Of a stretch of DNA of 64,000 nt, positions 1-64,000 are shown piece by piece. Location of the stretch: assembly GCA_027214125.1 (NCBI GenBank), contig JAPWHF010000017.1, positions 1 through 64,000 on the forward strand, read 5' to 3'. The notes under the pieces were generated by a model, which was not told the origin of the DNA, made no database searches, and saw only the letters and a program-made list of their open reading frames with translations. This stretch comes from Zoogloeaceae bacterium G21618-S1 (lineage in GTDB: Bacteria > Pseudomonadota > Gammaproteobacteria > Burkholderiales > Rhodocyclaceae). Each line of letters begins with the position of its first letter. Within the stretch, counting starts at the first letter, position 1. The position numbers and the translations under genes were made by a program.

Positions 1-431
1 CCGGCCTTGGCCCGACGCGGCTTGCGGTGCAGACCGGGGAAGCGCAGCTCGTCGAGCTTGGCGTCCGCCGCACGCACACGGCCGAACTCGGAACTCAAAT
101 CAGAGAGCACCTCGGTGTCGCCACGCTCCTCGATCCAGCCGGCACGCACGGCCGGCAGACCGGAGCGGATATCGATCTTGGCGGCCGGGTCGGAGTAGGG
201 GCCCGAACAGTCATAGACATAGATCGGCGGATTCGGCTCGGCTGGGGCATCGGAGGCGGTGCCGGGCGCAGCAAACATCAGCGGCGTGTCGTCTTGCGAG
301 ATCTCGCGCATCGGCACGCGGATGTCGGGGCGCGAGCCTTCGACATAGACTTTGCGCGAGTTGGGCAGCGGCGCGATGGCCGCTTCGTCGACGTGGGCGC
401 TTGAGGCGAGGAATTTTTCGTTGGCGTTCAT
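1..431 (-). CDS. thiC: Phosphomethylpyrimidine synthase ThiC, N-terminal part (runs off left edge)
   Basis: ThiC is the radical-SAM enzyme that turns aminoimidazole ribotide into HMP phosphate for thiamine synthesis. Only about the first 143 codons are here. The reverse-strand frame opens at ATG 431 ([11 protein letters not shown]...) after a GGAG ribosome-binding site. It shows the ThiC-associated N-terminal region: [19 protein letters not shown], then [13 protein letters not shown], then [19 protein letters not shown]. The iron-sulfur cluster Cys motif lies outside the window, so intactness cannot be judged. A TPP riboswitch about 60 nt upstream in the same orientation confirms strand and pathway. 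thiD lies 1.7 kb away with a carbohydrate enzyme in between. Confidence 0.95.
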
Positions 432-493
432 GAGGCTCTCCGGGTTGAGGCGCTGGGGGAGAGTCGGAACGGACGCGGACCGATGGCCTGCGT

Positions 494-573
494 GTCGTTT
501 CCCTTCGCCGGCATGACCCGGATCAGGTTCCAAGGGACTCTCTCAGCCGCGTATCGCGACACCCCCAACGAAC
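494..573 (-). promoter_or_regulatory. TPP riboswitch (THI element) controlling thiC
   Basis: Read on the minus strand, the segment contains the hallmark THI-box strings GGCTGAGAGAGTCCCTTGG, AACCTGATCCGGGTCATGCC and GGCGAAGGGAAACG, preceded by a GGGGGTG strand. These are the conserved pyrimidine- and pyrophosphate-sensing elements of the thiamine pyrophosphate aptamer. It ends about 60 nt before the thiC start codon, so thiamine pyrophosphate presumably represses thiC by blocking translation or terminating transcription. The boundaries are approximate. Confidence 0.93.
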
Positions 574-731
574 GTCGCTACGTTAATGCAAAAGTGACGC
601 CCCGGCAATTCCGGTTGTCCGATGAGCCAGCGAGCGACATGTTTTTGTGACGCGTGATCGGGCATAGCGTCCGGCGTGCGGGCCGTATGGCGATACCATT
701 GAGGAACGCTGCGCATACGAGGGACACGCAC

Positions 732-2174
732 ATGGGGCTGAAGAACGGGGTCCAACTCATCGTCTATCCAGACCGAATCGGTCGCGATCTGGCCGATCTG
801 GAAGCCTTCCTCGACGGGCCGGTCGGCGATGCCATTGCCGGGCTGCACTTGTTGCCACCCTTTCCGTCCAACGCCGATGGCGGCTTTTCGCCCCTGACGC
901 ATCAGGAGATCGACCCCCGCTATGGCGACTGGTCGCAGGTGTCGCGGCTCGCGGCGCGTTTCGATCTGTGTCTCGATCTGGTACTCAACCATATTGCCGA
1001 TGCGTCGGCTGAATTTACCGACTATCTGGCCAGGGGGGCCGGATCGCCGTTTGCGCCCTTGTTCATCGATGTGGCCTCGATGGGCGAGATCTCTCATGAC
1101 GATCTGTCCAGGATCCACATCCGCAAGGAGAAGGAGCCCTTCCGCGATGTGACCTTTGGCGACGGTTCGACCGGCCGTGTGTGGTGCACCTTCACCGAGC
1201 ATCAGGTCGATCTGGACTACCGCTCGCCGGAAACCTTCGCTTTCATGGCGGCGAACTTGCGCTACCTCGCCGAGCGCGGGGTCAAGCTCTTCCGGCTCGA
1301 TGCCTTTGGCTACACCACCAAGCAGATCGGCACCAGCTGCTTTCTGGTCGAGCCCGAGGTGTGGTCGATCCTGGAGTGGTTTCGCGACAAGGCTGCCCAA
1401 TGCAATGCCGAGGTCTTGCCCGAGGTGCACGACCATCCCAGCTGGCAGCATGCCATCGCCGGGCGAGGCATGTGGTGTTACGGCTTCGCGCTGCCGCCGC
1501 TGGTGCTCTATTCGCTGCTCGACGCCGACAGCAAGTCCCTCAAGGCGTGGCTGCGCATGTGCCCCCGGCAGATGGTGACCGTGCTCGACACGCATGACGG
1601 CATTTGCATTCCCGATGTGGAAGGCATCCTGCCGCCGGCCGCCATCGAGGCGCTGATTGCCAACGTGTCGGAGCGCAGCGGCGACCCCATCCTGCGCGGC
1701 TCGGCGGCCAATGTGCACAGCGTGGGCGCCATCTACCAGCTCACCTGCACCTTTTACGATGCGCTCAAGCGCGATGACGACGCCTATATTGCCGCGCGCG
1801 CCATCCAGCTCTTCGCACCGGGCATCCCGCAGGTGTATTACGTGGGGTTGCTGGCCGGGCAGAACGACGAGGCCTTGATGAGCACCACGGGCGAGCTACG
1901 CGATATCAACCGCCATTACTACACGCTCGACGCGGCCCGCATTGCCGAGGTGCAGCCCGTGGTGCAGCGGCTGCTGGCGCTGATGCGCCTGCGCACCCAT
2001 CACCCGGCCTTCGAAGGCGCGTTTGAGCTGCGCTATTCAAACGACACGAGTGTGGATCTGGGCTGGCGCAACGGCGAGCACGTGTGCCATGCGCTGGTCG
2101 ACCTGCGCTTCCGCACAACGACTGTGACGCACAGTGACCCGGCGGGCGGCGGCGAGATTTCCTTCCGCGCTTGA
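732..2174 (+). CDS. Sucrose phosphorylase-type glycoside hydrolase family 13 enzyme
   Basis: A 480-residue cytoplasmic GH13 subfamily 18 enzyme. Family members split alpha-glucosides such as sucrose with phosphate to give alpha-glucose 1-phosphate. ATG 732 was chosen because GAGGGA lies 7 nt upstream; longer starts lack a site. The catalytic set is visible: nucleophile D190 in FRLDAFGY, acid/base E231 in EVLPEVHDH, and D289 in TVLDTHDG. PGIPQVYYVGLLAGQND and DINRHYY match known sucrose phosphorylases, and the RKEKEP loop resembles the Leuconostoc-type enzyme. No sucrose transporter is adjacent. Proteobacterial relatives can instead act on glucosylglycerol or glucosylglycerate, so the acceptor is uncertain. 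It ends 6 nt before the convergent thiD stop. Confidence 0.82.
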   Translation: MGLKNGVQLIVYPDRIGRDLADLEAFLDGPVGDAIAGLHLLPPFPSNADGGFSPLTHQEIDPRYGDWSQVSRLAARFDLCLDLVLNHIADASAEFTDYLARGAGSPFAPLFIDVASMGEISHDDLSRIHIRKEKEPFRDVTFGDGSTGRVWCTFTEHQVDLDYRSPETFAFMAANLRYLAERGVKLFRLDAFGYTTKQIGTSCFLVEPEVWSILEWFRDKAAQCNAEVLPEVHDHPSWQHAIAGRGMWCYGFALPPLVLYSLLDADSKSLKAWLRMCPRQMVTVLDTHDGICIPDVEGILPPAAIEALIANVSERSGDPILRGSAANVHSVGAIYQLTCTFYDALKRDDDAYIAARAIQLFAPGIPQVYYVGLLAGQNDEALMSTTGELRDINRHYYTLDAARIAEVQPVVQRLLALMRLRTHHPAFEGAFELRYSNDTSVDLGWRNGEHVCHALVDLRFRTTTVTHSDPAGGGEISFRA

Positions 2175-2180
2175 GCCGCC

Positions 2181-3023
2181 CTATCGGCCCTGTGGCCACA
2201 GGGCATGAAAGTGATGCACTGGCCCATGTCCCTTGCCGACGCCAAGCTGACCCGAGGCGGCAATCGCGCCGAGCAGGTACTGACGCGCATCGCGCACCGC
2301 CGCGTCGATCGGCCGGAACTCGCGCGTGCGCTGCGGCAGCAGGGCGGCGATGGCCGATGACAGCGTGCAACCGGTGCCGTGGGTGTTGGGGGTGTCGAGG
2401 CGTCGGGCCGGCAGCTCGACCATGCGGTCGCCGTTGAACAGCAGGTCGACCAGCTCGTTGCCGGGCAGATGGCCGCCCTTGAGCAACACCCAGCGCTCGC
2501 CGCTGTGCGGCAGCATCTCGCGCAGGCGCTCGGCGGCGCGGGTCATCTCTTTGACCGATTCTGGCGCGCGGATGTCGAGCAGCACGCCGGCCTCGGGCAG
2601 GTTGGGCGTCAGCATGAACACCTGCGGCAGCAGCGCCTCCTTGAGCATGGCGACGGCGTCGCGCGCCAACAGGTGGTCGCCGCTCTTGGCCACCATCACC
2701 GGGTCGAGCACCACATTGTCGGGCGCGTAGCGGGCCAGGCCTTCGGCCACGGTGCGCACGATGCCGGCGGTGCCGAGCATGCCGATCTTGACGGCGTGAA
2801 TCGCAACGTCGTCAAACAGGGTGTCGATCTGCAGTTTGAGGAAGTCGGTCGGCGGGGTGTGGATGCCAGTGACGGCGGTGGTGTTCTGTGCAGTGAGTGC
2901 CGCCACCACGCCGCAGCCGTAGGCGCCCAGCGCCGAGAAGGTTTTCAGATCGGCGAACACACCGGCGCCGCCCGAGGGGTCGATGCCGGCGATGCTCACT
3001 ACATTGGGGATACGCGATGTCAT
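2181..3023 (-). CDS. thiD: Bifunctional hydroxymethylpyrimidine / HMP-phosphate kinase
   Basis: ThiD phosphorylates HMP and HMP phosphate to HMP pyrophosphate in thiamine synthesis. The 280-residue protein has normal family length. It begins MTSRIPNVVSIAGIDPSGGAG, with the substrate-binding SGGAGVFADLKTF region, the central VLDPVMVAKSGDHLL stretch, MLTPNLPEAGVLL, and the C-terminal ribokinase-fold anion hole DTPNTHGTGCTLSSAIAA with the conserved GTGC. It is convergent with the phosphorylase gene and divergent from the carbonic-anhydrase gene. No second riboswitch is visible upstream. Confidence 0.95.
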   Translation of the reverse strand: MTSRIPNVVSIAGIDPSGGAGVFADLKTFSALGAYGCGVVAALTAQNTTAVTGIHTPPTDFLKLQIDTLFDDVAIHAVKIGMLGTAGIVRTVAEGLARYAPDNVVLDPVMVAKSGDHLLARDAVAMLKEALLPQVFMLTPNLPEAGVLLDIRAPESVKEMTRAAERLREMLPHSGERWVLLKGGHLPGNELVDLLFNGDRMVELPARRLDTPNTHGTGCTLSSAIAALLPQRTREFRPIDAAVRDARQYLLGAIAASGQLGVGKGHGPVHHFHALWPQGR

Positions 3024-3062
3024 GCGGCGTCCTCGGTCGCAGGGTTCAAGAATTCGGCCAAT

Positions 3063-3093
3063 TTGCCGAAAACCGGATTATCCCCTTTATACA
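3063..3093 (+). promoter_or_regulatory. Possible sigma-70 promoter for the carbonic-anhydrase gene
   Basis: TTGCCG at 3063-3068 is followed after 17 nt by TTTATA, or after 19 nt by TATACA at 3088-3093, in a locally AT-richer stretch. This lies 27 nt before the start codon at 3120 and within the 96-bp divergent gap with thiD. The match is partial and is offered only as a candidate. Confidence 0.3.
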
Positions 3094-3119
3094 AGGGCGA
3101 GTTGTTCGGAGATCAGGTC

Positions 3120-4751
3120 ATGAAGCATCGCATCCTACTCACCGTGATGGCGCTGGCAGTTGCACTGCCCGCCGCCGCTGCCGACTGGGCGATGATTGTT
3201 AAAGACAAAACGCGTCGGATCGAGATCGATCGCGACAGCGTGTTGCAGTCCGACCCCGGCACCAAGGTGGCGTGGGGGCGCATTGTGCTGTCCGCCCAGG
3301 ATGCTGAAGAGGCGGGCTATTCGACGGTGAAGGCGCTGAACCGCTACGACTGCAAACGCCGCAATTTTTCGACCATCAAGCGGGTCTATCTGGATGCGGC
3401 AAGTCATGTAATTCGCGAGGAGCGGGTGACCGAAGAGCGGGTGATCGAGGTTAATCCGCGCAGCGTGGACGAAGGCTTGTGGCGCGAGGTGTGCAGGCCG
3501 CCGGCGGCGATGGATGTGGCTTCGCTGGCTGAGGCGGCCAGCAAGGCCGCCGCCGCGCAGACGGCCGTGCAAGAAAAGAAATCCCCAGACATGGCCTCGG
3601 TGCGACATGCCGATCAAACCACTGCACCTGAGCGACAGGGGAAAACAACGGCGGTGGTGGATACGCATGCCGATGCGCCTCAGATGCCGACACCTGCCGT
3701 CGAACATGCCGTCCCGACGGCCAAAGCGCCGCATACGACCGCGTTGCCCGCTGACAAGGTCGAGGTGCAAATGCTTGGCAAGGGCCAGTCGCTCCTGCCG
3801 CCGATTCCGAGTTTTGGGCCAAAAACACCCGCAGCGCCGGTGGCTGAATCGCATGAGGCCACGCCGACGCCGGCCGCGCCCGAGCATGCAGCGGCACCGG
3901 TGCCCAAGCCGGCAACTGTCGTCGCCGCGCCGGTGCTCACGCAACCCCCTCCGGTGGTGCATGCCGCACCGAAACCGGCCCGTAAAGTGGTGCGTGCGCC
4001 ACGCCCCAGGCCGGCCGTGATCAAGGCGGCGATGATGGAGGAGGCGCACGAACCCGCCACGGTGGACGTGCATAAGTCGATTCACTGGGATTACGACGGC
4101 GCGGAGGGGCCGGCGCGCTGGGGGCAGATCAACCCGGCGTGGAAGACCTGCGATACGGGCAAGCGGCAGTCGCCGATCGATATCCGTGATGGCATCCGTG
4201 TGGATCTCGAGCCGATCAAGTTCGACTATGTGCCGACCTACTTCCGCATCTTGAACAATGGTCATACGGTGCAAGTCAGCGTCGGGCCGGGCAACACCAT
4301 GTCGGTGATGGGGCGGACTTTCGATCTGGTCCAGTTTCACTTCCATCGGCCGTCCGAAGAGCGCATCAATGGGCGTGGTTTCGATATGGTGGCGCATCTG
4401 GTGCACAAGGATCTGGATGGGCGGCTGGCGGTGGTAGCCGTGCTGATCGAGCGCGGTGAGTCGCACCCGCTGGTGCAGACCCTGTGGAACAATCTGCCGC
4501 TGGAAAAGCACCATGACTACGCGCCAGCGGTGTCAATCAATGCCGCCGAGCTGTTGCCGCAAGCGCCCGAGTACTACACCTACATGGGGTCGCTGACCAC
4601 GCCGCCGTGTTCGGAGGACGTGCTGTGGATGGTGATGAAGCAGCCGATCAAACTGTCGGCCGAGCAGATTGCCATCTTCCAGCGTCTGTACCCGATGAAC
4701 GCGCGGCCGGTGCAAGCGGACAATGAGCGGCTGATCAAGGCGTCGCGGTAA
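3120..4751 (+). CDS. Exported protein: N-terminal surface-adhesin-E-like domain fused to alpha-carbonic anhydrase
   Basis: A 543-residue secreted protein. ATG 3120 has GGAG 8 nt upstream and begins a clear signal peptide (MKHRILLTVMALAVALPAAAA). Residues ~22-127 (DWAMIVKDKTRRIEIDRDSV ... WREVCRP) resemble the small adhesin-E-like domain common in betaproteobacterial exported proteins. Residues ~130-310 are a Pro/Ala-rich, low-complexity linker. Residues ~320-540 form an alpha-class carbonic anhydrase with QSPIDI, zinc ligands H407 and H409 in QFHFHRPSEE and H426 in VAHLVH, and the SLTTPPCSEDVLW substrate-pocket motif. It should hydrate CO2 in the periplasm or at the cell surface. The catalytic assignment is firm; the role of the N-terminal domain is unknown. 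Confidence 0.88.
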   Translation: MKHRILLTVMALAVALPAAAADWAMIVKDKTRRIEIDRDSVLQSDPGTKVAWGRIVLSAQDAEEAGYSTVKALNRYDCKRRNFSTIKRVYLDAASHVIREERVTEERVIEVNPRSVDEGLWREVCRPPAAMDVASLAEAASKAAAAQTAVQEKKSPDMASVRHADQTTAPERQGKTTAVVDTHADAPQMPTPAVEHAVPTAKAPHTTALPADKVEVQMLGKGQSLLPPIPSFGPKTPAAPVAESHEATPTPAAPEHAAAPVPKPATVVAAPVLTQPPPVVHAAPKPARKVVRAPRPRPAVIKAAMMEEAHEPATVDVHKSIHWDYDGAEGPARWGQINPAWKTCDTGKRQSPIDIRDGIRVDLEPIKFDYVPTYFRILNNGHTVQVSVGPGNTMSVMGRTFDLVQFHFHRPSEERINGRGFDMVAHLVHKDLDGRLAVVAVLIERGESHPLVQTLWNNLPLEKHHDYAPAVSINAAELLPQAPEYYTYMGSLTTPPCSEDVLWMVMKQPIKLSAEQIAIFQRLYPMNARPVQADNERLIKASR

Positions 4752-4810
4752 GGGGGCTGTTTCGGCACCGCGGGGCCGGCTTCTTTGTTGCCTTCGGCGG
4801 AGGTTCGTTG

Positions 4811-4859
4811 GTCGGGTCTCGCCCCGGCGGGCGAGTAATTTCTTTGTCGCGACAAAGAA
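4811..4859 (+). repeat. Left copy of a ~50-bp inverted repeat pair
   Basis: The reverse complement of this segment matches 5304-5357. A 21-base core (4814-4834) is identical in both copies and each copy ends in a small TTTCTT...AAGAAA hairpin. The two copies face each other and bracket the central palindrome. This fits a dispersed intergenic repeat family, though copies elsewhere in the genome cannot be seen here. Confidence 0.75.
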
Positions 4860-5065
4860 GTCACCAAGAAAACGCCCCCGCTGTGCCGCCGGCTTCGCCG
4901 GTGCCCTCTCCGCGCCCGGCGACGGCGGGTCGTGTCGCAAACTCGCCCTTCGGGCTCAGACAGGCGACACGACAATTCCCGCCGTCCCCGTTCTTCGTTC
5001 GGCGGCGCAGAAGGGGAAGGGCGCGCGGGCTCGGCTTCGCCGCCGCCCGCTCGGGCGGCGCTTCT

Positions 5066-5128
5066 TAGGGCGGGTTTCAACCCGGCTTCGCCGTGTCCAA
5101 CGCCAATGGCGGGTTGAAACCCGCCCTA
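5066..5128. repeat. Perfect 19-bp palindrome with 25-nt loop (REP-like)
   Basis: The left arm 5066-5084 (TAGGGCGGGTTTCAACCCG) is the exact reverse complement of the right arm 5110-5128. The loop itself contains GGC/GCC-rich partial symmetry. The arms are G/C-rich and would form a strong cruciform or hairpin. It looks like an extragenic palindromic element rather than a terminator because no T-run follows. Confidence 0.85.
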
Positions 5129-5303
5129 CGAAACCCTCGATCATTCCTGCTGTTGCAGGCGGGCACCCCATTTTCCTCGGTAGTGCCGAGCGCCTCATGA
5201 CGGGGAAAAAAGATGACTACCTGACGCTCAAGGTGTAACCCATGTCTCCGAACAAAACTGTTACCCATGTGCTTGACTCGTGCAGGCTGTGCTTCTTTAC
5301 CTA

Positions 5304-5357
5304 CTTTCTTATCGCCACAAGAAAGCAAGCAGGTCGCCCGCCGGGGCGAGACCCGGA
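5304..5357 (-). repeat. Right copy of the ~50-bp inverted repeat pair
   Basis: This is the inverted partner of 4811-4859. The identical 21-base core lies at 5334-5354, and the hairpin part (CTTTCTTATCGCCACAAGAAAG) is diverged but keeps its pairing. Confidence 0.75.
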
Positions 5358-5433
5358 CAACGATCCGATCCGGTAGTGACAAGGCGTCGATCGGGTCGTT
5401 GCGTTGAAGTCTGCTTCGGTCACCGATCGCAGC

Positions 5434-6837
5434 CTACATCGCCGAAAACTGCTCCCCCAGAAACCGCTCCAGCCGTGGGTCGTCCGAAAACGCGACGTTG
5501 AAGCGTATCCACGGGCTGGCTTGCATCTGCGGGCGGAACACCTTGCCCGGCGCCAGCATGATGCCGACGTTCGCGGCACGGGTGGCCAGCGGTGCAGTGT
5601 CTTCCAGCGCCGGTGAGCGCGACCACACGAAGATGCCGCCGCGCGGCTCGTGGTACACCGCCATGTCCAGCCGGTCGAGCATGCGCAGTGTGCGCGCCGT
5701 GGCCTGCTGAATGCGGCCTTGCAGGCGTTCGACATACTTCCGGTAGTGCCCGTCGGTGAGCATCTGATACACCAGCTGTTCGTTGAACTCCGAGCTGCTT
5801 ACGCAGGTGAGCGTTTTTACATCGGTGAACTCGGCGGCCAGATCCGGCCGGGCGGCAATGAAGCCGACCCGCAGGCTCCCCGACAGTGTTTTGCTGAAAC
5901 TGCCTACGTAAATCACCCGGTCGAGCTGGTCGAGATTGGCCAGGCGCGTGGTCGCGCGCGGGTGCAGGTCGGCGTAGGTGTCGTCTTCGATGACCAGAAA
6001 ATCGTGCTTGGCCGCCAGTTGCAGCAGGCGGAAGGCGTTGGGGGGCGACAGGTTGGCGCCGGTCGGGTTGTGCAGCACCGAGTGAGTGAAAAACACCCGG
6101 GGCTTGTGGTCGACCAGCAGCGCTTCGAGGGCTTCGGTGTCGGGGCCGTCGGCGTTGCGTGGCACGCCCACCAGTTTGGCACCGAGCAGGCGCAGGTTGC
6201 CGAAAAAGTTGAAGTAGCCGGGGTCGTCGACAAATACCGTATCGCCGGGTTTGATCAGGTGCCGCGCGACGGTGTCGAGTGCCTGTGTGGCACCGTGGGT
6301 CAGCACGATCTGTTCGGGTGGTGCGCCGATGCCGAACTCCGCCAGCCGGATCTGCAATTGCTGGCGCAGCGGCAAATAGCCTTGCGCCGTGCCATAACCG
6401 GTGACGCGCGCGTCGGCGCGACGCCCAAGCGCGCGCAGGTGGCGGCGCAGTCCTTCCTGATCGAGCCAGATTGAGGGCAGCCAACCGGCGCTGGCCTTGA
6501 GGATGCCGGGGGCGTCATCGAGCGCCTGACGCATCAGCCAGGCGACGTCGACTGCGCGGTCGGGCACCACGGGGCGTTTTTCGCTGGGCGCTGCGGCGCG
6601 TGGTGCGACATAAAAACCCGAGCCACGTCGCGAATGCAGATAGCCCATGGCGACCAGTCGGTCGTAGGCCTCGACCACGGTAAAACGGCTGACCTGCTGC
6701 ATCTGGGCCAGACGGCGAATCGGCGGCAGACGCATGCCGGGGCGCAGGATACGGTCGTCCACTTGCTGGCGGATCGCGTCAACGATCTGCTCAACCAAGG
6801 GGGTGGATTGGTCGGGGTCGATACTGAGCTGAAGCAT
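5434..6837 (-). CDS. MocR-type transcriptional regulator (GntR HTH plus aminotransferase-like domain)
   Basis: A 467-residue MocR/PdxR-subfamily regulator. Residues ~10-80 form a GntR winged helix (LVEQIVDAIRQQVDDRIL, LPPIRRLAQ, TVVEAYDRL, SRRGSGFYV). Residues ~110-465 form a fold-type I PLP aminotransferase-like domain with the NPTG motif and the probable PLP lysine near residue 315 in YVGSFSKTLSGSLRVGF. Such proteins use PLP or an amino compound as effector and usually control a neighbouring or divergent gene. The divergent neighbour is the sugar-binding-protein gene. Direct repeats over its own promoter (6912-6929) suggest autoregulation. The effector and regulon are unknown. Confidence 0.88.
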   Translation of the reverse strand: MLQLSIDPDQSTPLVEQIVDAIRQQVDDRILRPGMRLPPIRRLAQMQQVSRFTVVEAYDRLVAMGYLHSRRGSGFYVAPRAAAPSEKRPVVPDRAVDVAWLMRQALDDAPGILKASAGWLPSIWLDQEGLRRHLRALGRRADARVTGYGTAQGYLPLRQQLQIRLAEFGIGAPPEQIVLTHGATQALDTVARHLIKPGDTVFVDDPGYFNFFGNLRLLGAKLVGVPRNADGPDTEALEALLVDHKPRVFFTHSVLHNPTGANLSPPNAFRLLQLAAKHDFLVIEDDTYADLHPRATTRLANLDQLDRVIYVGSFSKTLSGSLRVGFIAARPDLAAEFTDVKTLTCVSSSEFNEQLVYQMLTDGHYRKYVERLQGRIQQATARTLRMLDRLDMAVYHEPRGGIFVWSRSPALEDTAPLATRAANVGIMLAPGKVFRPQMQASPWIRFNVAFSDDPRLERFLGEQFSAM

Positions 6838-6901
6838 CGGGGCTCTCCTGGGGGCGGCGATTTCTCGTGTCGCGCTGTGTTGGTGTCATCAGGTGTTCTG
6901 A

Positions 6902-6930
6902 AGTATCGATCAATTGTCAGTAATTGTCAT
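6902..6930 (-). promoter_or_regulatory. Candidate mocR promoter with overlapping direct-repeat operator
   Basis: On the minus strand ATGACA (6930-6925), a 17-nt spacer and GATACT (6907-6902) form a reasonable sigma-70 promoter, 65 nt before the mocR start. Two identical octamers AATTGTCA (6912-6919 and 6922-6929, plus-strand reading) lie across the -35 and spacer with a 10-bp period. Tandem same-face direct repeats are the usual MocR/PdxR binding layout. Confidence 0.5.
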
Positions 6931-7071
6931 GCGCCGCCTCCCGTTTTTTTGGGCCGTGTTGCTGTTCCGGCATCCGGTCGGCCGGGGTCTTCATTTCTCG
7001 TGGTCCCTGCCGTTAATCGGGGTGCCGGGGTGTCGCGGCACGGACGGTGATGAAAATAGGGGGGGGCCGGT

Positions 7072-8550
7072 TTGCGAATAAGGAAATTGCCCGGAGGGTT
7101 CTCGTGGCTGGCCGCGAGTGTCCTTGCGTTGTTGACCACGACTGCGCTGGCGGGGACGCAAGCCGATCACGCCGTGGCGGCTGTCAAGCAACTCGTGGCC
7201 GAAGGGGCTTTGTCCGCCGGGGCCGCGCTGCGCTTGACCGTCAAGCAGGGGAATCTGGCGTCGTTTTTGGGGGAAGACAACCAGCTGAAGATTGAATGGG
7301 AGGCGGCCACGGGCACCGTGATTGATGCCCGAGTCATGCCGCAGCTCGCGTCACGGGCGTTTATCCGCAGGGACGATGCGGTGGATCTGACCATTGCGCG
7401 CAGCCACGAGACCCCCGATCTGGTGAGTGAGGGCTTGGTTGCGCCGCTGACGCCGCTGTTTGAGCGTTTCGGTTTTTCGCTTCCCGATGCCCCGCCGGAT
7501 GGTTATGTGCACGTGCGACAACAGGCGCTTTTCAACGAACAGATTGTGGCAATCCCTGCCGACGGCGATTCGGCATTGCTTTACCTGCGGCGCGATCTGA
7601 TGGACGACCCGGCCCGGCAAGCGAGCTTTCAGGCGCGCTTCGGGCGAGCGCTCGCCCCGCCGCGCACGTGGGCTGAATATCAGGCGCTGGTTGCGTTTTT
7701 TGACCGGTCCGCCGAGGGATTTTTCGGTGCGCTTGAGCCGCGCGACACGCTGACTGGCTGGATGTACTGGATGCCGCGCTTTCTGGCGACTGCGCGACCG
7801 GGGCAATATCTGTTTGACGAGTCCATGCGGCCTGCGATCGATTCGCCCGAGGGCATCGCGGCGACCGAGTCTTATCTGGCGACGCTCGCGCATTCACCGG
7901 CAGGCGTATTGAAAGAGGGGAGTGACTACAGCTATACGCTCCCCTTGTTTCTGGCGGGGAAGGGTTTTTCGACCATCATTACGGTAGCGGCGGCGAAACT
8001 GGCAAACAATCCGGCGTCGCAGGTGTTTGGCAAAGTGATGGTGGTGCCAATGCCGGGACGGGTAGTGGCCGGTCGGGTGGTGCCGCATCCGACGCTGATT
8101 TACGGCAACAATCTGGTGATACCGGCGCGCGCGCAGAACAAGGCCTTGGCGTTTTTGTTTGCGATGTGGCTGACTGACCCCGACATTTCGGTACGCTCGG
8201 TCGGCGGCGCGGGTGGCTTTACCGATCCCTATCGCTACCATCACTTCGATGATCCGAGGATTCGTGCGGCCTATGGTGGCGCATTTCTGGATGTTGCCAG
8301 GGCTCAGTTGCCCTATGTCGCGCCCGCCGGGACCGGTTTGCCTGGCGACGCGGCTTATCTCAAGGCCTTGAGCGAGAACTTGTCGCTCGCCGCACATGGC
8401 GAGCAGTCGGCGGCCGAGGCCATGCGCAAGACCGCGATTGAGTGGGAGGCGATTACCGAACGGCTTGGCCGGCAAGCGCAAATCGGCCACTGGCTGCGAT
8501 TTCGCGCTGCCTTCCCGGTAAGCACATCAACGCCGATGCCGGCGCACTGA
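7072..8550 (+). CDS. Periplasmic sugar-type ABC solute-binding protein, without a transporter
   Basis: A 492-residue exported protein resembling family-1 extracellular solute-binding proteins. A TTG start at 7072 is used because it places a basic n-region and signal sequence (WLAASVLALLTTTALA) after a G-run ribosome-binding site at 7059-7066; no ATG fits. The mature part shows LKIEWEAATGTVIDARVMP, the IPADGDSALLYLRRDLMDDP hinge-type region, TWAEYQALVAFF, and FLAGKGFSTIITVAAAKLAN, all typical of maltose/glycerol-phosphate-type binding proteins. No permease or ATPase genes are near. The next gene, 22 bp downstream, is a membrane GGDEF-EAL protein, so this protein may present a ligand to that sensor. 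This is an inference. Confidence 0.8.
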   Translation: MRIRKLPGGFSWLAASVLALLTTTALAGTQADHAVAAVKQLVAEGALSAGAALRLTVKQGNLASFLGEDNQLKIEWEAATGTVIDARVMPQLASRAFIRRDDAVDLTIARSHETPDLVSEGLVAPLTPLFERFGFSLPDAPPDGYVHVRQQALFNEQIVAIPADGDSALLYLRRDLMDDPARQASFQARFGRALAPPRTWAEYQALVAFFDRSAEGFFGALEPRDTLTGWMYWMPRFLATARPGQYLFDESMRPAIDSPEGIAATESYLATLAHSPAGVLKEGSDYSYTLPLFLAGKGFSTIITVAAAKLANNPASQVFGKVMVVPMPGRVVAGRVVPHPTLIYGNNLVIPARAQNKALAFLFAMWLTDPDISVRSVGGAGGFTDPYRYHHFDDPRIRAAYGGAFLDVARAQLPYVAPAGTGLPGDAAYLKALSENLSLAAHGEQSAAEAMRKTAIEWEAITERLGRQAQIGHWLRFRAAFPVSTSTPMPAH

Positions 8551-8572
8551 GCTGCTCGGGGACCGTCAAACC

Positions 8573-11164
8573 ATGCGCCTGAGCACCTCGCCAACCGGCA
8601 TAACGCTTCGCACGCGACTGCTGATCAGTCTGGTGATGGTCGGCGGTGTGGTGCTGGCCTTGCTGGGCATGGCGGGGTCGATTTCCTCGCAATCGACCGA
8701 TCGGGCGCAGGCGGTGCTCGATGCGCAAGTCCAGCCACTGGTGGTGCTGCACGGCTTGAAGACGCGGCTCCATCGCATTCGCGAAAGCGAGGTGAAGCTG
8801 GCGCTGACCCAGGATTTCTTCGCGGCCTTTTCTCGTCATGAGAGGCTGATTGCCGAGCGCAAGGCGTTTGCTGAGGCGCTGGCCGAGATGGGGGGCGCTC
8901 CGTCGGCCACGCCGGCGCATGTGCTGGAGCGGGTCGAGGCCCTTTGGGTGCAATACGACGATGCGCTTGTGGCGCTGGGCAAGCCGGTGATGGAGATGCG
9001 TATGGACGAGGTGGCGCGCATTGCCACCTACGATACCGCCGTACGGTTTGCTGCGCTGTCCTCGGCGCTTGATCGTGTCGCCGAGGAGACCCGCCTGGCG
9101 GCGGTCGAATCCGTCGAGCAAGCGTCGCTGGCGCAGCACCGGCAGTGGCGGAACTTGAGGTTGATCGCCGGTGTGGGGTCCCTGGCATTTGTGCTGTGGG
9201 TGATATGGCTGTGGCGCGCCTTGTTTGGGCGCTTGCTGGCGCTCAAGGCGGCCGCTGTGACACTGGCGGCGGAGGGGCGCGCCGAACTCGACACCTCAGG
9301 CCACGATGAGCTATCGGCCCTGGCGCAGGCCTTTGACGTCATGCAGACCCGGGTCCAGGCGCGCGAATTCGCCTTGCGAGGCGCGCAGGGCGAGCTTGAG
9401 GCCCGGGTGCTCTTGCGCACCAGCGAGCTGTTCGATGCCAACACTCGCCTGTTGCGTGAGGCTGATGAGCGCAAGCGCGCAGAGCAGCAGCTGGCATTGC
9501 TGTCGAAAGCGGTTGAGCAAAGTCCGGTGGGTATTTTGATCACGGATACCGAAGGGGGGGTGCGTTACGCCAATCCGGCCATGCTCGCCGTATCGGGCGA
9601 CCCGCAGGGTCTGGTCATTGGTCGGCTGGCCCGTTTGTTTGATCCGGCGGTGACACCGCCGGCATTGGTGTCGGAGATGCTGCGCCGGCTTGAGGCCGGT
9701 CACGACTGGGATGAAGAGCTGGAGATGGACCGCCCCGATGGCACGCGTTATTGGGCCCACGTGTCGTTGTCGCCAGTGATGGAAAGTGGCGGGCACACGA
9801 CGCATTATCTTGTGCTTAGCGAGGATGTCAGTCTGCGCAAGGCGCATGAGGCGCAGATCCTCTATCGGGCGAACCACGACGCCCTGACCGATCTGCCCAA
9901 TCGCGTGCTGGCGATGGATCGGCTTAATCAGGCGCTGCTGCACGCCGAGCGGTGCGCCGGGCGGGCGGCGCTTCTATTTATCGATATGGATAACTTCAAG
10001 CTCGTCAACGACCGGTTCGGGCATGAGCTGGGCGACCGCTTGCTGATCAATGCTGCGCACCGGATTCGCGGGCTTTTGCGCGCGGGCGATACGGTGGCTC
10101 GTCACGGCGGCGATGAATTCCTGGTCATTCTCGAGAATGTGGGCAGCAGTGACGCCGCAGCGAACGTGGCGGAGAGTGTGCGCGAAGCCTTTGCTGAGCC
10201 CTTCGATGTGTCGGGCAACGAAGTGTTTGTCACGCTCAGCATCGGCGCGGCGCTCTATCCGGATGACGGAAACACGAGCAGTGCGCTGTTGCGAAATGCC
10301 GATCTGGCCATGTACCAGGCCAAGGATGCGGGGCGCAATAGCTGGCGTTTCTTCGAGTCCAGGCTGCACGACGCGACGGCGGCGCGCATGGAGATCGAAG
10401 CGTGTTTGCGGGGCGCGCTGGAGCGCGGCGAATTCCGCCTCGAGTATCAGCCGGTGGGCGATACGGCCAGCGGACGGATCTTCGGTGCCGAGGCGCTGAT
10501 TCGTTGGGATTCTCCGGTGCTGGGAGCGGTGGCGCCCGACCGCTTCATCGAGGTTGCAGAGCGCACCGGGCTGATCGTGCCGATCGGTGACTGGGTGATC
10601 GAGACCGCGTGTCGACAGGCCGCACAGTGGCAGCGTGACTACGACCCCGGATTTCATATGGCGGTCAACGTATCGCCGCGCCAGTTCCGTTCCAGCGAAT
10701 TTGCGGCGCGGGTGGCGCAACTGCTGTCGCAACACGGTCTTCCGGCGCACACTTTGATTGTTGAAGTTACCGAGGGTTTGCTGCTGCATGACCCGGCGGA
10801 GGTACTCAAGATCTTTGAGACGCTGATTGATGTCGGTGTGCGCTTGGCCATGGACGACTTCGGTACCGGCTATGCATCACTGCGCTACCTCAAGCATTTT
10901 CCCTTCCATACCGTGAAGATCGATCGCGAGTTCGTCCGCGACATCGCCACCGACCCCGACGACCGGGTGCTGGTCGATACGGCCATCCGCATGGGCCGAA
11001 GTCTTGGTCTGACGGTGGTCGCAGAGGGCGTTGAAACACCGGAGCAGCTTGAGATTCTTCGAGGTTTTGAGTGCGACTTGATTCAAGGCTACTACCTGAG
11101 CAAGCCACTGCCCGCCAATGATTTTCAGCCGTTTCTCGACCGTACGCGGGTCCTGAGCGCCTAG
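8573..11164 (+). CDS. Membrane HAMP-PAS-GGDEF-EAL cyclic-di-GMP protein
   Basis: An 863-residue inner-membrane sensor that makes and/or degrades c-di-GMP. Order: TM1 (~17-37), a ~155-residue periplasmic helical sensor domain, TM2 (~200-218), a HAMP linker, a coiled stretch, PAS (~305-425), GGDEF (~435-590) and EAL (~600-855). The GGDEF signature is intact at 512-516 (RHGGDEF) with an inhibitory RxxD site (RAGD, 503-506) five residues before it. EAL is intact at 640-642 (FGAEALIRW), and the DDFGTGYASL and KIDREFV phosphodiesterase motifs are present, so both activities look possible. It follows the binding-protein gene closely, suggesting one transcript and a shared input. Output may be surface polysaccharide or motility control. 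Confidence 0.93.
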   Translation: MRLSTSPTGITLRTRLLISLVMVGGVVLALLGMAGSISSQSTDRAQAVLDAQVQPLVVLHGLKTRLHRIRESEVKLALTQDFFAAFSRHERLIAERKAFAEALAEMGGAPSATPAHVLERVEALWVQYDDALVALGKPVMEMRMDEVARIATYDTAVRFAALSSALDRVAEETRLAAVESVEQASLAQHRQWRNLRLIAGVGSLAFVLWVIWLWRALFGRLLALKAAAVTLAAEGRAELDTSGHDELSALAQAFDVMQTRVQAREFALRGAQGELEARVLLRTSELFDANTRLLREADERKRAEQQLALLSKAVEQSPVGILITDTEGGVRYANPAMLAVSGDPQGLVIGRLARLFDPAVTPPALVSEMLRRLEAGHDWDEELEMDRPDGTRYWAHVSLSPVMESGGHTTHYLVLSEDVSLRKAHEAQILYRANHDALTDLPNRVLAMDRLNQALLHAERCAGRAALLFIDMDNFKLVNDRFGHELGDRLLINAAHRIRGLLRAGDTVARHGGDEFLVILENVGSSDAAANVAESVREAFAEPFDVSGNEVFVTLSIGAALYPDDGNTSSALLRNADLAMYQAKDAGRNSWRFFESRLHDATAARMEIEACLRGALERGEFRLEYQPVGDTASGRIFGAEALIRWDSPVLGAVAPDRFIEVAERTGLIVPIGDWVIETACRQAAQWQRDYDPGFHMAVNVSPRQFRSSEFAARVAQLLSQHGLPAHTLIVEVTEGLLLHDPAEVLKIFETLIDVGVRLAMDDFGTGYASLRYLKHFPFHTVKIDREFVRDIATDPDDRVLVDTAIRMGRSLGLTVVAEGVETPEQLEILRGFECDLIQGYYLSKPLPANDFQPFLDRTRVLSA

Positions 11165-11563
11165 GTCGCGGCCGCAAGCGCCGGCCCGAGTCTGAGTGGG
11201 CGAACAGCCATCCCGGCGGCGCTACCCGACGGCGCTGCCGTCCGTCTGACTGGTGAGCGCGCGCACGTGCCAAGTGGTGGCGAGGCGCTGATGAGCTCAC
11301 TGCGCGAAGCGCCGACCGACGCGGTGCCGCGCCCCTAAGGCTTCAATTGCGACGATGCTCGGCTCGTTGCGGCTTCGGTCTTGCGGATTCGGTCGCGTTC
11401 TGATAAATAACTGACTGGTTAGTAATTAAATCGCCGTGAGGATGCCATGACCTGACCTGTCTTGTTCTTACCCGGGGCGGGGCGCGGCCGATGTGGCGCT
11501 CGCGAGGCGTCGCGGTATGGCACTCGAATAGTTGTTGGTCGCAGCGCGCGTGCTGACGGCTAC
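11165..11563. other. Intergenic region before the efflux operon
   Basis: No gene is supported here. A G/C-rich first part (to about 11340) has scattered short frames without protein character. The stretch 11395-11435 is AT-rich and holds the imperfect operator described separately. A weak TTGCGG (11381) ... TAAATA (11404) promoter with 17-nt spacing can be drawn. Confidence 0.5.
11410..11423. promoter_or_regulatory. Candidate TetR operator
   Basis: ACTGACTGGTTAGT is an imperfect palindrome (ACTrAC..GTyAGT) in an AT-rich patch about 140 nt before the tetR start. Its sequence style (ACT/AGT arms around a GGTTAG core) resembles operators of efflux-controlling TetR proteins. This makes autoregulation of the tetR-MFP-RND operon plausible. 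Confidence 0.45.
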
Positions 11564-12241
11564 ATGAATGGCACAGGGGATGGGGCATTGACCGATCGAG
11601 TAGAGACGAAAGCGCCGGTACGCCGCCGCAAGGAGGCCCGCCCTCAGGAGCTGACGGCGGCGGCCTTGTCGCTGTTTGTTGAAAAGGGCTTTGCCGCAAC
11701 GCGCCTCGACGAGGTGGCCGCGCGGGCGGGCGTATCGAAGGGCACGCTGTACCTGTATTTCGACAGCAAGGAAGCGCTGTTTCTGGCGGTGATTCGCGAG
11801 GGCATCGTCCCGATCATTGAAGAGGGGCGCAAGTTGCTGGAGGCGCATGCCGACGACCCGGAGCGGATGCTGCGCGAATACCTGTTTGGCTGGTGGGCGT
11901 TGTTTGGTAGCACCGAGCTCGGTGGCGTGCCGAAGCTGATGACATCGGAGGCGCAGAACTTTCCCGAGGTGGCGCAGTACTACGTGCGCGAGGTGATTTT
12001 GCCGGGCAAGGCGCTGATGCGCGAAGTGCTCGATCGCGGTGTGGCCAAAGGGGTGTTTCGCCAGACCAACAGCGAGCTGGTGACCCATATTCTGATGGCA
12101 CCGCTGCTGCATCTTGCGTTGTGGCGTCACTCGTTTGCAGTGTGCTGCCAGGTGCCGGACATGGATCCGGCGGCCTACCTCGAGAGTTTTTTTGATTTGG
12201 TACTGAAAGGCCTGGCAGTGACGCCGGAAGGGGGCAAGTAA
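11564..12241 (+). CDS. TetR/AcrR-family repressor of the adjacent RND efflux genes
   Basis: A 225-residue regulator, start ATG 11564; an upstream frame extension looks non-coding in character. The N-terminal HTH spans roughly residues 20-70 (ELTAAALSLFVEKGFAATRL, VAARAGVSKGTLYLYFDSKE). The C-terminal part is a ligand-binding TetR_C-type domain (PKLMTSEAQNFPEVAQYY). Its stop codon overlaps the MFP start by one base (TAATG), tying it to the pump operon. The likely role is repression of the pump, relieved by its substrate. The ligand is unknown. Confidence 0.9.
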   Translation: MNGTGDGALTDRVETKAPVRRRKEARPQELTAAALSLFVEKGFAATRLDEVAARAGVSKGTLYLYFDSKEALFLAVIREGIVPIIEEGRKLLEAHADDPERMLREYLFGWWALFGSTELGGVPKLMTSEAQNFPEVAQYYVREVILPGKALMREVLDRGVAKGVFRQTNSELVTHILMAPLLHLALWRHSFAVCCQVPDMDPAAYLESFFDLVLKGLAVTPEGGK

Positions 12242-13332
12242 TGCAGCGTTTCGTGGTGATTCCCTTATTGGCTGCTGCGGCTTTGGCCGGGTGCTCGGCG
12301 CCCGAGACCGAGCCGCTGCCGCCACCCACGGTGCTTGTGCAGACGGCAGAGACGGAGGCGGTGCAGACCGGGCGTTACTTCACTGGTGAGGTCGTGCCGC
12401 GTCATGCCACCGATCTGGGCTTCCGGGTGGGCGGAAAATTGATTGCGCGCGCCGTGGATGTGGGCAGCGTGGTCAAGAAAGGGCAGGTGCTGGCGCGGCT
12501 GGACGCTGAGGACATGCGGCTTGGTGCGAACGCCGCACAGGCGCAGCTTGCAGCCGCGCAGTCAGAGTTGTCGCTCGCGCAGGCCGAGTTGGCGCGGGTA
12601 AAGGCCTTGCGTGCTCAGAATTTTGTGAGTGACTCGGCCGTCGATACCCGGCGCACCAGTCAGGCTGCGGCCGCGGCACGGGTAAAGCAGGCCAGCGCTC
12701 AGGCGGTGCTGGCCGCGAACCAGAACGAGTACACGAGCTTGGTGGCGGATGTGGACGGTGTGGTGACCGCGGTGCGTGCCGAATTGGGTCAGGTGCTGGC
12801 GGCGGGTCAGCCGGTGCTGACGCTGGCACAAGATGGTGCGCGTGAAGTGAAAATTGCGGTGCCGGAGGGGCATGTGGCGCAGATGCCGGTGGGTACGCCA
12901 GCGCGAGTGGCTCTATGGGCGGATCAGAAGACCGCCCTGCCGGCCACGGTGCGTGAGGTGTCGCCGGCAGCGGATGCCCAGACCCGTACGTATATGGTGA
13001 AGGTGCAAGTGGACACGGCGGTCGACTTGCCTTTGGGCGCGACGGCGACGGTGGCCTTGGCGGCGGATGCAACGCCGGGCGTGGTCTTGCCGCTGCGCGC
13101 CGTGGGCGAGCGCGACGGGCAGCCGGTGGTGTGGGTGTTTGATGCGGCGACCGAGTCGGTGTCGCCGGTGGCGGTGAGCGTGGCTCGCTTTGACGAGCGC
13201 GGCGCCCATGTGGCGGCGGGCGTGGCGCCGGGGGCGCAGGTAGTGGTGGCCGGAGTGCATCTGCTGCGCCCGGGCCAGACGGTGCGACCCAAAGCGGTGA
13301 GCGATGCCGTGACGCTGGATACCAAGCGATGA
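12241..13332 (+). CDS. RND efflux periplasmic adaptor (membrane fusion lipoprotein)
   Basis: A 363-residue HlyD/AcrA-type adaptor that links the inner-membrane RND pump to an outer-membrane channel. It has a lipoprotein signal ending at LAGC (Cys18). It also has lipoyl-like half motifs (FRVGGKLIARAVDVGSVVKK; LVADVDGVVTAVRAELGQ), a central alpha-helical hairpin (~95-150, rich in Ala/Gln/Glu), and beta-barrel and membrane-proximal domains. It overlaps tetR by one base and the pump by four (ATGA), so it is translated in a coupled unit. No outer-membrane factor is in the operon; tolC at 17.6 kb is the obvious partner. Confidence 0.93.
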   Translation: MQRFVVIPLLAAAALAGCSAPETEPLPPPTVLVQTAETEAVQTGRYFTGEVVPRHATDLGFRVGGKLIARAVDVGSVVKKGQVLARLDAEDMRLGANAAQAQLAAAQSELSLAQAELARVKALRAQNFVSDSAVDTRRTSQAAAAARVKQASAQAVLAANQNEYTSLVADVDGVVTAVRAELGQVLAAGQPVLTLAQDGAREVKIAVPEGHVAQMPVGTPARVALWADQKTALPATVREVSPAADAQTRTYMVKVQVDTAVDLPLGATATVALAADATPGVVLPLRAVGERDGQPVVWVFDAATESVSPVAVSVARFDERGAHVAAGVAPGAQVVVAGVHLLRPGQTVRPKAVSDAVTLDTKR

Positions 13333-16300
13333 GGCACTTCAATCTCTCCGAGTGGGGCTTGCGCCATCAGACGATGGTGCTCTATTTCATGTTGATGCTG
13401 ACCGTGATCGGCCTGCTCGCCTACAAGGGCCTGGGGCAGTCCGAGGACCCGCCCTTCACCTTCAAGGTGATGGTGGTGCGCGCCGAGTGGCCGGGCGCCA
13501 CTGCCGCGGAGATGGCGGAGCAGGTGACCGATCGCATCGAAAAGAAGCTGCAGGAAGTCACCCAGGTACATTTCATTCGCAGTTATTCCAAGCCCGGCGA
13601 AGCATTGATTTTCTTCAGCGCCAAGGATTCAACGTCGCCGGCTGAAATGGATGGCATCTGGTATCAGGTGCGCAAGAAAATCGGCGATATGCGCCATACG
13701 CTGCCGAGCGGCGTGATCGGGCCGAGTTTCAATGACGAATTCGGCGACACCTTCGGCAATGTGTTCGCGCTGCATGGCGAGGGCCTCGGCTATGGCGAGC
13801 TCAAGCGTTATGCCGAAGCGGTGCGCGCCGAGTTGCTGCAGGTGCCGGACGTGGCCAAGGTGAGCTTCATCGGCGAGCAGTCGGAGCGGGTGTTCATCGA
13901 GTTGTCGAACACCAAGCTGGCGACCTTCGGCTTGAGTCTGAACGACGTGACCGGTGCGCTGGCGCAGCAAAATGCGAAAACCAGCGCCGGTTTTTTCGAA
14001 ACGGATGAAGAGCGGATCTATCTGCGCCCCGACGGGGACTACGCCGATCTGGACGCGATTCGCGCAACGCTGATCCGCGCTGGCGGCCGGAGCTTCCGTC
14101 TCGGCGACGTCGCCGAAGTGCGCCGTGGCTTTCAAGATCCGCCGGGCGATCGCATGCGCTTCATGGGCAAGCAGGCCTTCGGCCTCGGGGTGTCGATGCG
14201 CGCGGGTGGCGACATCATTGCGCTGGGTCGGCATCTGGACGAGGCGGTGGCGCGCATTGAGTCGCAGCTGCCGGTGGGCGTGGAGCTGGCGCGAGTGGCC
14301 GACCAGCCGCGGGCGGTGCAGCGTTCGGTCAATGAATTCGTCAAGGCGCTGACCGAGGCGGTGATCATCGTGCTGGTAGTGAGTCTGGTCAGCCTCGGGT
14401 TGCGCACCGGCATCGTGGTGGTGGTGACCATCCCGGTGGTGCTGGCGATCACTTTTCTGTGCATGCGCGAGTTCAATATCGGCCTGCACAAGATCTCGCT
14501 CGGCGCGCTGATTCTGTCACTCGGCCTGCTGGTGGACGACGCCATCATCGCCGTCGAAATGATGGCGACCAAGATGGAGCAGGGCTGGGATCGTGTACGC
14601 GCAGCCAGCTATGCCTTTACCTCGACTGCCAAGCCGATGCTGTCGGGCACGCTGGTGACGGCGGCGGGGTTTTTACCGATCGCCACGGCGGCGTCGAGTA
14701 CCGGCGAGTACACTCGCTCGATCTTTCAGGTGACGGTGATTGCGCTGCTGATTTCGTGGGTGGCGGCGGTGGTGTTCGTGCCCTACCTCGGTTTCCATCT
14801 GCTGCCTGATTTTTCGAAGAAGAAACAGGCGAAGGAAGGACGTCTGGCGCGCGTCATTGGGCGTGTGTGGCCCGCCGCGGGGCGTCGTCTGGCCGCTCGC
14901 GCAACGGTGGCGCCGTCACACCATGACGAATACGCGATCTACCACACCGCTTTCTACAATCGCTTCCGCGCCGTAGTGAATGCCTGTGTAAGGCGGCGCT
15001 GGTGGGTGATTGTCGCCACGCTGGCGATCTTTGTCGGCTCGATCGGCGTGTTCCGCCATGTGCCGCAGCAGTTCTTCCCCGACTCCACCCGGCCGGAGCT
15101 GCTGGTCGATCTGGAATTGCGCGAGGGCGTGTCGCACGGCGCGACCGATGCCGCGGTGCATGCGCTCGAAGCTTTGCTCGACAAGGCCGATGGTATCGAA
15201 AATTATGTGGCGTATGTAGGCGCCGGCAGCCCGCGCTTTTACCTGCCGCTGGACCAGAAACTCGCTCAGACCAATTTTGCGCAGTTCGTGATTTTGACCA
15301 CCGGCTCAGAGGCGCGGGAAGCCCTGCGCCGCCAGTTGATCGATCATTTTGCGCAAGACCCCTCGGGCATGGTGGCGGTGGTCAAGCGACTGGAGAACGG
15401 ACCGCCGGTGGGCTTTCCGGTGCAGTACCGGGTGAGCGGGCCGGACTTCGGCAAACTGCGTGAGATCAGCCATCAGGTGGCCGATCGCATGCGCGAGCAG
15501 AGCGCCTTGTCGAACGTGCATCTGGACTGGGAGGCGCCGTCCAAGGTTGTGCGCCTGCGGATCGACCAGGAAAAAGCGCGCCTGCTGGGCCTGTCGTCGG
15601 CGCAGATCGCCGGTTTTCTGAGCACATCGCTGCATGGCATGACGGTTACCGAGTACCGCGAAGCGACCGAAACCATCCAGGTGCGCCTGCGGGGCGCGGC
15701 GGCGGAGCGGACGCATTTGTCGTCCTTGCCCGATCTGGTCATTCCGGTGACTGGTGGGCGCTCGGTGCCGCTGGCGCAGGTGGTGACGCCGGAGTACGGC
15801 TTTGAAGATGGCGTGATCTGGCGACGCGACCGGGTGCCTACGGTGACGGTACGTTCTACGCTGTATGGCACGACGCAACCGGCGCAGGTGGTCGGTGCGC
15901 TTGCGCCGGGTATCCGCGAGATCGAGGCGACGCTGCCACTGGGCTACCGCATCGCCGTCGGTGGGGCCGTCGAGGAAAGCGCCAAGGGCGGTGCCTCGGT
16001 GGCCGCAGGCATGCCTCTGTTCCTCGTGGTGGTGATCACCGTGTTGATGATTCAGCTGCAAAGCTTTTCGCGGGTGGCGATGGTGCTGCTGACCGCGCCG
16101 CTGGGGCTGATCGGTGTGACCGCCTCCTTGCTGCTGTTCAACAAGCCCTTCGGCTTCGTGGCCATGCTTGGCACGATCGCGCTGTCGGGCATGATCATGC
16201 GCAACTCGGTGATTCTGGTGGACCAGATTCGTCAGGACATGGAAGAGGGCCGCACGCCTTGGGATGCCATCGTCGAATCCACGGTGCGGCGTTTCCGCCC

Positions 16301-16481
16301 GATCATGCTGACCGCCGCGGCGGCCATTCTGGCCATGATTCCGCTCACCCGCAGCGCCTTCTTCGGGCCGATGGCGGTGGCGATCATGGGGGGGCTGACC
16401 GTGGCGACCGCGCTGACGCTGATTTTTCTGCCTGCGCTGTATGCCGCGTGGTACCGCGTCAAGCCGGAGACGGCAGCATGA
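13329..16481 (+). CDS. RND-family efflux permease (AcrB/MexF-like)
   Basis: A 1050-residue proton-driven pump of the RND superfamily. It shows the N-terminal TM1 (VLYFMLMLTVIGLLAYKG), two large periplasmic domains, and the TM4 proton-relay pair in LSLGLLVDDAIIAVEMM. The second repeat has GMIMRNSVILVDQIRQ and an FRPIMLTAAAAILAMIPL tail. Length fits the hydrophobe/amphiphile class. The N-terminus (LSEWGLRHQTMVLYF) and GLRTGIVVVVTIPVVLAITF resemble the divergent MdtB/acriflavin-resistance group of proteobacteria. Substrates are unpredictable from sequence. Confidence 0.95.
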   Translation: MRHFNLSEWGLRHQTMVLYFMLMLTVIGLLAYKGLGQSEDPPFTFKVMVVRAEWPGATAAEMAEQVTDRIEKKLQEVTQVHFIRSYSKPGEALIFFSAKDSTSPAEMDGIWYQVRKKIGDMRHTLPSGVIGPSFNDEFGDTFGNVFALHGEGLGYGELKRYAEAVRAELLQVPDVAKVSFIGEQSERVFIELSNTKLATFGLSLNDVTGALAQQNAKTSAGFFETDEERIYLRPDGDYADLDAIRATLIRAGGRSFRLGDVAEVRRGFQDPPGDRMRFMGKQAFGLGVSMRAGGDIIALGRHLDEAVARIESQLPVGVELARVADQPRAVQRSVNEFVKALTEAVIIVLVVSLVSLGLRTGIVVVVTIPVVLAITFLCMREFNIGLHKISLGALILSLGLLVDDAIIAVEMMATKMEQGWDRVRAASYAFTSTAKPMLSGTLVTAAGFLPIATAASSTGEYTRSIFQVTVIALLISWVAAVVFVPYLGFHLLPDFSKKKQAKEGRLARVIGRVWPAAGRRLAARATVAPSHHDEYAIYHTAFYNRFRAVVNACVRRRWWVIVATLAIFVGSIGVFRHVPQQFFPDSTRPELLVDLELREGVSHGATDAAVHALEALLDKADGIENYVAYVGAGSPRFYLPLDQKLAQTNFAQFVILTTGSEAREALRRQLIDHFAQDPSGMVAVVKRLENGPPVGFPVQYRVSGPDFGKLREISHQVADRMREQSALSNVHLDWEAPSKVVRLRIDQEKARLLGLSSAQIAGFLSTSLHGMTVTEYREATETIQVRLRGAAAERTHLSSLPDLVIPVTGGRSVPLAQVVTPEYGFEDGVIWRRDRVPTVTVRSTLYGTTQPAQVVGALAPGIREIEATLPLGYRIAVGGAVEESAKGGASVAAGMPLFLVVVITVLMIQLQSFSRVAMVLLTAPLGLIGVTASLLLFNKPFGFVAMLGTIALSGMIMRNSVILVDQIRQDMEEGRTPWDAIVESTVRRFRPIMLTAAAAILAMIPLTRSAFFGPMAVAIMGGLTVATALTLIFLPALYAAWYRVKPETAA

Positions 16482-16554
16482 AGTTTGCCGACTGGAAGCC
16501 GCGCGGCAGCGCAGCAACTGCGCTAAAATGCCACCGTTTGCGCCTATCTCATAA

Positions 16555-16572
16555 ATTAGTATGTGCTAATAT
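16555..16572 (+). promoter_or_regulatory. Candidate promoter (extended -10) overlapped by an inverted repeat, upstream of pcm
   Basis: ATTAG (16555-16559) and CTAAT (16566-16570) form a 5-bp inverted repeat with a 6-nt spacer. It overlaps TGCTAATAT (16564-16572), an extended -10 element, 16 nt before the pcm start codon. The patch is AT-rich within G/C-rich surroundings. A repressor bound here would block pcm-rhodanese-tolC transcription. The -35 is not convincing. Confidence 0.4.
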
Positions 16573-16587
16573 ACGCACAGGGAGCCG

Positions 16588-17244
16588 ATGATGGATTTTG
16601 AACGCGCGCGCTTCAATATGGTTGAGCAGCAGGTACGTCCGTGGGATGTGCTGGATCAGGACGTGCTTGAGTCGATGATGACCGTCAAGCGCGAGGAGTT
16701 CGTGCCCGCCGCTTACAGAGCGCTGGCGTTTTCGGAAGCCGAGATCCCGATCGGTTGCGGCCAGGTCATGGTGTCGCCGGTGATTGAGGGCAAGGTATTG
16801 CAGGCGCTGGCGTTGAAGCCGACCGACACCGTGCTAGAGATCGGCGCCGGGTCGGGCTACTTCGCGGCCTTGCTGGCCTCGCGCGCCGACTGGGTGCGCA
16901 CCATCGAGATCGAGCCCGAACTTGCCGCGCTGGCGTCGGCCAATCTCAAGGCGGCTGGCGTTGAGAATGTGGTGGTAGAAGAAGGGGACGGGGCCGACGG
17001 CTGGCCGGCGCGCGCGCCCTACGACGTGATCGTGGTGTCCGGCGGCATGCCTGAATTGGCCGCGTCACTCAAGTCGCAACTGAAGCTTGGTGGCCGGCTG
17101 TTTGCCTTCATCGGTGAAGCGCCCATGATGGTCGGCCGTTTGGTGACCTGTATTGGCGAAGGCCAGTATGAGTCGGTGGATGTGTTTGAAAATGTGGTGC
17201 CCGCGTTGCGCAATGCGCGCCGGGCGGATGCTTTCCGCTTTTGA
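16588..17244 (+). CDS. pcm: Protein-L-isoaspartate O-methyltransferase family protein
   Basis: A 218-residue class I SAM methyltransferase of the PCMT family, which methylates isoaspartyl residues to start protein repair. Motifs: FVPAAYRALAFSEAEIPIG near the N-terminus, SAM motif I VLEIGAGSGYFAALLA (~residues 80-95), and VVVEEGDGADGWP (motif post II). GGGAG precedes ATG 16588, and the ATG at 16591 is an equal alternative. It lies 9 nt before a rhodanese gene and upstream of tolC, an order often seen in betaproteobacteria, hence probably one operon. In this lineage the member next to tolC is somewhat divergent from E. coli Pcm, so activity is inferred. Confidence 0.85.
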   Translation: MMDFERARFNMVEQQVRPWDVLDQDVLESMMTVKREEFVPAAYRALAFSEAEIPIGCGQVMVSPVIEGKVLQALALKPTDTVLEIGAGSGYFAALLASRADWVRTIEIEPELAALASANLKAAGVENVVVEEGDGADGWPARAPYDVIVVSGGMPELAASLKSQLKLGGRLFAFIGEAPMMVGRLVTCIGEGQYESVDVFENVVPALRNARRADAFRF

Positions 17245-17253
17245 GGATGCCCG

Positions 17254-17577
17254 ATGCGCCAGATGCTCCCGACCGAACTCAAGGACTGGCTCGACGACCC
17301 GGCGCGCGAGGCTCCGGTGTTGCTGGACGTGCGCGAGCCCTGGGAGTTCGAGTTGTGTCATCTGGACGGTTCGCGGCTGATGCCGATGTCGTCCGTGCCG
17401 GCACGTATCGATGAGCTCGATCCCGCAGTCGACACCGTGGTGATCTGTCATCACGGTGGTCGCAGCATGCAGGTGGCCATGTTCTTGGCGCAACGCGGCT
17501 TTGGTCAGGTCATCAACCTCGCCGGCGGTGTTGCCGGCTGGGCGGCGCAGGTCGATCCGGCCATGCCTCAGTACTGA
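17254..17577 (+). CDS. Single-domain rhodanese-like sulfurtransferase
   Basis: A 107-residue rhodanese domain. It has the typical LLDVREPWEFELCHLDGS entry, the persulfide-forming cysteine in VVICHHGGRSM (residue ~69), and the closing VINLAGGVAGWA. It should carry sulfane sulfur; acceptor and donor are unknown. It sits between pcm and tolC in a tightly spaced unit. Confidence 0.93.
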   Translation: MRQMLPTELKDWLDDPAREAPVLLDVREPWEFELCHLDGSRLMPMSSVPARIDELDPAVDTVVICHHGGRSMQVAMFLAQRGFGQVINLAGGVAGWAAQVDPAMPQY

Positions 17578-17599
17578 ACGCATCAATACGGAGAGTTGC

Positions 17600-18907
17600 A
17601 TGAAGCGCACCCTGAGTGTTTTGTTGGTCAGTCTCGCATCCGCCTCCGCCTGGGGCGCGGATCTGATGTCGGTGTATCGCGATGCGCTGGAGCACGATGC
17701 CCGCTTTGCCGCAGCCAAGGCTCAGCGCCAAGCCGGTCAGGAGAAGGCGGTGCAGGGTCGCGCGGGGGTGTTGCCGGGTATCGGCATGTCGGCCAGCACG
17801 ACCTGGAATGACAACACCTACTCGGGCGCCGATCGCAGCTTCAACAGCAATAGCTACGGCGCGGAACTGCGCCAGCCGCTGTTCAACCGTGCCGCCTGGA
17901 CGCAGTACGAGCAAGGCAAGCTGCAGACAACGTTGGCGGATACGCAGTTCGAGCTGGCGCGTCAGGATTTGATCATTCGCGTCTCTGAGGCCTATTTTGC
18001 GGTGCTCAATGCGCAGGACTCGACCGAAGCGTTGCGCGCCTTGCGCACGGCGGCCACGCAACAGCTTGAACTGGCCAAGAAGAGCTTTGAGGTCGGCACC
18101 GTTACCGTGACCGATGTGCACGAAGCACAGTCGCGTTTCGATCTGGCCTCGGCGCGTTTGATTGCTGCCGAAAATGCGCTCGAAGTGGCGCGCCAGAGCC
18201 TGGCCCAGATTGTTGGCAAAGAGCCCGAAGGTGTGGCGGGCCTGCGTAAAGGCGCCGAGCTGGGTCGGCCCCAGCCGGATGATATGCGCCAGTGGGTGAG
18301 CGCGGCGGAGCAGGATAGTTTCGGCGTACAGGTTCAGCAGATCGCCACCCGGATTGCGGATCGGGAAGTGACGCGCAACGAATCGGGGCATTTGCCGACG
18401 TTGGACGTGGTTGCACGCTACAACCAGTCGGATGCTGGCGGCAGCAGCTTTGGCAGCGGCCGCAGCGAAAACACGATCCGCACGATTGGCCTTGAGCTGA
18501 ACGTGCCGATCTACCAGGGCGGTGGTGTGTCGTCGCGCACGCGAGAGGCGGCGGCACTGCTGACCAAGTCCGAAGCCGATTTGGACGATGCACGCCGCAG
18601 CGCGGCGCTGGCTGCACGCCAGGCCTACCTCGGTGTGACCAGTGGTCTGGCGCAGGTCAAGGCGCTGGAAGCGGCCGAAGTGTCGTCCCGTTCGGCGCTG
18701 GAGGCCAACCGCCTGGGCTATGAAGTGGGTGTGCGGATCAACATCGATGTGCTCAACGCGCAAAGCCAGTTGGCCGACACCCAGCAGCAACTGGCCAAGG
18801 CGCGCTACGACACTCTGATCGCCCAGCTGCGTATGTCGGCGGCCGCGGGGACGCTGGGCGAAGAAGAAGTGGCACGTTTGAATGCGTTGCTGACCGGCAC
18901 GCCCTGA
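17600..18907 (+). CDS. tolC: TolC-family outer-membrane efflux channel
   Basis: A 435-residue outer-membrane factor. ATG 17600 is preceded by GGAGAG and begins a signal peptide (MKRTLSVLLVSLASASAWGA). Two TolC repeats follow, with the characteristic DLMSVYRDALEHDARFAAA opening, ELRQPLFNRAAWTQYEQGK, and in the second half GLELNVPIYQGGGVSSRTRE and EVGVRINIDVLNAQSQLA. These are diagnostic for the TolC/CyaE type used in type I secretion and RND efflux. It is the likely exit duct for the RND pump 1.1 kb upstream. Confidence 0.93.
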   Translation: MKRTLSVLLVSLASASAWGADLMSVYRDALEHDARFAAAKAQRQAGQEKAVQGRAGVLPGIGMSASTTWNDNTYSGADRSFNSNSYGAELRQPLFNRAAWTQYEQGKLQTTLADTQFELARQDLIIRVSEAYFAVLNAQDSTEALRALRTAATQQLELAKKSFEVGTVTVTDVHEAQSRFDLASARLIAAENALEVARQSLAQIVGKEPEGVAGLRKGAELGRPQPDDMRQWVSAAEQDSFGVQVQQIATRIADREVTRNESGHLPTLDVVARYNQSDAGGSSFGSGRSENTIRTIGLELNVPIYQGGGVSSRTREAAALLTKSEADLDDARRSAALAARQAYLGVTSGLAQVKALEAAEVSSRSALEANRLGYEVGVRINIDVLNAQSQLADTQQQLAKARYDTLIAQLRMSAAAGTLGEEEVARLNALLTGTP

Positions 18908-18919
18908 GGCGCGTTTTTT
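18900..18919 (+). terminator. Weak Rho-independent terminator after tolC
   Basis: CGCC (18900-18903), a CTGA loop, GGCG (18908-18911), then CG and TTTTTT (18914-18919). The stem is only 4 bp and overlaps the tolC stop. It sits at the tolC/waaA convergent junction, where a terminator is expected. Confidence 0.3.
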
Positions 18920-18928
18920 CGAACGTTT

Positions 18929-20194
18929 TCAGGCCTCGATCAAGGGGCTGAGTAGCGCAACGGTGCGCCCTGTCGCGCCCCCGTGTTGTCGGGCAAAGTC
19001 TTTGCCTGCCTGACCCATCGCCAAGCGCCGCGGCCCATCATTGAGCAAATCAAACGCCCCGCGCATGGCCTCAGCCGCAGTTCCAAAACGCAGACCCGCC
19101 TGCGCGCTCAGCGCAGCGTCGCTGGCGTCGCTAAAGTTGTAGGTGTGCGGCCCGAGCAGCACCGCCCGGCCGGCGGCGCAACACTCGATCAGGTTCTGCC
19201 CGCCAAAGGGCAGCCAGGTGCCGCCCATCAGCACCACATCGGCCACGGTGTAGTACGCCGCCATTTCGCCCATCGAGTCGCCCAGCCAGACCTGGGTATC
19301 CGGCGTGGCCGGTGCGGCCTCACTGCGTCGCGTCACGCGAAGTCCGAGCGCGCGCGCCTGGGTGGCGACGACATCAAAGCGCTGCGGATGGCGCGGTACG
19401 ATGGTCAGCAAGGCGGTGTCGCGGGCCGGGTGCGTGTTGAAGGCATCGAGAATCAGCGCTTCTTCGCCTTCGCGCGTGCTGGCGGCCAGAATGACCGGTC
19501 GCGCGCCCATCGCCTCGCGCCACGATGCGCCCAGGGTGAGCGCCGCCGCAGGCAGCGTCATGTCGAACTTGATGTTGCCGGTGACGATCGGATGTGTCGC
19601 GCCGATTGTTTTCAGCCGGGCGGCATCGGCCTCACTTTGGGCTGCGACTACCGTAAATCGGCAAAAAGTTTCGCGTGCCAGCGAGATCAGCCGCAGGTAG
19701 CGCCGCGCCGACCGCGCTGACAGGCGTGCATTGACCAGTGCGCAGGGCACGTCGAGTGAGTCGCAGGCGGCCATCAGGTTGGGCCATACCTCGGTTTCCA
19801 TGACGACCCCGAGTTGCGGCTGGAAGTGGCGCAAAAAGCGCCGCTGCAACCAAGGCAGGTCATAGGGCAGATACACCGACAGCACGCGATCACCATAGCG
19901 ACCAAACACGGCCTGCGCTGTCTCACGCCCGGTGGGCGTCATGTGCGTCAGCACAAAACGGTGCGTCGGAAAGCGCACGGCGAGCGCGTCGATCAGTGGT
20001 TGGGCGGCGCGTGTTTCGCCCACCGACACCGCATGCACCCACAGGAACGGTCCTTCAGAATCTTGCGCGTAACGACCAAAGCGCTCCGCGATGCCTGACC
20101 GGTAGCCCGGCTGCTGACGGCTACGCCACATCAGCCGGAGCATCACAGCGGGCAGGGCGAGGATCCACAGCAGGGTATAGAGCAGTCGTGGCAT
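18929..20194 (-). CDS. waaA: 3-deoxy-D-manno-octulosonic acid (Kdo) transferase
   Basis: A 421-residue family 30 glycosyltransferase that adds Kdo from CMP-Kdo to lipid A precursors at the inner membrane. It has an N-terminal membrane anchor (LLYTLLWILALPAVMLRL), the catalytic-region glutamate in GIAERFGRY (~residue 38), WVHAVSVGETRAAQPLIDAL, GVVMETEVWPNLMAACD, and the C-terminal GGTWLPFGGQNLIECCAAG sugar-nucleotide site. It is the only gene of the core lipopolysaccharide pathway here, abutting the surface-glycan locus but in the opposite direction. Confidence 0.95.
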   Translation of the reverse strand: MPRLLYTLLWILALPAVMLRLMWRSRQQPGYRSGIAERFGRYAQDSEGPFLWVHAVSVGETRAAQPLIDALAVRFPTHRFVLTHMTPTGRETAQAVFGRYGDRVLSVYLPYDLPWLQRRFLRHFQPQLGVVMETEVWPNLMAACDSLDVPCALVNARLSARSARRYLRLISLARETFCRFTVVAAQSEADAARLKTIGATHPIVTGNIKFDMTLPAAALTLGASWREAMGARPVILAASTREGEEALILDAFNTHPARDTALLTIVPRHPQRFDVVATQARALGLRVTRRSEAAPATPDTQVWLGDSMGEMAAYYTVADVVLMGGTWLPFGGQNLIECCAAGRAVLLGPHTYNFSDASDAALSAQAGLRFGTAAEAMRGAFDLLNDGPRRLAMGQAGKDFARQHGGATGRTVALLSPLIEA

Positions 20195-20199
20195 TGGCC

Positions 20200-20227
20200 T
20201 TGCCGGACAAACGAAAAATTATACGAT
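20200..20227 (+). promoter_or_regulatory. Possible promoter for the glycan locus (epimerase gene)
   Basis: TTGCCG (20200-20205), 16 nt, TACGAT (20222-20227), in an AT-rich stretch of the 135-bp divergent gap between waaA and the epimerase gene at 20330. Both hexamers match the consensus at four of six positions. Confidence 0.3.
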
Positions 20228-20329
20228 GCTACGCACGCGCGGCCGATGCTGAAATGCGTCGGGGCGATGCCCCATGACGCGAGGCTGTGAGACAATACCG
20301 GCCTGAATTTCGGATCTGGGACGTGGGCG

Positions 20330-21337
20330 ATGAAGGTTTTGGTAACGGGCGCAGCCGGCTTTATCGGCATGCATGCCTCCGAGCGTTTGCTGGCGCGGGG
20401 CGACGAGGTGGTCGGCCTGGACAATCTCAACGATTACTACGATCCGCAGCTCAAGCGCGATCGTCTGGCGCGCATCCAGCCGCATCCCAACTTCCGCTTC
20501 GTGAAGATGGATGTCGCTGACCGTCCGGGGATCGAAAAGCTGTTTGCCGATGAAAAATTCGACCGCGTCATCCACCTCGCAGCTCAGGCCGGGGTGCGCT
20601 ACTCGATCGAAAACCCGCACGCCTACATCGACAGCAACATCGTCGGTTTCATGAACATCCTGGAAGGCTGCCGCCACAACAAGGTGCAGCACCTGGCCTA
20701 CGCCAGCAGCTCCAGCGTGTATGGCGGCAACACCAAAATGCCGTTCTCCGAGCACGACTCGGTCGACCACCCCATCAGCATGTACGCGGCCACCAAGAAA
20801 GCCAACGAGCTGATGGCCCATACCTACAGTCACCTGTTCGGCCTGCCGACCACCGGCTTGCGCTTCTTTACCGTCTATGGCCCTTGGGGCCGCCCGGACA
20901 TGGCGCTGTTCCTGTTCACCAAAGCCACCCTCGAAGGCCGGCCGATTGACGTGTTCAACCACGGCAAGATGCAGCGCGACTTCACTTACGTCGACGACAT
21001 CGTCGAAGGCGTGATCCGCGTACTCGACCACACCGCCGAGTCCGACCCCGAATTCAATGCCGATCAGCCTAGCCCCGGCCGCAGCAAAGCCCCGTTCCGA
21101 GTCTTCAATATCGGCAACAGCAGCCCGGTGCAGCTCATGGACTATATCGGCGCAGTCGAATCAGCGCTGGGCATGGAAGCGAAGAAGAACTTCCTGCCGA
21201 TGCAGGATGGAGACGTGCCGGCGACTTACGCAGACACGTCCGAGCTCAATGCCTGGACGGGGTTCCAGCCGGGCACGCCGGTCAAGGACGGGGTGGCGCG
21301 GTTTGTGGCGTGGTATCGGGAGTATTTCCGGAATTAA
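20330..21337 (+). CDS. UDP-glucuronate 4-epimerase (NAD-dependent SDR)
   Basis: A 335-residue extended SDR that interconverts UDP-glucuronate and UDP-galacturonate for surface polysaccharides. The NAD motif is [16 protein letters not shown] at the N-terminus. [20 protein letters not shown] is the family signature that distinguishes it from GalE. It has catalytic Ser in [18 protein letters not shown] (YxxxK), and [18 protein letters not shown]. Length fits CapI/LpsL-type enzymes. It opens the plus-strand glycan locus, with 136 nt to the next gene. Confidence 0.9.
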
Positions 21338-21473
21338 GGTGTTGGCCGGAGAGGAGCGTCCTGGCGGTCAGAAAAGTCGATTCACACAAGGCGGCGCATC
21401 AACCGCACGTGCTCGCTGGTCAATCAGACTTTCGTGGCACTCAATGCATATGAGTCAGAGGTGTTGCTGAGCT

Positions 21474-23228
21474 GTGGCGTATATACAAACGATTTGGCGG
21501 CATCTGAATCATCGTCGACGCTGGCAGCTTGGCGGCTTATGCGCATTGATTCTGCTGTCGTCTCTGGCTGAGCTGGTCAGTCTTGGCGCGGTTATGCCAT
21601 TTCTGGCAGCAATGGCGTCGCCGGCCAAGGTGTTCGAGCACGCTGCAGTCGCGCCATTTCTCGGCTTGTTGAGCATTGAGTCTCCCGATCAGCTGCTTTT
21701 GCCTTTTGCCGTTCTTTTTGCGATTGCGGCAATCATTTCCGCCTCAATCAGGATGTTGCTGCTCTGGACGGGTACCCGGCTGGCGTTTGCGATCGGCGCC
21801 GATATCAGCATCGGCATCTATCAACGTACCTTGCATCAGCCTTATGCCGTGCACGTTTCTCGCAACAGCAGCGAGGTCATCAGCGGCATCACGGCCAAGT
21901 CGCATGCCGTCATCTATGGCGGTTTGATGCCGTCCATTCAGCTGGCCAGCGCGTCCGTCACGCTGGTTGCGATCGTTGCTGGGCTGGTGGCCATCGACCC
22001 GCTGGTGGCGCTGACCACCCTCTTCGGATTCGGCGCGGTGTATGGGGGGCTGATATTCGTCGCTCGCAAACGTCTGATCCGCAACGGAAAGAGGATCGCG
22101 GAGGAGTCCACCCGCGTGCTCAAGTGTCTGCAGGAGGGCCTGGGCGGGATACGTGACGTCCTGCTCGACGGGAGCCAGGCAACTTATTGCAAGAGTTACC
22201 GGGCGGCGGATCTTCCGCTCCGCCGCGCTCAGGGCAACAACCAGTTCATCTCGGCAAGTCCTCGCTATGCGATGGAGGCCATTGGGCTGTCGATGATCGC
22301 TGCGCTTGCCTATTATCTCGTTCGTCAGCCCGAAGGCCTCGAGAAGGCCTTGCCCTTGCTCGGCGTGCTGGCGCTCGGTGCGCAGCGCCTGCTGCCTGCG
22401 CTGCAGCAGGCGTATGCGGCCTGGGCTGGTATCAAGGGCAATCAGGCGTCGGTGCACGATGCGATTACCTTGCTTGAGCAACCGATGCCGGGGCCGCCGA
22501 CGAACACCGGGGGTGTGCCGGTCTTTCGCAAGGAGCTTCGTCTGAGCGGTGTCACGTTTGCCTACCAGAGCGACTTGCCTCCGGTGTTGTCCGAGCTTGA
22601 TCTGACGATACGCAAGGGCGAGCGGGTCGGGATCATTGGGGCAACCGGAAGCGGCAAGAGCACCTTGATGGACCTCTTGATGGGGCTCCTCGAGGCGTCG
22701 AGCGGCGTGCTCGAAGTCGACGGCATGAAAATCGACTCATCGACGCGGCGGGCGTGGCAATCGCACATTGCGCATGTGCCGCAAGCCATCTATCTGGCCG
22801 ATAGCTCCGTCGCGGAGAATATCGCTTTTGGCATTCCCGTGGAGGCGATCGACCATGCGCGCGTGCGGGAGGCGGCCCGACAGGCCCAGATCGCCGAACT
22901 GGTCGAGTCGATGCCGAACGGCTATCGGTCCATGGTGGGCGAGCGCGGCGTACGCTTGTCCGGTGGCCAACGACAGCGTATTGGTATTGCCCGGGCGCTT
23001 TACAAGCAGGCAGATGTGATCGTGTTTGACGAAGCGACAAGTGCGCTCGACAACGAAACGGAGAAGACAGTCATGGCGTCGATCGACACGCTCAACCCCG
23101 ATTTGACGGTGATTATCATTGCGCACCGGCTGAGCACGCTGCAAAAATGTGATCGCATCATCGAACTCGGGCACGGCCGGGTGAAGCGGACGGGTAGTTA
23201 CGATCAGATCGTCTGCGGAAACGCATGA
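21474..23228 (+). CDS. ABC exporter (PglK/MsbA-type lipid-linked glycan flippase candidate)
   Basis: A 584-residue half-transporter with N-terminal six-TM exporter domain (~1-330) and C-terminal nucleotide-binding domain. It has Walker A GATGSGKST (~388), signature VRLSGGQRQRIGIARAL, Walker B VIVFDEATSALD and the switch histidine in IIAHRLSTL. The GTG start at 21474 is used; in-frame ATG codons upstream are cut off by a stop. Its gene context (next: sugar-nucleotide enzymes, ATGA overlap) suggests export of a lipid-linked glycan as in PglK, rather than lipid A or peptide. A second, Wzx-like flippase domain exists at 52.1 kb. Confidence 0.85.
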   Translation: MAYIQTIWRHLNHRRRWQLGGLCALILLSSLAELVSLGAVMPFLAAMASPAKVFEHAAVAPFLGLLSIESPDQLLLPFAVLFAIAAIISASIRMLLLWTGTRLAFAIGADISIGIYQRTLHQPYAVHVSRNSSEVISGITAKSHAVIYGGLMPSIQLASASVTLVAIVAGLVAIDPLVALTTLFGFGAVYGGLIFVARKRLIRNGKRIAEESTRVLKCLQEGLGGIRDVLLDGSQATYCKSYRAADLPLRRAQGNNQFISASPRYAMEAIGLSMIAALAYYLVRQPEGLEKALPLLGVLALGAQRLLPALQQAYAAWAGIKGNQASVHDAITLLEQPMPGPPTNTGGVPVFRKELRLSGVTFAYQSDLPPVLSELDLTIRKGERVGIIGATGSGKSTLMDLLMGLLEASSGVLEVDGMKIDSSTRRAWQSHIAHVPQAIYLADSSVAENIAFGIPVEAIDHARVREAARQAQIAELVESMPNGYRSMVGERGVRLSGGQRQRIGIARALYKQADVIVFDEATSALDNETEKTVMASIDTLNPDLTVIIIAHRLSTLQKCDRIIELGHGRVKRTGSYDQIVCGNA

Positions 23229-24187
23229 TCAACGGTGGATATTCAGTGACCGACAACAGGAATCCGACCTTGGCGAAACCCCGAATACTCATCACTGGCG
23301 GCAGCGGGCTTCTGGCGCTGAACTGGTTTGCGGCGGCGCGTGACAGTTACGACGTCGTATTGGCCTTCCACGAGCGAACGCTGGATATCCCCGGAGCGAC
23401 GGGCTGCAAGCTCGCGCTCGATTCGATGGATCAGCTACTCGCAGCGCTGGACGCCCACGCGCCTGAGTTCGTGGTTCATGCCGCGGGCTGCACCAGCGTC
23501 GAAGGCTGCGAAAAGGCGCCCAACCTCGCCCATCACGTCAATGTCGTGCTCGCTGCCAATGTAGCTGCCGCCTGCAAGGCACGCGGTGTGCCGCTGGTCC
23601 ACATCTCGACGGACCATCTGTTTGCCGGTCACGAGGCGATGGTGAGCGAAGAGGTTCCGGTCGCACCGCTGAATATCTACGGAAAAACAAAAGCCGAGGC
23701 GGAGCTGCGTGTGGCCGAGGCCTGCCCGGAGGCGCTGGTGATCCGGACTAACTTCTACGGCTGGGGCACCAGCTATCGCAGGTCGTTCAGCGATGTCATC
23801 GTCGATGCCTTACGCCAGAAGCGGCCCATCACCCTTTTCGATGACGTACATTACACGCCAATCCTCGCAGAAAGCCTCGTCGATACCGTACACGGTTTGC
23901 TGGCCCGTAAGGCGAGTGGCGTCTTCAATGTTGTCGGCAGCGAGCGGCTGACGAAGCATCGATTCGGCCAGCTCGTGGCAGAGGTCTTCGGACTCGATGC
24001 AGCGCCGATCCGGCGCGGTGCCCTCTCTGACCTGCCCGACCTCGTGAAGCGCCCTCGTGACATGAGCCTTTCCAGCCGGAAGGTGAGCGCGTTTCTCGGA
24101 CGGGATCCGGGCCCCGTAAGCGAGCATCTCTATCGGCTGAGTCTGCAGGCGCAGCGCGGCCTTGCACTGGAACTGGGAAAACTATGA
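23225..24187 (+). CDS. RmlD-type sugar-nucleotide reductase (SDR)
   Basis: A 320-residue extended SDR related to dTDP-4-dehydrorhamnose reductase. It has the N-terminal nucleotide site ILITGGSGLLALNW, VVHAAGCTSVEGCEKAP, HISTDHLFAG (the RmlD-type STDYVF variant), YGKTKAEAE (YxxxK) and VIRTNFYGWG. It overlaps both neighbours by ATGA. It probably reduces a 4-keto sugar nucleotide for this locus. Sitting right before pseC it could act on a nonulosonate-pathway intermediate, but the substrate is not evident. Confidence 0.8.
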   Translation: MINGGYSVTDNRNPTLAKPRILITGGSGLLALNWFAAARDSYDVVLAFHERTLDIPGATGCKLALDSMDQLLAALDAHAPEFVVHAAGCTSVEGCEKAPNLAHHVNVVLAANVAAACKARGVPLVHISTDHLFAGHEAMVSEEVPVAPLNIYGKTKAEAELRVAEACPEALVIRTNFYGWGTSYRRSFSDVIVDALRQKRPITLFDDVHYTPILAESLVDTVHGLLARKASGVFNVVGSERLTKHRFGQLVAEVFGLDAAPIRRGALSDLPDLVKRPRDMSLSSRKVSAFLGRDPGPVSEHLYRLSLQAQRGLALELGKL

Positions 24188-25356
24188 TTCCATACGGGAA
24201 GCACCACATCGATGAGGACGACATCGCGGCCGTCGTTGACATCCTCCGCAGCGGTCTGCTCACCCAGGGGCCGGCCGTCGAATCCTTTGAACGCGCCGTT
24301 GCCGAATACGTCGGCGCCAAGCATGCCGTCGCCGTGTCCAGCGGAACGGCCGCCCTGCACCTGGCGGCGCTTGCCGCCGGCGTGGGGCCGGGCACCACGC
24401 TGATCACGACGCCAATCACTTTCGTTGCCTCGGCCAACGCGGGCCTGTATGCCGGAGGCAAGGTTGCTTTTGCCGATATCGATCCGGACACCATCAACAT
24501 GTCACCCGCGGCGCTAGCGGAAACGCTGGCGGCCAACCCGGACACCAAGGCGATCGTCCCCGTTCATTTCGCCGGCCTGCCGTGCGACATGCCCGCGATC
24601 AAGTCGCTCGCCGACAAGGCCGGCGCAGCGGTGATCGAGGATGGCGCACATGCGCTTGGCGCAAGCTATCCCGACGGCCAGCGCGTCGGTTGTTGCGCCC
24701 ATTCGCTGATGACGATCTTCTCCTTCCACCCCGTCAAGGCGATTGCTGCGGGCGAGGGGGGCATGATCACGACCAACGATGACGCCGTGTACCGGCGCCT
24801 GCTGCGCTTGCGCAGCCATGGCATCAACAAGCTCGATGACCCGTTTGTCCTGGAGGATCAGGCCTATACGGAGGGTGTCCAGAATCCGTGGTACTACGAG
24901 ATGCAGGAGCTCGGCTTCCATTACCGGATCACGGACATTCAATGTGCGCTGGCTAACTCCCAACTCAGGAAGCTGGAGTCGTTCCTGGAGAGACGGCGAG
25001 TTATCGTAAAGCGGTACGACGCCGAATTGGCGGGGGTGAGGAACCTAAGCCCTGCCCAGCATTCGGGGCGCGAACGAAGCGGCCACCATCTGTACGTTGT
25101 GCGCATTGATTTCGACTCAGCGGGAATCAGCCGCCCCAAGCTGATGACTGCCTTGAGGGAGCGTGGTGTCGGAAATCAGGTTCATTACATTCCGGTACCA
25201 ATGCAGCCACTCTATCGAGCGCAGGGAAGCGAAATCGCTCTTTATCCCAATGCCCGTTCCTACTACGAACAGGCGCTGAGCATACCGCTCTACTACGACT
25301 TGTCAGATAGCGATCAGGCGCATGTCATTGAAGTGTTCAAGGAGTTGCTGGGTTGA
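24184..25356 (+). CDS. pseC: UDP-4-amino-4,6-dideoxy-N-acetyl-beta-L-altrosamine transaminase
   Basis: A 390-residue DegT/DnrJ/EryC1-family PLP aminotransferase. PseC aminates the 4-keto product of PseB in pseudaminic acid synthesis. The opening MIPYGKHHIDEDDIAAVV and GLLTQGPAVESFERA are typical. The PLP lysine is K185 in SFHPVKAIAAGEGG, with AVSSGTAALHLA and DGAHALGASY for cofactor binding and HYIPVPMQPLYR near the C-terminus. The matching dehydratase PseB is not next to it. The FnlA-type dehydratase at 56.6 kb might replace it or PseB may be elsewhere. Confidence 0.88.
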   Translation: MIPYGKHHIDEDDIAAVVDILRSGLLTQGPAVESFERAVAEYVGAKHAVAVSSGTAALHLAALAAGVGPGTTLITTPITFVASANAGLYAGGKVAFADIDPDTINMSPAALAETLAANPDTKAIVPVHFAGLPCDMPAIKSLADKAGAAVIEDGAHALGASYPDGQRVGCCAHSLMTIFSFHPVKAIAAGEGGMITTNDDAVYRRLLRLRSHGINKLDDPFVLEDQAYTEGVQNPWYYEMQELGFHYRITDIQCALANSQLRKLESFLERRRVIVKRYDAELAGVRNLSPAQHSGRERSGHHLYVVRIDFDSAGISRPKLMTALRERGVGNQVHYIPVPMQPLYRAQGSEIALYPNARSYYEQALSIPLYYDLSDSDQAHVIEVFKELLG

Positions 25357-26222
25357 AACTCGCGCTCGGCACAGTCCAGTTCGGGCTTAACTATGGTGTG
25401 GCAAACGCAGCGGGCATGGTCTCGCAGGCGGAGGCATCCAGAGTTCTGGCGTTGGCTCGGGAAAGCGGAATCGACACTCTGGATACCGCCGCAGCCTACG
25501 GCGAAAGCGAGTCAGTTCTGGGGGCCATTAACGTCGATGGTTGGCATGTTGTCTCGAAGATGCCGCCTCAGATTCAAGAGGGCATGTCCGTTGCAGACTG
25601 GACGATGGAGTCTGTAAACAACTCACTTGCCAGACTGCGCCAACGGAATCTGTACGGAATTCTTTTGCATCGCCCATCCCAGCTGCTGGGGGCGGGCGGT
25701 GATGCAATCTACCGAACTCTGCAGAGACTTAAATGCGATGGGGTTGTCTCCAAGATTGGCATATCGATCTATGATCCGGAGGAGTTGGATAACCTGTCCC
25801 GAAACTTCGATTTTGACCTTGTGCAAGCACCGTTGAGCGTTGTGGATCGGCGCCTCGTTACTTCGGGATGGATGAGTCGGTTGGCAGATAGAGGCATCGA
25901 ACTGCATGTCCGGTCTGCGTTCTTGCAGGGATTGCTATTGATGGGAGAAGCCGACCGCCCACAGAAGTTCGGTCGTTGGCAAAGCTTGTGGCGGGACTGG
26001 CATGCTTGGCTGGATGAATCGGGTATCTCCGCAGCCGAAGCATGCGTACGCTATGCCTTATCCCACGTAGAGGTTGGGAGAGTTGTTGTTGGGGTTCAAT
26101 CCCATTATCAGTTGGCAGAGATTGTTTCTGCTGCATCCCGGGGGGGGGTTGAAGTTCCTCCTCACCTGAGTGCCGATTCAGAAGACCTTCTGAATCCTGC
26201 GCGCTGGCCCTCTCTTGAGTGA
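25353..26222 (+). CDS. Aldo/keto reductase family protein of the nonulosonate block
   Basis: A 289-residue AKR. The TTG start 25353 overlaps the pseC stop (TTGA). AKR features are LGTVQFGLNYGVAN, catalytic Asp/Tyr in TLDTAAAYGESE, VVSKMP (Lys), LLHRPSQLL (His), KIGISIYDPEEL, and the C-terminal VVVGVQSHYQLAEIV. AKRs of this sort recur in pseudaminic/legionaminic clusters but their step is not established. Base composition drops from here to about 30.5 kb. A run of nine G (26140-26148) lies near codon 263. Confidence 0.82.
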   Translation: MKLALGTVQFGLNYGVANAAGMVSQAEASRVLALARESGIDTLDTAAAYGESESVLGAINVDGWHVVSKMPPQIQEGMSVADWTMESVNNSLARLRQRNLYGILLHRPSQLLGAGGDAIYRTLQRLKCDGVVSKIGISIYDPEELDNLSRNFDFDLVQAPLSVVDRRLVTSGWMSRLADRGIELHVRSAFLQGLLLMGEADRPQKFGRWQSLWRDWHAWLDESGISAAEACVRYALSHVEVGRVVVGVQSHYQLAEIVSAASRGGVEVPPHLSADSEDLLNPARWPSLE

Positions 26223-26249
26223 TGCGTTGATGCTCAGCCGGTTCCCATC

Positions 26250-27293
26250 GTGAATGCACTTTTGCAAAAGCCCGGACTGCTCGTGGACGAAGGCAGGGCC
26301 GATCTCCTGCTTATCGTGCGGGGCATTGCTGCGTTGAGCGTCGTTCTCTGGCATGCTGGTGGGTATCTGGGGCCTTACCCTGCTTGGATGAACATTCCCG
26401 GCCGCACGGCCGTGTGGCTGTTCTTTGGCATTTCCGGCTACGTGATTGCCTACGGATTCGTTCATGGGCGCTACAAGGTGAATGCGAGTGATTTAGTAGA
26501 TTTCTACATCAACCGGGCCTTGCGTATCTACCCGATTTTTCTGACATTGACGCTCTTGGGGTGGGTAACCGAAACGATCCGGGCGGGTTCCAGCCCCCTG
26601 TCGCTGGGAGGCATCCCTTCTCAGTTTCTTGCGATTCAGTTTGACCAGGATTACATCCTGAACGGTGTTTTCTGGACGTTGGGTATCGAACTGCATTTCT
26701 ACCTTTTAGCACCATTACTCGTCATACCGTTGCTCAGTGATCGGCGAGCCCAGTACTTCTGGATTCCCGTGGTTTTGTATTCTGCTTCGATTGTCTGGAG
26801 TATTTATGCCTTCAAGAAGCTCGGATGGTCGTTTGATGGACGCAATATTGTTGCCTGCCTCCCGCATTTTCTTGCGGGCATGATTGCTTGCAGAATGACG
26901 GCGCACACTCGGTCGCACAATTCCCGATTTAGGTGGGCTTTTGCGTCGGCGATTGCGCTGATAGTGACGACGAATCTTCTTTACCACCTTTATCCGAAAT
27001 ATTTCTGGTCGCCCATAGGGGTCGTTCTTACCGATGTTGCCATTGTCTCGCTGGTCATTGCTCATGCCAGCTGGGCTGGAGGGAAATCGACTGCTGTCGC
27101 TGTGCTTACGATGCTGGGCACATTGTCATATGGCCTTTATGCTTGGCATGGCTATTGGATGAAAACCTTACCCGACCTGGTGAACCATGTCGTGGTTCTG
27201 GCGGGGCTCTCGTTGTTTTCGGCATACGTAACGTATCGATGCGTAGAGATTCCTGCCCTGCGATTTAAGCGGGTGCACATTGCCAGGTACTGA
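26250..27293 (+). CDS. Acyltransferase 3 family (OafA-like) membrane O-acyltransferase
   Basis: A 347-residue multi-pass membrane protein, GTG start 26250. The N-terminal motif SVVLWHAGGYLGPY carries the conserved His of the acyltransferase-3 family, followed by RTAVWLFFGISGYVIAYGF, INRALRIYPIF and FWTLGIELHFYLLAPLLV. About ten hydrophobic segments are visible. Such proteins add acetyl or other acyl groups to O-antigen, capsule or lipid-linked sugars. Hand counts of three 60-base lines in it give 83 of 180 G+C (46%), far lower than neighbouring genes. Confidence 0.88.
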   Translation: MNALLQKPGLLVDEGRADLLLIVRGIAALSVVLWHAGGYLGPYPAWMNIPGRTAVWLFFGISGYVIAYGFVHGRYKVNASDLVDFYINRALRIYPIFLTLTLLGWVTETIRAGSSPLSLGGIPSQFLAIQFDQDYILNGVFWTLGIELHFYLLAPLLVIPLLSDRRAQYFWIPVVLYSASIVWSIYAFKKLGWSFDGRNIVACLPHFLAGMIACRMTAHTRSHNSRFRWAFASAIALIVTTNLLYHLYPKYFWSPIGVVLTDVAIVSLVIAHASWAGGKSTAVAVLTMLGTLSYGLYAWHGYWMKTLPDLVNHVVVLAGLSLFSAYVTYRCVEIPALRFKRVHIARY

Positions 27294-27326
27294 CCGGACG
27301 TATCAAACATATAGGAGGTTCGTGAG

Positions 27327-28328
27327 ATGAAGGTTCAGATCGTTGCTGAGCTTGCCCAGGGTTTCGAAGGGCGCCCTGAGCAAGCTCGTCTTCTGTTGCG
27401 CGCCGCTGCTGCAGCTGGCGCGGACGCGGCGAAATACCAGCTTGTATACGCCGATGAGCTTGCGACTCCCGATTACAAGTACTACGACTTGTTCCGCTCG
27501 TTGGAGATGGCGGACGACGTCTGGTCCGGACTCTCGTCATATGCGAGAGAGCAGGACATAGAGCTTCATCTGGATATCTTCGGTTCGCGCAGCCTTGCAC
27601 TTGCGGAGAAAATTGGCGCTAGGGCCATCAAGCTGCACGGTACTGATATCGCGAATATCGGGCTGCTTGACGAGGTGGCGCAGAGCTCGATGCAGAAAGT
27701 ATTCTTAGGTGCGGGAGGTGCTCATCTATCGGAAATCGAGGAAGCCGTCTCGCGACTGCCCGGCAAGAAAGTAGTTGTTCTACTGGGGTTTCAGGGGTAT
27801 CCGACACCGACGGAAACTAACCAGATTGCCCGGGTTGGTTTCTTATGCAATTGGTTTCGTTCTGCTCGCGAAAGTGTTGAGCTAGGCTTCGCTGACCATG
27901 CGGCACCGGATAGTCCACTTAAGTATGCACTCGCTGCGGCCGCGCTCGGTGCAGGTGCGACAGTGATTGAAAAGCATTTGACACTCGGCAAGGCAATGAT
28001 GCTCGAGGATCACGAATCAGCACTGAATCCGGATGAATTCAAGGAATTCAGCCACGTCATGCGAGATTGTGTGGCTGCGCTTGGCGAGGTAGATGACAGC
28101 AACGGCTTCGGTATGGCCGAGGCTGAGGATGCTTATCGCAGGACGATTCGCCGTCATGTTGTGGCCGCCAAAGCGATACCGGAAGGCACGGTGCTTTCCC
28201 CGGCCGATCTAGTACTGAAACGGACGGCGGCTGAGCAGCCAATCACCAATTTGAACGATGTGTACCAGAAAAGGACGTCCCGGGCCGTAGCGCCTAATCA
28301 GGCGCTGCTGGTCGACGATATCAAGTAG
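27327..28328 (+). CDS. Divergent NeuB-family sugar-acid synthase
   Basis: A 333-residue protein with a NeuB-type TIM barrel (~1-250) and a C-terminal SAF/antifreeze-like domain (VVAAKAIPEGTVLSPADL). NeuB enzymes join phosphoenolpyruvate to an N-acylated hexose to make nine-carbon acids. Family marks: AELAQGFEGRPEQAR at the start (standard: E-x-x-x-NHxG), GYPTPTETNQI, LGFADHA and VIEKHLTL. The usual Cys before YPTP and the N-terminal Asn-His are replaced here, and the spacing is altered, so it is a distinct branch. AGGAGG precedes ATG 27327. It pairs with the SpsF-like cytidylyltransferase next door. PseI at 34.3 kb is the orthodox synthase. Confidence 0.78.
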   Translation: MKVQIVAELAQGFEGRPEQARLLLRAAAAAGADAAKYQLVYADELATPDYKYYDLFRSLEMADDVWSGLSSYAREQDIELHLDIFGSRSLALAEKIGARAIKLHGTDIANIGLLDEVAQSSMQKVFLGAGGAHLSEIEEAVSRLPGKKVVVLLGFQGYPTPTETNQIARVGFLCNWFRSARESVELGFADHAAPDSPLKYALAAAALGAGATVIEKHLTLGKAMMLEDHESALNPDEFKEFSHVMRDCVAALGEVDDSNGFGMAEAEDAYRRTIRRHVVAAKAIPEGTVLSPADLVLKRTAAEQPITNLNDVYQKRTSRAVAPNQALLVDDIK

Positions 28329-28347
28329 GAATAGGAAGGAGATCGTC

Positions 28348-29100
28348 ATGAAACGCCGCCTCGTTGCCGCCATCGCATGTCGTAATCAAGGTTCTCGCCT
28401 GTACGGTAAGCCGCTTCAGAACCTCGATGTTTCGGAGTCGATTCGAATCATTGACAACATCATCGCCTGTCTCGAATCTCTCCCCTGTATCGATGAGATC
28501 GTGTTGGGCATATCCGAAGGCGTCGACAACGAGGCGTTCAAGGAAGTCGCCCGTTCGAAGGGCGTACGTTATGTGATTGGCGACCAGATCGATGTCCTTT
28601 CGAGGTTGGTGGCCTGCGGCCAACTTGCCGGTGCGACGGATGTCTTTCGGGTGACCAGCGAGTCGCCCTTCCTGTATTTTGAGGAGGTCGAGGAGCTTTG
28701 GAGGCTGCATCAAAAGCAGTCGTTCGACGCTACGTTCATGGATGAGGTTATTGACGGTTGTGGCTTCGAAATCATCCGGCTGGAGGCGCTTGAGTGCTCG
28801 CATACAAATGGCGATCACCGGCATCGATCCGAGTTATGCACCCTTTACATTCGCGAGCATCTGGCCGATTTCAAGGTTCATAAGGCGCCGCCGCCGCCGA
28901 CGCTCGTGCGAAAGGATCTTCGGCTTACCGTTGACAACCCGGAAGATCTCGCTGTCTGTCGGATCGTCTACGGCGTATTCAAAGATCTTGCCCCACGAAT
29001 TCCCGTCGCGGAGATTGTTGCCTTTCTCGATGCAAATCCCAAGTTGATAGAGTGGATTGCGCCCTACACCGAGGCAGGTTACTCGACGATGTATCGCTGA
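28348..29100 (+). CDS. SpsF/NeuA-like cytidylyltransferase
   Basis: A 250-residue nucleotidyltransferase. The N-terminal AIACRNQGSRLYGKPLQNL is the cytidylyltransferase signature (R..GSRL.GKPL), followed by IVLGISEGVDNEAFKEVA, FRVTSESPF (metal/sugar site) and LRLTVDNPEDLAV, typical of the SpsF subfamily used for CMP-activation of sugar acids in flagellin and coat glycosylation. GGAAGGAG precedes the start. It likely activates the product of the preceding synthase and/or pseudaminic acid, since no other PseF-like gene is in this block. Confidence 0.8.
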   Translation: MKRRLVAAIACRNQGSRLYGKPLQNLDVSESIRIIDNIIACLESLPCIDEIVLGISEGVDNEAFKEVARSKGVRYVIGDQIDVLSRLVACGQLAGATDVFRVTSESPFLYFEEVEELWRLHQKQSFDATFMDEVIDGCGFEIIRLEALECSHTNGDHRHRSELCTLYIREHLADFKVHKAPPPPTLVRKDLRLTVDNPEDLAVCRIVYGVFKDLAPRIPVAEIVAFLDANPKLIEWIAPYTEAGYSTMYR

Positions 29101-29146
29101 TTGCTGCCTACTAACAGTTGCAAGCGGTCGCTTGAGATAAATAGAA

Positions 29147-30484
29147 ATGAAATCAAACGAGAGAATTACTAACTTCGTGAAATCGCGGCAGTTTTCCGCC
29201 GATATACATGGGCTGATTCCCGGGGGGGCGCATACATACTCGAAGGGGGATGATCAGTTTCCTACCAATGCACCCGCTGCGATATCTCACGGCAAAGGCG
29301 CACATGTGTGGGATCTGGATGGCAACGAGTTTATCGATTGCAGCATGGGACTAACCTCGGTTTGTATTGGGCATGGATACGAGCCGGTGGCCGAGGCCGT
29401 ATGCGAGGCAGCATTTCAGGGAACGAACTTCCAGCGACCGGCCGCAATGGAGTTAGAGGCTGCGCGCCTCTTCCTGGATACCGTTCAATCGGGAGACATG
29501 GTCAAGTTCGCCAAGAACGGATCGACGGTGACGACGGCTGCTGTCAAGCTGGCGCGGGCCTTTACCGGACGAAGCCGAGTCGCAATCGCACGGGAACATA
29601 ACTTCTTTAGCTATGACGATTGGTTTATCGTAACCACGCTTTGCGATCGTGGCATACCATCAAGAATGCGGGAAATGACCGCCGCGTTCAGCTACAACGA
29701 TTATGAATCGGTGGAAGACCTGTTGAAAGACAACGATCACGATATTGCATGTCTGATCATGGAACCGGTGAAATTCGACCCGCCAAGGGACGACTTTCTC
29801 CAGAAGGTTGCCGCCCTGTGCAAGGACCGGGGTGTGCTGCTCATCCTCGATGAGATGATTTCGGGGTTCAAGTGGAGTCTGCAAGGGGCTCAAAACTTCT
29901 ATGGCGTCAAACCCGACCTGTCGACCTGGGGCAAAGGGATCGCCAATGGGTTTTCCGCCTGTGCCCTGACGGGGCGGGCGGAAATCATGGAATTGGGCGG
30001 TATCCGGAGACAGGGGGATGACAAGCTGTTCCTTATCTCGACGACGCATGGCGCTGAAACGACGGGGCTGGCGGCAATGATGGCGACGATTCGCGAGTTC
30101 GAGAAGCACGACATGATTTCGGGTAACTGGGAACGTGGCGAGGTGCTCAAGTCGCGGCTTGACGGAGTTATCAATAGCAACGGGCTGGAAAGTAATCTTC
30201 AGTTGATCGGTTATTCGTGCCTATTTGCGTTGATTTGCAAGAATCCTGACGGTGCCCCAGACGACAGATTTCGCACTTTGATGATGCAGGAGATGATTTC
30301 GAATGGAGCGCTTTTCCAGGGGCTTTTTTATCCAACTTGGTCGCACCAGCAGCCAGAAATAGACATTTTGGTTCGTGCGTTTGAAAACGCATGCTTGGTT
30401 TATCGCTCCGCAATTGATAGTGGAGCGACCGACGACTTCCTGATTGGGCCGGCGGCAAAACCGGTTTTCCGGAAAAAAATATAG
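29147..30484 (+). CDS. Class III PLP aminotransferase (glutamate-1-semialdehyde aminomutase-like)
   Basis: A 445-residue class III aminotransferase. It has IPGGAHTYSKGDDQFP near the N-terminus, KGAHVWDLDGNEFIDCSMG, FAKNGSTVTTAAVKLARAFT (PLP phosphate site), ILDEMISGFKW, and the PLP lysine K263 in LSTWGKGIANGFS. It resembles GSA-aminomutase-like enzymes found in sugar-acid and flagellin-glycan clusters rather than HemL itself. A role in making an amino sugar acid or an amino acyl substituent is likely. GC is lower than the locus average. Confidence 0.85.
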   Translation: MKSNERITNFVKSRQFSADIHGLIPGGAHTYSKGDDQFPTNAPAAISHGKGAHVWDLDGNEFIDCSMGLTSVCIGHGYEPVAEAVCEAAFQGTNFQRPAAMELEAARLFLDTVQSGDMVKFAKNGSTVTTAAVKLARAFTGRSRVAIAREHNFFSYDDWFIVTTLCDRGIPSRMREMTAAFSYNDYESVEDLLKDNDHDIACLIMEPVKFDPPRDDFLQKVAALCKDRGVLLILDEMISGFKWSLQGAQNFYGVKPDLSTWGKGIANGFSACALTGRAEIMELGGIRRQGDDKLFLISTTHGAETTGLAAMMATIREFEKHDMISGNWERGEVLKSRLDGVINSNGLESNLQLIGYSCLFALICKNPDGAPDDRFRTLMMQEMISNGALFQGLFYPTWSHQQPEIDILVRAFENACLVYRSAIDSGATDDFLIGPAAKPVFRKKI

Positions 30485-30553
30485 ATATGTCGGATGCCTG
30501 CGTCGACTTGATGGCTTTCCAATACTGATTTTTTGATCTGGGTGCTTCTTTAG

Positions 30554-31633
30554 ATGTCGAGTATGCATGTGGTGTTCAGGGTTGACGCATCGGTAGCCAT
30601 AGGGACTGGCCACTTGATGCGGTGTCTGACATTGGCAGATGCGATGAAACCGCAGAACATTCAGGTTACGTTTGTATGTCGAAAGAGCCCCGGTTCGATA
30701 GTGGAGTTGATTGGTTGCAGAGGCTATCAGTGTGTGTGCCTTGACGGACCAATAGGTAGCGTGGAAGCAGATGCAGAGGAAACTACTGCAGCATTACTCA
30801 GCAGCGTCGCCGGTGGAGTTTGTTGGCTTGTCGTTGATCACTATGGCCTCGATGCCCGATGGGAAGCCCTCATGCGACCGGTCGCCCGCAAGATCATGGT
30901 GATCGATGACCTTGCCAACCGCGCGCATGACTGCGACCTCCTGCTCGATCAGAATTTCTATGCCGGATTCGAGTCGCGTTATGTGGGGCGTGTCGCCGAT
31001 TCTACGCGGTGTCTGCTCGGGCCTGCGCATGTGTTGCTGCGCCCCGAATTCCTGGAAGCGTGCAGGGGGCTGAGACGTAGGGATGGAACCGTTAGACGGA
31101 TCCTCGTCTTTTTCGGCGGCTCTGATCCGACCAACCAGACCCTGCGCGTCCTGACGGGCATCGACGCTCTGCAGCGACCCGATATTCGCGTCGACGCCGT
31201 CGTCGGAAGCGCCAATCCGCACCGGGAGGATGTTCGGGTGTTCTGCGATTCCCGTCCGTGGGCGAGCTTTCACTGCCAGATCCCGAACATGGCCGAATTG
31301 ATTGCGGCGGCCGATCTGGGCGTTGGCGCCGGGGGCGCGGCCATGTGGGAGCGCTGTGCATTGGGGCTGCCGACCCTGACCGTGGTGTTTGCCGACAATC
31401 AGCTTCAAACGACGCAAGACGTCGCACAGACGGGGGCGATCGACTACCTCGGCTGGGCCAGCAATCTGTCCTCTGCTGACTATGCTGCGGCAATCCGCGG
31501 CTTGCTGGATCGGCCGGATGATCTCGTCGCCATGTCCACCGAGGCGTTAAAATTGATCGACGCGTCCAATAACGGGGCCGAGTTGGTCATCCGCGCCATG
31601 AATGAAGTCACGAATGCGAGGTTAAGCGGCTGA
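30554..31633 (+). CDS. pseG: UDP-2,4-diacetamido-2,4,6-trideoxy-beta-L-altropyranose hydrolase
   Basis: A 359-residue PseG-type GT-B-fold hydrolase that removes UDP from the diacetamido sugar before PseI. Signature: VFRVDASVAIGTGHLMRCL at the N-terminus, VVDHYGLDARWE, VIDDLANRAHDCDLLLDQN, ILVFFGGSDPTN and GVGAGGAAMWERCALGLP. The stop overlaps the next ATG by one base (TGATG). Upstream 69 nt are non-coding and end without a strong ribosome-binding site. Confidence 0.92.
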   Translation: MSSMHVVFRVDASVAIGTGHLMRCLTLADAMKPQNIQVTFVCRKSPGSIVELIGCRGYQCVCLDGPIGSVEADAEETTAALLSSVAGGVCWLVVDHYGLDARWEALMRPVARKIMVIDDLANRAHDCDLLLDQNFYAGFESRYVGRVADSTRCLLGPAHVLLRPEFLEACRGLRRRDGTVRRILVFFGGSDPTNQTLRVLTGIDALQRPDIRVDAVVGSANPHREDVRVFCDSRPWASFHCQIPNMAELIAAADLGVGAGGAAMWERCALGLPTLTVVFADNQLQTTQDVAQTGAIDYLGWASNLSSADYAAAIRGLLDRPDDLVAMSTEALKLIDASNNGAELVIRAMNEVTNARLSG

Positions 31634-32514
31634 TGGATACGAGGCTTACGCAACATCCGCTCGGTTTCTGGACGCTGGCCGACAAGCCGAGCGCCGAGGC
31701 GCTCAGCGATTACTATGCCAACAAGTATTACCAGCAGGCCTGCGGCAGCTACGAGCTCCAGTACAGCGACGAGGAGCGGGCCTATTTCCGGGCGAAGCTT
31801 GCGCAGCGTCATGCCGTGCTTCAACGCATCGCCCCTCAAGGGCGCACGATGCTGGATGTGGGGTGTGGCGAAGGTTTTGCCCTGGCCTATTTTCGTGAGC
31901 AAGGCTGGTCCGTAAAAGGCTTCGATTTCAGCGCAGCCGGTGTTGAGTCCCAGAATCCCGCTTGCCGGGATGCGCTGGTCGCCGGCGATGTCTTCGCGCT
32001 GCTCGATGCGGAGATCGCGGCGGGCCGAAAGTATGACGTCGTCTGGTTGCAGAACGTGCTCGAACATGTCCTTGATCCGGTGGCGCTGCTCGTCTCCCTG
32101 AAGTCGCTGCTCTCGCAAGAAGGCGTTGCGGTGATAACCGTGCCCAACGATTTTTCGGCGCTGCAGCGAGAGGCGCTTTCGCAGGGGCATATTGATCAGG
32201 AATTCTGGGTCGCGCTGCCGGATCATCTGTCCTACTTTGACCATGTGTCGTTGCCAGCGACGGCCAAAGGCACGGGCTGGGATTGCGTGGAATTGCTCGG
32301 CGATTTTCCGATCGACTGGTTTCTGTTTCACAGCGGCTCGAACTATGTGCGAGACAGAACGCTGGGCAAGGCGGCCCATCGGGCGCGTGTTCAACTCGAA
32401 AATCTGATTCATCGTCAGCCGACGGACGCCGTGCTCGAGTTCTGGGCCGCTGCCGGTCGGCTGGGGATTGGTCGAGATTTAACATGCTTTCTCAAGCACT
32501 CGGCGGAACCATGA
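31633..32514 (+). CDS. Class I SAM-dependent methyltransferase
   Basis: A 293-residue methyltransferase with SAM motif I TMLDVGCGEGFALAYF, acidic loop VKGFDFSAAGVESQN, and VVWLQNVLEHVLDPVALLVS (motif II type, the 'LEH' version of small-molecule methyltransferases). No zinc-binding N-terminus is visible. It probably methylates a sugar or nucleotide sugar. It overlaps pseG (TGATG) and a 43-codon reading frame (ATGA). Confidence 0.85.
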   Translation: MDTRLTQHPLGFWTLADKPSAEALSDYYANKYYQQACGSYELQYSDEERAYFRAKLAQRHAVLQRIAPQGRTMLDVGCGEGFALAYFREQGWSVKGFDFSAAGVESQNPACRDALVAGDVFALLDAEIAAGRKYDVVWLQNVLEHVLDPVALLVSLKSLLSQEGVAVITVPNDFSALQREALSQGHIDQEFWVALPDHLSYFDHVSLPATAKGTGWDCVELLGDFPIDWFLFHSGSNYVRDRTLGKAAHRARVQLENLIHRQPTDAVLEFWAAAGRLGIGRDLTCFLKHSAEP

Positions 32515-32642
32515 ATCCCGGATCGGTGCTGGGCGCGGATGCAGGAGCGACCAAGATCTTGCATGATTCCTCACCAGAGCTGCCTCAGGCGAGCGGCTTC
32601 AGCGTCGTGCGCGGAGACAGGCGCGCCGAGCTGACGCAATGA
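32511..32642 (+). CDS. Small 43-residue predicted protein, translationally coupled at both ends
   Basis: ATG 32511 overlaps the methyltransferase stop (ATGA at 32511-32514) and its TGA (32640-32642) overlaps the phosphoesterase ATG 32639 (again ATGA). It fills exactly the only otherwise empty gap of this stretch, and the junction style is the same as for most genes around it. The product (MNPGSVLGADAGATKILHD... to ...RGDRRAELTQ) has no membrane segment or motif I recognise. It could be a true small protein, a coupling leader for the phosphoesterase, or a decayed remnant. No function is proposed. Confidence 0.5.
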   Translation: MNPGSVLGADAGATKILHDSSPELPQASGFSVVRGDRRAELTQ

Positions 32643-33340
32643 AATTGGCCTTGCTCGGCGATATCCACGCCAATTCCCTCGCGCTTGAGGCGGTTCTGGA
32701 CGCCGCCACTCGCGCGCAAGCGGATGCGCTGCTGCTGACCGGTGATCTGGTCGGGTACTATTTTTCTCCCAAGGCCGTCCTTGAGTTGCTCGAGCCGTGG
32801 ACAAAATACATGGTGCGCGGTAATCACGAAGAGATGCTGTGCCAGTCCCGCCGCGACCCGGAAGCGCTTGCGGCGGTCGGTCGTCGCTATGGGTCCGGAA
32901 TCGAAGTGGCGATCGCGCAGCTTACCGCTGCTGAGGTCGACGCGCTGTGCCGCCTGCCGCATCCTCTGCCGCTCGCGTTCGACGGTCGAAAGATTCTCTT
33001 GTGTCACGGGGCGCCTCACGACCTCGATTGTTATGTCTATCCTGACGGCGACCTGGCTGCGTTTGATGTGCCTGCGCTGACCGAATTCGATTTGGTGGTG
33101 ACCGGACACACGCACTACCCGATGCGGCGCGTTCTTGGAGAGAAGACATTGCTCATCAATCCAGGCTCGGTGGGCCAGCCGCGTAATCATCAGCCGGGAG
33201 CGCATTGGGCGCTTTACGATACCGGGAGCGGGGAGGTGTCGTTTCACTGCGAGCGTTATGATTACGGCCCGCTTCAGGCTGAGGCACGAAGACGGAATCC
33301 GGAGTTGCCTTACTTGGCAGATGTATTGGGACGGACATGA
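32639..33340 (+). CDS. Calcineurin-like metallophosphoesterase (YfcE/ MJ0936-type)
   Basis: A 233-residue metallophosphoesterase with all five metal-binding blocks in order: LLGDIHANSLALEAV, LTGDLVGYY, VRGNHEEM, LCHGAPHDLD and VTGHTHYPM, followed by INPGSVGQPRN. This type hydrolyses small phosphodiesters or phosphomonoesters in the cytoplasm. Its place between the methyltransferase and ATP-grasp/pseI genes, with ATGA junctions, points to a step on a sugar phosphate or nucleotide sugar, but no substrate can be named. Confidence 0.87.
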   Translation: MKLALLGDIHANSLALEAVLDAATRAQADALLLTGDLVGYYFSPKAVLELLEPWTKYMVRGNHEEMLCQSRRDPEALAAVGRRYGSGIEVAIAQLTAAEVDALCRLPHPLPLAFDGRKILLCHGAPHDLDCYVYPDGDLAAFDVPALTEFDLVVTGHTHYPMRRVLGEKTLLINPGSVGQPRNHQPGAHWALYDTGSGEVSFHCERYDYGPLQAEARRRNPELPYLADVLGRT

Positions 33341-34284
33341 AATCAATTTTGATTACCGGCATCGGGGGCGATATTGCGCAAGGCGTTGCGACCATACTCA
33401 GGTCGCAGTGGCCCTCGTGCCGGCTGTATGGAACGGATACACATACGCAGCATGGCGGGCGTCTGTTCGTTGACGCGTTTTTCATCCTGCCGTCGGCAAG
33501 CGATCCGGCCTATGTCGGCGCGGTGCGTGACCTGCTCGACGCACACCAGATCGAAGCGTTTCTGCCCATGTCCGAGCCGGAACTGGACGTGCTCGGCGGA
33601 TTGCTCGAGGAGCTCGGGCCGTCCCGCTGCGTGGCGGCGGGCGCGTCGGTCATTGCGGCAGGGCTCGACAAGTTGGCCACGGTCGAGGCGATGCGGCGCT
33701 TTGGGTTGCCCGCGCCGTGGACGGTGGCCGTGAGTGAGGGCGAGCCGCGCGCCTTTCCGTGCATTCTGAAAAGCCGTTTTGGCTCCGGTTCGCGGGCAGT
33801 ATTCATCGTTCGCGACACGGCAGAAGCGGCATACCTGGCCCAGAGGCATCCCCAGGCGATTTATCAGGAGTTGCTTGAGCCGGCCGACCGAGAGGTGACC
33901 TGCGCGGTCTATCGCACTCGCGACGGGCGCACTGCCAGCCTGTTGATGCTCCGGCGGTTGACCGGTGGCTTCACCGGCTGGGCGCAGGTGATCGAGGATG
34001 CGGAAACATCGCGCGTGTGCGAGGTGCTCGCAGAAAAGCTGAATCTGCGAGGCAGCATGAATGTGCAGTTGCGCCTGACCGACCAGGGGCCGAGGGTATT
34101 TGAGATCAACCCCCGCTTCTCGTCTACGGTGTTGATGCGCCATCGCCTGGGCTTCACCGATGCGGTGTGGGCGTTCGAGGAGCTTCAGGGGAACAGCGTT
34201 CGTTTCCCCGAAATTGCGGCGGGTCAGGTGATGGTGCGCATTCAGGAAGCCGCGGTCATCAAGGATTCGGGATTGGGAGCATGA
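33337..34284 (+). CDS. ATP-grasp family ligase of the pseudaminic acid block
   Basis: A 315-residue ATP-grasp protein. It has an N-terminal pre-ATP-grasp Rossmann-like part (ILITGIGGDIAQGVATILR), AGLDKLATVEAMRRFGLPAP, the ATP-binding FPCILKSRFGSGSRAVF, and the metal-binding close of VFEINPRFSSTVLMRH. ATP-grasp enzymes make acyl-phosphate intermediates and amide or ester bonds. Members of this carbamoyl-phosphate-synthase-like group are frequent beside pseI, where they may attach an amino acid or other acid to the amino groups of the sugar. It overlaps both neighbours by ATGA. Confidence 0.8.
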   Translation: MKSILITGIGGDIAQGVATILRSQWPSCRLYGTDTHTQHGGRLFVDAFFILPSASDPAYVGAVRDLLDAHQIEAFLPMSEPELDVLGGLLEELGPSRCVAAGASVIAAGLDKLATVEAMRRFGLPAPWTVAVSEGEPRAFPCILKSRFGSGSRAVFIVRDTAEAAYLAQRHPQAIYQELLEPADREVTCAVYRTRDGRTASLLMLRRLTGGFTGWAQVIEDAETSRVCEVLAEKLNLRGSMNVQLRLTDQGPRVFEINPRFSSTVLMRHRLGFTDAVWAFEELQGNSVRFPEIAAGQVMVRIQEAAVIKDSGLGA

Positions 34285-35333
34285 GCATGATCAGTATTGC
34301 AGGGCGCAGGATCGGCCAGGGCGAGAGCCCGTTCATCATTGCGGAGATGTCCGGTAATCACAACCAGTCCCTTGACAGGGCGCTGGAGATTGTCGATGCG
34401 GCAGCGAAGGCAGGGGCGCATGGGTTGAAGATACAGACCTATACCCCCGATACGATGACGATTGATCTGGACGAGCGCGAGTTTCATATTTCGGACAGCA
34501 AGAGTCTGTGGGCGGGTTCGTCCTTGTACAAGCTCTATGGCGAGGCATCTACGCCGTGGGCGTGGCATCAACCGATTTTCGATCGCGCCCGGGCGCTCGG
34601 CATGATCCCGTTCAGCTCGCCCTTCGATGAGACGGCGGTCGATTTTCTGGAGTCGCTGAATGTCCCTTGCTACAAGATCGCTTCGTTTGAAAACACCGAT
34701 GTTCAGCTGATCAGACGCGTCGCCGCAACGGGCAAGCCGCTGATCATCTCGACGGGGATGGCGACAGCGGCCGAACTTGACGAGAGCGTGCGGGCGGCGC
34801 GCGAGGCGGGCTGCCGCGATCTGATCCTGCTCAAGTGTACGAGCACGTATCCGGCAACGGCCGAGAACACGAACATCCGGACGATTCCGCACATGCGCGA
34901 GTTGTTCGGCTGTGAGGTGGGGCTGTCGGATCATACGATGGGGTCCGGGGTGTCCGTCGCCAGTGTTGCCCTTGGGGCCACGGTGATCGAGAAGCACTTC
35001 ACCCTGTGTCGCGCCGACGGCGGCGTCGACAGCGCCTTTTCCATCGAGCCGGCCGAGCTGACCGACCTGGTTGAGGCCACGGAGCGCGCCTGGCAGGCGC
35101 TTGGCAGCGTGAGCTACGGCGCCACGGAGGCGGAGCGAAAATCGCTTCAGTATCGCCGTTCACTGTATGTCGTTGAAGCCGTGGCGGCCGGGCAGGTGCT
35201 GACGCGCGAGAATGTCCGCGCCATTCGCCCCGGGCTTGGGCTGCCCACGAAATATCTCGAAGTGCTACTCGGCAAGCGGGTCGCCCGCGATGTGGCGCGC
35301 GGCACGGCGCTGACATGGGATCTGATCGAATGA
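34281..35333 (+). CDS. pseI: Pseudaminic acid synthase
   Basis: A 350-residue NeuB-family enzyme condensing phosphoenolpyruvate with 6-deoxy-AltdiNAc to form pseudaminic acid. ATG 34281 (overlapping the preceding stop) is the natural start. It has FIIAEMSGNHNQSLDRAL at the front, DSKSLWAGSSLYKLYGEA (PseI-type), IASFENTDVQLI, LLKCTSTYPATAENTN, GLSDHTMGSG, VIEKHFTL and a C-terminal SAF domain (RSLYVVEAVAAGQVLTRENV). All synthase motifs are intact, unlike the homologue at 27.3 kb. Confidence 0.93.
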   Translation: MSMISIAGRRIGQGESPFIIAEMSGNHNQSLDRALEIVDAAAKAGAHGLKIQTYTPDTMTIDLDEREFHISDSKSLWAGSSLYKLYGEASTPWAWHQPIFDRARALGMIPFSSPFDETAVDFLESLNVPCYKIASFENTDVQLIRRVAATGKPLIISTGMATAAELDESVRAAREAGCRDLILLKCTSTYPATAENTNIRTIPHMRELFGCEVGLSDHTMGSGVSVASVALGATVIEKHFTLCRADGGVDSAFSIEPAELTDLVEATERAWQALGSVSYGATEAERKSLQYRRSLYVVEAVAAGQVLTRENVRAIRPGLGLPTKYLEVLLGKRVARDVARGTALTWDLIE

Positions 35334-35863
35334 CGCCTGAGGTGAGCTTGCCGATCGATGGCGGATTCCTTCGCCCCCTGGTCGAGGCGGACGTCCATCA
35401 AGGCTACGTCGATGGCCTGAACGACCCGCAGGTGAATCGCTATCTGGATGGCGTCAAGGCGAGCGTGCAGACGGTTCAGTCGGTGTGTGATTTTGTCATT
35501 GCCGACCAGCGCTCACCCTCATCCGTGTTGTGGGGCATCTGGACGCATGAGAGTGCTCACCATGTGGGGACCGTCAGGCTGCATGGCGTCGAGCATCGGC
35601 ATGGTACGGCGCATATCGGCATCTGCCTCTTCGACCCGCGCTGCTGGGGGCGGGGCCTGGGCGCTGCTGCCATCGGCGCGGTAACGCGCTGGGCGATTGA
35701 CGCGCTCGGGCTACGATGGATCGAAGCCGGCGCCTATGAAGCCAATGTGGCATCGCAGCGCGCTTTTCTGTCGGCCGGCTATGCGTGGGTGTTCGACATT
35801 CCTGGCAAGTACCTGTTCGAAGGTGCTCCGACAACGGTGAAGGTCTACGCCGCTCGTGCCTGA
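35330..35863 (+). CDS. GNAT N-acetyltransferase, PseH-like
   Basis: A 177-residue RimJ/RimL-type GNAT. PseH acetylates the 4-amino group made by PseC. ATG 35330 overlaps the pseI stop (ATGA). The acetyl-CoA motif is RCWGRGLGAAAIGAVTRWA (~residues 100-118), with ANVASQRAFLSAGY as the C-terminal signature. Context between pseI and the glycan genes makes the PseH role likely. Sequence alone does not prove the sugar substrate. Confidence 0.82.
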   Translation: MTPEVSLPIDGGFLRPLVEADVHQGYVDGLNDPQVNRYLDGVKASVQTVQSVCDFVIADQRSPSSVLWGIWTHESAHHVGTVRLHGVEHRHGTAHIGICLFDPRCWGRGLGAAAIGAVTRWAIDALGLRWIEAGAYEANVASQRAFLSAGYAWVFDIPGKYLFEGAPTTVKVYAARA

Positions 35864-35923
35864 TTCAGGGGCGTGCGCGCGACATCGACTTTCGTGCCGG
35901 CCCCGCATGTGAATTCCTCAGTT

Positions 35924-37561
35924 ATGTTCGATTTTCTTTCCCTGATCCCCGGCACCCCCGCGTGGCGCCGCAAGCGCCTGCGGACCACGATGCGCGGTTA
36001 CCGTGTGCTGAAGGCCTCGTCGCGGCTGGGGGTGATCGGCGAGATCAAGCATGATCTGACTGAAGCGCCGATTCGCGACTGTGCGGGCAAGTTCAGCGTG
36101 GCTGTCTTGGGGGCCGCCGCCGGTTCGGCCGATCTGGCGCTGCGACAGTATCTGCTGATCCAGCTTGGTGGCGTGAATCTGAATCGCACGCTGCTGATGG
36201 CTGCCGCGAATCCCCGAAAAAGCATTGCCTATCCCATGCCGCGCGATTGGCGACGGATTGTCGAGCAGCATGGGTTCCGGGTGTCCGAATGGCGGTGCGC
36301 GCTCTACTGGAGCGCTTATGTTTTCGGAATGTGGGGTTACGGCACGATCCGAACATTCCGGATCATGCTCGAAGGGCTCCGGTTCGGCGCGACGCGCAAG
36401 CGTGATGGATCGCGCTATGCCTACTTCCTTGATCTGTCGGCGGCCAACTTGCCGTCGAGCGCTGAGCGGCCAAGTCATGATGTCGTGTCCTGGTACGCGC
36501 AGTGGTCCGGCCGGAATCCGGCGATATCCGCCGTCAGGCATGGTGTGCTCAGTGCGCCCCGGATCGAGGTGGCGGGTCTGGATGTCTCGCCGCAGAAAAG
36601 CCCGCTGCCCCCCTTGGCGGGCAGCCGGGAAATCAGCGCCTATCTGCGCTGGAGTCTTGCCGCCATTGTGCGGTCGGCGTTTGACGCACTGCGTGGGCGG
36701 TGGTGGCATGCGGTGATGCTGAGCCATGCCGCGGTTGCGGCCCAGGCGCGCCATGTGCCCGACGACATCCTCGCGACGACATATTTGTTCCACAACAGCG
36801 GCTGGATCTACCGCCCCCTGTGGACGTATGAGGCAGAGCGCAAGGGCAGCGAGATCGTGATGTATTTCTACTCGACCAACAGCGAGCCGTTCAAGCGTGC
36901 AGACGGTTATCCGCCGATGTACTACGGCTACCGCGCGATGAACTGGCCGCGCTATCTGGTGTGGGACGATTATCAGGCCGATTTCGTTTGCCGGGCGACG
37001 GCGGGGGCCGCGCAGCATGACGTGGTCGGCCCGATCTGGTTTCAGGGGCATGCCGAGGATGTGCCTGAGGCACCCGGCTTTTCGGTTGCGGTCTTCGACG
37101 TCACGCCGACCCGGTCGTCGTGGTATCGCATCCTTGGGCTCGATACCGAATTCTATGTTTCAGAAACCGTGAACGCGTTCCTGGAGCATGTCTGGCAAGC
37201 GGCATCGCAGCATCAGGGGCGAATGCTGTGGAAACGAAAGCGGAACATCGGGCGCACCGCGCATCCGCGATACCGCGCCTGCGCCGAGCGCCTCGGTACT
37301 GCGGACAACGTCGTGCTGGTCGATCCGGCCGTGTCGGCGATGAAGGTGATCGAGGCGGCGACCGTCACGATATCGCTGCCGTTTACCTCGACGGCATTGC
37401 TGGCACGACAGATGGGAAAGCCGTCCGCCTTTTACGATCCGACGGGTTCGGTGCAAGCCGATGACCGCGCAGCCCATGGCATTCCGGTCCTGTCGGGGCC
37501 GGCTGAGCTGGATGCCTGGTTGCGGGCCCAGCGTCAGGGCGATCGCCCCTCACAAAGGTGA
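35924..37561 (+). CDS. PFTS-motif surface polysaccharide biosynthesis protein (putative transferase)
   Basis: A 545-residue cytoplasmic protein from ATG 35924; in-frame GTG codons at 35873 and 35909 are alternatives and no start has a good ribosome-binding site. It contains TISLPFTSTALLARQMGKPS followed by AFYDPTG near the C-terminus. This is the signature of a poorly characterised polysaccharide-locus family (PFTS motif) with a GT-B/KpsS-like C-terminal half. The middle has TYLFHNSGWIYRPLWTYEA and EIVMYFYSTNSEP. It shares general architecture with the 650-residue protein at 45.6 kb. It may be the transferase that uses a CMP-sugar acid from this locus. The function is unproven. Confidence 0.72.
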   Translation: MFDFLSLIPGTPAWRRKRLRTTMRGYRVLKASSRLGVIGEIKHDLTEAPIRDCAGKFSVAVLGAAAGSADLALRQYLLIQLGGVNLNRTLLMAAANPRKSIAYPMPRDWRRIVEQHGFRVSEWRCALYWSAYVFGMWGYGTIRTFRIMLEGLRFGATRKRDGSRYAYFLDLSAANLPSSAERPSHDVVSWYAQWSGRNPAISAVRHGVLSAPRIEVAGLDVSPQKSPLPPLAGSREISAYLRWSLAAIVRSAFDALRGRWWHAVMLSHAAVAAQARHVPDDILATTYLFHNSGWIYRPLWTYEAERKGSEIVMYFYSTNSEPFKRADGYPPMYYGYRAMNWPRYLVWDDYQADFVCRATAGAAQHDVVGPIWFQGHAEDVPEAPGFSVAVFDVTPTRSSWYRILGLDTEFYVSETVNAFLEHVWQAASQHQGRMLWKRKRNIGRTAHPRYRACAERLGTADNVVLVDPAVSAMKVIEAATVTISLPFTSTALLARQMGKPSAFYDPTGSVQADDRAAHGIPVLSGPAELDAWLRAQRQGDRPSQR

Positions 37562-37569
37562 GCACCGGG

Positions 37570-38238
37570 ATGCATGTGATTCAGTTCAGTCCGAAAGAAT
37601 GGGCGCTACGGTCTGCCCGGTTGATTCAGGGTGCCGTTAGGGCTGTTTGCCGCCAGGGGGGCGACTGCGCGGTCATGCTGACCGGTGGCCGGAGCGCAGA
37701 GCGCCTGTACCGAGCCTGGCAGGAGCTGCCGGATTTCGACCAGTTGCGCGGCATAAGCTTCTTTTTCGGCGACGAACGTTGCGTGCAGCCCGACGATCCA
37801 GACAGCAACTACGGGCTGGCCATGCGCACGCTGTTCGCCCGGGGTGTGCCGTCTGGCTGCTCGGTGATCCGCATGGCGGCGGAAGACCCGGACCGTGAGG
37901 GCGCGTGTTTGCACTATGAGGGCCGCTTGCCGAGTAAAATCGACGTTTTGTTGCTGGGCGTGGGTGAGGACGGACATATCGCCTCGCTGTTTCCGGGGGG
38001 AGAAGCCCTCGACGAACACACGCGGAAGGTCGTCGCCGTTATCGGCACCAAGGCGCCCAGAGTGCGGCTGACCGTGACGCCACGGGTGATCGCGCATGCC
38101 TCGTCAGTCTTTGTGCTTGCCAACGGCGAGGCGAAAGCCGCTGTGCTGCGGCGGGTCGTTGACGAGGCAGACAATTCGCATGTGTTGCCGGCATGCCTGG
38201 TGAGTCATGCCACCTGGCTGCTGGACACGCCTTTTTGA
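37570..38238 (+). CDS. 6-phosphogluconolactonase/glucosamine-6-phosphate isomerase family protein
   Basis: A 222-residue homologue of the Pgl/NagB family: AVMLTGGRSAERLYRAW (phosphosugar loop), ISFFFGDERCVQPDDPDSNY, VLLLGVGEDGHIASLFPG (catalytic GxGxDGHxASLFPG of 6-phosphogluconolactonases), and RLTVTPRVI. ATG 37570 is chosen because GGTGA lies 9 nt upstream; GTG 37558 is an alternative. The active-site block is canonical for lactonases, yet it lies inside a glycan locus without zwf or edd. It may open a sugar-acid lactone in this pathway. Confidence 0.85.
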   Translation: MHVIQFSPKEWALRSARLIQGAVRAVCRQGGDCAVMLTGGRSAERLYRAWQELPDFDQLRGISFFFGDERCVQPDDPDSNYGLAMRTLFARGVPSGCSVIRMAAEDPDREGACLHYEGRLPSKIDVLLLGVGEDGHIASLFPGGEALDEHTRKVVAVIGTKAPRVRLTVTPRVIAHASSVFVLANGEAKAAVLRRVVDEADNSHVLPACLVSHATWLLDTPF

Positions 38239-38272
38239 TGAGAAATCCGATGTTGATTGACAGGAAGTGCAG

Positions 38273-39259
38273 ATGGCAAGAGTCCTGATCACCACCGTTC
38301 CGTTCGGGGACAAGAACGATCTGCCTATCCGGCAACTTGAGGCGAACGGAATCGAGTATCTGATCAATCCGCTTGGCCGCAAGCTCAAGGAAGACGAACT
38401 CGCCGGGATGGTGAGCGACGTCGAGGTATTGATTGCCGGCACGGAGCCAATCACCGCGAAGGTGATGGCAAATGCGCCGCGATTGAAGCTGATTTCCCGT
38501 GTGGGCATAGGGCTGGACAGCGTGGACCTGATGGCTGCCGAGCAGCGCGGCATCAAGGTGAGCTATACCCCCGATGCCCCGGCGCCGGCAGTGGCCGAGC
38601 TGACGATTGGTCTGATGTTTTCGCTGATGCGATCGATCCATGTCGCCAATGCCCGGATGCATCAGGGCGAGTGGCAGCGCTTCTTCGGCCGGCGCCTGGC
38701 TGATCTCACGATCGGCATTGTCGGTGCGGGGCGGATCGGCGGGCGCGTGCTGCAGCAACTTGCGGCGCTGGGGGCCGGCCGCCTGCTCGTGAACGACATC
38801 AATCCCACCGCCTGCGGGCTCGATGGCATCGCGGCTGTCGAGCAGGTGGATAAGGACGTCATTTACCAGGCGTCGGATATTGTCAGCCTGCATGTTCCGC
38901 TGACCGCGCAGACGAAAAACATGGTTCGCCGTGAGCATCTTTTATCGATGAAGCCGGATGCGATGATCATCAACACGGCACGCGGTGGTGTCATCAATGA
39001 AGACGAGCTCGCCGACGTACTTGCGTCGGGTCATCTGGCTGGTGCCGCCGTGGACGTGTTCTGTGAGGAGCCCTACCAGGGCCGCCTGGCGTCGATCGAG
39101 CGGTGTTTGCTGACGTCGCACATGGGGTCGATGTCGATCGATTGCCGCACGCGCATGGAGATCGAGGCGACCGAGGAAGCGATACGGTATTTGACCGGAC
39201 AAGCACTTGAAGGCCTGGTGCCCGAGGGGGAATTCCAGGTTCAGCGGGAGGGGCTCTGA
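38273..39259 (+). CDS. D-isomer 2-hydroxyacid dehydrogenase (phosphoglycerate dehydrogenase-like)
   Basis: A 328-residue NAD-dependent dehydrogenase. AGGAA lies 6 nt before ATG 38273, which is preferred over GTG 38267. It has LISRVGIGLDSVDLMAAEQRG, the Rossmann motif IGIVGAGRIGGRVLQQL, catalytic Arg in IINTARGGVINED, Glu in VDVFCEEPY, and His in LTSHMGS. It lacks the regulatory ACT domain of SerA. It would oxidise or reduce a 2-hydroxy/2-keto acid, consistent with a sugar-acid route shared with the lactonase-like and aldolase genes. Confidence 0.85.
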   Translation: MARVLITTVPFGDKNDLPIRQLEANGIEYLINPLGRKLKEDELAGMVSDVEVLIAGTEPITAKVMANAPRLKLISRVGIGLDSVDLMAAEQRGIKVSYTPDAPAPAVAELTIGLMFSLMRSIHVANARMHQGEWQRFFGRRLADLTIGIVGAGRIGGRVLQQLAALGAGRLLVNDINPTACGLDGIAAVEQVDKDVIYQASDIVSLHVPLTAQTKNMVRREHLLSMKPDAMIINTARGGVINEDELADVLASGHLAGAAVDVFCEEPYQGRLASIERCLLTSHMGSMSIDCRTRMEIEATEEAIRYLTGQALEGLVPEGEFQVQREGL

Positions 39260-39260
39260 G

Positions 39261-40151
39261 ATGGCGCGGGTATGTGTGATTGGGGGTTCCGGATTTCTTG
39301 GCAGCCACGTGGCCGATGCGCTCTGCGCGGCGGGGCATTGTGTCTCGATCTATGATCGCCGGCCTTCGCCGTGGTTGCGGCCTGGCCAGGAAATGGTGGT
39401 CGGCGACCTGCTCGATGCGGAAAAACTGTCGGCGGCAATCGCCGGCTGTGAGTATGTCTATAACTTTGCGGCCCTGGCGGACCTGAACGAGGCCCTGGGC
39501 AAGCCGCTCGACACCATTCGCATCAACGTGCTTGGCAATGCGAATGTGCTCGAGGCGTGCCGGCAGAGCGGCGTCCGGCGGTTCATGTACGCCAGCACGG
39601 TGTACGTCTATAGCCGTGAGGGCAGCTTCTATCGTTGCAGCAAGCAGTCGGCTGAGCACTACGTCGAGGAGTATCAGGCGGCCTATGGGCTCGACTACAC
39701 GGTGTTGCGCTACGGTTCGCTGTACGGCCCGAGGTCGGATGAGCAGAACGGTCTGTGGCGCATCGTCAATGAGGCGCTGACGACGGGCCGGATCCGCTAT
39801 GCGGGCAGTGCCGAAGCGATGCGCGAATACATTCATGTAGAGGATGCGGCCCGCGCCAGTGTCGCAGCGCTCGGCGAAGAATTCAGGAACCAGCATGTCG
39901 TCCTGACCGGGCAGGAACCGATGCGGGTGATGGACCTGCTGAAGATGCTGGCCGAGATTCTTGGCATGCCCCAGGCGGTGGAGTTCGAGGAAACCGAATA
40001 CGCCGGGCATTACGTCAGGACGCCCTACGCCTATCAGCCCAAGCTTGGCCGTAAGTATGTGCCGCCCATGCATGTCGATCTGGGGCAGGGGCTGTTGCAG
40101 CTGATCGGCGAAGTGCAGAACGGCATTTCGAATGAGGGGAACAAAGCGTGA
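39261..40151 (+). CDS. NAD-dependent epimerase/dehydratase (SDR)
   Basis: A 296-residue extended SDR, ATG 39261 one base after the preceding stop. It has VIGGSGFLGSHVADAL, YNFAALADLNEALGKPL (typical of UDP-hexose/heptose SDRs), YASTVYVY, YRCSKQSAE (YxxxK) and LRYGSLYGPR. It is probably an epimerase, reductase or dehydratase acting on a nucleotide sugar; the substrate is not visible. The next gene overlaps it by GTGA. Confidence 0.82.
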   Translation: MARVCVIGGSGFLGSHVADALCAAGHCVSIYDRRPSPWLRPGQEMVVGDLLDAEKLSAAIAGCEYVYNFAALADLNEALGKPLDTIRINVLGNANVLEACRQSGVRRFMYASTVYVYSREGSFYRCSKQSAEHYVEEYQAAYGLDYTVLRYGSLYGPRSDEQNGLWRIVNEALTTGRIRYAGSAEAMREYIHVEDAARASVAALGEEFRNQHVVLTGQEPMRVMDLLKMLAEILGMPQAVEFEETEYAGHYVRTPYAYQPKLGRKYVPPMHVDLGQGLLQLIGEVQNGISNEGNKA

Positions 40152-41002
40152 AAGCCCAGTTGAAGCAGGCCCTGAAAGGGGCCATACGATATTCGCTCGC
40201 TACCGGCGGACGAACCCAGGTTGGCCGATATGTCTTCAAGCAGATTCTGGACACGTCGATGGAGGAGGTCCGCGAGCTTGTGCACGAGGGCGTTCAACTC
40301 CGCTTTGCCACCCCCAATGCGCTGTGTGACTGGCGTGCGCAGACGTTCTCCACGAAGGAGCCGGAAACTCTCGCATGGATCGATGCGATTCCCGAGGGGG
40401 CGGTTGTCTGGGATGTGGGCGCCAATATCGGTTTGTATGCCGTCTATGCGGCGGCGCGGCGCAAGTGCCGGGTGTGGGCGTTCGAGCCGTCGGTGTTCAA
40501 TCTTGAGTTGTTGGCGAGAAACGTGCACCTGAACGGGCTCGTCTCCCAGGTGTGCATCGTTCCATTTGCCTTGAGCAATGCCGTCGGATCCAACACGCTG
40601 CGGATGACAACCACGGAGTGGGGCGGTGCGCTGTCTACGTTCGGCGAGGCGTATGGCTGGGATGGTGAGGCGATCAAGCGCGTGTTCGAGTTCCAGACGA
40701 TGGGGCTGCCGATGGATGCGGCGCGCGATCTGCTGGGAATTCCACAACCCGATTTCGTCAAAATGGACGTCGACGGTATCGAGCATCTGATCCTGTCGGG
40801 AGGCGCCTCCGTACTTCAGGCGGTCAAGGAAGTCCTGATTGAGGTGAATGACGACTTCAGGGAGCAGGCGGAGGGCTGTGAGCGACTGCTCAAGGCCGCC
40901 GGTTTGACGATGAAGCACAAGCTCCATTCAGAGATGATCGATAACTCGACGACCGGTTTCCAGAATACCTATAACCAGATCTGGGTGCGAGAGCCGTCTT
41001 GA
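40148..41002 (+). CDS. FkbM-family methyltransferase
   Basis: A 284-residue FkbM-type SAM-dependent O-methyltransferase. It has VVWDVGANIGLYAVYAAARR (motif I), VWAFEPSVFNLELLARNV, and PDFVKMDVDGIEHLILSGG with LIEVND, all characteristic of the FkbM family. GTG 40148 overlaps the previous stop. Such enzymes methylate sugar hydroxyls in surface glycans. Confidence 0.88.
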   Translation: MKAQLKQALKGAIRYSLATGGRTQVGRYVFKQILDTSMEEVRELVHEGVQLRFATPNALCDWRAQTFSTKEPETLAWIDAIPEGAVVWDVGANIGLYAVYAAARRKCRVWAFEPSVFNLELLARNVHLNGLVSQVCIVPFALSNAVGSNTLRMTTTEWGGALSTFGEAYGWDGEAIKRVFEFQTMGLPMDAARDLLGIPQPDFVKMDVDGIEHLILSGGASVLQAVKEVLIEVNDDFREQAEGCERLLKAAGLTMKHKLHSEMIDNSTTGFQNTYNQIWVREPS

Positions 41003-41634
41003 TTGATGCGTTGATCCGGGCGCGGCTGGTGTTTTGGGATTTCGATGGCGTCATCAAGGAATCCGTGGTGGTCAAGACGGAAGCCTTTGTGCAGTTGTTC
41101 TCGCCCTTCGGCGCCGAGGTGGCGGCGCGCGTGCGGGCGCACCATCTGGCGAATGGCGGCATGTCGCGTTTCGAGAAGATCCCGCGCTATCTGGAGTGGG
41201 CTGGCCAGAGCGTGACCGACGCGAGCGTAGATGACTACTGCCAGCGGTTTTCGCAGGCAGTGCTCGGCTGCGTGGTGGCGGCGCCCTGGGTGCCGGGGGT
41301 CGAGTCGTATCTGCGTACCAACCGTCATGGGCAGGAATTTGTGCTGGTCACCGCGACGCCGCAGGGAGAGATCGAGGCGATTTTGCAGGCGATGGATCTG
41401 CACGGCTGCTTCTCGGCCGTTTTTGGCGCACCGACCCGAAAGGGCGATGCGATCCGGCAGGTGCTCACCCATCGCGGTGTGCGCGCGTCGGAAGCGCTGA
41501 TGGTCGGAGACGCGACGGCAGACCTTGAGGCCGCGAGGCAGAACGAAGTGCCCTTTTTGCTGCGCCGGCATGTCGATAATCAGCAGGTATTTCGCGACTA
41601 CGGTGGCGCATTTGTAGAGGATTTTTCCGGATGA
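40999..41634 (+). CDS. HAD-superfamily phosphatase
   Basis: A 211-residue HAD hydrolase. TTG 40999 overlaps the preceding stop (TTGA). Motif I is VFWDFDGVIKES (nucleophile Asp), motif II lies around LVTATPQGE, and motif IV is MVGDATADLEAA, with a helical cap in between. It is similar to beta-phosphoglucomutase/phosphoglycolate-phosphatase-like members. Placed directly before an HpcH/HpaI aldolase, it could dephosphorylate a sugar-acid phosphate as KdsC does for Kdo 8-phosphate. Confidence 0.85.
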   Translation: MIDALIRARLVFWDFDGVIKESVVVKTEAFVQLFSPFGAEVAARVRAHHLANGGMSRFEKIPRYLEWAGQSVTDASVDDYCQRFSQAVLGCVVAAPWVPGVESYLRTNRHGQEFVLVTATPQGEIEAILQAMDLHGCFSAVFGAPTRKGDAIRQVLTHRGVRASEALMVGDATADLEAARQNEVPFLLRRHVDNQQVFRDYGGAFVEDFSG

Positions 41635-42401
41635 TGAACCGCAGGGAAAAAATAGGGGCCATTCGCAAGGCACTGCGCGACGGCAAGGCAAGCATCGGTA
41701 GCTGGATGCAGATCCCCCATCCGTCGATTGCTGAAATTCTGGGGCGCTCGGGCTACGACTGGGTCGCCGTCGACATGGAGCACGGTGCGATCGGCGCCCA
41801 TCAGCTTCCGGATATCTATCGGGCGCTGGAACTGGGCGGCACCTTGCCGATGGCGCGACTGGCGCAGGGCGAAACCAAGGACTGCAAGCAGGCACTTGAT
41901 GCAGGCGCAGGGGGCGTCATCATTCCGATGGTGGAGTCCGCGCAGCAGCTGACGCGGGTGAGGGATGCGTGTCGCTGGCCGCCGGCGGGGTTGAGAGGTG
42001 TGGGCTTTTCGCGAGCGAACCTGTTCGGCGCCGATTTTGACACCTATGCCGAGGAGGCCCAGGCGCCTTTGTTGATCGCGATGATCGAGCATGTCCGTGC
42101 GGTGGAGAACCTTGAGGCCATTCTGGCGGTCGATGGCTTGGATGCGATACTGATCGGTCCGTACGATCTTTCGGCATCAATGGGCTTGACCGGTAAGTTC
42201 ACGGAGCCGGCGTTTGTCGCGGTCATGGAGCGCATTCGCGACGCCTGCCGCACATCGCGCACTCCGTGCGGCATCCACGTCGTTCAGCCCGATCCTGAGC
42301 AGCTTGCGCAGCGCGTTGTGGAGGGGTACCAGTTTCTGGCCTATTCGATCGATGCGGTGTTTCTGAGAGCGTCGGCGACAAACCCGCAGAGCATGTCCTG
42401 A
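41631..42401 (+). CDS. HpcH/HpaI-family class II aldolase
   Basis: A 256-residue metal-dependent aldolase of the HpcH/HpaI (2,4-dihydroxyheptenedioate / 2-keto-3-deoxy-sugar acid) family. It has [20 protein letters not shown], catalytic His in [10 protein letters not shown], Arg in LPMARLAQ, a [15 protein letters not shown] strand, metal-binding Glu in [16 protein letters not shown], and [12 protein letters not shown] with the second metal Asp. These enzymes reversibly join pyruvate to an aldehyde. In a glycan cluster and with a downstream KdsB-like gene, a synthetic role making a 3-deoxy-2-ulosonate is attractive but inferred. ATGA and TGATG junctions flank it. Confidence 0.88.
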
Positions 42402-43012
42402 TGGGCATCCGCGGCAGGCTCAGGCTGTGGTTCTATCAGAGCAGGCGTTTTGGCGGGCGGTATCGTCAGGGAGCGCATTCGAGCGCGATCCTGTCGAAGA
42501 TCCTGATCGGCAAGGACGCCGCGGGGCAGATCGTTCTCGGCGACTACGTCATCTGTGCGGGCGAACTCTACAGTTTCTTCAGCAAGGGCGTCATCTCCGT
42601 CGGCGATTGCAGCTACGTGGGGCAGGGAACGCGGATCTGGGCGCTGTCGCGGGTAGAGATCGGTCGTCGGGTGCTGATCTCGCATGACTGTTTCATCTGC
42701 GACAACCTCACCCATCCGCTGAATGCACAGACACGTCATCAGCAGTACATGGCAAAGCACGGCTTTCCCTTCCCCGAGCAGATTGAGCTCGAGGAGCGCC
42801 CGATACTTATCGGCGACGATGTCTGGGTTGCGGCCGGGGTGACGATTCTTCGGGGTGTGAGCATAGGGCAAGGCGCGGTGATTGCCGCAGGGTCCGTGAT
42901 CACCACGGACGTGCCTGCTGGCGTAGTCGTGGCAGGAAACCCCGCGAGGGTGGTCAAGCAGCTCGGTACGGAGCAAACGATTGAAAGAGGAGTTGTCAAT
43001 GGCATTGCCTGA
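42401..43012 (+). CDS. Left-handed beta-helix acyltransferase (WbbJ-like)
   Basis: A 203-residue hexapeptide-repeat acyltransferase. It has [25 protein letters not shown]-type and [20 protein letters not shown], then [17 protein letters not shown] and [11 protein letters not shown], the usual closing of maltose/sugar O-acetyltransferases. The conserved His in [11 protein letters not shown] is the likely acyl-transfer base. It starts on the preceding stop (TGATG) and overlaps the next gene by 14 bases. Confidence 0.88.
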
Positions 43013-43925
43013 TCGGTGTCCGCTATGTGCGGCCGGGCGAGAATCGCAGTCGGTCGTCACGCGCCATGTGTATGGCGATGCGTCTGCATCGCGTGCTTTC
43101 TTTCACTGTGCGGCGTGCGATGTTCGCTATCAGTTCCCGGGCCTGACGCCGGATGAAGAGGCGCGATTCTATGCCGCCGAGTTCGAGGGCTTCATGGCGA
43201 GCCGGTCGGGTGAGTCTGGCGGCTGGCTGAAAACCGAGCAGCATCTCGTTGCCAACGAGCCGACGCGCATGCGCCGGATGAAGTATCTGGCGCCCTATCT
43301 GAAGGCGTCTGTCGATATCCTCGAGGTCGGCTGCTCGTCCGGCTTCATGCTCTATCCGCTGGCAGGCGCCGGCCACCGCTGCACGGGTATCGAGCCGTCC
43401 GGTGTCTTCAGCGAGTTTGTGCGGGGGCGGGGTCTTCCGGTCTATCAGTCCGTCGCGGAGCTTCAGCGCGACGTACCGGATGCGCGCTTCGATCTGATCC
43501 TCCATTTCTTTGTTCTCGAACACATCGCAGACCCCGGCGCTTTCCTGAAGGCGCAGCTGGCCATGCTCAAGCCTGGCGGTCGAATCGTTTTCGAGATACC
43601 CAACGCAGCCGATCCGCTGTACTCGGTCTATGACATCCCGGCATTCGAGCGTTTTTACTGGTCGGTGGCCCATCCTTGGTATTTCAGCGAGCCGTCCTTG
43701 CAGTTTTTGCTGACGCGGCTGGGTGAGAGCAGTGAGGTGCTTCGCGACCAGCGATACGACCTGTCCAACCACATGATCTGGGCGCGAGACGGGCGGCCCG
43801 GGGGCATGGGGCGCTTCACCCCTGAGCTTGGCGCCGATGTCGAGGAGTCCTACAAGCAGTCGCTGATCCGCAGCGGCAAGTGCGATACGCTGGTCGGCAT
43901 CATCAGGAAGGATGGGGGGGCTTGA
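42999..43925 (+). CDS. SAM-dependent methyltransferase with N-terminal zinc ribbon
   Basis: A 308-residue methyltransferase. AAAGAGGAG precedes ATG 42999. The N-terminal CPLCAAG ... FHCAACD is a four-cysteine zinc-ribbon, then SAM motif [37 protein letters not shown] and [13 protein letters not shown]. This layout is common in sugar C- or N-methyltransferases of glycan loci. A run of seven G (43914-43920) precedes its stop. Confidence 0.85.
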
Positions 43926-43926
43926 G

Positions 43927-44850
43927 ATGCAGCGGGTTCTGATCACGGGCGTCGGGGGGTTTATCGGGTCCCATGTCGCGCGCCGCTTCCTGCAGGAGGG
44001 ATTTGCAGTCGTCGGGGTCGACGATTTCTCGAACGGCAAAGCCGAGAACGTTCCGCCGGGCGTTGATTTCATCGAAGGCGATCTGGCGCGCCGGTCGACG
44101 ATTGAACGCATTCCGACCGATTGTCGAAGGATTCTGCATCTGGCGGGGCAGTCGTCGGGGGAGATCAGCTTCGATGATCCGGTCGCGGATCTCGAAAAGA
44201 ATACGGTGTCGACGCTGAATCTGATCCGCTACGGTATCGAGCATTCCGTCGAGCGGTTTCTCTACGCGAGCTCGATGTCCGTGTATGGCGCGGTCGACGA
44301 CGCCCCGATCAGTGAATCCCGGACCTGCCGGCCCTTGTCCTGCTACGGGGTAGGAAAATACGCCTCCGAAGACTACTTGCGCGTCTATCTGCGCAAGTTG
44401 CCCGCTGTGATTCTCCGGATGTTCAATGTCTACGGGCCTGGCCAGGATTTGAGCAATCTGCGCCAGGGCATGGTGAGCATCTTTCTGGCGCAGGCATTGA
44501 AGACAGGGCGCATCGAGGTCAAGGGGAGCGTCGAGCGCTTCCGCGACATCATTTATATCGACGATGTGGTCGAGGCCTGGTTCCGCGCCGCTACCCTCGA
44601 AAGCGCCAAGGGCCAGACGCTGAATATCGGAACGGGCGTCAAGACGACCGTCGGTGCGCTTCTTGAGCGCATCTGCAGCCTGGTGCCCGGTGCCTCCTAT
44701 TATGTCGACGGCGGAACGCCGGGGGATCAGAGCGGTATCTATGCAGACGTGTCGGTACTGAAGGATGTGCTCGGGATCGATACGTTTACAATGCTCGATG
44801 CCGGGCTGACGCAGTTCGCCGAGTGGGCTCGGAAGCAATCGGCGAGCTGA
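43927..44850 (+). CDS. NAD-dependent epimerase/dehydratase (SDR)
   Basis: A 307-residue extended SDR, ATG 43927, one base after the previous stop. It has ITGVGGFIGSHVARRFLQEG, VVGVDDFSNGK, YASSMSVYG, CYGVGKYASEDYL (YxxxK) and LRMFNVYGPGQD. It resembles GalE/WbpP-type 4-epimerases of UDP-sugars. The exact substrate is not evident. Together with SDRs at 39.3 and 48.5 kb, it suggests several nucleotide-sugar conversions in this block. Confidence 0.82.
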   Translation: MQRVLITGVGGFIGSHVARRFLQEGFAVVGVDDFSNGKAENVPPGVDFIEGDLARRSTIERIPTDCRRILHLAGQSSGEISFDDPVADLEKNTVSTLNLIRYGIEHSVERFLYASSMSVYGAVDDAPISESRTCRPLSCYGVGKYASEDYLRVYLRKLPAVILRMFNVYGPGQDLSNLRQGMVSIFLAQALKTGRIEVKGSVERFRDIIYIDDVVEAWFRAATLESAKGQTLNIGTGVKTTVGALLERICSLVPGASYYVDGGTPGDQSGIYADVSVLKDVLGIDTFTMLDAGLTQFAEWARKQSAS

Positions 44851-44891
44851 TTTTCTGACAACGATCCATTCTTTATGGCACTCACAAAACC

Positions 44892-45641
44892 ATGAATATT
44901 CTCGCCTTGATTCCCGCACGGATGGGTAGCAGCCGTTTCCCTGGAAAACCGATGGCGCCGATCCTCGGAAAGCCGATGATCGGGCATGTGTACGAGCGCG
45001 TTGCAAAATCGCCGATGCTCGCCCTGACCGCCGTGGCAACCTGCGACAAGGAAATCTTCGACTATGTCGAATCGATCGGCGGCGTGGCGGTCATGACGGG
45101 GAACGAGCACGAGCGTGCGTCGGATCGCTGCGCGGAAGCCCTCGTCGCGCTCGAGCGCGCCAACAACACGACATACGACATTGTCGTGATGGTTCAGGGC
45201 GACGAGCCCATGACCCATCACGACATGATTGCCGAGGCCGTGCAGCCATTGATCGACCACCCCGATGTTCAGGTCACCAATTTGCTGGGCAAGATCAAGG
45301 ATGCGGCCGAGTTCGAGGACAGGAACTGCATCAAGGTCGTCTGCGATCTTCAGTTGAATGCCATGTATTTCTCCCGGGAGCCGATCCCGACCCGTTGCAA
45401 GGTCGATCAGATTCCGATGGGCAAGCAGGTCTGCGTCATTCCGTTTCGTCGGCAATTTCTGCTCGATTACACCAAGCTTGCGCCCACGCCGCTGGAGATC
45501 GCGGAGTCGGTGGACATGATGCGTGTGCTTGAGCATGGAATGCGTGTTCGAATGGCGCCCACCCGGCACGACACCCAGGCGGTCGATACGCCGGCGGATC
45601 TGAAGAAGGTCCAGGGCTTGATGCAGGGACTTGATGCCTGA
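44892..45641 (+). CDS. KdsB-like CMP-sugar-acid (CMP-Kdo type) cytidylyltransferase
   Basis: A 249-residue cytidylyltransferase with the KdsB opening ILALIPARMGSSRFPGKPMA, TGNEHERASDRCAEAL (Kdo-binding region), VVMVQGDEPM, and TRHDTQAVDTPADL near the end. It activates a 2-keto-3-deoxy sugar acid with CTP. The genome must also have a standard KdsB for lipid A (waaA is present), so this locus-borne copy probably handles a different acid, perhaps the product of the aldolase 2.5 kb upstream. The preceding gap is 41 nt. Confidence 0.83.
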   Translation: MNILALIPARMGSSRFPGKPMAPILGKPMIGHVYERVAKSPMLALTAVATCDKEIFDYVESIGGVAVMTGNEHERASDRCAEALVALERANNTTYDIVVMVQGDEPMTHHDMIAEAVQPLIDHPDVQVTNLLGKIKDAAEFEDRNCIKVVCDLQLNAMYFSREPIPTRCKVDQIPMGKQVCVIPFRRQFLLDYTKLAPTPLEIAESVDMMRVLEHGMRVRMAPTRHDTQAVDTPADLKKVQGLMQGLDA

Positions 45642-47586
45642 CAGTGATTGCCGGCCAAGCGAAAGCACGGCGGGGCGTGTTCTGGTCTGGGACGCGGAGG
45701 GTGTGCCAGACGCCGGCTTTGAGCTGACGGTCCTCTGGCAAGGTTTCGAGCAAGGCTCGTCGCAGGGCGGGCGGATGGTCTCCATTGCACGTCTCGTCGA
45801 GGACGGTGCCGATGCGCTGAGGGCGCGCTATCTCGCGTGGCTGTATGCCCTTGGCCAAGCACCGGTTCACGACAGGACGGTTGCCGAGCATCTGATGATT
45901 CGGCCGGCGCTCAGCTATTGGTGGATGGCCGCTCCGGCGCAGAAGTTCAGCATCTCGGCGACATCCTTCGTGCCCGATGCGATGAAACTGCTCGCGCTGG
46001 AGACTTTGCTGGCCAACGAGAAGGGGCGGGCGGTCGTGCTGTATTCGGCCAATGCACGGCTGGCTGAATGCCTGGCGTCGTATTGCGCAGACATGCAGTG
46101 CCGCTTCGAATGGCGTCAACCCGAGCCGTCCGGGCCGGCGGTGCAGTCACGACGAAGTGCCTACGGCCGGCTTTCACCCCGGCTGCGTGCCGTGATCTCG
46201 TTCGGGTGGTATTGCGCGTCCAGGTTGCCTGCAGTTTTTCGTCAATCGCGCGCGCGCGCGCGGGCCGGGACGCTGTCCTTCTTTGACGTGCTGGTGCATC
46301 TGGACCGGCGGGCGATTGATTCCGGTCGATTCATGTCGAACTACTGGGGCCCTCTTGTCGATCGGCTTGCCGATGACGGGGTCCGGACCAACTGGTTTCA
46401 CTTCTTTCATCCGCACGCTGCCGTCCCGACGTTTGCCGCGGCGCTTCGCCTTGTCGGGCGCTTTCAGGAAAACGCAGCCGGCCGGCAGTTTCACGGCTTG
46501 ATCGACATGTTTCCGCCGCTCACGAAGGCCGTCCGGGCGTGGCGTGACTACCGGCGCCTTCAGCGGGCGGTCCGTTCGATTGAGGGTTTCCACGCCGAGG
46601 TGCGCCCGGAGGGATCGGTCCTCCAGCTTTGGCCGCTGCATCAGGACGAGTGGACGGAGTCGGTGTCGGGACCCAATGCCCTGATGGAATGCCTTCGGCT
46701 CGGCTTGTTTGAAGTGGCCCTGGCCCGCCTTCCCCGGCAGCAGGCCGGCGTGTATATCTGCGAGAACCAACCTTGGGAGATGTCGCTGATTTATGCGTGG
46801 CGAAACAGCGGCCATGGCAAACTCATCGCGGCGCCCCATTCGACGATTCGCTATTGGGATTTGCGGTATTTTTATGACCGGCGCAGCTATTCTTCCGCCA
46901 GACCGAGTGACCTGCCCATGCCCGATCACTACGCCGTGAATGGTCCCGTCGCCAAGGCGGCGGCGCTGGCCGGCGCGTATCCGGCAGACAAGATCGTCGA
47001 CGTCGAGGCGCTGCGATTCATGCATCTCGGTCGCCCAAGCACGCACCGCAAGCCCGGGCGTGAGCGCACAGGTATGCTGATCTGCGGCGATTTTCTGTCG
47101 ACGACCAACGACAGGATTTTCGACTGGCTGCAACGGGCCGAGGCGGATCTGCCAGCCGGCGCGAGCTTTGTCTTCAAGCCGCACCCGGCCTTCCCTTACC
47201 AAGCGGCCCCTGATTTTGCAGCGCGCATCGGCTTGCGCGTCGACGAGCGGGCGCTTGAGGAATTGCTGCCGGACTGCGACATCGTCGTCACAAGTGCGAT
47301 CACCTCTGCGGCCGTCGATGCCTATTGTGCGGGCAAGCAGGTCATACAGATTCCCGATGGGCATGGGGTGAACGCCAATGCGTTGCGCGGGCTGGCCGGC
47401 GCTCGATTGGTAAGCTCGCCCAGCGATCTGGCTGGCGCGCTTCAAGCGGCTTTGGCCGGCGACGCGGTCGCGGTGGCAGAGCCTTACTTCAATCTGGACC
47501 CGTCCCTGCGGGCATGGCGGGAAGCGCTGGGGGCGGGGCAGGACGTGCAGACCATTCAAACCAAGTCAGGATCGGGAGACCGCTGA
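45634..47586 (+). CDS. Large surface carbohydrate biosynthesis protein, putative transferase
   Basis: A 650-residue cytoplasmic protein, ATG 45634, overlapping the cytidylyltransferase by 8 bases. The C-terminal ~250 residues look GT-B-like: FVFKPHPAFPYQA, LLPDCDIVVTSAITSAAVDA, GKQVIQIPDGHGVNANALRG. HPAFP and a D-I-V-V-T-S loop are usual in KpsS/CDP-glycerol-transferase-like and LIC-type surface-carbohydrate families. The N-terminal half (LVWDAEGVPDAGFELTVLWQ) has no recognised motif. Its gene is coupled to the CMP transferase, so it may be the glycosyltransferase for that CMP-sugar. A (CG)8 run sits at 46247-46262. Confidence 0.7.
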   Translation: MPDSDCRPSESTAGRVLVWDAEGVPDAGFELTVLWQGFEQGSSQGGRMVSIARLVEDGADALRARYLAWLYALGQAPVHDRTVAEHLMIRPALSYWWMAAPAQKFSISATSFVPDAMKLLALETLLANEKGRAVVLYSANARLAECLASYCADMQCRFEWRQPEPSGPAVQSRRSAYGRLSPRLRAVISFGWYCASRLPAVFRQSRARARAGTLSFFDVLVHLDRRAIDSGRFMSNYWGPLVDRLADDGVRTNWFHFFHPHAAVPTFAAALRLVGRFQENAAGRQFHGLIDMFPPLTKAVRAWRDYRRLQRAVRSIEGFHAEVRPEGSVLQLWPLHQDEWTESVSGPNALMECLRLGLFEVALARLPRQQAGVYICENQPWEMSLIYAWRNSGHGKLIAAPHSTIRYWDLRYFYDRRSYSSARPSDLPMPDHYAVNGPVAKAAALAGAYPADKIVDVEALRFMHLGRPSTHRKPGRERTGMLICGDFLSTTNDRIFDWLQRAEADLPAGASFVFKPHPAFPYQAAPDFAARIGLRVDERALEELLPDCDIVVTSAITSAAVDAYCAGKQVIQIPDGHGVNANALRGLAGARLVSSPSDLAGALQAALAGDAVAVAEPYFNLDPSLRAWREALGAGQDVQTIQTKSGSGDR

Positions 47587-48470
47587 TGCCTCAGCAACCG
47601 ACGCATCCGAGCGCCGAGGCCTTGCCAGCGTTATCCGTGGTCATGGCCACGCTGGGTGGGGCGCAGATTGCGCGAACGATTGCAGAAATGAACCGAGGCT
47701 CGGTTCGGCCGACGGAGATTCTCATCTGCATCCCGGAAGAGGACGCGCACCGCGTGGCGACCTTGTCAGTCGATAACGTGCGCATCGTGCCCACCAAGGT
47801 GCGCGGGCAGGTCGCGCAACGGGCAGAAGGGTTCCGGCAGGCGTTGTGCCCGATCGTAATGCAGCTGGACGACGACATTCTGCTCGCCAGAGATGCCATC
47901 GAGGCCTTGATGGCGTCGCTGGTGGCGTTGGGGCGAGGGCATGTCGTTGGCGCCGTTTTCTACAATTCGGTGACCGCCGAACCCTTGTCGAAGATCGACA
48001 CCGGGCTGCGCGGATTCATCATCAATCTCTATGAGAGTGCCGTGCGTGGGCTGCCATGGGGAAAGCGCCGCATGGGCGCGCTGAGCAAGATCGGCGGCTG
48101 CGGCAGCGTAGACCCCCGGTGCTGCGACGAAGACCTGGTGACGACCGCCTGGCTGCCGGGCGGGTGCTCCCTGTCCTTTCGCGAAGACCTGGTCCTGGAC
48201 GCCTTCTTTCCCTTCCGCGGAAAGGCCTACTCTGAAGACATTATTCATTCCTGTCTGAGGGCGCGGAAGGGCATGACGCACCACGTTGCGGTGACCGCCA
48301 AGGCGACGATCCTTCCGCCGGAGCGCGGGGTGACGCGCGACAGTGCCATGGCCGAAATCAGGGCGCGACGATACGCTGCGCAAATGCTGGGCGGTAACAT
48401 GGCTCGGGCCACCTTCGCCGCCATTCTCGACATCGTCCGGCGCCAGGTGGCTGCCTTGCTCGCGCGATAG
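47586..48470 (+). CDS. Family 2 glycosyltransferase
   Basis: A 294-residue GT-A-type glycosyltransferase starting on the preceding stop (TGATG). It has LPALSVVMATLGGAQIARTI, VRGQVAQRAEGFRQA, VMQLDDDILLARDAIEAL (DxD metal motif) and WLPGGCSLSFREDLVLDAFF with AYSEDIIHS (catalytic ED pair). No membrane segment is seen. It would transfer one sugar of the repeat unit. Confidence 0.87.
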   Translation: MPQQPTHPSAEALPALSVVMATLGGAQIARTIAEMNRGSVRPTEILICIPEEDAHRVATLSVDNVRIVPTKVRGQVAQRAEGFRQALCPIVMQLDDDILLARDAIEALMASLVALGRGHVVGAVFYNSVTAEPLSKIDTGLRGFIINLYESAVRGLPWGKRRMGALSKIGGCGSVDPRCCDEDLVTTAWLPGGCSLSFREDLVLDAFFPFRGKAYSEDIIHSCLRARKGMTHHVAVTAKATILPPERGVTRDSAMAEIRARRYAAQMLGGNMARATFAAILDIVRRQVAALLAR

Positions 48471-48478
48471 GGGGTTTG

Positions 48479-49429
48479 ATGACGGCCTCCAATATCGTTC
48501 TGACCGGTGGGACCGGTTTCATAGGGCGGCACTTCGTGCAAGCGGCGCAGGGTCGTGCGATCAGCGCTTTGACGCGTGGGCTGAAGGATCGCTCCGGCTC
48601 ACCCGACAGCGTCAGGTGGGTTACCGGCGATCTCGTCTCGCCCCGGATCTGGGCCTCGCTCTTGACGCCAGGATGTACCGTCATCAATCTGGCCTATCCG
48701 GAAAGCCTGCCGTCCGAGCAGTCGCTTGGGGCAGCGCAAACGATGGTCAGGGCATGCGCCGAGGCGAATGCGGCGAGGCTGATCCACTGCAGTACGGTAT
48801 CGGTCTATGGGCGCACATCGGGCGGGATGATTGATGAGACGACGTCCTGCAACCCGCTGGATGAATATGGGGGCAGAAAGCTGGCCATCGAGGAGGCGAT
48901 TCGCGCGTCGGATTCGGGCGCCTGCGAGGTTGCAGTGCTTCGCCCGGCTGCCGTTTTCGGTGCCGGTGGACAGAATCTCGTCGCTTTGGCGAACAGCCTC
49001 TGCGGCGGCGCGGCCCCGGCCAACTACCTGCGGGCATCGCTGTTTGGTCGGCGGAGGATGCATCTTGTACCGGTGCAGACGGTGGTTGCTGCCTTGTTGT
49101 TTCTGGCCGATTGCGAGCGCCCCATTGGCGGCGAGGTGTTCAATGTGTCCGACGATGACGAGGCGCTGAACAATTTCCGGGATGTTGAGAGGATTCTTGC
49201 CGAGGCGCTGGAGATTCCAGCGCGCAAGCTCCCCGTTCTGCCCATGCCGTCCGTCGTGCTGAAAGCGCTGTTGCACTTGCGTGGGCGAAGCGAGCGAGAT
49301 CCGCATTGCGTGTATCGCGCCGACAAGATTCGGCAATTGGGGTTCGTGTCCCCCATCGATTTCGAAGCCGCGCTTCGATCATTTGCGATGCTTTGCCGAT
49401 CGGACCGAGTCGTGCGAGGACGGCCTTGA
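48479..49429 (+). CDS. NAD-dependent epimerase/reductase (SDR)
   Basis: A 316-residue extended SDR, ATG 48479 with a G-run four bases upstream. It has VLTGGTGFIGRHFVQAA, HCSTVSVYGRTSGG, NPLDEYGGRKLAIEEA (YxxxK) and LRPAAVFGAGG. It resembles 4-ketoreductase/4-epimerase members of polysaccharide loci. The substrate is not determined. Confidence 0.82.
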   Translation: MTASNIVLTGGTGFIGRHFVQAAQGRAISALTRGLKDRSGSPDSVRWVTGDLVSPRIWASLLTPGCTVINLAYPESLPSEQSLGAAQTMVRACAEANAARLIHCSTVSVYGRTSGGMIDETTSCNPLDEYGGRKLAIEEAIRASDSGACEVAVLRPAAVFGAGGQNLVALANSLCGGAAPANYLRASLFGRRRMHLVPVQTVVAALLFLADCERPIGGEVFNVSDDDEALNNFRDVERILAEALEIPARKLPVLPMPSVVLKALLHLRGRSERDPHCVYRADKIRQLGFVSPIDFEAALRSFAMLCRSDRVVRGRP

Positions 49430-49431
49430 AA

Positions 49432-50613
49432 ATGCTTTTGGTCAATCACTTGCTGGACCCCGTGTCGGGCGGGGGGACGGCGGAGCGTACGCTCCAGATG
49501 GCGCGTTTTCTCGCGACGGAAGGTGCCGAATGCACCTTGCTGACGCTGGATATCGGCGGCATTGGCGCAGGGGCGCGCCCGTCGCTGTTCAGCGGCGTCA
49601 AGGTCGTGGCCGTCCCGTGCCTGAACCAGCGCTTCTTCCTGCCTTACCTGCGTTACGCCAAGCTCAAGGCGCTTGTGGAGGACGCCGATGTCGTCTATCT
49701 GTCGGGGCACTGGACACTCCTCAACGCATGGGTTTTTCATGTCTGCAAGCGGCTCGGAAAGCCTTATCTCTTTTGCCCGGCCGGTGCGCTCAAGCCTTTT
49801 GGGCGCTCTCGTGTCTTGAAATGGTTTTACGCCAAGCTCGTCGGCGGCAGCCTGGCGCGATCGGCAGCCGCCTGTGTGGCGGTCACCGAGGGAGAGAAAT
49901 CGGATTTTGCCGAGTGCGGGGTCCCGGCTGAGCGTGTGGTCGTGGTGCCAAACGGGATTGATCCCGGCGAATATGTGCTAGCCAACCCGACAGAGGAGGT
50001 GGCCAGTTTCCGCCGCAAGCTCGGGCTCGATGAGTCGCGCTTCATTCTTTTCCTTGGTCGTTTGAACCCGATCAAGGGGCCGGATCTCTTGCTGGAGGCG
50101 TTTTCACGCTTGCCGCCATCGGTTCGGGATGTCCACCTGGTGCTGGCCGGGCCGGATGGCGGCATGAGAGGGCTTCTTGAGCAGAGCGTCGCCGCGCTCG
50201 GTCTCGACGGACGGGTTCACTTTGCCGGTTACGTCGGTGGCTCAGAGAAGGTCGCCGCGCTGCATGCGGCCACGGTGCTGGCCATACCCTCGCGCCGCGA
50301 GGCAATGTCCATTGTCGTTCTGGAGGGTGGTATTTGCGGCTGCCCCGTAGTATTTACGGATACTTGCGGTCTCGACGAAATTGCACACGACGATGCGGGC
50401 GTCATGGTTCCGGTTTCGGCCGTTGCGCTCGCAGAGGCCATAGAGAATCTGCTTGCGAGTCCTGAAGAGCTGCGTCGCTCCGGCGAGCAGTTGCAGCGTA
50501 TAATCCGTCAGCATTATTTGTGGCAATCACAGGCGCGGCGCCTTCTGGCCTTGGCGGAGCATGTCGCCTCGAATCCAGGCCAGCTAAAAACGGGTAGTCG
50601 TGTCGGGCAATGA
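49432..50613 (+). CDS. Family 4 glycosyltransferase (GT-B)
   Basis: A 393-residue GT4. ATG 49432 is used; TTG 49426 overlaps the previous stop and has GAGGA five bases upstream, so it is a serious alternative. It has HLLDPVSGGGTAERTLQMAR (acceptor side), VVPNGIDPGEY, FLGRLNPIKGPDLLLEAF, and a donor-binding block IPSRREAMSIVVLEGGICG (EX7E-like). It adds a sugar to the lipid-linked intermediate on the cytoplasmic face. Confidence 0.9.
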   Translation: MLLVNHLLDPVSGGGTAERTLQMARFLATEGAECTLLTLDIGGIGAGARPSLFSGVKVVAVPCLNQRFFLPYLRYAKLKALVEDADVVYLSGHWTLLNAWVFHVCKRLGKPYLFCPAGALKPFGRSRVLKWFYAKLVGGSLARSAAACVAVTEGEKSDFAECGVPAERVVVVPNGIDPGEYVLANPTEEVASFRRKLGLDESRFILFLGRLNPIKGPDLLLEAFSRLPPSVRDVHLVLAGPDGGMRGLLEQSVAALGLDGRVHFAGYVGGSEKVAALHAATVLAIPSRREAMSIVVLEGGICGCPVVFTDTCGLDEIAHDDAGVMVPVSAVALAEAIENLLASPEELRRSGEQLQRIIRQHYLWQSQARRLLALAEHVASNPGQLKTGSRVGQ

Positions 50614-52019
50614 TTCGTGTTGTTCTCTTTCTTTTTCTTGCGTCCGTTATTGGGTTGTCGTTTGTCGCGGGTTTGCGCTATTCCGGGCTTTGGGCGGTGT
50701 ATCTCTCTTTTGCCATCGCCGCGAACGCGCTTCTGCTTGCGGGGTTTCGCCGGGGTGCGCTGTACTTTGACACCTTCATCGGCATTTTCCTGTGGCTCGG
50801 CTTCTGGCTGAAGCTCTCCATTCGCGTGGCCTTCCTGGGGGGTGAGTTCAGCGAACCCGTGGGCGCATTCGATGCTTCGCCGCAGTCCTTCGATGCCGTT
50901 CTGCTTGTGGCCACTGCCAGCTTTTCAGCATTGCTGCTCGCAACCTTCGTGCGGGAGCGTTACTTCAGCTATCCGGCGCAGGCTCCTGGTTGCGCGGACT
51001 CCGGACTGTTCCTGTTCTACCGGAAGTATCGCAGCCTTGTCGTGACGGTCTTCCTCGTCACGATTGTGCTTGCGGCGCTGAGCAATGTCTGGCTCGGGAT
51101 CTATCAGCGCGGGATGGTCACGGGGACAGTGCTGCCCTTCGGCCTGAATGGTGTCTACAAATGGGCACTGCAGTTTGGGCTTGCTTCGATCTCGGCGCTG
51201 ATCGTGCGCTTCGAGATCGAGCTTGGACGGCGCTTGACGCCGCTTGCCATCATCGTTCCTGTGTTTGAAGGTTTCATGTCGAATACGGCAATGCTCAGCC
51301 GGGGGATGGTGTTGAACGCATCCGCCATCGGCGTTGGTGGATTGCGAACAATGCTGTCCCGGACAATGAAAATTGGCTCATTGCGCCTTGGTGCGGCAGC
51401 GGCCTTGTTCTGCCTTTTGTTCGTGATATCGGTTCTTGCTGTCAATTATCTTCGTATCGCGGCTTTCAACATGGGTGAAGAGGGTGTTCAGTCACAGACC
51501 GCAGCGGTCACCGGGAGTATGACCACGCCCTTGTTCATTGATCGATGGGTGGGTATCGAGGGTCTGATGGCAGTCGCCTCCTCCGATATAAAGGGGTGGG
51601 ATCTGTGGCGGGCGGCTTGGCAAGAGCGCTTTCAGGAGGGGACGCCAAGTCTTTACGATCAGCGACTCATCGCCTCTCCGTATTTGACCCCGGGGGTCGA
51701 TCGCTCGCGGAATCATTTTGTCTCCTTGCCAGGGATGGTTGCTTTTCTTTACTACCCCGGGTCGATGCTGTTCCTGTGTGCATCGTTGCTCGTTGTAGCT
51801 TGGTCCGCCGCTTTTCTTGAATACCTGACCTACCGATTCTGCGGCGGGAACTGGATTCTCTGTGCGCTGTTTGCACAGGTAATTGCTTTCCGCTACGCAA
51901 GCTTTGGCTACGTCCCCGGGCAGTCATATCTTCTTTTCGGGTCTCTGGTCCTCAACGGTGCTCTGATCCTGCTTGCCGATCGACTGCTGCGGCGTGTTCA
52001 GCAAAATGGTGTGGCATGA
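50610..52019 (+). CDS. Multi-pass membrane protein, candidate Wzy-type polymerase
   Basis: A 469-residue integral membrane protein with about 11-12 hydrophobic helices and a large loop around residues 300-370 (FNMGEEGVQSQTAAVTGSM ... ASPYLTPGVDRSRNHFVSLP). Topology, size and position between glycosyltransferases fit a Wzy polymerase. Family motifs are too weak to be sure, and it has no O-antigen ligase signature. It starts by ATGA overlap with the GT4. Confidence 0.6.
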   Translation: MIRVVLFLFLASVIGLSFVAGLRYSGLWAVYLSFAIAANALLLAGFRRGALYFDTFIGIFLWLGFWLKLSIRVAFLGGEFSEPVGAFDASPQSFDAVLLVATASFSALLLATFVRERYFSYPAQAPGCADSGLFLFYRKYRSLVVTVFLVTIVLAALSNVWLGIYQRGMVTGTVLPFGLNGVYKWALQFGLASISALIVRFEIELGRRLTPLAIIVPVFEGFMSNTAMLSRGMVLNASAIGVGGLRTMLSRTMKIGSLRLGAAAALFCLLFVISVLAVNYLRIAAFNMGEEGVQSQTAAVTGSMTTPLFIDRWVGIEGLMAVASSDIKGWDLWRAAWQERFQEGTPSLYDQRLIASPYLTPGVDRSRNHFVSLPGMVAFLYYPGSMLFLCASLLVVAWSAAFLEYLTYRFCGGNWILCALFAQVIAFRYASFGYVPGQSYLLFGSLVLNGALILLADRLLRRVQQNGVA

Positions 52020-52073
52020 GGCTTTGCGGCAAAGGAACGGCTGGACGGCTCGTCGACAGCAGGAGATGACCGG

Positions 52074-54518
52074 ATGAAGCGATCGGCCTACCTGCTGTTC
52101 CCCTTGGCAGCCTTGTTCAATTCGTTCTCGATGACCGCCTTGCTGCTCGTCTTCGGGCTTTCCGGCCGGGCCGAAATCGCCGCAGACATTGCGCTCATTC
52201 AGGGCGCTTCCCTGGCGCTTTTTTTTGCGTTCTCTGCCAATGCGCGCAATGTCGTGCTGGCCTCGAGCGACGACACCGTTCAACAGGCGGCTTCCGCTCT
52301 GATGGTGACGCGTCTCGCGCTACTGGTGCCGCTGGCGCTTGTCACCTATTTCCTGAGCGTTAGTGTCGGCGGTGCGATTGCCAGCCTCGCCATCACTCTG
52401 ATTGTCCGGCGGGCGTGTGAGTGGCTGGGCGAAATAGCCTTGGCCAGTCACGAGGTTCGTGGCGATACGGCCGCTGCGTCGCGTGTACTCGTTGCCGAGG
52501 GTTTGGCGCTGGCCGCATGTGTTGTCGCGTCATTGATCATGGGCTTTGATCTGGCCTTGAGCGCGATGCCTTGGGCGATTGTTCCACTGTTGTCGCTGCG
52601 TGGCGCAAAGCTATCGCTGCGATCGCAGCATTTCGGCCTCGGCACGCTGTTGCCGCATTTCGGTTCGTCAGGGATTATTGGCGCAAGCGTCTTCGTGTTC
52701 CGGCTGTCTGTGACCTTGCTTGCTGGAAAAGCGCTGGCGGGTACGTTGTTTACGGCATTTGCGGTCGGCAGCCTTGTTCCGACGGTGTTCGGGCAGGCGC
52801 TTGCGCCAACGCTTATTCGTCGATTTGGCCAAAGAAAATTGCCCTATCAGTTCGCGGTCGCGCCCCTTGGCATGATCCTCGCCGGGAGCCTGCTCGCCAT
52901 TGTAGCGGCCTGGTTTCCGCATGTACTGCCAGAGGGCGGGCTGCCGCCTGTATTCTGGCTGGCGACGGGGCTCTCGGTTGCTGGCGGCGCTGTCATGACT
53001 GTTGCGATGCTACTGCGTACCCGACTGCTTCACGAGGGCGGCGGGCGGGACGCTTTTGGTCCTGATCTCCTTGCTAATGTGCTTATTGCGACGTGCGTCC
53101 CCTTTGTCTTTTACGTGTTTGGAGCGGCATCGCTGGCCGGGCTCTATCTTCTGAGTGCAGTTATCAACCTTGGCTTCATTCTGAGTGCCAGGCGCTGGTT
53201 TTTGGTTGAAGGCGAGCGTCGAAAATGGTTTCTGATCGGCCTTCCGGTATTGCTGGTTTTTCCCGTCTTCTTCCAGCTGGATGGCGGTTTGTTCAGGGAT
53301 ATAGCGTTTGTTTTTGATGCTCAGGGGGCAATCAAGAAGCTCCCTTTGCCGGCATCCGTCATCGTCATGTTCCTGGGGATTGCTGTGCTGGGGAATTATT
53401 GGCAGGCATCGAGAGCGCTGACGACTTTGTTTTTCTCGTCACTCCTGTTTGTCCTCACCTCGTTGGTTGCCGCAGATGGGAGTGCTTATCAAGAAGGGGC
53501 CAAACTGATCCTCCTTGCCCAGTTTCTGCTGCCGATGTTCGGGCTGGTTCTTGGTGAGATGTATGGAATGACCGACAATAACGGCCGGTCCCTGCAGTGG
53601 GCCGCGTGCGGGATGCTGCTTGTGGTGCTGCCAGCGCAGTTGGTATCGACCTGGAGTGATGGCTATACGGTTTTGAGCCCGCATGTATTCCTGTTTAGTA
53701 TCTATCAACACCTTCAGTATTTTCCAATGGTGGTGTCGGCGTTGGCCATTGCGACCGCAATTGCGCTTTGGGACAAGACAACTCTTGAAAAGCGGGCAGT
53801 TTTCGTCCTGATGCCAGTGGCAGCCATTTATCTGTTTTCGACACATTCGATGGCGGCGGTACTCGGTCTTGTCCTGGCGCTAGCCGGGTTCGGTTATTAC
53901 CACCTGCGAAAAGAGGCTGGCCGCGCCCAGACCGCGCTCTTGCTGATTGTGGTTTTGTCATCGCTTGCGACGTTCAGTGTCGCCAGGGAATCGGGATGGC
54001 TGGCGAGTCAGCTAGTACCGGATGGGCAGGTCGTTGAACAGGAAACATGGCAGACAAAACTCTCGACATCCTCTGAATCTAGCGCCGCCGCCGTGCTGCA
54101 AGGCGTCGTCGAACGCTTCGAGCATTGGCGCTTTTTCTATCATGGTGTGCTGGAGTCGCCACACAGCTTTCTTGCTGGACATGCGACGCCTCCCGATCGG
54201 GAAAAGCATCCGAGTGCGCACAATTACTGGCTCGATACCGCATACAATTTTGGAACGATATCGCTTATTCCTCTGGCCGGAATGTTGATTTGGACGCTGC
54301 GTGCGCTATGGGTCGGGCGCGATGAATTGTCCAAGGATTCGATACTTTTCGGGTTGGCGCTTGCGGTTCTCTATTTGCTGTTTTTCGAGAACATGCTCAA
54401 GGTCGGCATGCGGCAGCCCTATCCCGGGATCATCACATTTTTCCTGTGGGGCTTGCTCATCGCCCGTTTGCGCCTACACGGTAGCCGTATTGATTTGACG
54501 GAGCCGAGAACCGTATGA
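52074..54518 (+). CDS. Apparent flippase (Wzx-like) / O-antigen polymerase-ligase fusion membrane protein
   Basis: An 814-residue membrane protein, about twice the size of either family. AGGAG precedes ATG 52074. Residues ~1-385 form a run of 12 or so helices in the style of MATE/Wzx flippases (KRSAYLLFPLAALFNSFSM, FRLSVTLLAGKALAGTLFTA, LVPTVFGQALAPTLIRRFG). Residues ~395-814 form a second polytopic unit. It carries a periplasmic loop and the Wzy/WaaL-type signature HNYWLDTAYNFGTISLIPLA (His716) as seen in O-antigen ligase/polymerase domains, then helices to the end. The frame is unbroken, so it is not a simple sequencing join of two genes. Alternatives: two domains with other transport roles. 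Confidence 0.7.
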   Translation: MKRSAYLLFPLAALFNSFSMTALLLVFGLSGRAEIAADIALIQGASLALFFAFSANARNVVLASSDDTVQQAASALMVTRLALLVPLALVTYFLSVSVGGAIASLAITLIVRRACEWLGEIALASHEVRGDTAAASRVLVAEGLALAACVVASLIMGFDLALSAMPWAIVPLLSLRGAKLSLRSQHFGLGTLLPHFGSSGIIGASVFVFRLSVTLLAGKALAGTLFTAFAVGSLVPTVFGQALAPTLIRRFGQRKLPYQFAVAPLGMILAGSLLAIVAAWFPHVLPEGGLPPVFWLATGLSVAGGAVMTVAMLLRTRLLHEGGGRDAFGPDLLANVLIATCVPFVFYVFGAASLAGLYLLSAVINLGFILSARRWFLVEGERRKWFLIGLPVLLVFPVFFQLDGGLFRDIAFVFDAQGAIKKLPLPASVIVMFLGIAVLGNYWQASRALTTLFFSSLLFVLTSLVAADGSAYQEGAKLILLAQFLLPMFGLVLGEMYGMTDNNGRSLQWAACGMLLVVLPAQLVSTWSDGYTVLSPHVFLFSIYQHLQYFPMVVSALAIATAIALWDKTTLEKRAVFVLMPVAAIYLFSTHSMAAVLGLVLALAGFGYYHLRKEAGRAQTALLLIVVLSSLATFSVARESGWLASQLVPDGQVVEQETWQTKLSTSSESSAAAVLQGVVERFEHWRFFYHGVLESPHSFLAGHATPPDREKHPSAHNYWLDTAYNFGTISLIPLAGMLIWTLRALWVGRDELSKDSILFGLALAVLYLLFFENMLKVGMRQPYPGIITFFLWGLLIARLRLHGSRIDLTEPRTV

Positions 54519-55765
54519 AGGTCCTGATCGTGACGCAGTATTTCTGGCCGGAGAGCTTCGGCATTACGGCGCTCGCGCGCTCGATGCAAGAGCGCGGCGT
54601 GACCGTCACCGTCTTGACCGGGCAACCGAATTATCCCGGCGGCGTGGTCTTCCCGGGCTATGCGGCGTGGCGCACCGCTCGGGAGACGTTTAGCGGCGTT
54701 GAGATCATGCGGGTGCCGCTCGCGCCACGTGGTATCAAGTCCGGACTGCGGTTGGCGGTGAACTACCTGTCCTTCCTGGTCAGTGCTTCACTCCTGGGGC
54801 CGTGGATGCTGCGGGGTCGTCAGTTCGACGCGGTTTTCGTGTATGCCCCGTCGCCTCTCCTGCAGGCATTGCCGGCGGTGCTTCTTTCCTGGTGGAAGCG
54901 TGCGCCGTTGGTCGTCTGGGTGCAGGATTTGTGGCCTGAAAGCCTGTCTGCGACGGGCTTCGTGCGAAACAAGCGGATACTCGGTCTGGTCGGTTCGGTG
55001 GTGCGGTACATTTATCGGCGTACCGACCTGATACTCATTCCATCGGAGGCGTTCCGGGAGCCCGTCCAACGCCTGACGTCCTCGAAGGGGCGCATCACCT
55101 ACTATCCGAACGCATTTGTCGAAGAACCTGTTGAGGCGAGCACGCCCTCGCCGGCCTTGAGCGCCCTGCTTGCGGAGATTGCCGCGTCGTCGTCGGTCGT
55201 CTTTGCCGGAAATCTGGGCACAGCGCAGTCGTTGGAGACGATGCTGGACGCGGCAGAGCGTGTTGCGGAGCGAGGGCATCCCGTTCGCTTCTTCATCGTG
55301 GGGAGCGGCAGTCTGTCGGGGTGGCTTGCCGAAGAGGTGGCGCGAAGGGGGCTGACGAACGTCTTGCTGCCGGGGCGTTTTCCGTCCTCGGCGATGATGT
55401 CGATCTACGCGTCGGCAACGGCGCTTCTGGTGAGTCTGCGCGATGAGCCGATTTTCGCGCAGACGATCCCGAGCAAGGTTCAGGGCTATCTGGCAGCAGG
55501 AAAGCCGATCATTGCCTCGCTCAATGGTGAAGGGGCGCGCGTCGTCGTCGAGGCGAAGGCGGGCGTGGCGTGTCCTGCGGGCGACAGCGAGGCGCTTGCC
55601 GAGGCCGTTGTTCATATCTGCAGGCTGGATGACGACGCAAGGCGTGAAATGGGCGAAAATGGGCGCCGCTATGCAGAAAAGCATTTTGCACTTGCCGGGC
55701 TGACGGATGATCTGATCGCCCGGTTCGAGGCACTATCGGCACAACGGAGGGAATCGTCGCGATGA
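54515..55765 (+). CDS. Family 4 glycosyltransferase (WbuB/WbnH-like)
   Basis: A 416-residue GT4: ILIVTQYFWPESFGITALAR-type start (KVLIVTQYFWPE), VTVLTGQPNYPGGVVFPGY, WVQDLWPESLSATGFVRN, VFAGNLGTAQSLETMLDAAE, and an LPGRFPSSAMMSIYASATAL block with IPSKVQGYLAAGKPI. This is the WbuB/FnlC-associated L-FucNAc/L-QuiNAc transferase style. It overlaps both neighbours by ATGA, immediately before the genes for such a sugar. Confidence 0.9.
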   Translation: MKVLIVTQYFWPESFGITALARSMQERGVTVTVLTGQPNYPGGVVFPGYAAWRTARETFSGVEIMRVPLAPRGIKSGLRLAVNYLSFLVSASLLGPWMLRGRQFDAVFVYAPSPLLQALPAVLLSWWKRAPLVVWVQDLWPESLSATGFVRNKRILGLVGSVVRYIYRRTDLILIPSEAFREPVQRLTSSKGRITYYPNAFVEEPVEASTPSPALSALLAEIAASSSVVFAGNLGTAQSLETMLDAAERVAERGHPVRFFIVGSGSLSGWLAEEVARRGLTNVLLPGRFPSSAMMSIYASATALLVSLRDEPIFAQTIPSKVQGYLAAGKPIIASLNGEGARVVVEAKAGVACPAGDSEALAEAVVHICRLDDDARREMGENGRRYAEKHFALAGLTDDLIARFEALSAQRRESSR

Positions 55766-56619
55766 GAATTCTGGTGCTTGGCGTCTCGGGCATGCTGGGT
55801 AACGCCATGTATAGGACGCTTTCGGAGAACGCGGACCTTGAGGTCTGGGGTTCGGTCCGCTCCTCTGGCGCAAAGCGCTATTTTGCCGAGAGCTTGAGGG
55901 ATCGGATTCTGGCCGGCGTCGATGTGGAGAACATGGACTCGCTCTCGGCGCTGTTCGAGCGCGTGCGTCCGCAGGTGGTCGTCAACTGCGTGGGGCTTGT
56001 CAAGCAACTCGTAGAGTCGAATGACCCTTTGGTTGCGCTTCCGATCAATGCCATGCTGCCACACCGTCTGTCACGATATTGCGCCCTTGTCGGCGCCCGT
56101 CTCGTACATTTCAGCACGGACTGCGTCTTCAGTGGCAAGCGCGGTGGCTACCGCGAATCGGACGTTTCCGATGCACAAGACCTGTATGGAAAATCGAAGT
56201 TTATTGGCGAGGTGTCGGACGACGCGCATGCGCTGACGCTCCGGACCTCGATCATCGGGCACGAGCTCGCAAGTCACCATGGTTTGGTCGAGTGGTTTCT
56301 GCATCAGGAAGGAAGCGTTCGCGGGTATCGCCGAGTCGTTTTTTCAGGGCTTCCGACGGTCGAGCTTTCGCGGGTCGTTCGCGATGTCGTGATTCCGCAG
56401 GCGGGGCTGTCGGGCGTCCATCATGTCGCCTCGGCTCCGATCACGAAGCATGATCTGCTTGAGCTGGTGGCGAAGGCGTATGGCAAGGCGACTCGCATTG
56501 AGCCCGATGATTCGGTGGTCATTGATCGCACGCTGGTGGCGGATCAATTCAGGGATTTGACGGGTTATGTCGCACCAGACTGGCCCGAACTCGTGCGGCG
56601 CATGAAGAATTTCAGCTAA
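55762..56619 (+). CDS. RmlD-type reductase of the UDP-L-QuiNAc/L-RhaNAc route (WbvR-like)
   Basis: A 285-residue RmlD-family SDR: ILVLGVSGMLGNAMYRTLS, VVVNCVGLVKQLVESNDPL, LVHFSTDCVFSGKRGGYRES, DLYGKSKFIGEV and LRTSIIGHELASHHGLVEWF. It lacks the cupin extension of FnlB/WbjC-type reductases (normally ~370 residues). It therefore fits WbvR, which with a 4,6-dehydratase/epimerase and a 2-epimerase yields UDP-L-QuiNAc. The two partner genes follow directly. The family is certain; the exact sugar is inferred. Confidence 0.82.
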   Translation: MRILVLGVSGMLGNAMYRTLSENADLEVWGSVRSSGAKRYFAESLRDRILAGVDVENMDSLSALFERVRPQVVVNCVGLVKQLVESNDPLVALPINAMLPHRLSRYCALVGARLVHFSTDCVFSGKRGGYRESDVSDAQDLYGKSKFIGEVSDDAHALTLRTSIIGHELASHHGLVEWFLHQEGSVRGYRRVVFSGLPTVELSRVVRDVVIPQAGLSGVHHVASAPITKHDLLELVAKAYGKATRIEPDDSVVIDRTLVADQFRDLTGYVAPDWPELVRRMKNFS

Positions 56620-56629
56620 GAGGTAGTTT

Positions 56630-57640
56630 ATGTTTTCTGGCAAGACACTCATGATTACCGGCGGGACGGGGTCCTTCGGTAACGCCGTGCTTACCCGCTT
56701 TCTTGACACCGCAGTGAAGGAAATACGGATCTTCAGTCGGGACGAGAAGAAGCAGGAGGACATGCGGATCGCGCTGGCGAACGACAAGGTCAAGTTCTAC
56801 ATCGGCGACGTGCGTGACAGCGACAGCCTCGCGCAGGCCATGACCGGGGTCGACTATGTGTTCCATGCCGCGGCGCTCAAGCAGGTGCCGTCCTGCGAGT
56901 TCTATCCGATGGAGGCGGTCCGCACCAACGTGCTGGGTACCGAGAATGTGCTGAATGCGGCGATTGCGCGTGGGGTGAGCCGGGTGGTGGTGCTCAGCAC
57001 CGACAAGGCGGTCTACCCGATCAACGCCATGGGCATTTCCAAGGCGATGGCCGAGAAGCTGATGGTGGCCAAGTCGCGCACCATTCCTGCCGGTGGCACG
57101 GTGGTCTGCGCGACCCGTTATGGCAACGTGATGGCCTCGCGGGGTTCGGTGATACCGCTCTTTGTCGATCAGCTTCGGGCGGGAGAGCCGCTGACGCTAA
57201 CCGATCCGAACATGACGCGTTTCTTGATGTCGCTGGAGGATTCGGTGGATCTGGTGCTGCATGCGTTTGAGCATGCGGAGCAGGGTGACATCTTCATTCA
57301 GAAAGCGCCGGCCTCAACCGTAGGCGATCTGGCGCAGGCCTTGAAAGAGCTGCTGGGAAGTGCGAATCCGGTGAAGATCATCGGTACGCGTCACGGCGAA
57401 AAGCTCTACGAATCGCTAGTGTCTCGTGAGGAAATGGCCAAGGCCGAGGACATGGGCCGCTACTATCGCATCCCGGCCGATAACCGCGATCTGAACTACA
57501 AGAAGTATTTTGTCGAGGGCGAGCAGCGTATTTCGGAACTGGACGACTATACCTCCCACAATACCGAGCGGCTGGATATCGCCGGGGTCAAGACTGTGCT
57601 GCAGTCACTTGACTACATTCGCGAGGTGTTGCGTGCTTAA
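56630..57640 (+). CDS. UDP-GlcNAc 4,6-dehydratase/5-epimerase (FnlA/WbjB/WbvB type)
   Basis: A 336-residue soluble SDR of the PseB/FnlA group. The opening FSGKTLMITGGTGSFGNAVL and IFSRDEKKQEDMR are diagnostic. It has AALKQVPSCEFYPMEAVRTN and STDKAVYPINAMGISKAMAE (Met in place of the usual Tyr, Lys kept), TRYGNVMASRGSVIPLFVDQ and IGTRHGEKLYESLVS. It starts L-sugar synthesis by dehydrating UDP-GlcNAc with C5 inversion. It is closer to FnlA than to PseB, but could in principle also feed pseC, since no separate PseB is present in the window. AAGAGG lies 5-10 nt upstream. Confidence 0.9.
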   Translation: MFSGKTLMITGGTGSFGNAVLTRFLDTAVKEIRIFSRDEKKQEDMRIALANDKVKFYIGDVRDSDSLAQAMTGVDYVFHAAALKQVPSCEFYPMEAVRTNVLGTENVLNAAIARGVSRVVVLSTDKAVYPINAMGISKAMAEKLMVAKSRTIPAGGTVVCATRYGNVMASRGSVIPLFVDQLRAGEPLTLTDPNMTRFLMSLEDSVDLVLHAFEHAEQGDIFIQKAPASTVGDLAQALKELLGSANPVKIIGTRHGEKLYESLVSREEMAKAEDMGRYYRIPADNRDLNYKKYFVEGEQRISELDDYTSHNTERLDIAGVKTVLQSLDYIREVLRA

Positions 57641-58760
57641 AGTCATGACGCTCGTCGGCACCCGGCCCGAATTGATCAAGATGAGCCGGGTGATCGCCGA
57701 GCTCGACCGCCAGGTCGAGCATGTGTTGGTGCACTCTGGTCAGAACTACGATTTCGAGTTGAATCAGGTGTTCTTCGACGATCTGGATATCCGCAAGCCA
57801 GACCACTTTCTCGGTGCCGCTGGTGAGAATGCCGCCCAGACCATCGCCGAGGTGATCGCCAAGGCAGATGCGGTGTTCGAGCGCGAGAAGCCCGATGCTC
57901 TCATGCTCTATGGCGACACCAATACTTGCCTCGCGGTGATTCCCGCAAAGCGTCGAAAAATTCCGGTTTTTCACATGGAGGCGGGCAACCGTTGCTTTGA
58001 TCAACGGGTGCCTGAAGAGCTCAACCGCAAGGTGTTGGACCATCTTTCCGACATCAACATGGTACTGACCGAGCACGCCCGCCGGTATCTGATTGCCGAG
58101 GGCATTCGACCCGAGACGATCATCAAGACCGGTTCGCACATGGAGGAGGTGCTCAACTACTACATGCCGCGCATCGAGGCGTCGGATGTGTTGGCGCGCG
58201 AAGGTCTGGACAGCGGAAAGTTTTTCATTGTCAGCGCGCATCGTGAAGAGAACGTCGATACCCCGGAGAATTTGCGCGACTTGCTTGAGTCCTTGCGTGG
58301 ACTCGTCGATACCTACGGTTTTCCGGTGATCGTTTCGACTCATCCGCGCACCCGAAAGCGTCTGGAGGCGCTTGGGGAATCGCTTGAGCATCCCTTGATC
58401 CGGTTCTCGAAGCCTTTCGGCTTGCTCGATTACATCAAGCTGCAGATGTCAGCTTTTTGCGTGTTGTCGGATAGCGGCACGATTACCGAGGAGGCATCCC
58501 TGCTCAATTTGCCGGCGGTGACCCTGCGTAATGCGCATGAGCGTCCGGAGGGTATGGATGAAGGTACGCTGATCATGAGCGGCCTCAAGCGTGCTGCGGT
58601 TCTGGAAGCAGTGAAGGTCATCACATCGCAGCACGACCGGGCGCGACGCGTGATTCCGGTGGTGCCTGACTATCAGGCGGGGCCGGTGTCAAAGCAGGTT
58701 GTGCGCGTTGTTCTCAGCTACACCGACTACGTCAACCGTACGGTGTGGCGCAAGACCTGA
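57633..58760 (+). CDS. UDP-N-acetyl sugar 2-epimerase (FnlC/WbjD/WbvD type)
   Basis: A 375-residue non-hydrolysing 2-epimerase. GTG 57633 (LKVMTLVGTRPELIKMS, matching the usual family N-terminus) has GAGGTG at good spacing and overlaps the previous stop; ATG 57645 is an alternative. It has VHSGQNYDFELNQVFF, ALMLYGDTNTCLAVI, VFHMEAGNRCFDQRVPEELN, FIVSAHREENVDTP and VLSDSGTITEEASLL. It ends the trio by inverting C2, giving UDP-L-FucNAc or UDP-L-QuiNAc. Confidence 0.9.
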   Translation: MLKVMTLVGTRPELIKMSRVIAELDRQVEHVLVHSGQNYDFELNQVFFDDLDIRKPDHFLGAAGENAAQTIAEVIAKADAVFEREKPDALMLYGDTNTCLAVIPAKRRKIPVFHMEAGNRCFDQRVPEELNRKVLDHLSDINMVLTEHARRYLIAEGIRPETIIKTGSHMEEVLNYYMPRIEASDVLAREGLDSGKFFIVSAHREENVDTPENLRDLLESLRGLVDTYGFPVIVSTHPRTRKRLEALGESLEHPLIRFSKPFGLLDYIKLQMSAFCVLSDSGTITEEASLLNLPAVTLRNAHERPEGMDEGTLIMSGLKRAAVLEAVKVITSQHDRARRVIPVVPDYQAGPVSKQVVRVVLSYTDYVNRTVWRKT

Positions 58761-58765
58761 CTGCC

Positions 58766-59725
58766 ATGCGGGTTCTGGTGACTGGGGCGAGTGGTTTCGT
58801 CGGGCGGGCGGTGCTCAGCCGTTTGCTGCGCGAGGACGGTGTGGTGGTGCGGGGTGCTTACCGAACGTTGCCGGCGTCGGTAGATGACCGGATTGAACCA
58901 TGCCTGGTGGGCGACCTTGGCCCTGATACCGATTGGCTGCCGGCGTTGGTCGATGTTGATGTGGTGATCCATTGCGCGGCGCGGGTGCATGTCATGCATG
59001 ACACCGAGTCCGACCCGCTGGCGGCGTATCGCCGAAGCAATGTCGACGGCACGCTGCACCTGGCGCGTTCGGCGGCGCGGGCGGGGTGTCGTCGTCTGGT
59101 TTTCGTCAGTTCGATCAAGGTTAACGGTGAGGCCACCGAACCGGGGCATCCGTTTGCTGAAGCGACGCCGCCGATGCCATGCGATCCCTATGGTGTGTCG
59201 AAGCTTAAAGCCGAGCAGGGCCTGCTCGATCTGGCGCGTGAGACCACGTTGGAGGTCGCGGTAGTGCGCCCGCCGCTAGTTTATGGCCCGGGTGTTAAAG
59301 CCAATTTCCGTTCGATGATGAGTTGGCTGTGCCGAGGCATACCGCTACCTTTCGGTGCGATCGACAATCGTCGCAGCCTGGTTGGCGTGGATAATCTGGC
59401 CGATCTGGTGGTCTGCTGTGCCGGTCACCCGGCCGCGGCGAATCAGGTGTTTCTGGCGGGCGATGGCGAGGATTTATCGACCACGGCCTTGTTGACGCGT
59501 GTGGCCGACGCACTGGGGCGGCGTGCGCGCTTGCTGCCGGTGCCGCCGAGCTGGATTTCGACCGTTGCCCGCTTGCTGGGGCGCCAGGCGCTGGCGACCC
59601 GCTTGTGTGGGTCGCTTCAGGTTGATATCAGCAAGGCACGGACTATGCTCGGCTGGATGCCGCCGGATTCGGTGGACGTTGGCTTGAAGAAAGTCGCGGC
59701 CGATTATCTGGCCCACCGCCAATGA
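58766..59725 (+). CDS. UDP-4-keto-sugar reductase/epimerase (WbpK/WbpV/WreQ-like SDR)
   Basis: A 319-residue extended SDR: RVLVTGASGFVGRAVLSRLL, VVIHCAARVHVMHDTESDPL, RLVFVSSIKVNGEATEPGHP, DPYGVSKLKAEQGLL and VVRPPLVYGPGVKANF. The combination is typical of the reductases beside WbpL- and WbpM-type genes that make UDP-D-FucNAc or UDP-D-QuiNAc from the keto intermediate. ATG 58766 follows the previous stop by 5 nt. Confidence 0.85.
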   Translation: MRVLVTGASGFVGRAVLSRLLREDGVVVRGAYRTLPASVDDRIEPCLVGDLGPDTDWLPALVDVDVVIHCAARVHVMHDTESDPLAAYRRSNVDGTLHLARSAARAGCRRLVFVSSIKVNGEATEPGHPFAEATPPMPCDPYGVSKLKAEQGLLDLARETTLEVAVVRPPLVYGPGVKANFRSMMSWLCRGIPLPFGAIDNRRSLVGVDNLADLVVCCAGHPAAANQVFLAGDGEDLSTTALLTRVADALGRRARLLPVPPSWISTVARLLGRQALATRLCGSLQVDISKARTMLGWMPPDSVDVGLKKVAADYLAHRQ

Positions 59726-59759
59726 TGTTCTCCCTCTTTCAAGCGATTGCGATCCGCCC

Positions 59760-60779
59760 ATGAGTGCCTGGTTCTTGCCCCTGATCGTGCTCGGCGCGTT
59801 CTTTTTGACCGGACGACTGCGTCGCTACGCGCTGGCGCGCAGTCTGATGGACGTGCCGAACGCGCGCAGCTCTCATGTCACACCGACGCCGCGTGGCGGT
59901 GGCGTGGCGATCGTGCTGTGTTTTCTGGGTGTGTTGCCGCTGTTGGTGGTGCTGGGCGCGCTGGAGGCTTCCGGTGCCTGGGCGATGGCCGGGGCCGGGG
60001 GATTGGTGGCGCTGATCGGCTTTCTGGACGACCACGGCCATATCGCGGCGCGTTGGCGCTTGTTGGCGCACTTCGGCGCGGCGGTCTGGGCGCTGGTTTG
60101 GTTGCAGCCGGCTGGGGTGATGCCTGCCGGTGTGCCTGGCAGCGCCAGCGGTGTGAGCATGGTGCTGGCCGCGTTGTATCTGGTGTGGATGCTCAATCTG
60201 TACAACTTCATGGATGGCATCGATGGCATTGCCAGTGTCGAGGCCATCTGCGTTTGCGGAGGCGGTGCGCTGCTCTACTGGCTCCAGGGTGCGAATGCCG
60301 ATGCCTTGGTGCCCTTGTCGCTGGGCGGAGCGGTGTTGGGGTTTCTGGTGTGGAATTTTCCGCCGGCCAAGATTTTCATGGGCGACGCCGGCAGTGGTTT
60401 TCTGGGCATCACGCTGGGCGTACTGTCCTTTCAGGCGGCGGCGACTTCGCCGCCGCTGTTCTGGAGTTGGACGATCCTGCTCGGGGTGTTCATCGTCGAT
60501 GCGACCTACACCTTGATCCGGCGCCTGCTGCGCGGTGACCGCGTGTACGAAGCCCATCGCAGTCATGCCTATCAGCATGCGTCTCGTCGGGCGGGCCGGC
60601 ACTTGCCGGTGACTCTGGCCGTGGCGGGAATCAATCTGCTCTGGTTGTTGCCGTTGGCGGTGGGGGTTGCGCGTGGGGTGCTTACGCCCTGGATGGGACT
60701 GGCCGTCGCCTATTTACCCTTGGTGGTTTTGGCGGTTCGATTGCGGGCCGGCATGCCGGAAGACGCGTCCGCCGCCTGA
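59760..60779 (+). CDS. Undecaprenyl-phosphate sugar-1-phosphate transferase (WecA/WbpL family)
   Basis: A 339-residue, ~10-helix polyprenyl-phosphate N-acetylhexosamine-1-phosphate transferase. Motifs in order: MDVPNARSSHVTPTPRGGG, ALIGFLDDHGHIAARWRLL (Mg-binding DD), NLYNFMDGIDGIASVEA, and FPPAKIFMGDAGSGFLGITL. It lacks the C-terminal part of MraY and is shorter than WecA, fitting WbpL/WbcO. It starts glycan synthesis by loading a 6-deoxy-HexNAc phosphate, presumably the product of the neighbouring SDR plus WbpM-type pair. Confidence 0.92.
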   Translation: MSAWFLPLIVLGAFFLTGRLRRYALARSLMDVPNARSSHVTPTPRGGGVAIVLCFLGVLPLLVVLGALEASGAWAMAGAGGLVALIGFLDDHGHIAARWRLLAHFGAAVWALVWLQPAGVMPAGVPGSASGVSMVLAALYLVWMLNLYNFMDGIDGIASVEAICVCGGGALLYWLQGANADALVPLSLGGAVLGFLVWNFPPAKIFMGDAGSGFLGITLGVLSFQAAATSPPLFWSWTILLGVFIVDATYTLIRRLLRGDRVYEAHRSHAYQHASRRAGRHLPVTLAVAGINLLWLLPLAVGVARGVLTPWMGLAVAYLPLVVLAVRLRAGMPEDASAA

Positions 60780-60844
60780 GTGTGGTGCTGACTGAGACTG
60801 CCGGCATTTTAGCGGTTTGAGGCGGCTGCCTGCCGACATGCCGA

Positions 60845-60850
60845 TATAAT
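60845..60850 (+). promoter_or_regulatory. Isolated perfect -10 hexamer before the WbpM-type gene
   Basis: TATAAT occurs 76 nt upstream of ATG 60927 in the 147-bp gap, the largest in the last 8 kb of the locus, amid G/C-rich sequence. No -35 box of good spacing is seen. A separate promoter for the dehydratase-apaH pair is possible. Confidence 0.35.
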
Positions 60851-60926
60851 GCGGAAACCCTCCGTCACTGTGATGTCGTGCCAGGTCCGGCGCGGCGAGC
60901 GCTCCGCCAGGATTTGAGATTCGATC

Positions 60927-62807
60927 ATGCCTTTTCGCACCGCACTCATTGTTCTGTTTGACCTGGTGACCGCGGCCGTGGCGTGGTCGCTCGGCTTCAT
61001 GTTGCGTTTCAATTTCGAATGGCCGGCAGGCTATGAGTGGAAGTTTTCGGTCAGTTTGCTGGTGTTGCTCGTGGTGCATGCGGCGGCCTGCCGCTGGGCG
61101 GGCCTGTATCGCGGCATGTGGGTGTTTGCCAGCTTGCCGGATCTGAAGCGGGTGCTGAAGGCAGTTGGGGTCTCAGCGGTGGCCTTGCTGGTGATGCTGG
61201 CGGTCGACCGCACGCTGCCGGGCATCCCCCGGTCGATGGTGATTCTCTACCCTTTGTTGCTGATCACCATCATGGGCGGTGGGCGCGCCACCTGGCGGAT
61301 GTGGAAAGAGCATCGGTTGTATGGTGATTTGCGTGCGGCCGGCAAGCCCGTCGTGGTGGTTGGCGCCGGCACCGGTGGCGCGATGCTGGTGCGTGAACTG
61401 GAGCGCAGCCCGGACTGGCGGGTCGTGGCGCTGGTTGACGACAATACCGCCAAGCAGGGGCTGGAACTCTATGGATGTCTCGTGGCTGGAGGGATCGATG
61501 CTTTGCCGCAGGTGCTGCAGGACTTCAAGGCGCAGCATGTGATTCTGGCCATGCCGTCGGCAGCGGGCGATGCCTTGCGACGTGCGGCCGATCTGGCGGT
61601 GCGCGCGGGTGCGCACACCTTTACGGTGCCGGGTCTGGAAGATCTGATGAGTGGCAAGGTGGCGATCAATGCCATGCGCCCGGTCGAGATCGAAGACTTG
61701 CTTGGCCGCGAGGCGGTGTCGATTGACTCCGCGCATGTGTACACCATGGTGGGTGGCAAGACGGTGCTGGTGACAGGCGCGGGCGGTTCGATCGGTAGCG
61801 AGCTGTGCCGGCAACTGGCCAAGTTTGCGCCAGCGCGGCTGGTGCTGGTCGAAGCCAGCGAGTTTGTGCTCTACACCATCGAGCAATGGTTCGCAAATCA
61901 TCAGCCCGACATCGCCATCGTCCCGCTGGCCGGTGATGTCAAGGATGCGCAGCGTCTCGATGAGATTTTTGCCCAGTGGCAACCGGCCCTGGTTTTCCAT
62001 GCGGCGGCCTACAAGCATGTGCCGCTGATGGAGGTGGGCAATGCCTGGCAGGCGGTGCGCAATAATGTGTTTGGCACCTTGCAGGTGGCGCAATGCGCCC
62101 AGCGTCACGGCGCTGAGCGCTTCGTGCTGGTGTCCACCGACAAGGCGGTGAATCCGACCAATGTGATGGGCGCGACCAAGCGGCTGGCCGAGATGGTGTG
62201 CGAGGCGCTGCACTCGCAGGGCGGCACGACACAGTTCGGGATGGTGCGTTTTGGCAATGTGCTGGGCAGCACGGGCAGCGTGATTCCGAAGTTTCAGGAG
62301 CAGATTGCGCGGGGCGGGCCGGTGACGGTCACCCACCCGGAAATCACCCGCTACTTCATGTCGATTCCCGAAGCCGCGCAGCTGGTCTTGCAGGCGGCGA
62401 GCATGGGGCGGGGGGGCGAAATTTTTGTGCTCGACATGGGCGACCCGGTGCGTATCGTCGATCTGGCGCGCAACATGATCCGCCTGTCGGGCTATGCCGA
62501 AGACGAGATCCGTATCGAATTCAGTGGTTTGCGTCCAGGCGAAAAGCTCTACGAAGAGTTGCTGACCGACGCCGAACAAACCCGCGAAACCCCGCATCCC
62601 AAACTGCGCATTGCGCGGTCACGGCCGGTGGCACCGGACTTCCTGAGCGTGCTTGGCGCCTGGCTGGACACCCGTGGGCCGGTGGCGGACGAGGCGGTGC
62701 GTCAGGGCTTGCTGCGATGGGTGCCGGAGTATGTGCCAATGCAAGGGCGACCGGCCTTGAAAGTGGTGGCAGGCGCGCTGACCGATAGCGACGTCCGCCG
62801 GGCCTGA
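60927..62807 (+). CDS. Membrane UDP-GlcNAc C6-dehydratase (WbpM/FlaA1/CapD family)
   Basis: A 626-residue protein with four N-terminal helices (~8-120), a Rossmann-like CoA-binding middle (VVVGAGTGGAMLVRELERS) and a C-terminal SDR dehydratase (from ~270: TVLVTGAGGSIGSELCRQLA, FHAAAYKHVPLMEVGNAWQA, LVSTDKAVNPTNVMGATKR with the Ser-Met-Lys triad, RFGNVLGSTGSVIPKFQEQI, and FSGLRPGEKLYEELL). It makes UDP-4-keto-6-deoxy-GlcNAc for QuiNAc or FucNAc. It is followed 5 nt later by apaH. Confidence 0.93.
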   Translation: MPFRTALIVLFDLVTAAVAWSLGFMLRFNFEWPAGYEWKFSVSLLVLLVVHAAACRWAGLYRGMWVFASLPDLKRVLKAVGVSAVALLVMLAVDRTLPGIPRSMVILYPLLLITIMGGGRATWRMWKEHRLYGDLRAAGKPVVVVGAGTGGAMLVRELERSPDWRVVALVDDNTAKQGLELYGCLVAGGIDALPQVLQDFKAQHVILAMPSAAGDALRRAADLAVRAGAHTFTVPGLEDLMSGKVAINAMRPVEIEDLLGREAVSIDSAHVYTMVGGKTVLVTGAGGSIGSELCRQLAKFAPARLVLVEASEFVLYTIEQWFANHQPDIAIVPLAGDVKDAQRLDEIFAQWQPALVFHAAAYKHVPLMEVGNAWQAVRNNVFGTLQVAQCAQRHGAERFVLVSTDKAVNPTNVMGATKRLAEMVCEALHSQGGTTQFGMVRFGNVLGSTGSVIPKFQEQIARGGPVTVTHPEITRYFMSIPEAAQLVLQAASMGRGGEIFVLDMGDPVRIVDLARNMIRLSGYAEDEIRIEFSGLRPGEKLYEELLTDAEQTRETPHPKLRIARSRPVAPDFLSVLGAWLDTRGPVADEAVRQGLLRWVPEYVPMQGRPALKVVAGALTDSDVRRA

Positions 62808-62812
62808 CACCG

Positions 62813-63625
62813 GTGGGCACCTATGTGATTGGCGACGTTCAGGGTTGCCATGATTCGCTTCTCGCGCTGGTTCAGAAAATCGGATTCAGGCCCCGTCGTG
62901 ATCGGCTGTGGTTCGTTGGCGACATCGTCAATCGCGGGCCGAAATCGCTCGAAACCTTGCGCGCCATTCGAGGGCTGGGCGAGGCAGCGACGGTGGTGCT
63001 CGGCAATCACGATTTGTATCTGCTGATGGTCGCCGCAGGTTGGCCCAAGCGTGGCAAGGACGACACCATTCAGCCCATCCTTGATGCGCCGGATGCGGAC
63101 CAACTGCTCGACTGGCTGGCGAGCCGCCCCTTGATGCATGTGGAGGGTCGCTTTGCGATGGTACATGCGGGGCTGCTGGCGCAATGGACCATCCCGCAGG
63201 CGCGCGAACTGGCCGCGGAGGTCGAGTCGGTACTGCAGGGGCCGTCGCGGCAGGCTTTTCTGGCCGATCTTGCTGGCAATGCGCCAGCGAAATGGTCGGA
63301 CAAGCTCAAGGGGCAGGACCGTCTGCGCTGCATTGTGAATGCCATGACGCGGATGCGCTTCTGCTCGCCCGAGGGGCTCATGGAGTTCAAGCACAAGGGG
63401 CCGCCGTCAAACGCCCCCGACGGCGCGGTGCCGTGGTTCAGCGTGCCCAAGCGGCGGCACGCGGGCTACACCATTCTGGCCGGTCATTGGTCGGCGCTGG
63501 GCTTGTGTATCGAGCCGGGCTTTGTCGGCCTCGATACCGGTTGCCTGTGGGGTGGCAAGCTCACCGCCTATCGGCTGGAGGACGGCGAGGTCTTTCAGGT
63601 CAACGCGGCGGAATCCACCAAGTAG
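62813..63625 (+). CDS. apaH: Symmetrical bis(5'-nucleosyl)-tetraphosphatase
   Basis: A 270-residue ApaH that hydrolyses Ap4A to ADP and removes Np4 RNA caps. A GTG start at 62813 gives the standard MGTYVIGDVQGCHDSLLAL. Phosphoesterase blocks are all present: GDVQG, WFVGDIVNRGPKSLE, VLGNHDLYLL, MVHAGLLAQW, and C-terminal ILAGHWSALG plus GLDTGCLWGGKLTA. Normal length. It shares a probable transcript end with the WbpM gene. Confidence 0.95.
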   Translation: MGTYVIGDVQGCHDSLLALVQKIGFRPRRDRLWFVGDIVNRGPKSLETLRAIRGLGEAATVVLGNHDLYLLMVAAGWPKRGKDDTIQPILDAPDADQLLDWLASRPLMHVEGRFAMVHAGLLAQWTIPQARELAAEVESVLQGPSRQAFLADLAGNAPAKWSDKLKGQDRLRCIVNAMTRMRFCSPEGLMEFKHKGPPSNAPDGAVPWFSVPKRRHAGYTILAGHWSALGLCIEPGFVGLDTGCLWGGKLTAYRLEDGEVFQVNAAESTK

Positions 63626-63627
63626 TC

Positions 63628-64000
63628 TCAGGCCGCTTCGCGCACTGGTGCGATATCGGCAGCGTCCGGTGGATTGACGACGGCGGAAATGGCGGCGTGA
63701 GCCTGGGCGGCGATGTCGCGGCGATTGGCATCCGTCGTGGCAATGGCCGGCAGCACCGTCAGATGCACCTCGATACGCGGTGTGGCGATGATGGCTTTCA
63801 GGCTGTCGAGCACCGACAGGTCGCCATCGTAGGCTGCGGCCCGGGTGAATTCGCCGCCCGGGGTGCGATAGCACACTGCCAGCGCCTGCACCGGTTGGCC
63901 GGCGGCGATGGCGGGCTGGAGCAGGGCGGCGTGAAAGTGCTGCACATGCGAGCCGTCGGTCGTGGTGCCTTCCGGAAACACTGCCACATGGCGCCCCGCC
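63628..64000 (-). CDS. 1-acyl-sn-glycerol-3-phosphate acyltransferase-type protein, C-terminal part (runs off right edge)
   Basis: The reverse frame enters from outside and ends at 63628, two bases after the apaH stop. The visible ~124 residues start GRHVAVFPEGTTTDGSHVQ, where FPEGTT is the PlsC acyltransferase motif III. It continues with FHAALLQPAIAAGQPVQALA and YDGDLSVLDSLKAIIA. The catalytic HxxxxD motif lies outside. Such enzymes acylate lysophosphatidic acid or ornithine lipids at the inner membrane. Confidence 0.85.
   Translation of the reverse strand, partial: AGRHVAVFPEGTTTDGSHVQHFHAALLQPAIAAGQPVQALAVCYRTPGGEFTRAAAYDGDLSVLDSLKAIIATPRIEVHLTVLPAIATTDANRRDIAAQAHAAISAVVNPPDAADIAPVREAA

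Follow-up and report, generated by a model that had tools for sequence, protein, structure and literature searches.

A recurrent single-chain join of a probable, distant Wzx-like domain and a Wzy_C superfamily domain in a predicted surface-glycan gene cluster

A standing question is whether Wzx, Wzy and ligase proteins form a complex, and whether the lipid-linked sugars, once flipped, diffuse between them or are passed from one to the next. A 64,000-nucleotide stretch of DNA (the window) raises it in an unusual form, as one of its genes had been predicted to encode a Wzx-type flippase and a Wzy/WaaL-type polymerase or ligase in a single chain. The frame in question starts with ATG and runs for 814 codons with zero internal stops. 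When hydropathy was averaged over 13 relatives, 12 hydrophobic segments were found at the threshold used in residues 1–387 and a further 12 in residues 388–814 (13 in the N half at a laxer threshold; 12 + 11 for the window protein alone). The original prediction of one unbroken frame holding two polytopic units was therefore borne out. The features of the gene are as follows.

52061–52065, + strand: AGGAG in the sequence, a probable ribosome binding site, 8 nt ahead of the ATG
52074–54518, + strand: open frame for the fused two-domain membrane protein, 814 aa, the fusion being intact in 13 genomes
52074–53234, + strand: N half, residues 1–387, 12 predicted helices, N-in/C-in, a probable distant Wzx/MOP-like flippase domain
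53235–54515, + strand: C half, residues 388–814, a Wzy_C/O-antigen ligase superfamily domain, 12 predicted helices
54219–54221, + strand: His716 codon, within SAHNYWLD; the residue aligns with the ligase-like proteins' HN motif
54411–54413, + strand: Arg780 codon (RQ pair); all 13 fused proteins have this residue

Searches of Pfam and NCBIfam with the whole protein and with each half returned no family above its cut-off, and comparison of the fused protein with PHROGs gave nothing useful. No match was obtained by tblastn with P0001 against plasmids and phages, or with one relative of the fusion against plasmids.

The fused gene sits in a tight run that comprises a GT4 glycosyltransferase, a polytopic partner protein (P0002), the fusion, a second GT4 enzyme, RmlD-, FnlA- and WecB-like enzymes, an epimerase, a WecA-like enzyme and a Polysacc_synt_2 protein. 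These genes, together with a more distant exporter, are listed below.

21474–23228, + strand: ABC exporter of the MsbA/PglK/HepA type, the second candidate lipid flippase seen in the window
49306–50613, + strand: GT4 glycosyltransferase, 4-bp overlap with the next gene
50610–52019, + strand: P0002, polytopic partner protein, 469 aa, unclassified, with a late long loop that appears to be as in Wzy proteins
54515–55765, + strand: GT4 glycosyltransferase, best NCBIfam family WcaI, 4-bp overlap with the end of the fused gene
55762–58760, + strand: RmlD-like, FnlA-like and WecB-like enzymes
59760–60779, + strand: WecA-like initiating sugar-phosphate transferase
60927–62807, + strand: Polysacc_synt_2 dehydratase

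The make-up of this cluster suggests an O-antigen or a related surface glycan. The WcaI match of the downstream GT4 enzyme reached 141.5 bits against a cut-off of 276. We take the three enzymes at 55762–58760 to be responsible, probably, for UDP-L-FucNAc synthesis and the dehydratase to be WbpM-like; the block at 54515–62807 presumably resembles the P. aeruginosa O11 block, with the names WbuB, WbpL and WbpM. Two NeuB-family synthases are also encoded in the window (27327–28328 and 34167–35333), so nonulosonic acids may be part of a glycan produced here. A profile search of the window turned up no ordinary ligase-like gene. The same genome has more Wzx and Wzy_C genes on contigs C22 and C55, and given these Wzx genes and the ABC exporter a flippase could come from elsewhere.

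The join is not confined to this genome. It was found intact, in one frame, in 13 genomes that span 10 families and two or more classes (G000, G006, G076, G155, G165, G201, G208, G428, G544, G735, G752, G890 and G1214, of which G890 belongs to another class). The 12 other intact frames share 30–96% identity with that of the window over the whole protein, the closest named genome found being Denitromonas halophila SFB-3, whose protein is 96% identical. Because 13 genomes hold the fusion in one frame, it is not an assembly artefact, and the caveat in the original prediction that related genomes might show two separate genes misjoined here is excluded by these 12 independent frames. The gene is thus a real, recurrent and unusual domain join in a single chain. 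As a side observation, a relative of the fusion in the one-contig genome G002 (L005) is disrupted by frame changes.

With the protein or family alignments as queries, matches came from 7 of 200 relatives (E 1e-3), 7 of 399 genomes at the level of the order (E 1e-10), 6 of 369 at that of the class (E 1e-5) and 8 of 398 at that of the phylum (E 1e-3); three side groups contributed 1 of 3, 5 of 78 and 1 of 17. These tallies count the query's own genomes wherever they were drawn, and the order, class and phylum searches scored at most two candidates per genome. Other matches came from G077, G251, G816, G870, G896, G1002, G1070, G1099, G1112, G1140 and G1146, and matches of the same partial kind from a second place in G155 and from one viral contig; all of these start at query position 362 or later and so cover the C half. 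An N half without a C half was not matched in any of these searches, the pieces of the broken G002 gene excepted. The distribution of the fusion appears patchy, like that of O-antigen genes moving between strains.

The second unit had been said to carry an O-antigen ligase/polymerase signature, with HNYWLD at His716, and this was upheld by profile–profile comparison. Against nine ordinary ligase-like proteins the C half gave 97.8% (E 1.1e-12, 316 columns), and 97.0% (E 7.8e-11) when 13 C halves were used, with nothing returned against the Wzx, P0002 and WecA-like families. The ligase profile directly finds 4 of 13 C halves. The ligase-like family profile in turn matches PDB 7tpg, a "polysaccharide polymerase/ligase", at E 8.5e-26; the HN motif of 7tpg aligns with that of the ligase-like proteins, and theirs with His716–Asn717. 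A PDB sequence search with the C-half profile itself gave nothing. As regards HMM models, Wzy_C is the one sensible match, though a weak one, in that residues 388–814 of the window protein score 17.4 bits and do not reach the Pfam cut-off of 31.7. At E up to 10, Wzy_C was listed for 9 of the 14 C halves, the best of them at 7.9e-9, and whole-genome searches scored the fusions of G201, G208, G000 and G735 at 26.2, 25.9, 20.2 and 18.7 bits, all under the cut-off, with the fusions of six other genomes searched not listed at E 0.01.

Hydropathy over 13 members predicts nine helices for the C half, then a long loop containing SAHNYWLD, then three helices. His716 is kept in 10 of the 13 fusions and replaced by Arg in G428, Phe in G1214 and Tyr in G890, while Arg780–Gln781 is invariant in all 13. 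The fused relatives without the histidine are those at loci L019, L081 and L082. A possible rule that His716 is lost solely where P0002-like genes exist was set aside, as the counts (3 of 11 against 0 of 2) are too few. From its sequence, the C half can be assigned firmly to the O-antigen ligase/polymerase (Wzy_C) superfamily.

The gene directly upstream had been proposed as a separate Wzy candidate. It does encode a polytopic protein, P0002, but a Wzy family match is absent, no Pfam or NCBIfam family being found, so that the label is one of topology only. No similarity was seen between P0002 and two E. coli sequences, WzyE and WbbH; tblastn against plasmids returned no match and a PDB sequence search with the P0002 profile gave nothing. 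The P0002 family is well conserved and tied to the fusion, with conserved stretches around LLSRGM and DRWVG. P0002-like proteins were found in 10 of 13 genomes tested, being missing in G077, G165 and G201, and such genes also adjoin the fusion in G1214 and G890. Overall, 11 of the 13 fused genomes have one: it is adjacent in eight (G000, G006, G076, G428, G544, G735, G890 and G1214), about 6 kb away in G752, distant in sequence and 1 kb from an ordinary Wzx gene in G208, and on a different contig, beside a solo C half, in G155.

Ordinary Wzx genes were sought with a profile around 11 fused loci, leaving out G076 (a 5.8-kb contig) and G006 (a near twin of the window). They occur 0.2–9 kb from the fusion in six of these (G165, G208, G428, G735, G890 and G1214). 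Because some had been in the profile, all six were rechecked separately: five pass the Pfam cut-off, and the sixth, beside the G735 fusion, has no Pfam match and scores E 3.5e-13 with a profile built without that gene. No ordinary Wzx gene was found in the stretches scanned around the fusions of G000, G155, G201, G544 and G752. The fusions of G155, G165, G201, G208 and G890 have ordinary ligase-like genes no more than 10 kb away. In G208 and G890 one stretch combines the fusion with a ligase-like gene, a P0002-like protein and an ordinary Wzx. In G201, where WecA-like and Polysacc_synt_2 genes directly follow the fusion, neither another Wzx nor a P0002-like gene was found in 60 kb. The presence of a nearby Wzx (6 of 11 loci), of a second polytopic protein (11 of 13 genomes) and the loss of the histidine (3 of 13) count against a simple role of the fusion as sole Wzx plus Wzy.

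For the reaction of the C half, polymerase takes about half of our belief, ligase about a third and some other transfer reaction the rest. Polymerase is favoured where a P0002-like gene is absent and a ligase-like gene is near, namely in G165 and G201. In members with P0002 the C half might be a ligase, a second polymerase or, in the three members lacking the histidine, non-catalytic. Should P0002 be the cluster's Wzy, the C half might transfer the completed chain to lipid A-core or a different acceptor, as WaaL does, downstream of a flippase N half. Such a division of labour would suit the P0002-like genes of the 11 genomes, eight of them adjacent, the distant G208 relative placed 1 kb from an ordinary Wzx, the ligase-like character of the C half's matched relatives and the failure to find an ordinary ligase-like gene by profile in the window. 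It sits poorly with the five genomes that have such a gene within 10 kb of the fusion, and with G165 and G201, where the missing P0002-like gene leaves the C half and the ligase-like gene as the sole polymerase candidates in the scanned stretch. We regard it as rather doubtful.

The assignment of the first unit, described originally as MATE/Wzx in style, is less direct. None of 11 members matched the Pfam or NCBIfam flippase models, and one gave a weak match to a GPH symporter (E 0.0088). With the same curated models, five of seven ordinary Wzx-type neighbours pass the Pfam cut-off and two do not, one of the latter matching NCBIfam WzxE at 1.3e-21. A PDB sequence search with the N-half profile gave nothing, and the structure prediction that had been suggested proved uninformative, as AlphaFold2 run on the N half with a two-row alignment returned a model with a pLDDT of 40.8, which was unusable.

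Hydropathy and charge over 13 members predict 12 helices with alternating Lys/Arg, from which both ends are predicted to be cytoplasmic. Helix spacing correlates with that of the averaged Wzx family at r 0.71 (p 0.01 by permutation), with the Wzx values drawn from the first 12 of 14 segments at a laxer threshold than for the N half; the corresponding values are 0.47 for MFS, which spacing does not exclude, 0.15 for P0002 and −0.14 for the C half, and single Wzx sequences range from 0.86 to −0.53 (39 listed). The two six-helix groups of the N half resemble each other in spacing (r 0.86). A helix-by-helix register test against Wzx gave p 0.03–0.04 with one Wzx helix centre hand-set at 258, for which later spacing analysis gave 267.

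In profile–profile comparisons, the significance of the N-half match varies with the depth and choice of the Wzx set. It was E 0.024 against 10 Wzx, 0.099 against 13 (a reversed decoy scoring better, at 0.024) and 4.8e-4 against 40, where none of 50 permuted-and-reversed decoys was as good and 3 of 50 forward-permuted ones were. Addition of E. coli WzxE, RfbX, WzxC and MurJ to the 40 gave a set of 43 Wzx plus MurJ, which hhalign matched at 55% (E 1.2e-4) with 177 columns in register. As controls for this set of 44, the reversal gave E 0.15, a set of 12 E. coli MFS proteins 0.25 and the reversed MFS set 0.031, and decoys were as good in 0 of 60 permuted-and-reversed and 1 of 60 forward-permuted cases. 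The strictest set, 39 sequences whose Wzx nature is independent of our own profile, gave 20% and E 0.0011 over 348 columns (22–383 against 30–417), nearly the entire half; among the controls the worst was a comparison of the C half with its reversed self, which reached the same E 0.0011 over 13 columns. Twenty random subsets of 22 of the 44 scored 18.9–43.1 forward and 14.3–23.7 reversed, with some forward alignments out of register. When an N-half HMM was run against single Wzx sequences with the HMMER composition correction on, Wzx ranked under other membrane proteins (AUC 0.32); uncorrected, the AUC was 0.79 against other membrane proteins and 0.64 against own reversals, with inconsistent register.

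At the level of residues, Pro245 is invariant in the fusions, and 41 of 44 Wzx/MurJ sequences have Pro there. The WzxE structure report (PMC11706664) describes the arginines of that protein, with cavity positions R44, R143, R239 and R282. An equivalence of the invariant Arg210 with WzxE Arg239 was dropped, as the alignment offsets Arg210 by one helical turn. Taken together, topology and profile comparison support a Wzx style for the first unit, with imperfect controls, but the curated models fail to recognize it; we hold with fair assurance that the N half is a distant Wzx-like domain, though not an established member of the family.

Alternatively, the N half could have 12 helices but no kinship to flippases, and serve as a scaffold or transporter holding the C half or P0002 in place. 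The silence of the flippase models, the GPH-symporter match, the MFS spacing correlation and the ordinary Wzx genes near six of 11 fusions would all be at home there, but the profiles prefer Wzx/MurJ over the MFS proteins and their reversal, and the spacing likewise fits Wzx better than MFS, such that we consider a scaffold or transporter improbable.

Several relatives differ in domain content. In G077, as read from the longest frames, a solo C half overlaps a WzxE-like gene, the separate arrangement to be expected if the N half is a flippase. In G165 (L007:619–4320), a 1233-aa frame joins a GT2 glycosyltransferase domain to a Wzx-like half and a Wzy_C-type half, and its long loop holds an insert without a Pfam match. 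A solo C half that is 31% identical lies at L029:4929–6185 on the viral contig IMGVR_UViG_3300015050_000930, where neighbouring frames look, by eye only, like a methyltransferase and an integrase; it is possibly a phage-borne changer of surface glycans. G155 has a second, solo C half (L091:613–3539) beside a P0002-like gene near a contig start, and its fused copy is at the end of another contig, so the two may be one locus; tblastn did not find an N-half remnant ahead of the solo C half.

Midpoint-rooted trees of the two halves agree on G000/G006/G076 (support 100 and 100) and on G544/G890 (100 and 97), and disagree on G735, which goes with the G000 group in the N-half tree (100) and with G208 in the C-half tree (79). 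The G155 solo groups with G155 and G428 (70), and the G077 and viral solos with G165 (92). This nesting of solo C halves among fused ones suggests, with modest support, that the solo forms came from fused ones.

On balance, we take the fusion to be a natural join in which a flippase domain, distantly Wzx-like and of the MOP superfamily, is linked to a Wzy_C superfamily domain, probably acting by flipping and then use of the flipped product as donor. The WecA-like enzyme and the neighbouring glycosyltransferases would build an undecaprenyl-diphosphate-linked oligosaccharide, which the N half would most likely move to the periplasmic face. The C half may then accept the flipped lipid-linked sugar as donor via the His716 loop, the glycan being extended or attached, and a hand-over between the halves can be envisaged. 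A stricter version, which we put forward tentatively, is a one-chain assembly line in which the N half flips the repeat unit and hands it to a polymerase C half, the steps being physically coupled and, in G165, the GT domain acting first.

An accessory system, in which the fusion and P0002 serve another lipid-linked glycan (primer, cap or side branch) alongside an ordinary set of Wzx, Wzy and WaaL, would explain why G208 and G890 hold the full set of genes in one stretch; the five loci without an ordinary Wzx found near the fusion speak against it, and we think it unlikely. Chance read-through or an assembly error that joined two genes, for which the frame-broken gene of G002 might be cited, is already refuted by the 12 further intact frames at 30–96% identity and has a negligible probability.

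If the join of a Wzx-like and a Wzy_C-type domain is as we read it, its occurrence in distant bacteria means that two normally separate surface-sugar steps may be the work of one protein. A natural fusion fixes the stoichiometry of its parts and offers a single protein where hand-over could be tested; the GT2–flippase–polymerase chain of G165 extends the coupling to the cytoplasmic side. The 13-sequence family also allows loss of the motif histidine (three cases) to be compared with the presence of partner proteins. For Wzy itself we refer to a review (PMC12004945). In open-licence literature no paper was found naming a Wzx–Wzy or flippase–ligase fusion, which is no proof of absence.

Compared with known systems, the fused protein shares with the Wzy_C/O-antigen ligase superfamily (7tpg) profile similarity at about E 1e-12, a long loop between helices 9 and 10 and the HN motif, but differs in its added 12-helix N-terminal unit, in scoring below the Pfam cut-off and in the absence of the histidine from 3 of 13 fused relatives. 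With the Wzx/MOP flippases (WzxE, PDB 9g95; MurJ) the N half has in common 12 helices, a predicted N-in/C-in orientation, similar spacing, weak profile similarity and the invariant Pro245; unlike them, it has no curated-model match, is joined to a second enzyme and shows no clear match to the WzxE arginines. The pathway of separate Wzx and Wzy proteins likewise has both kinds of unit in a single cluster that includes a WecA-like initiator, whereas here they form one chain, which in G165 also holds a GT2 domain.
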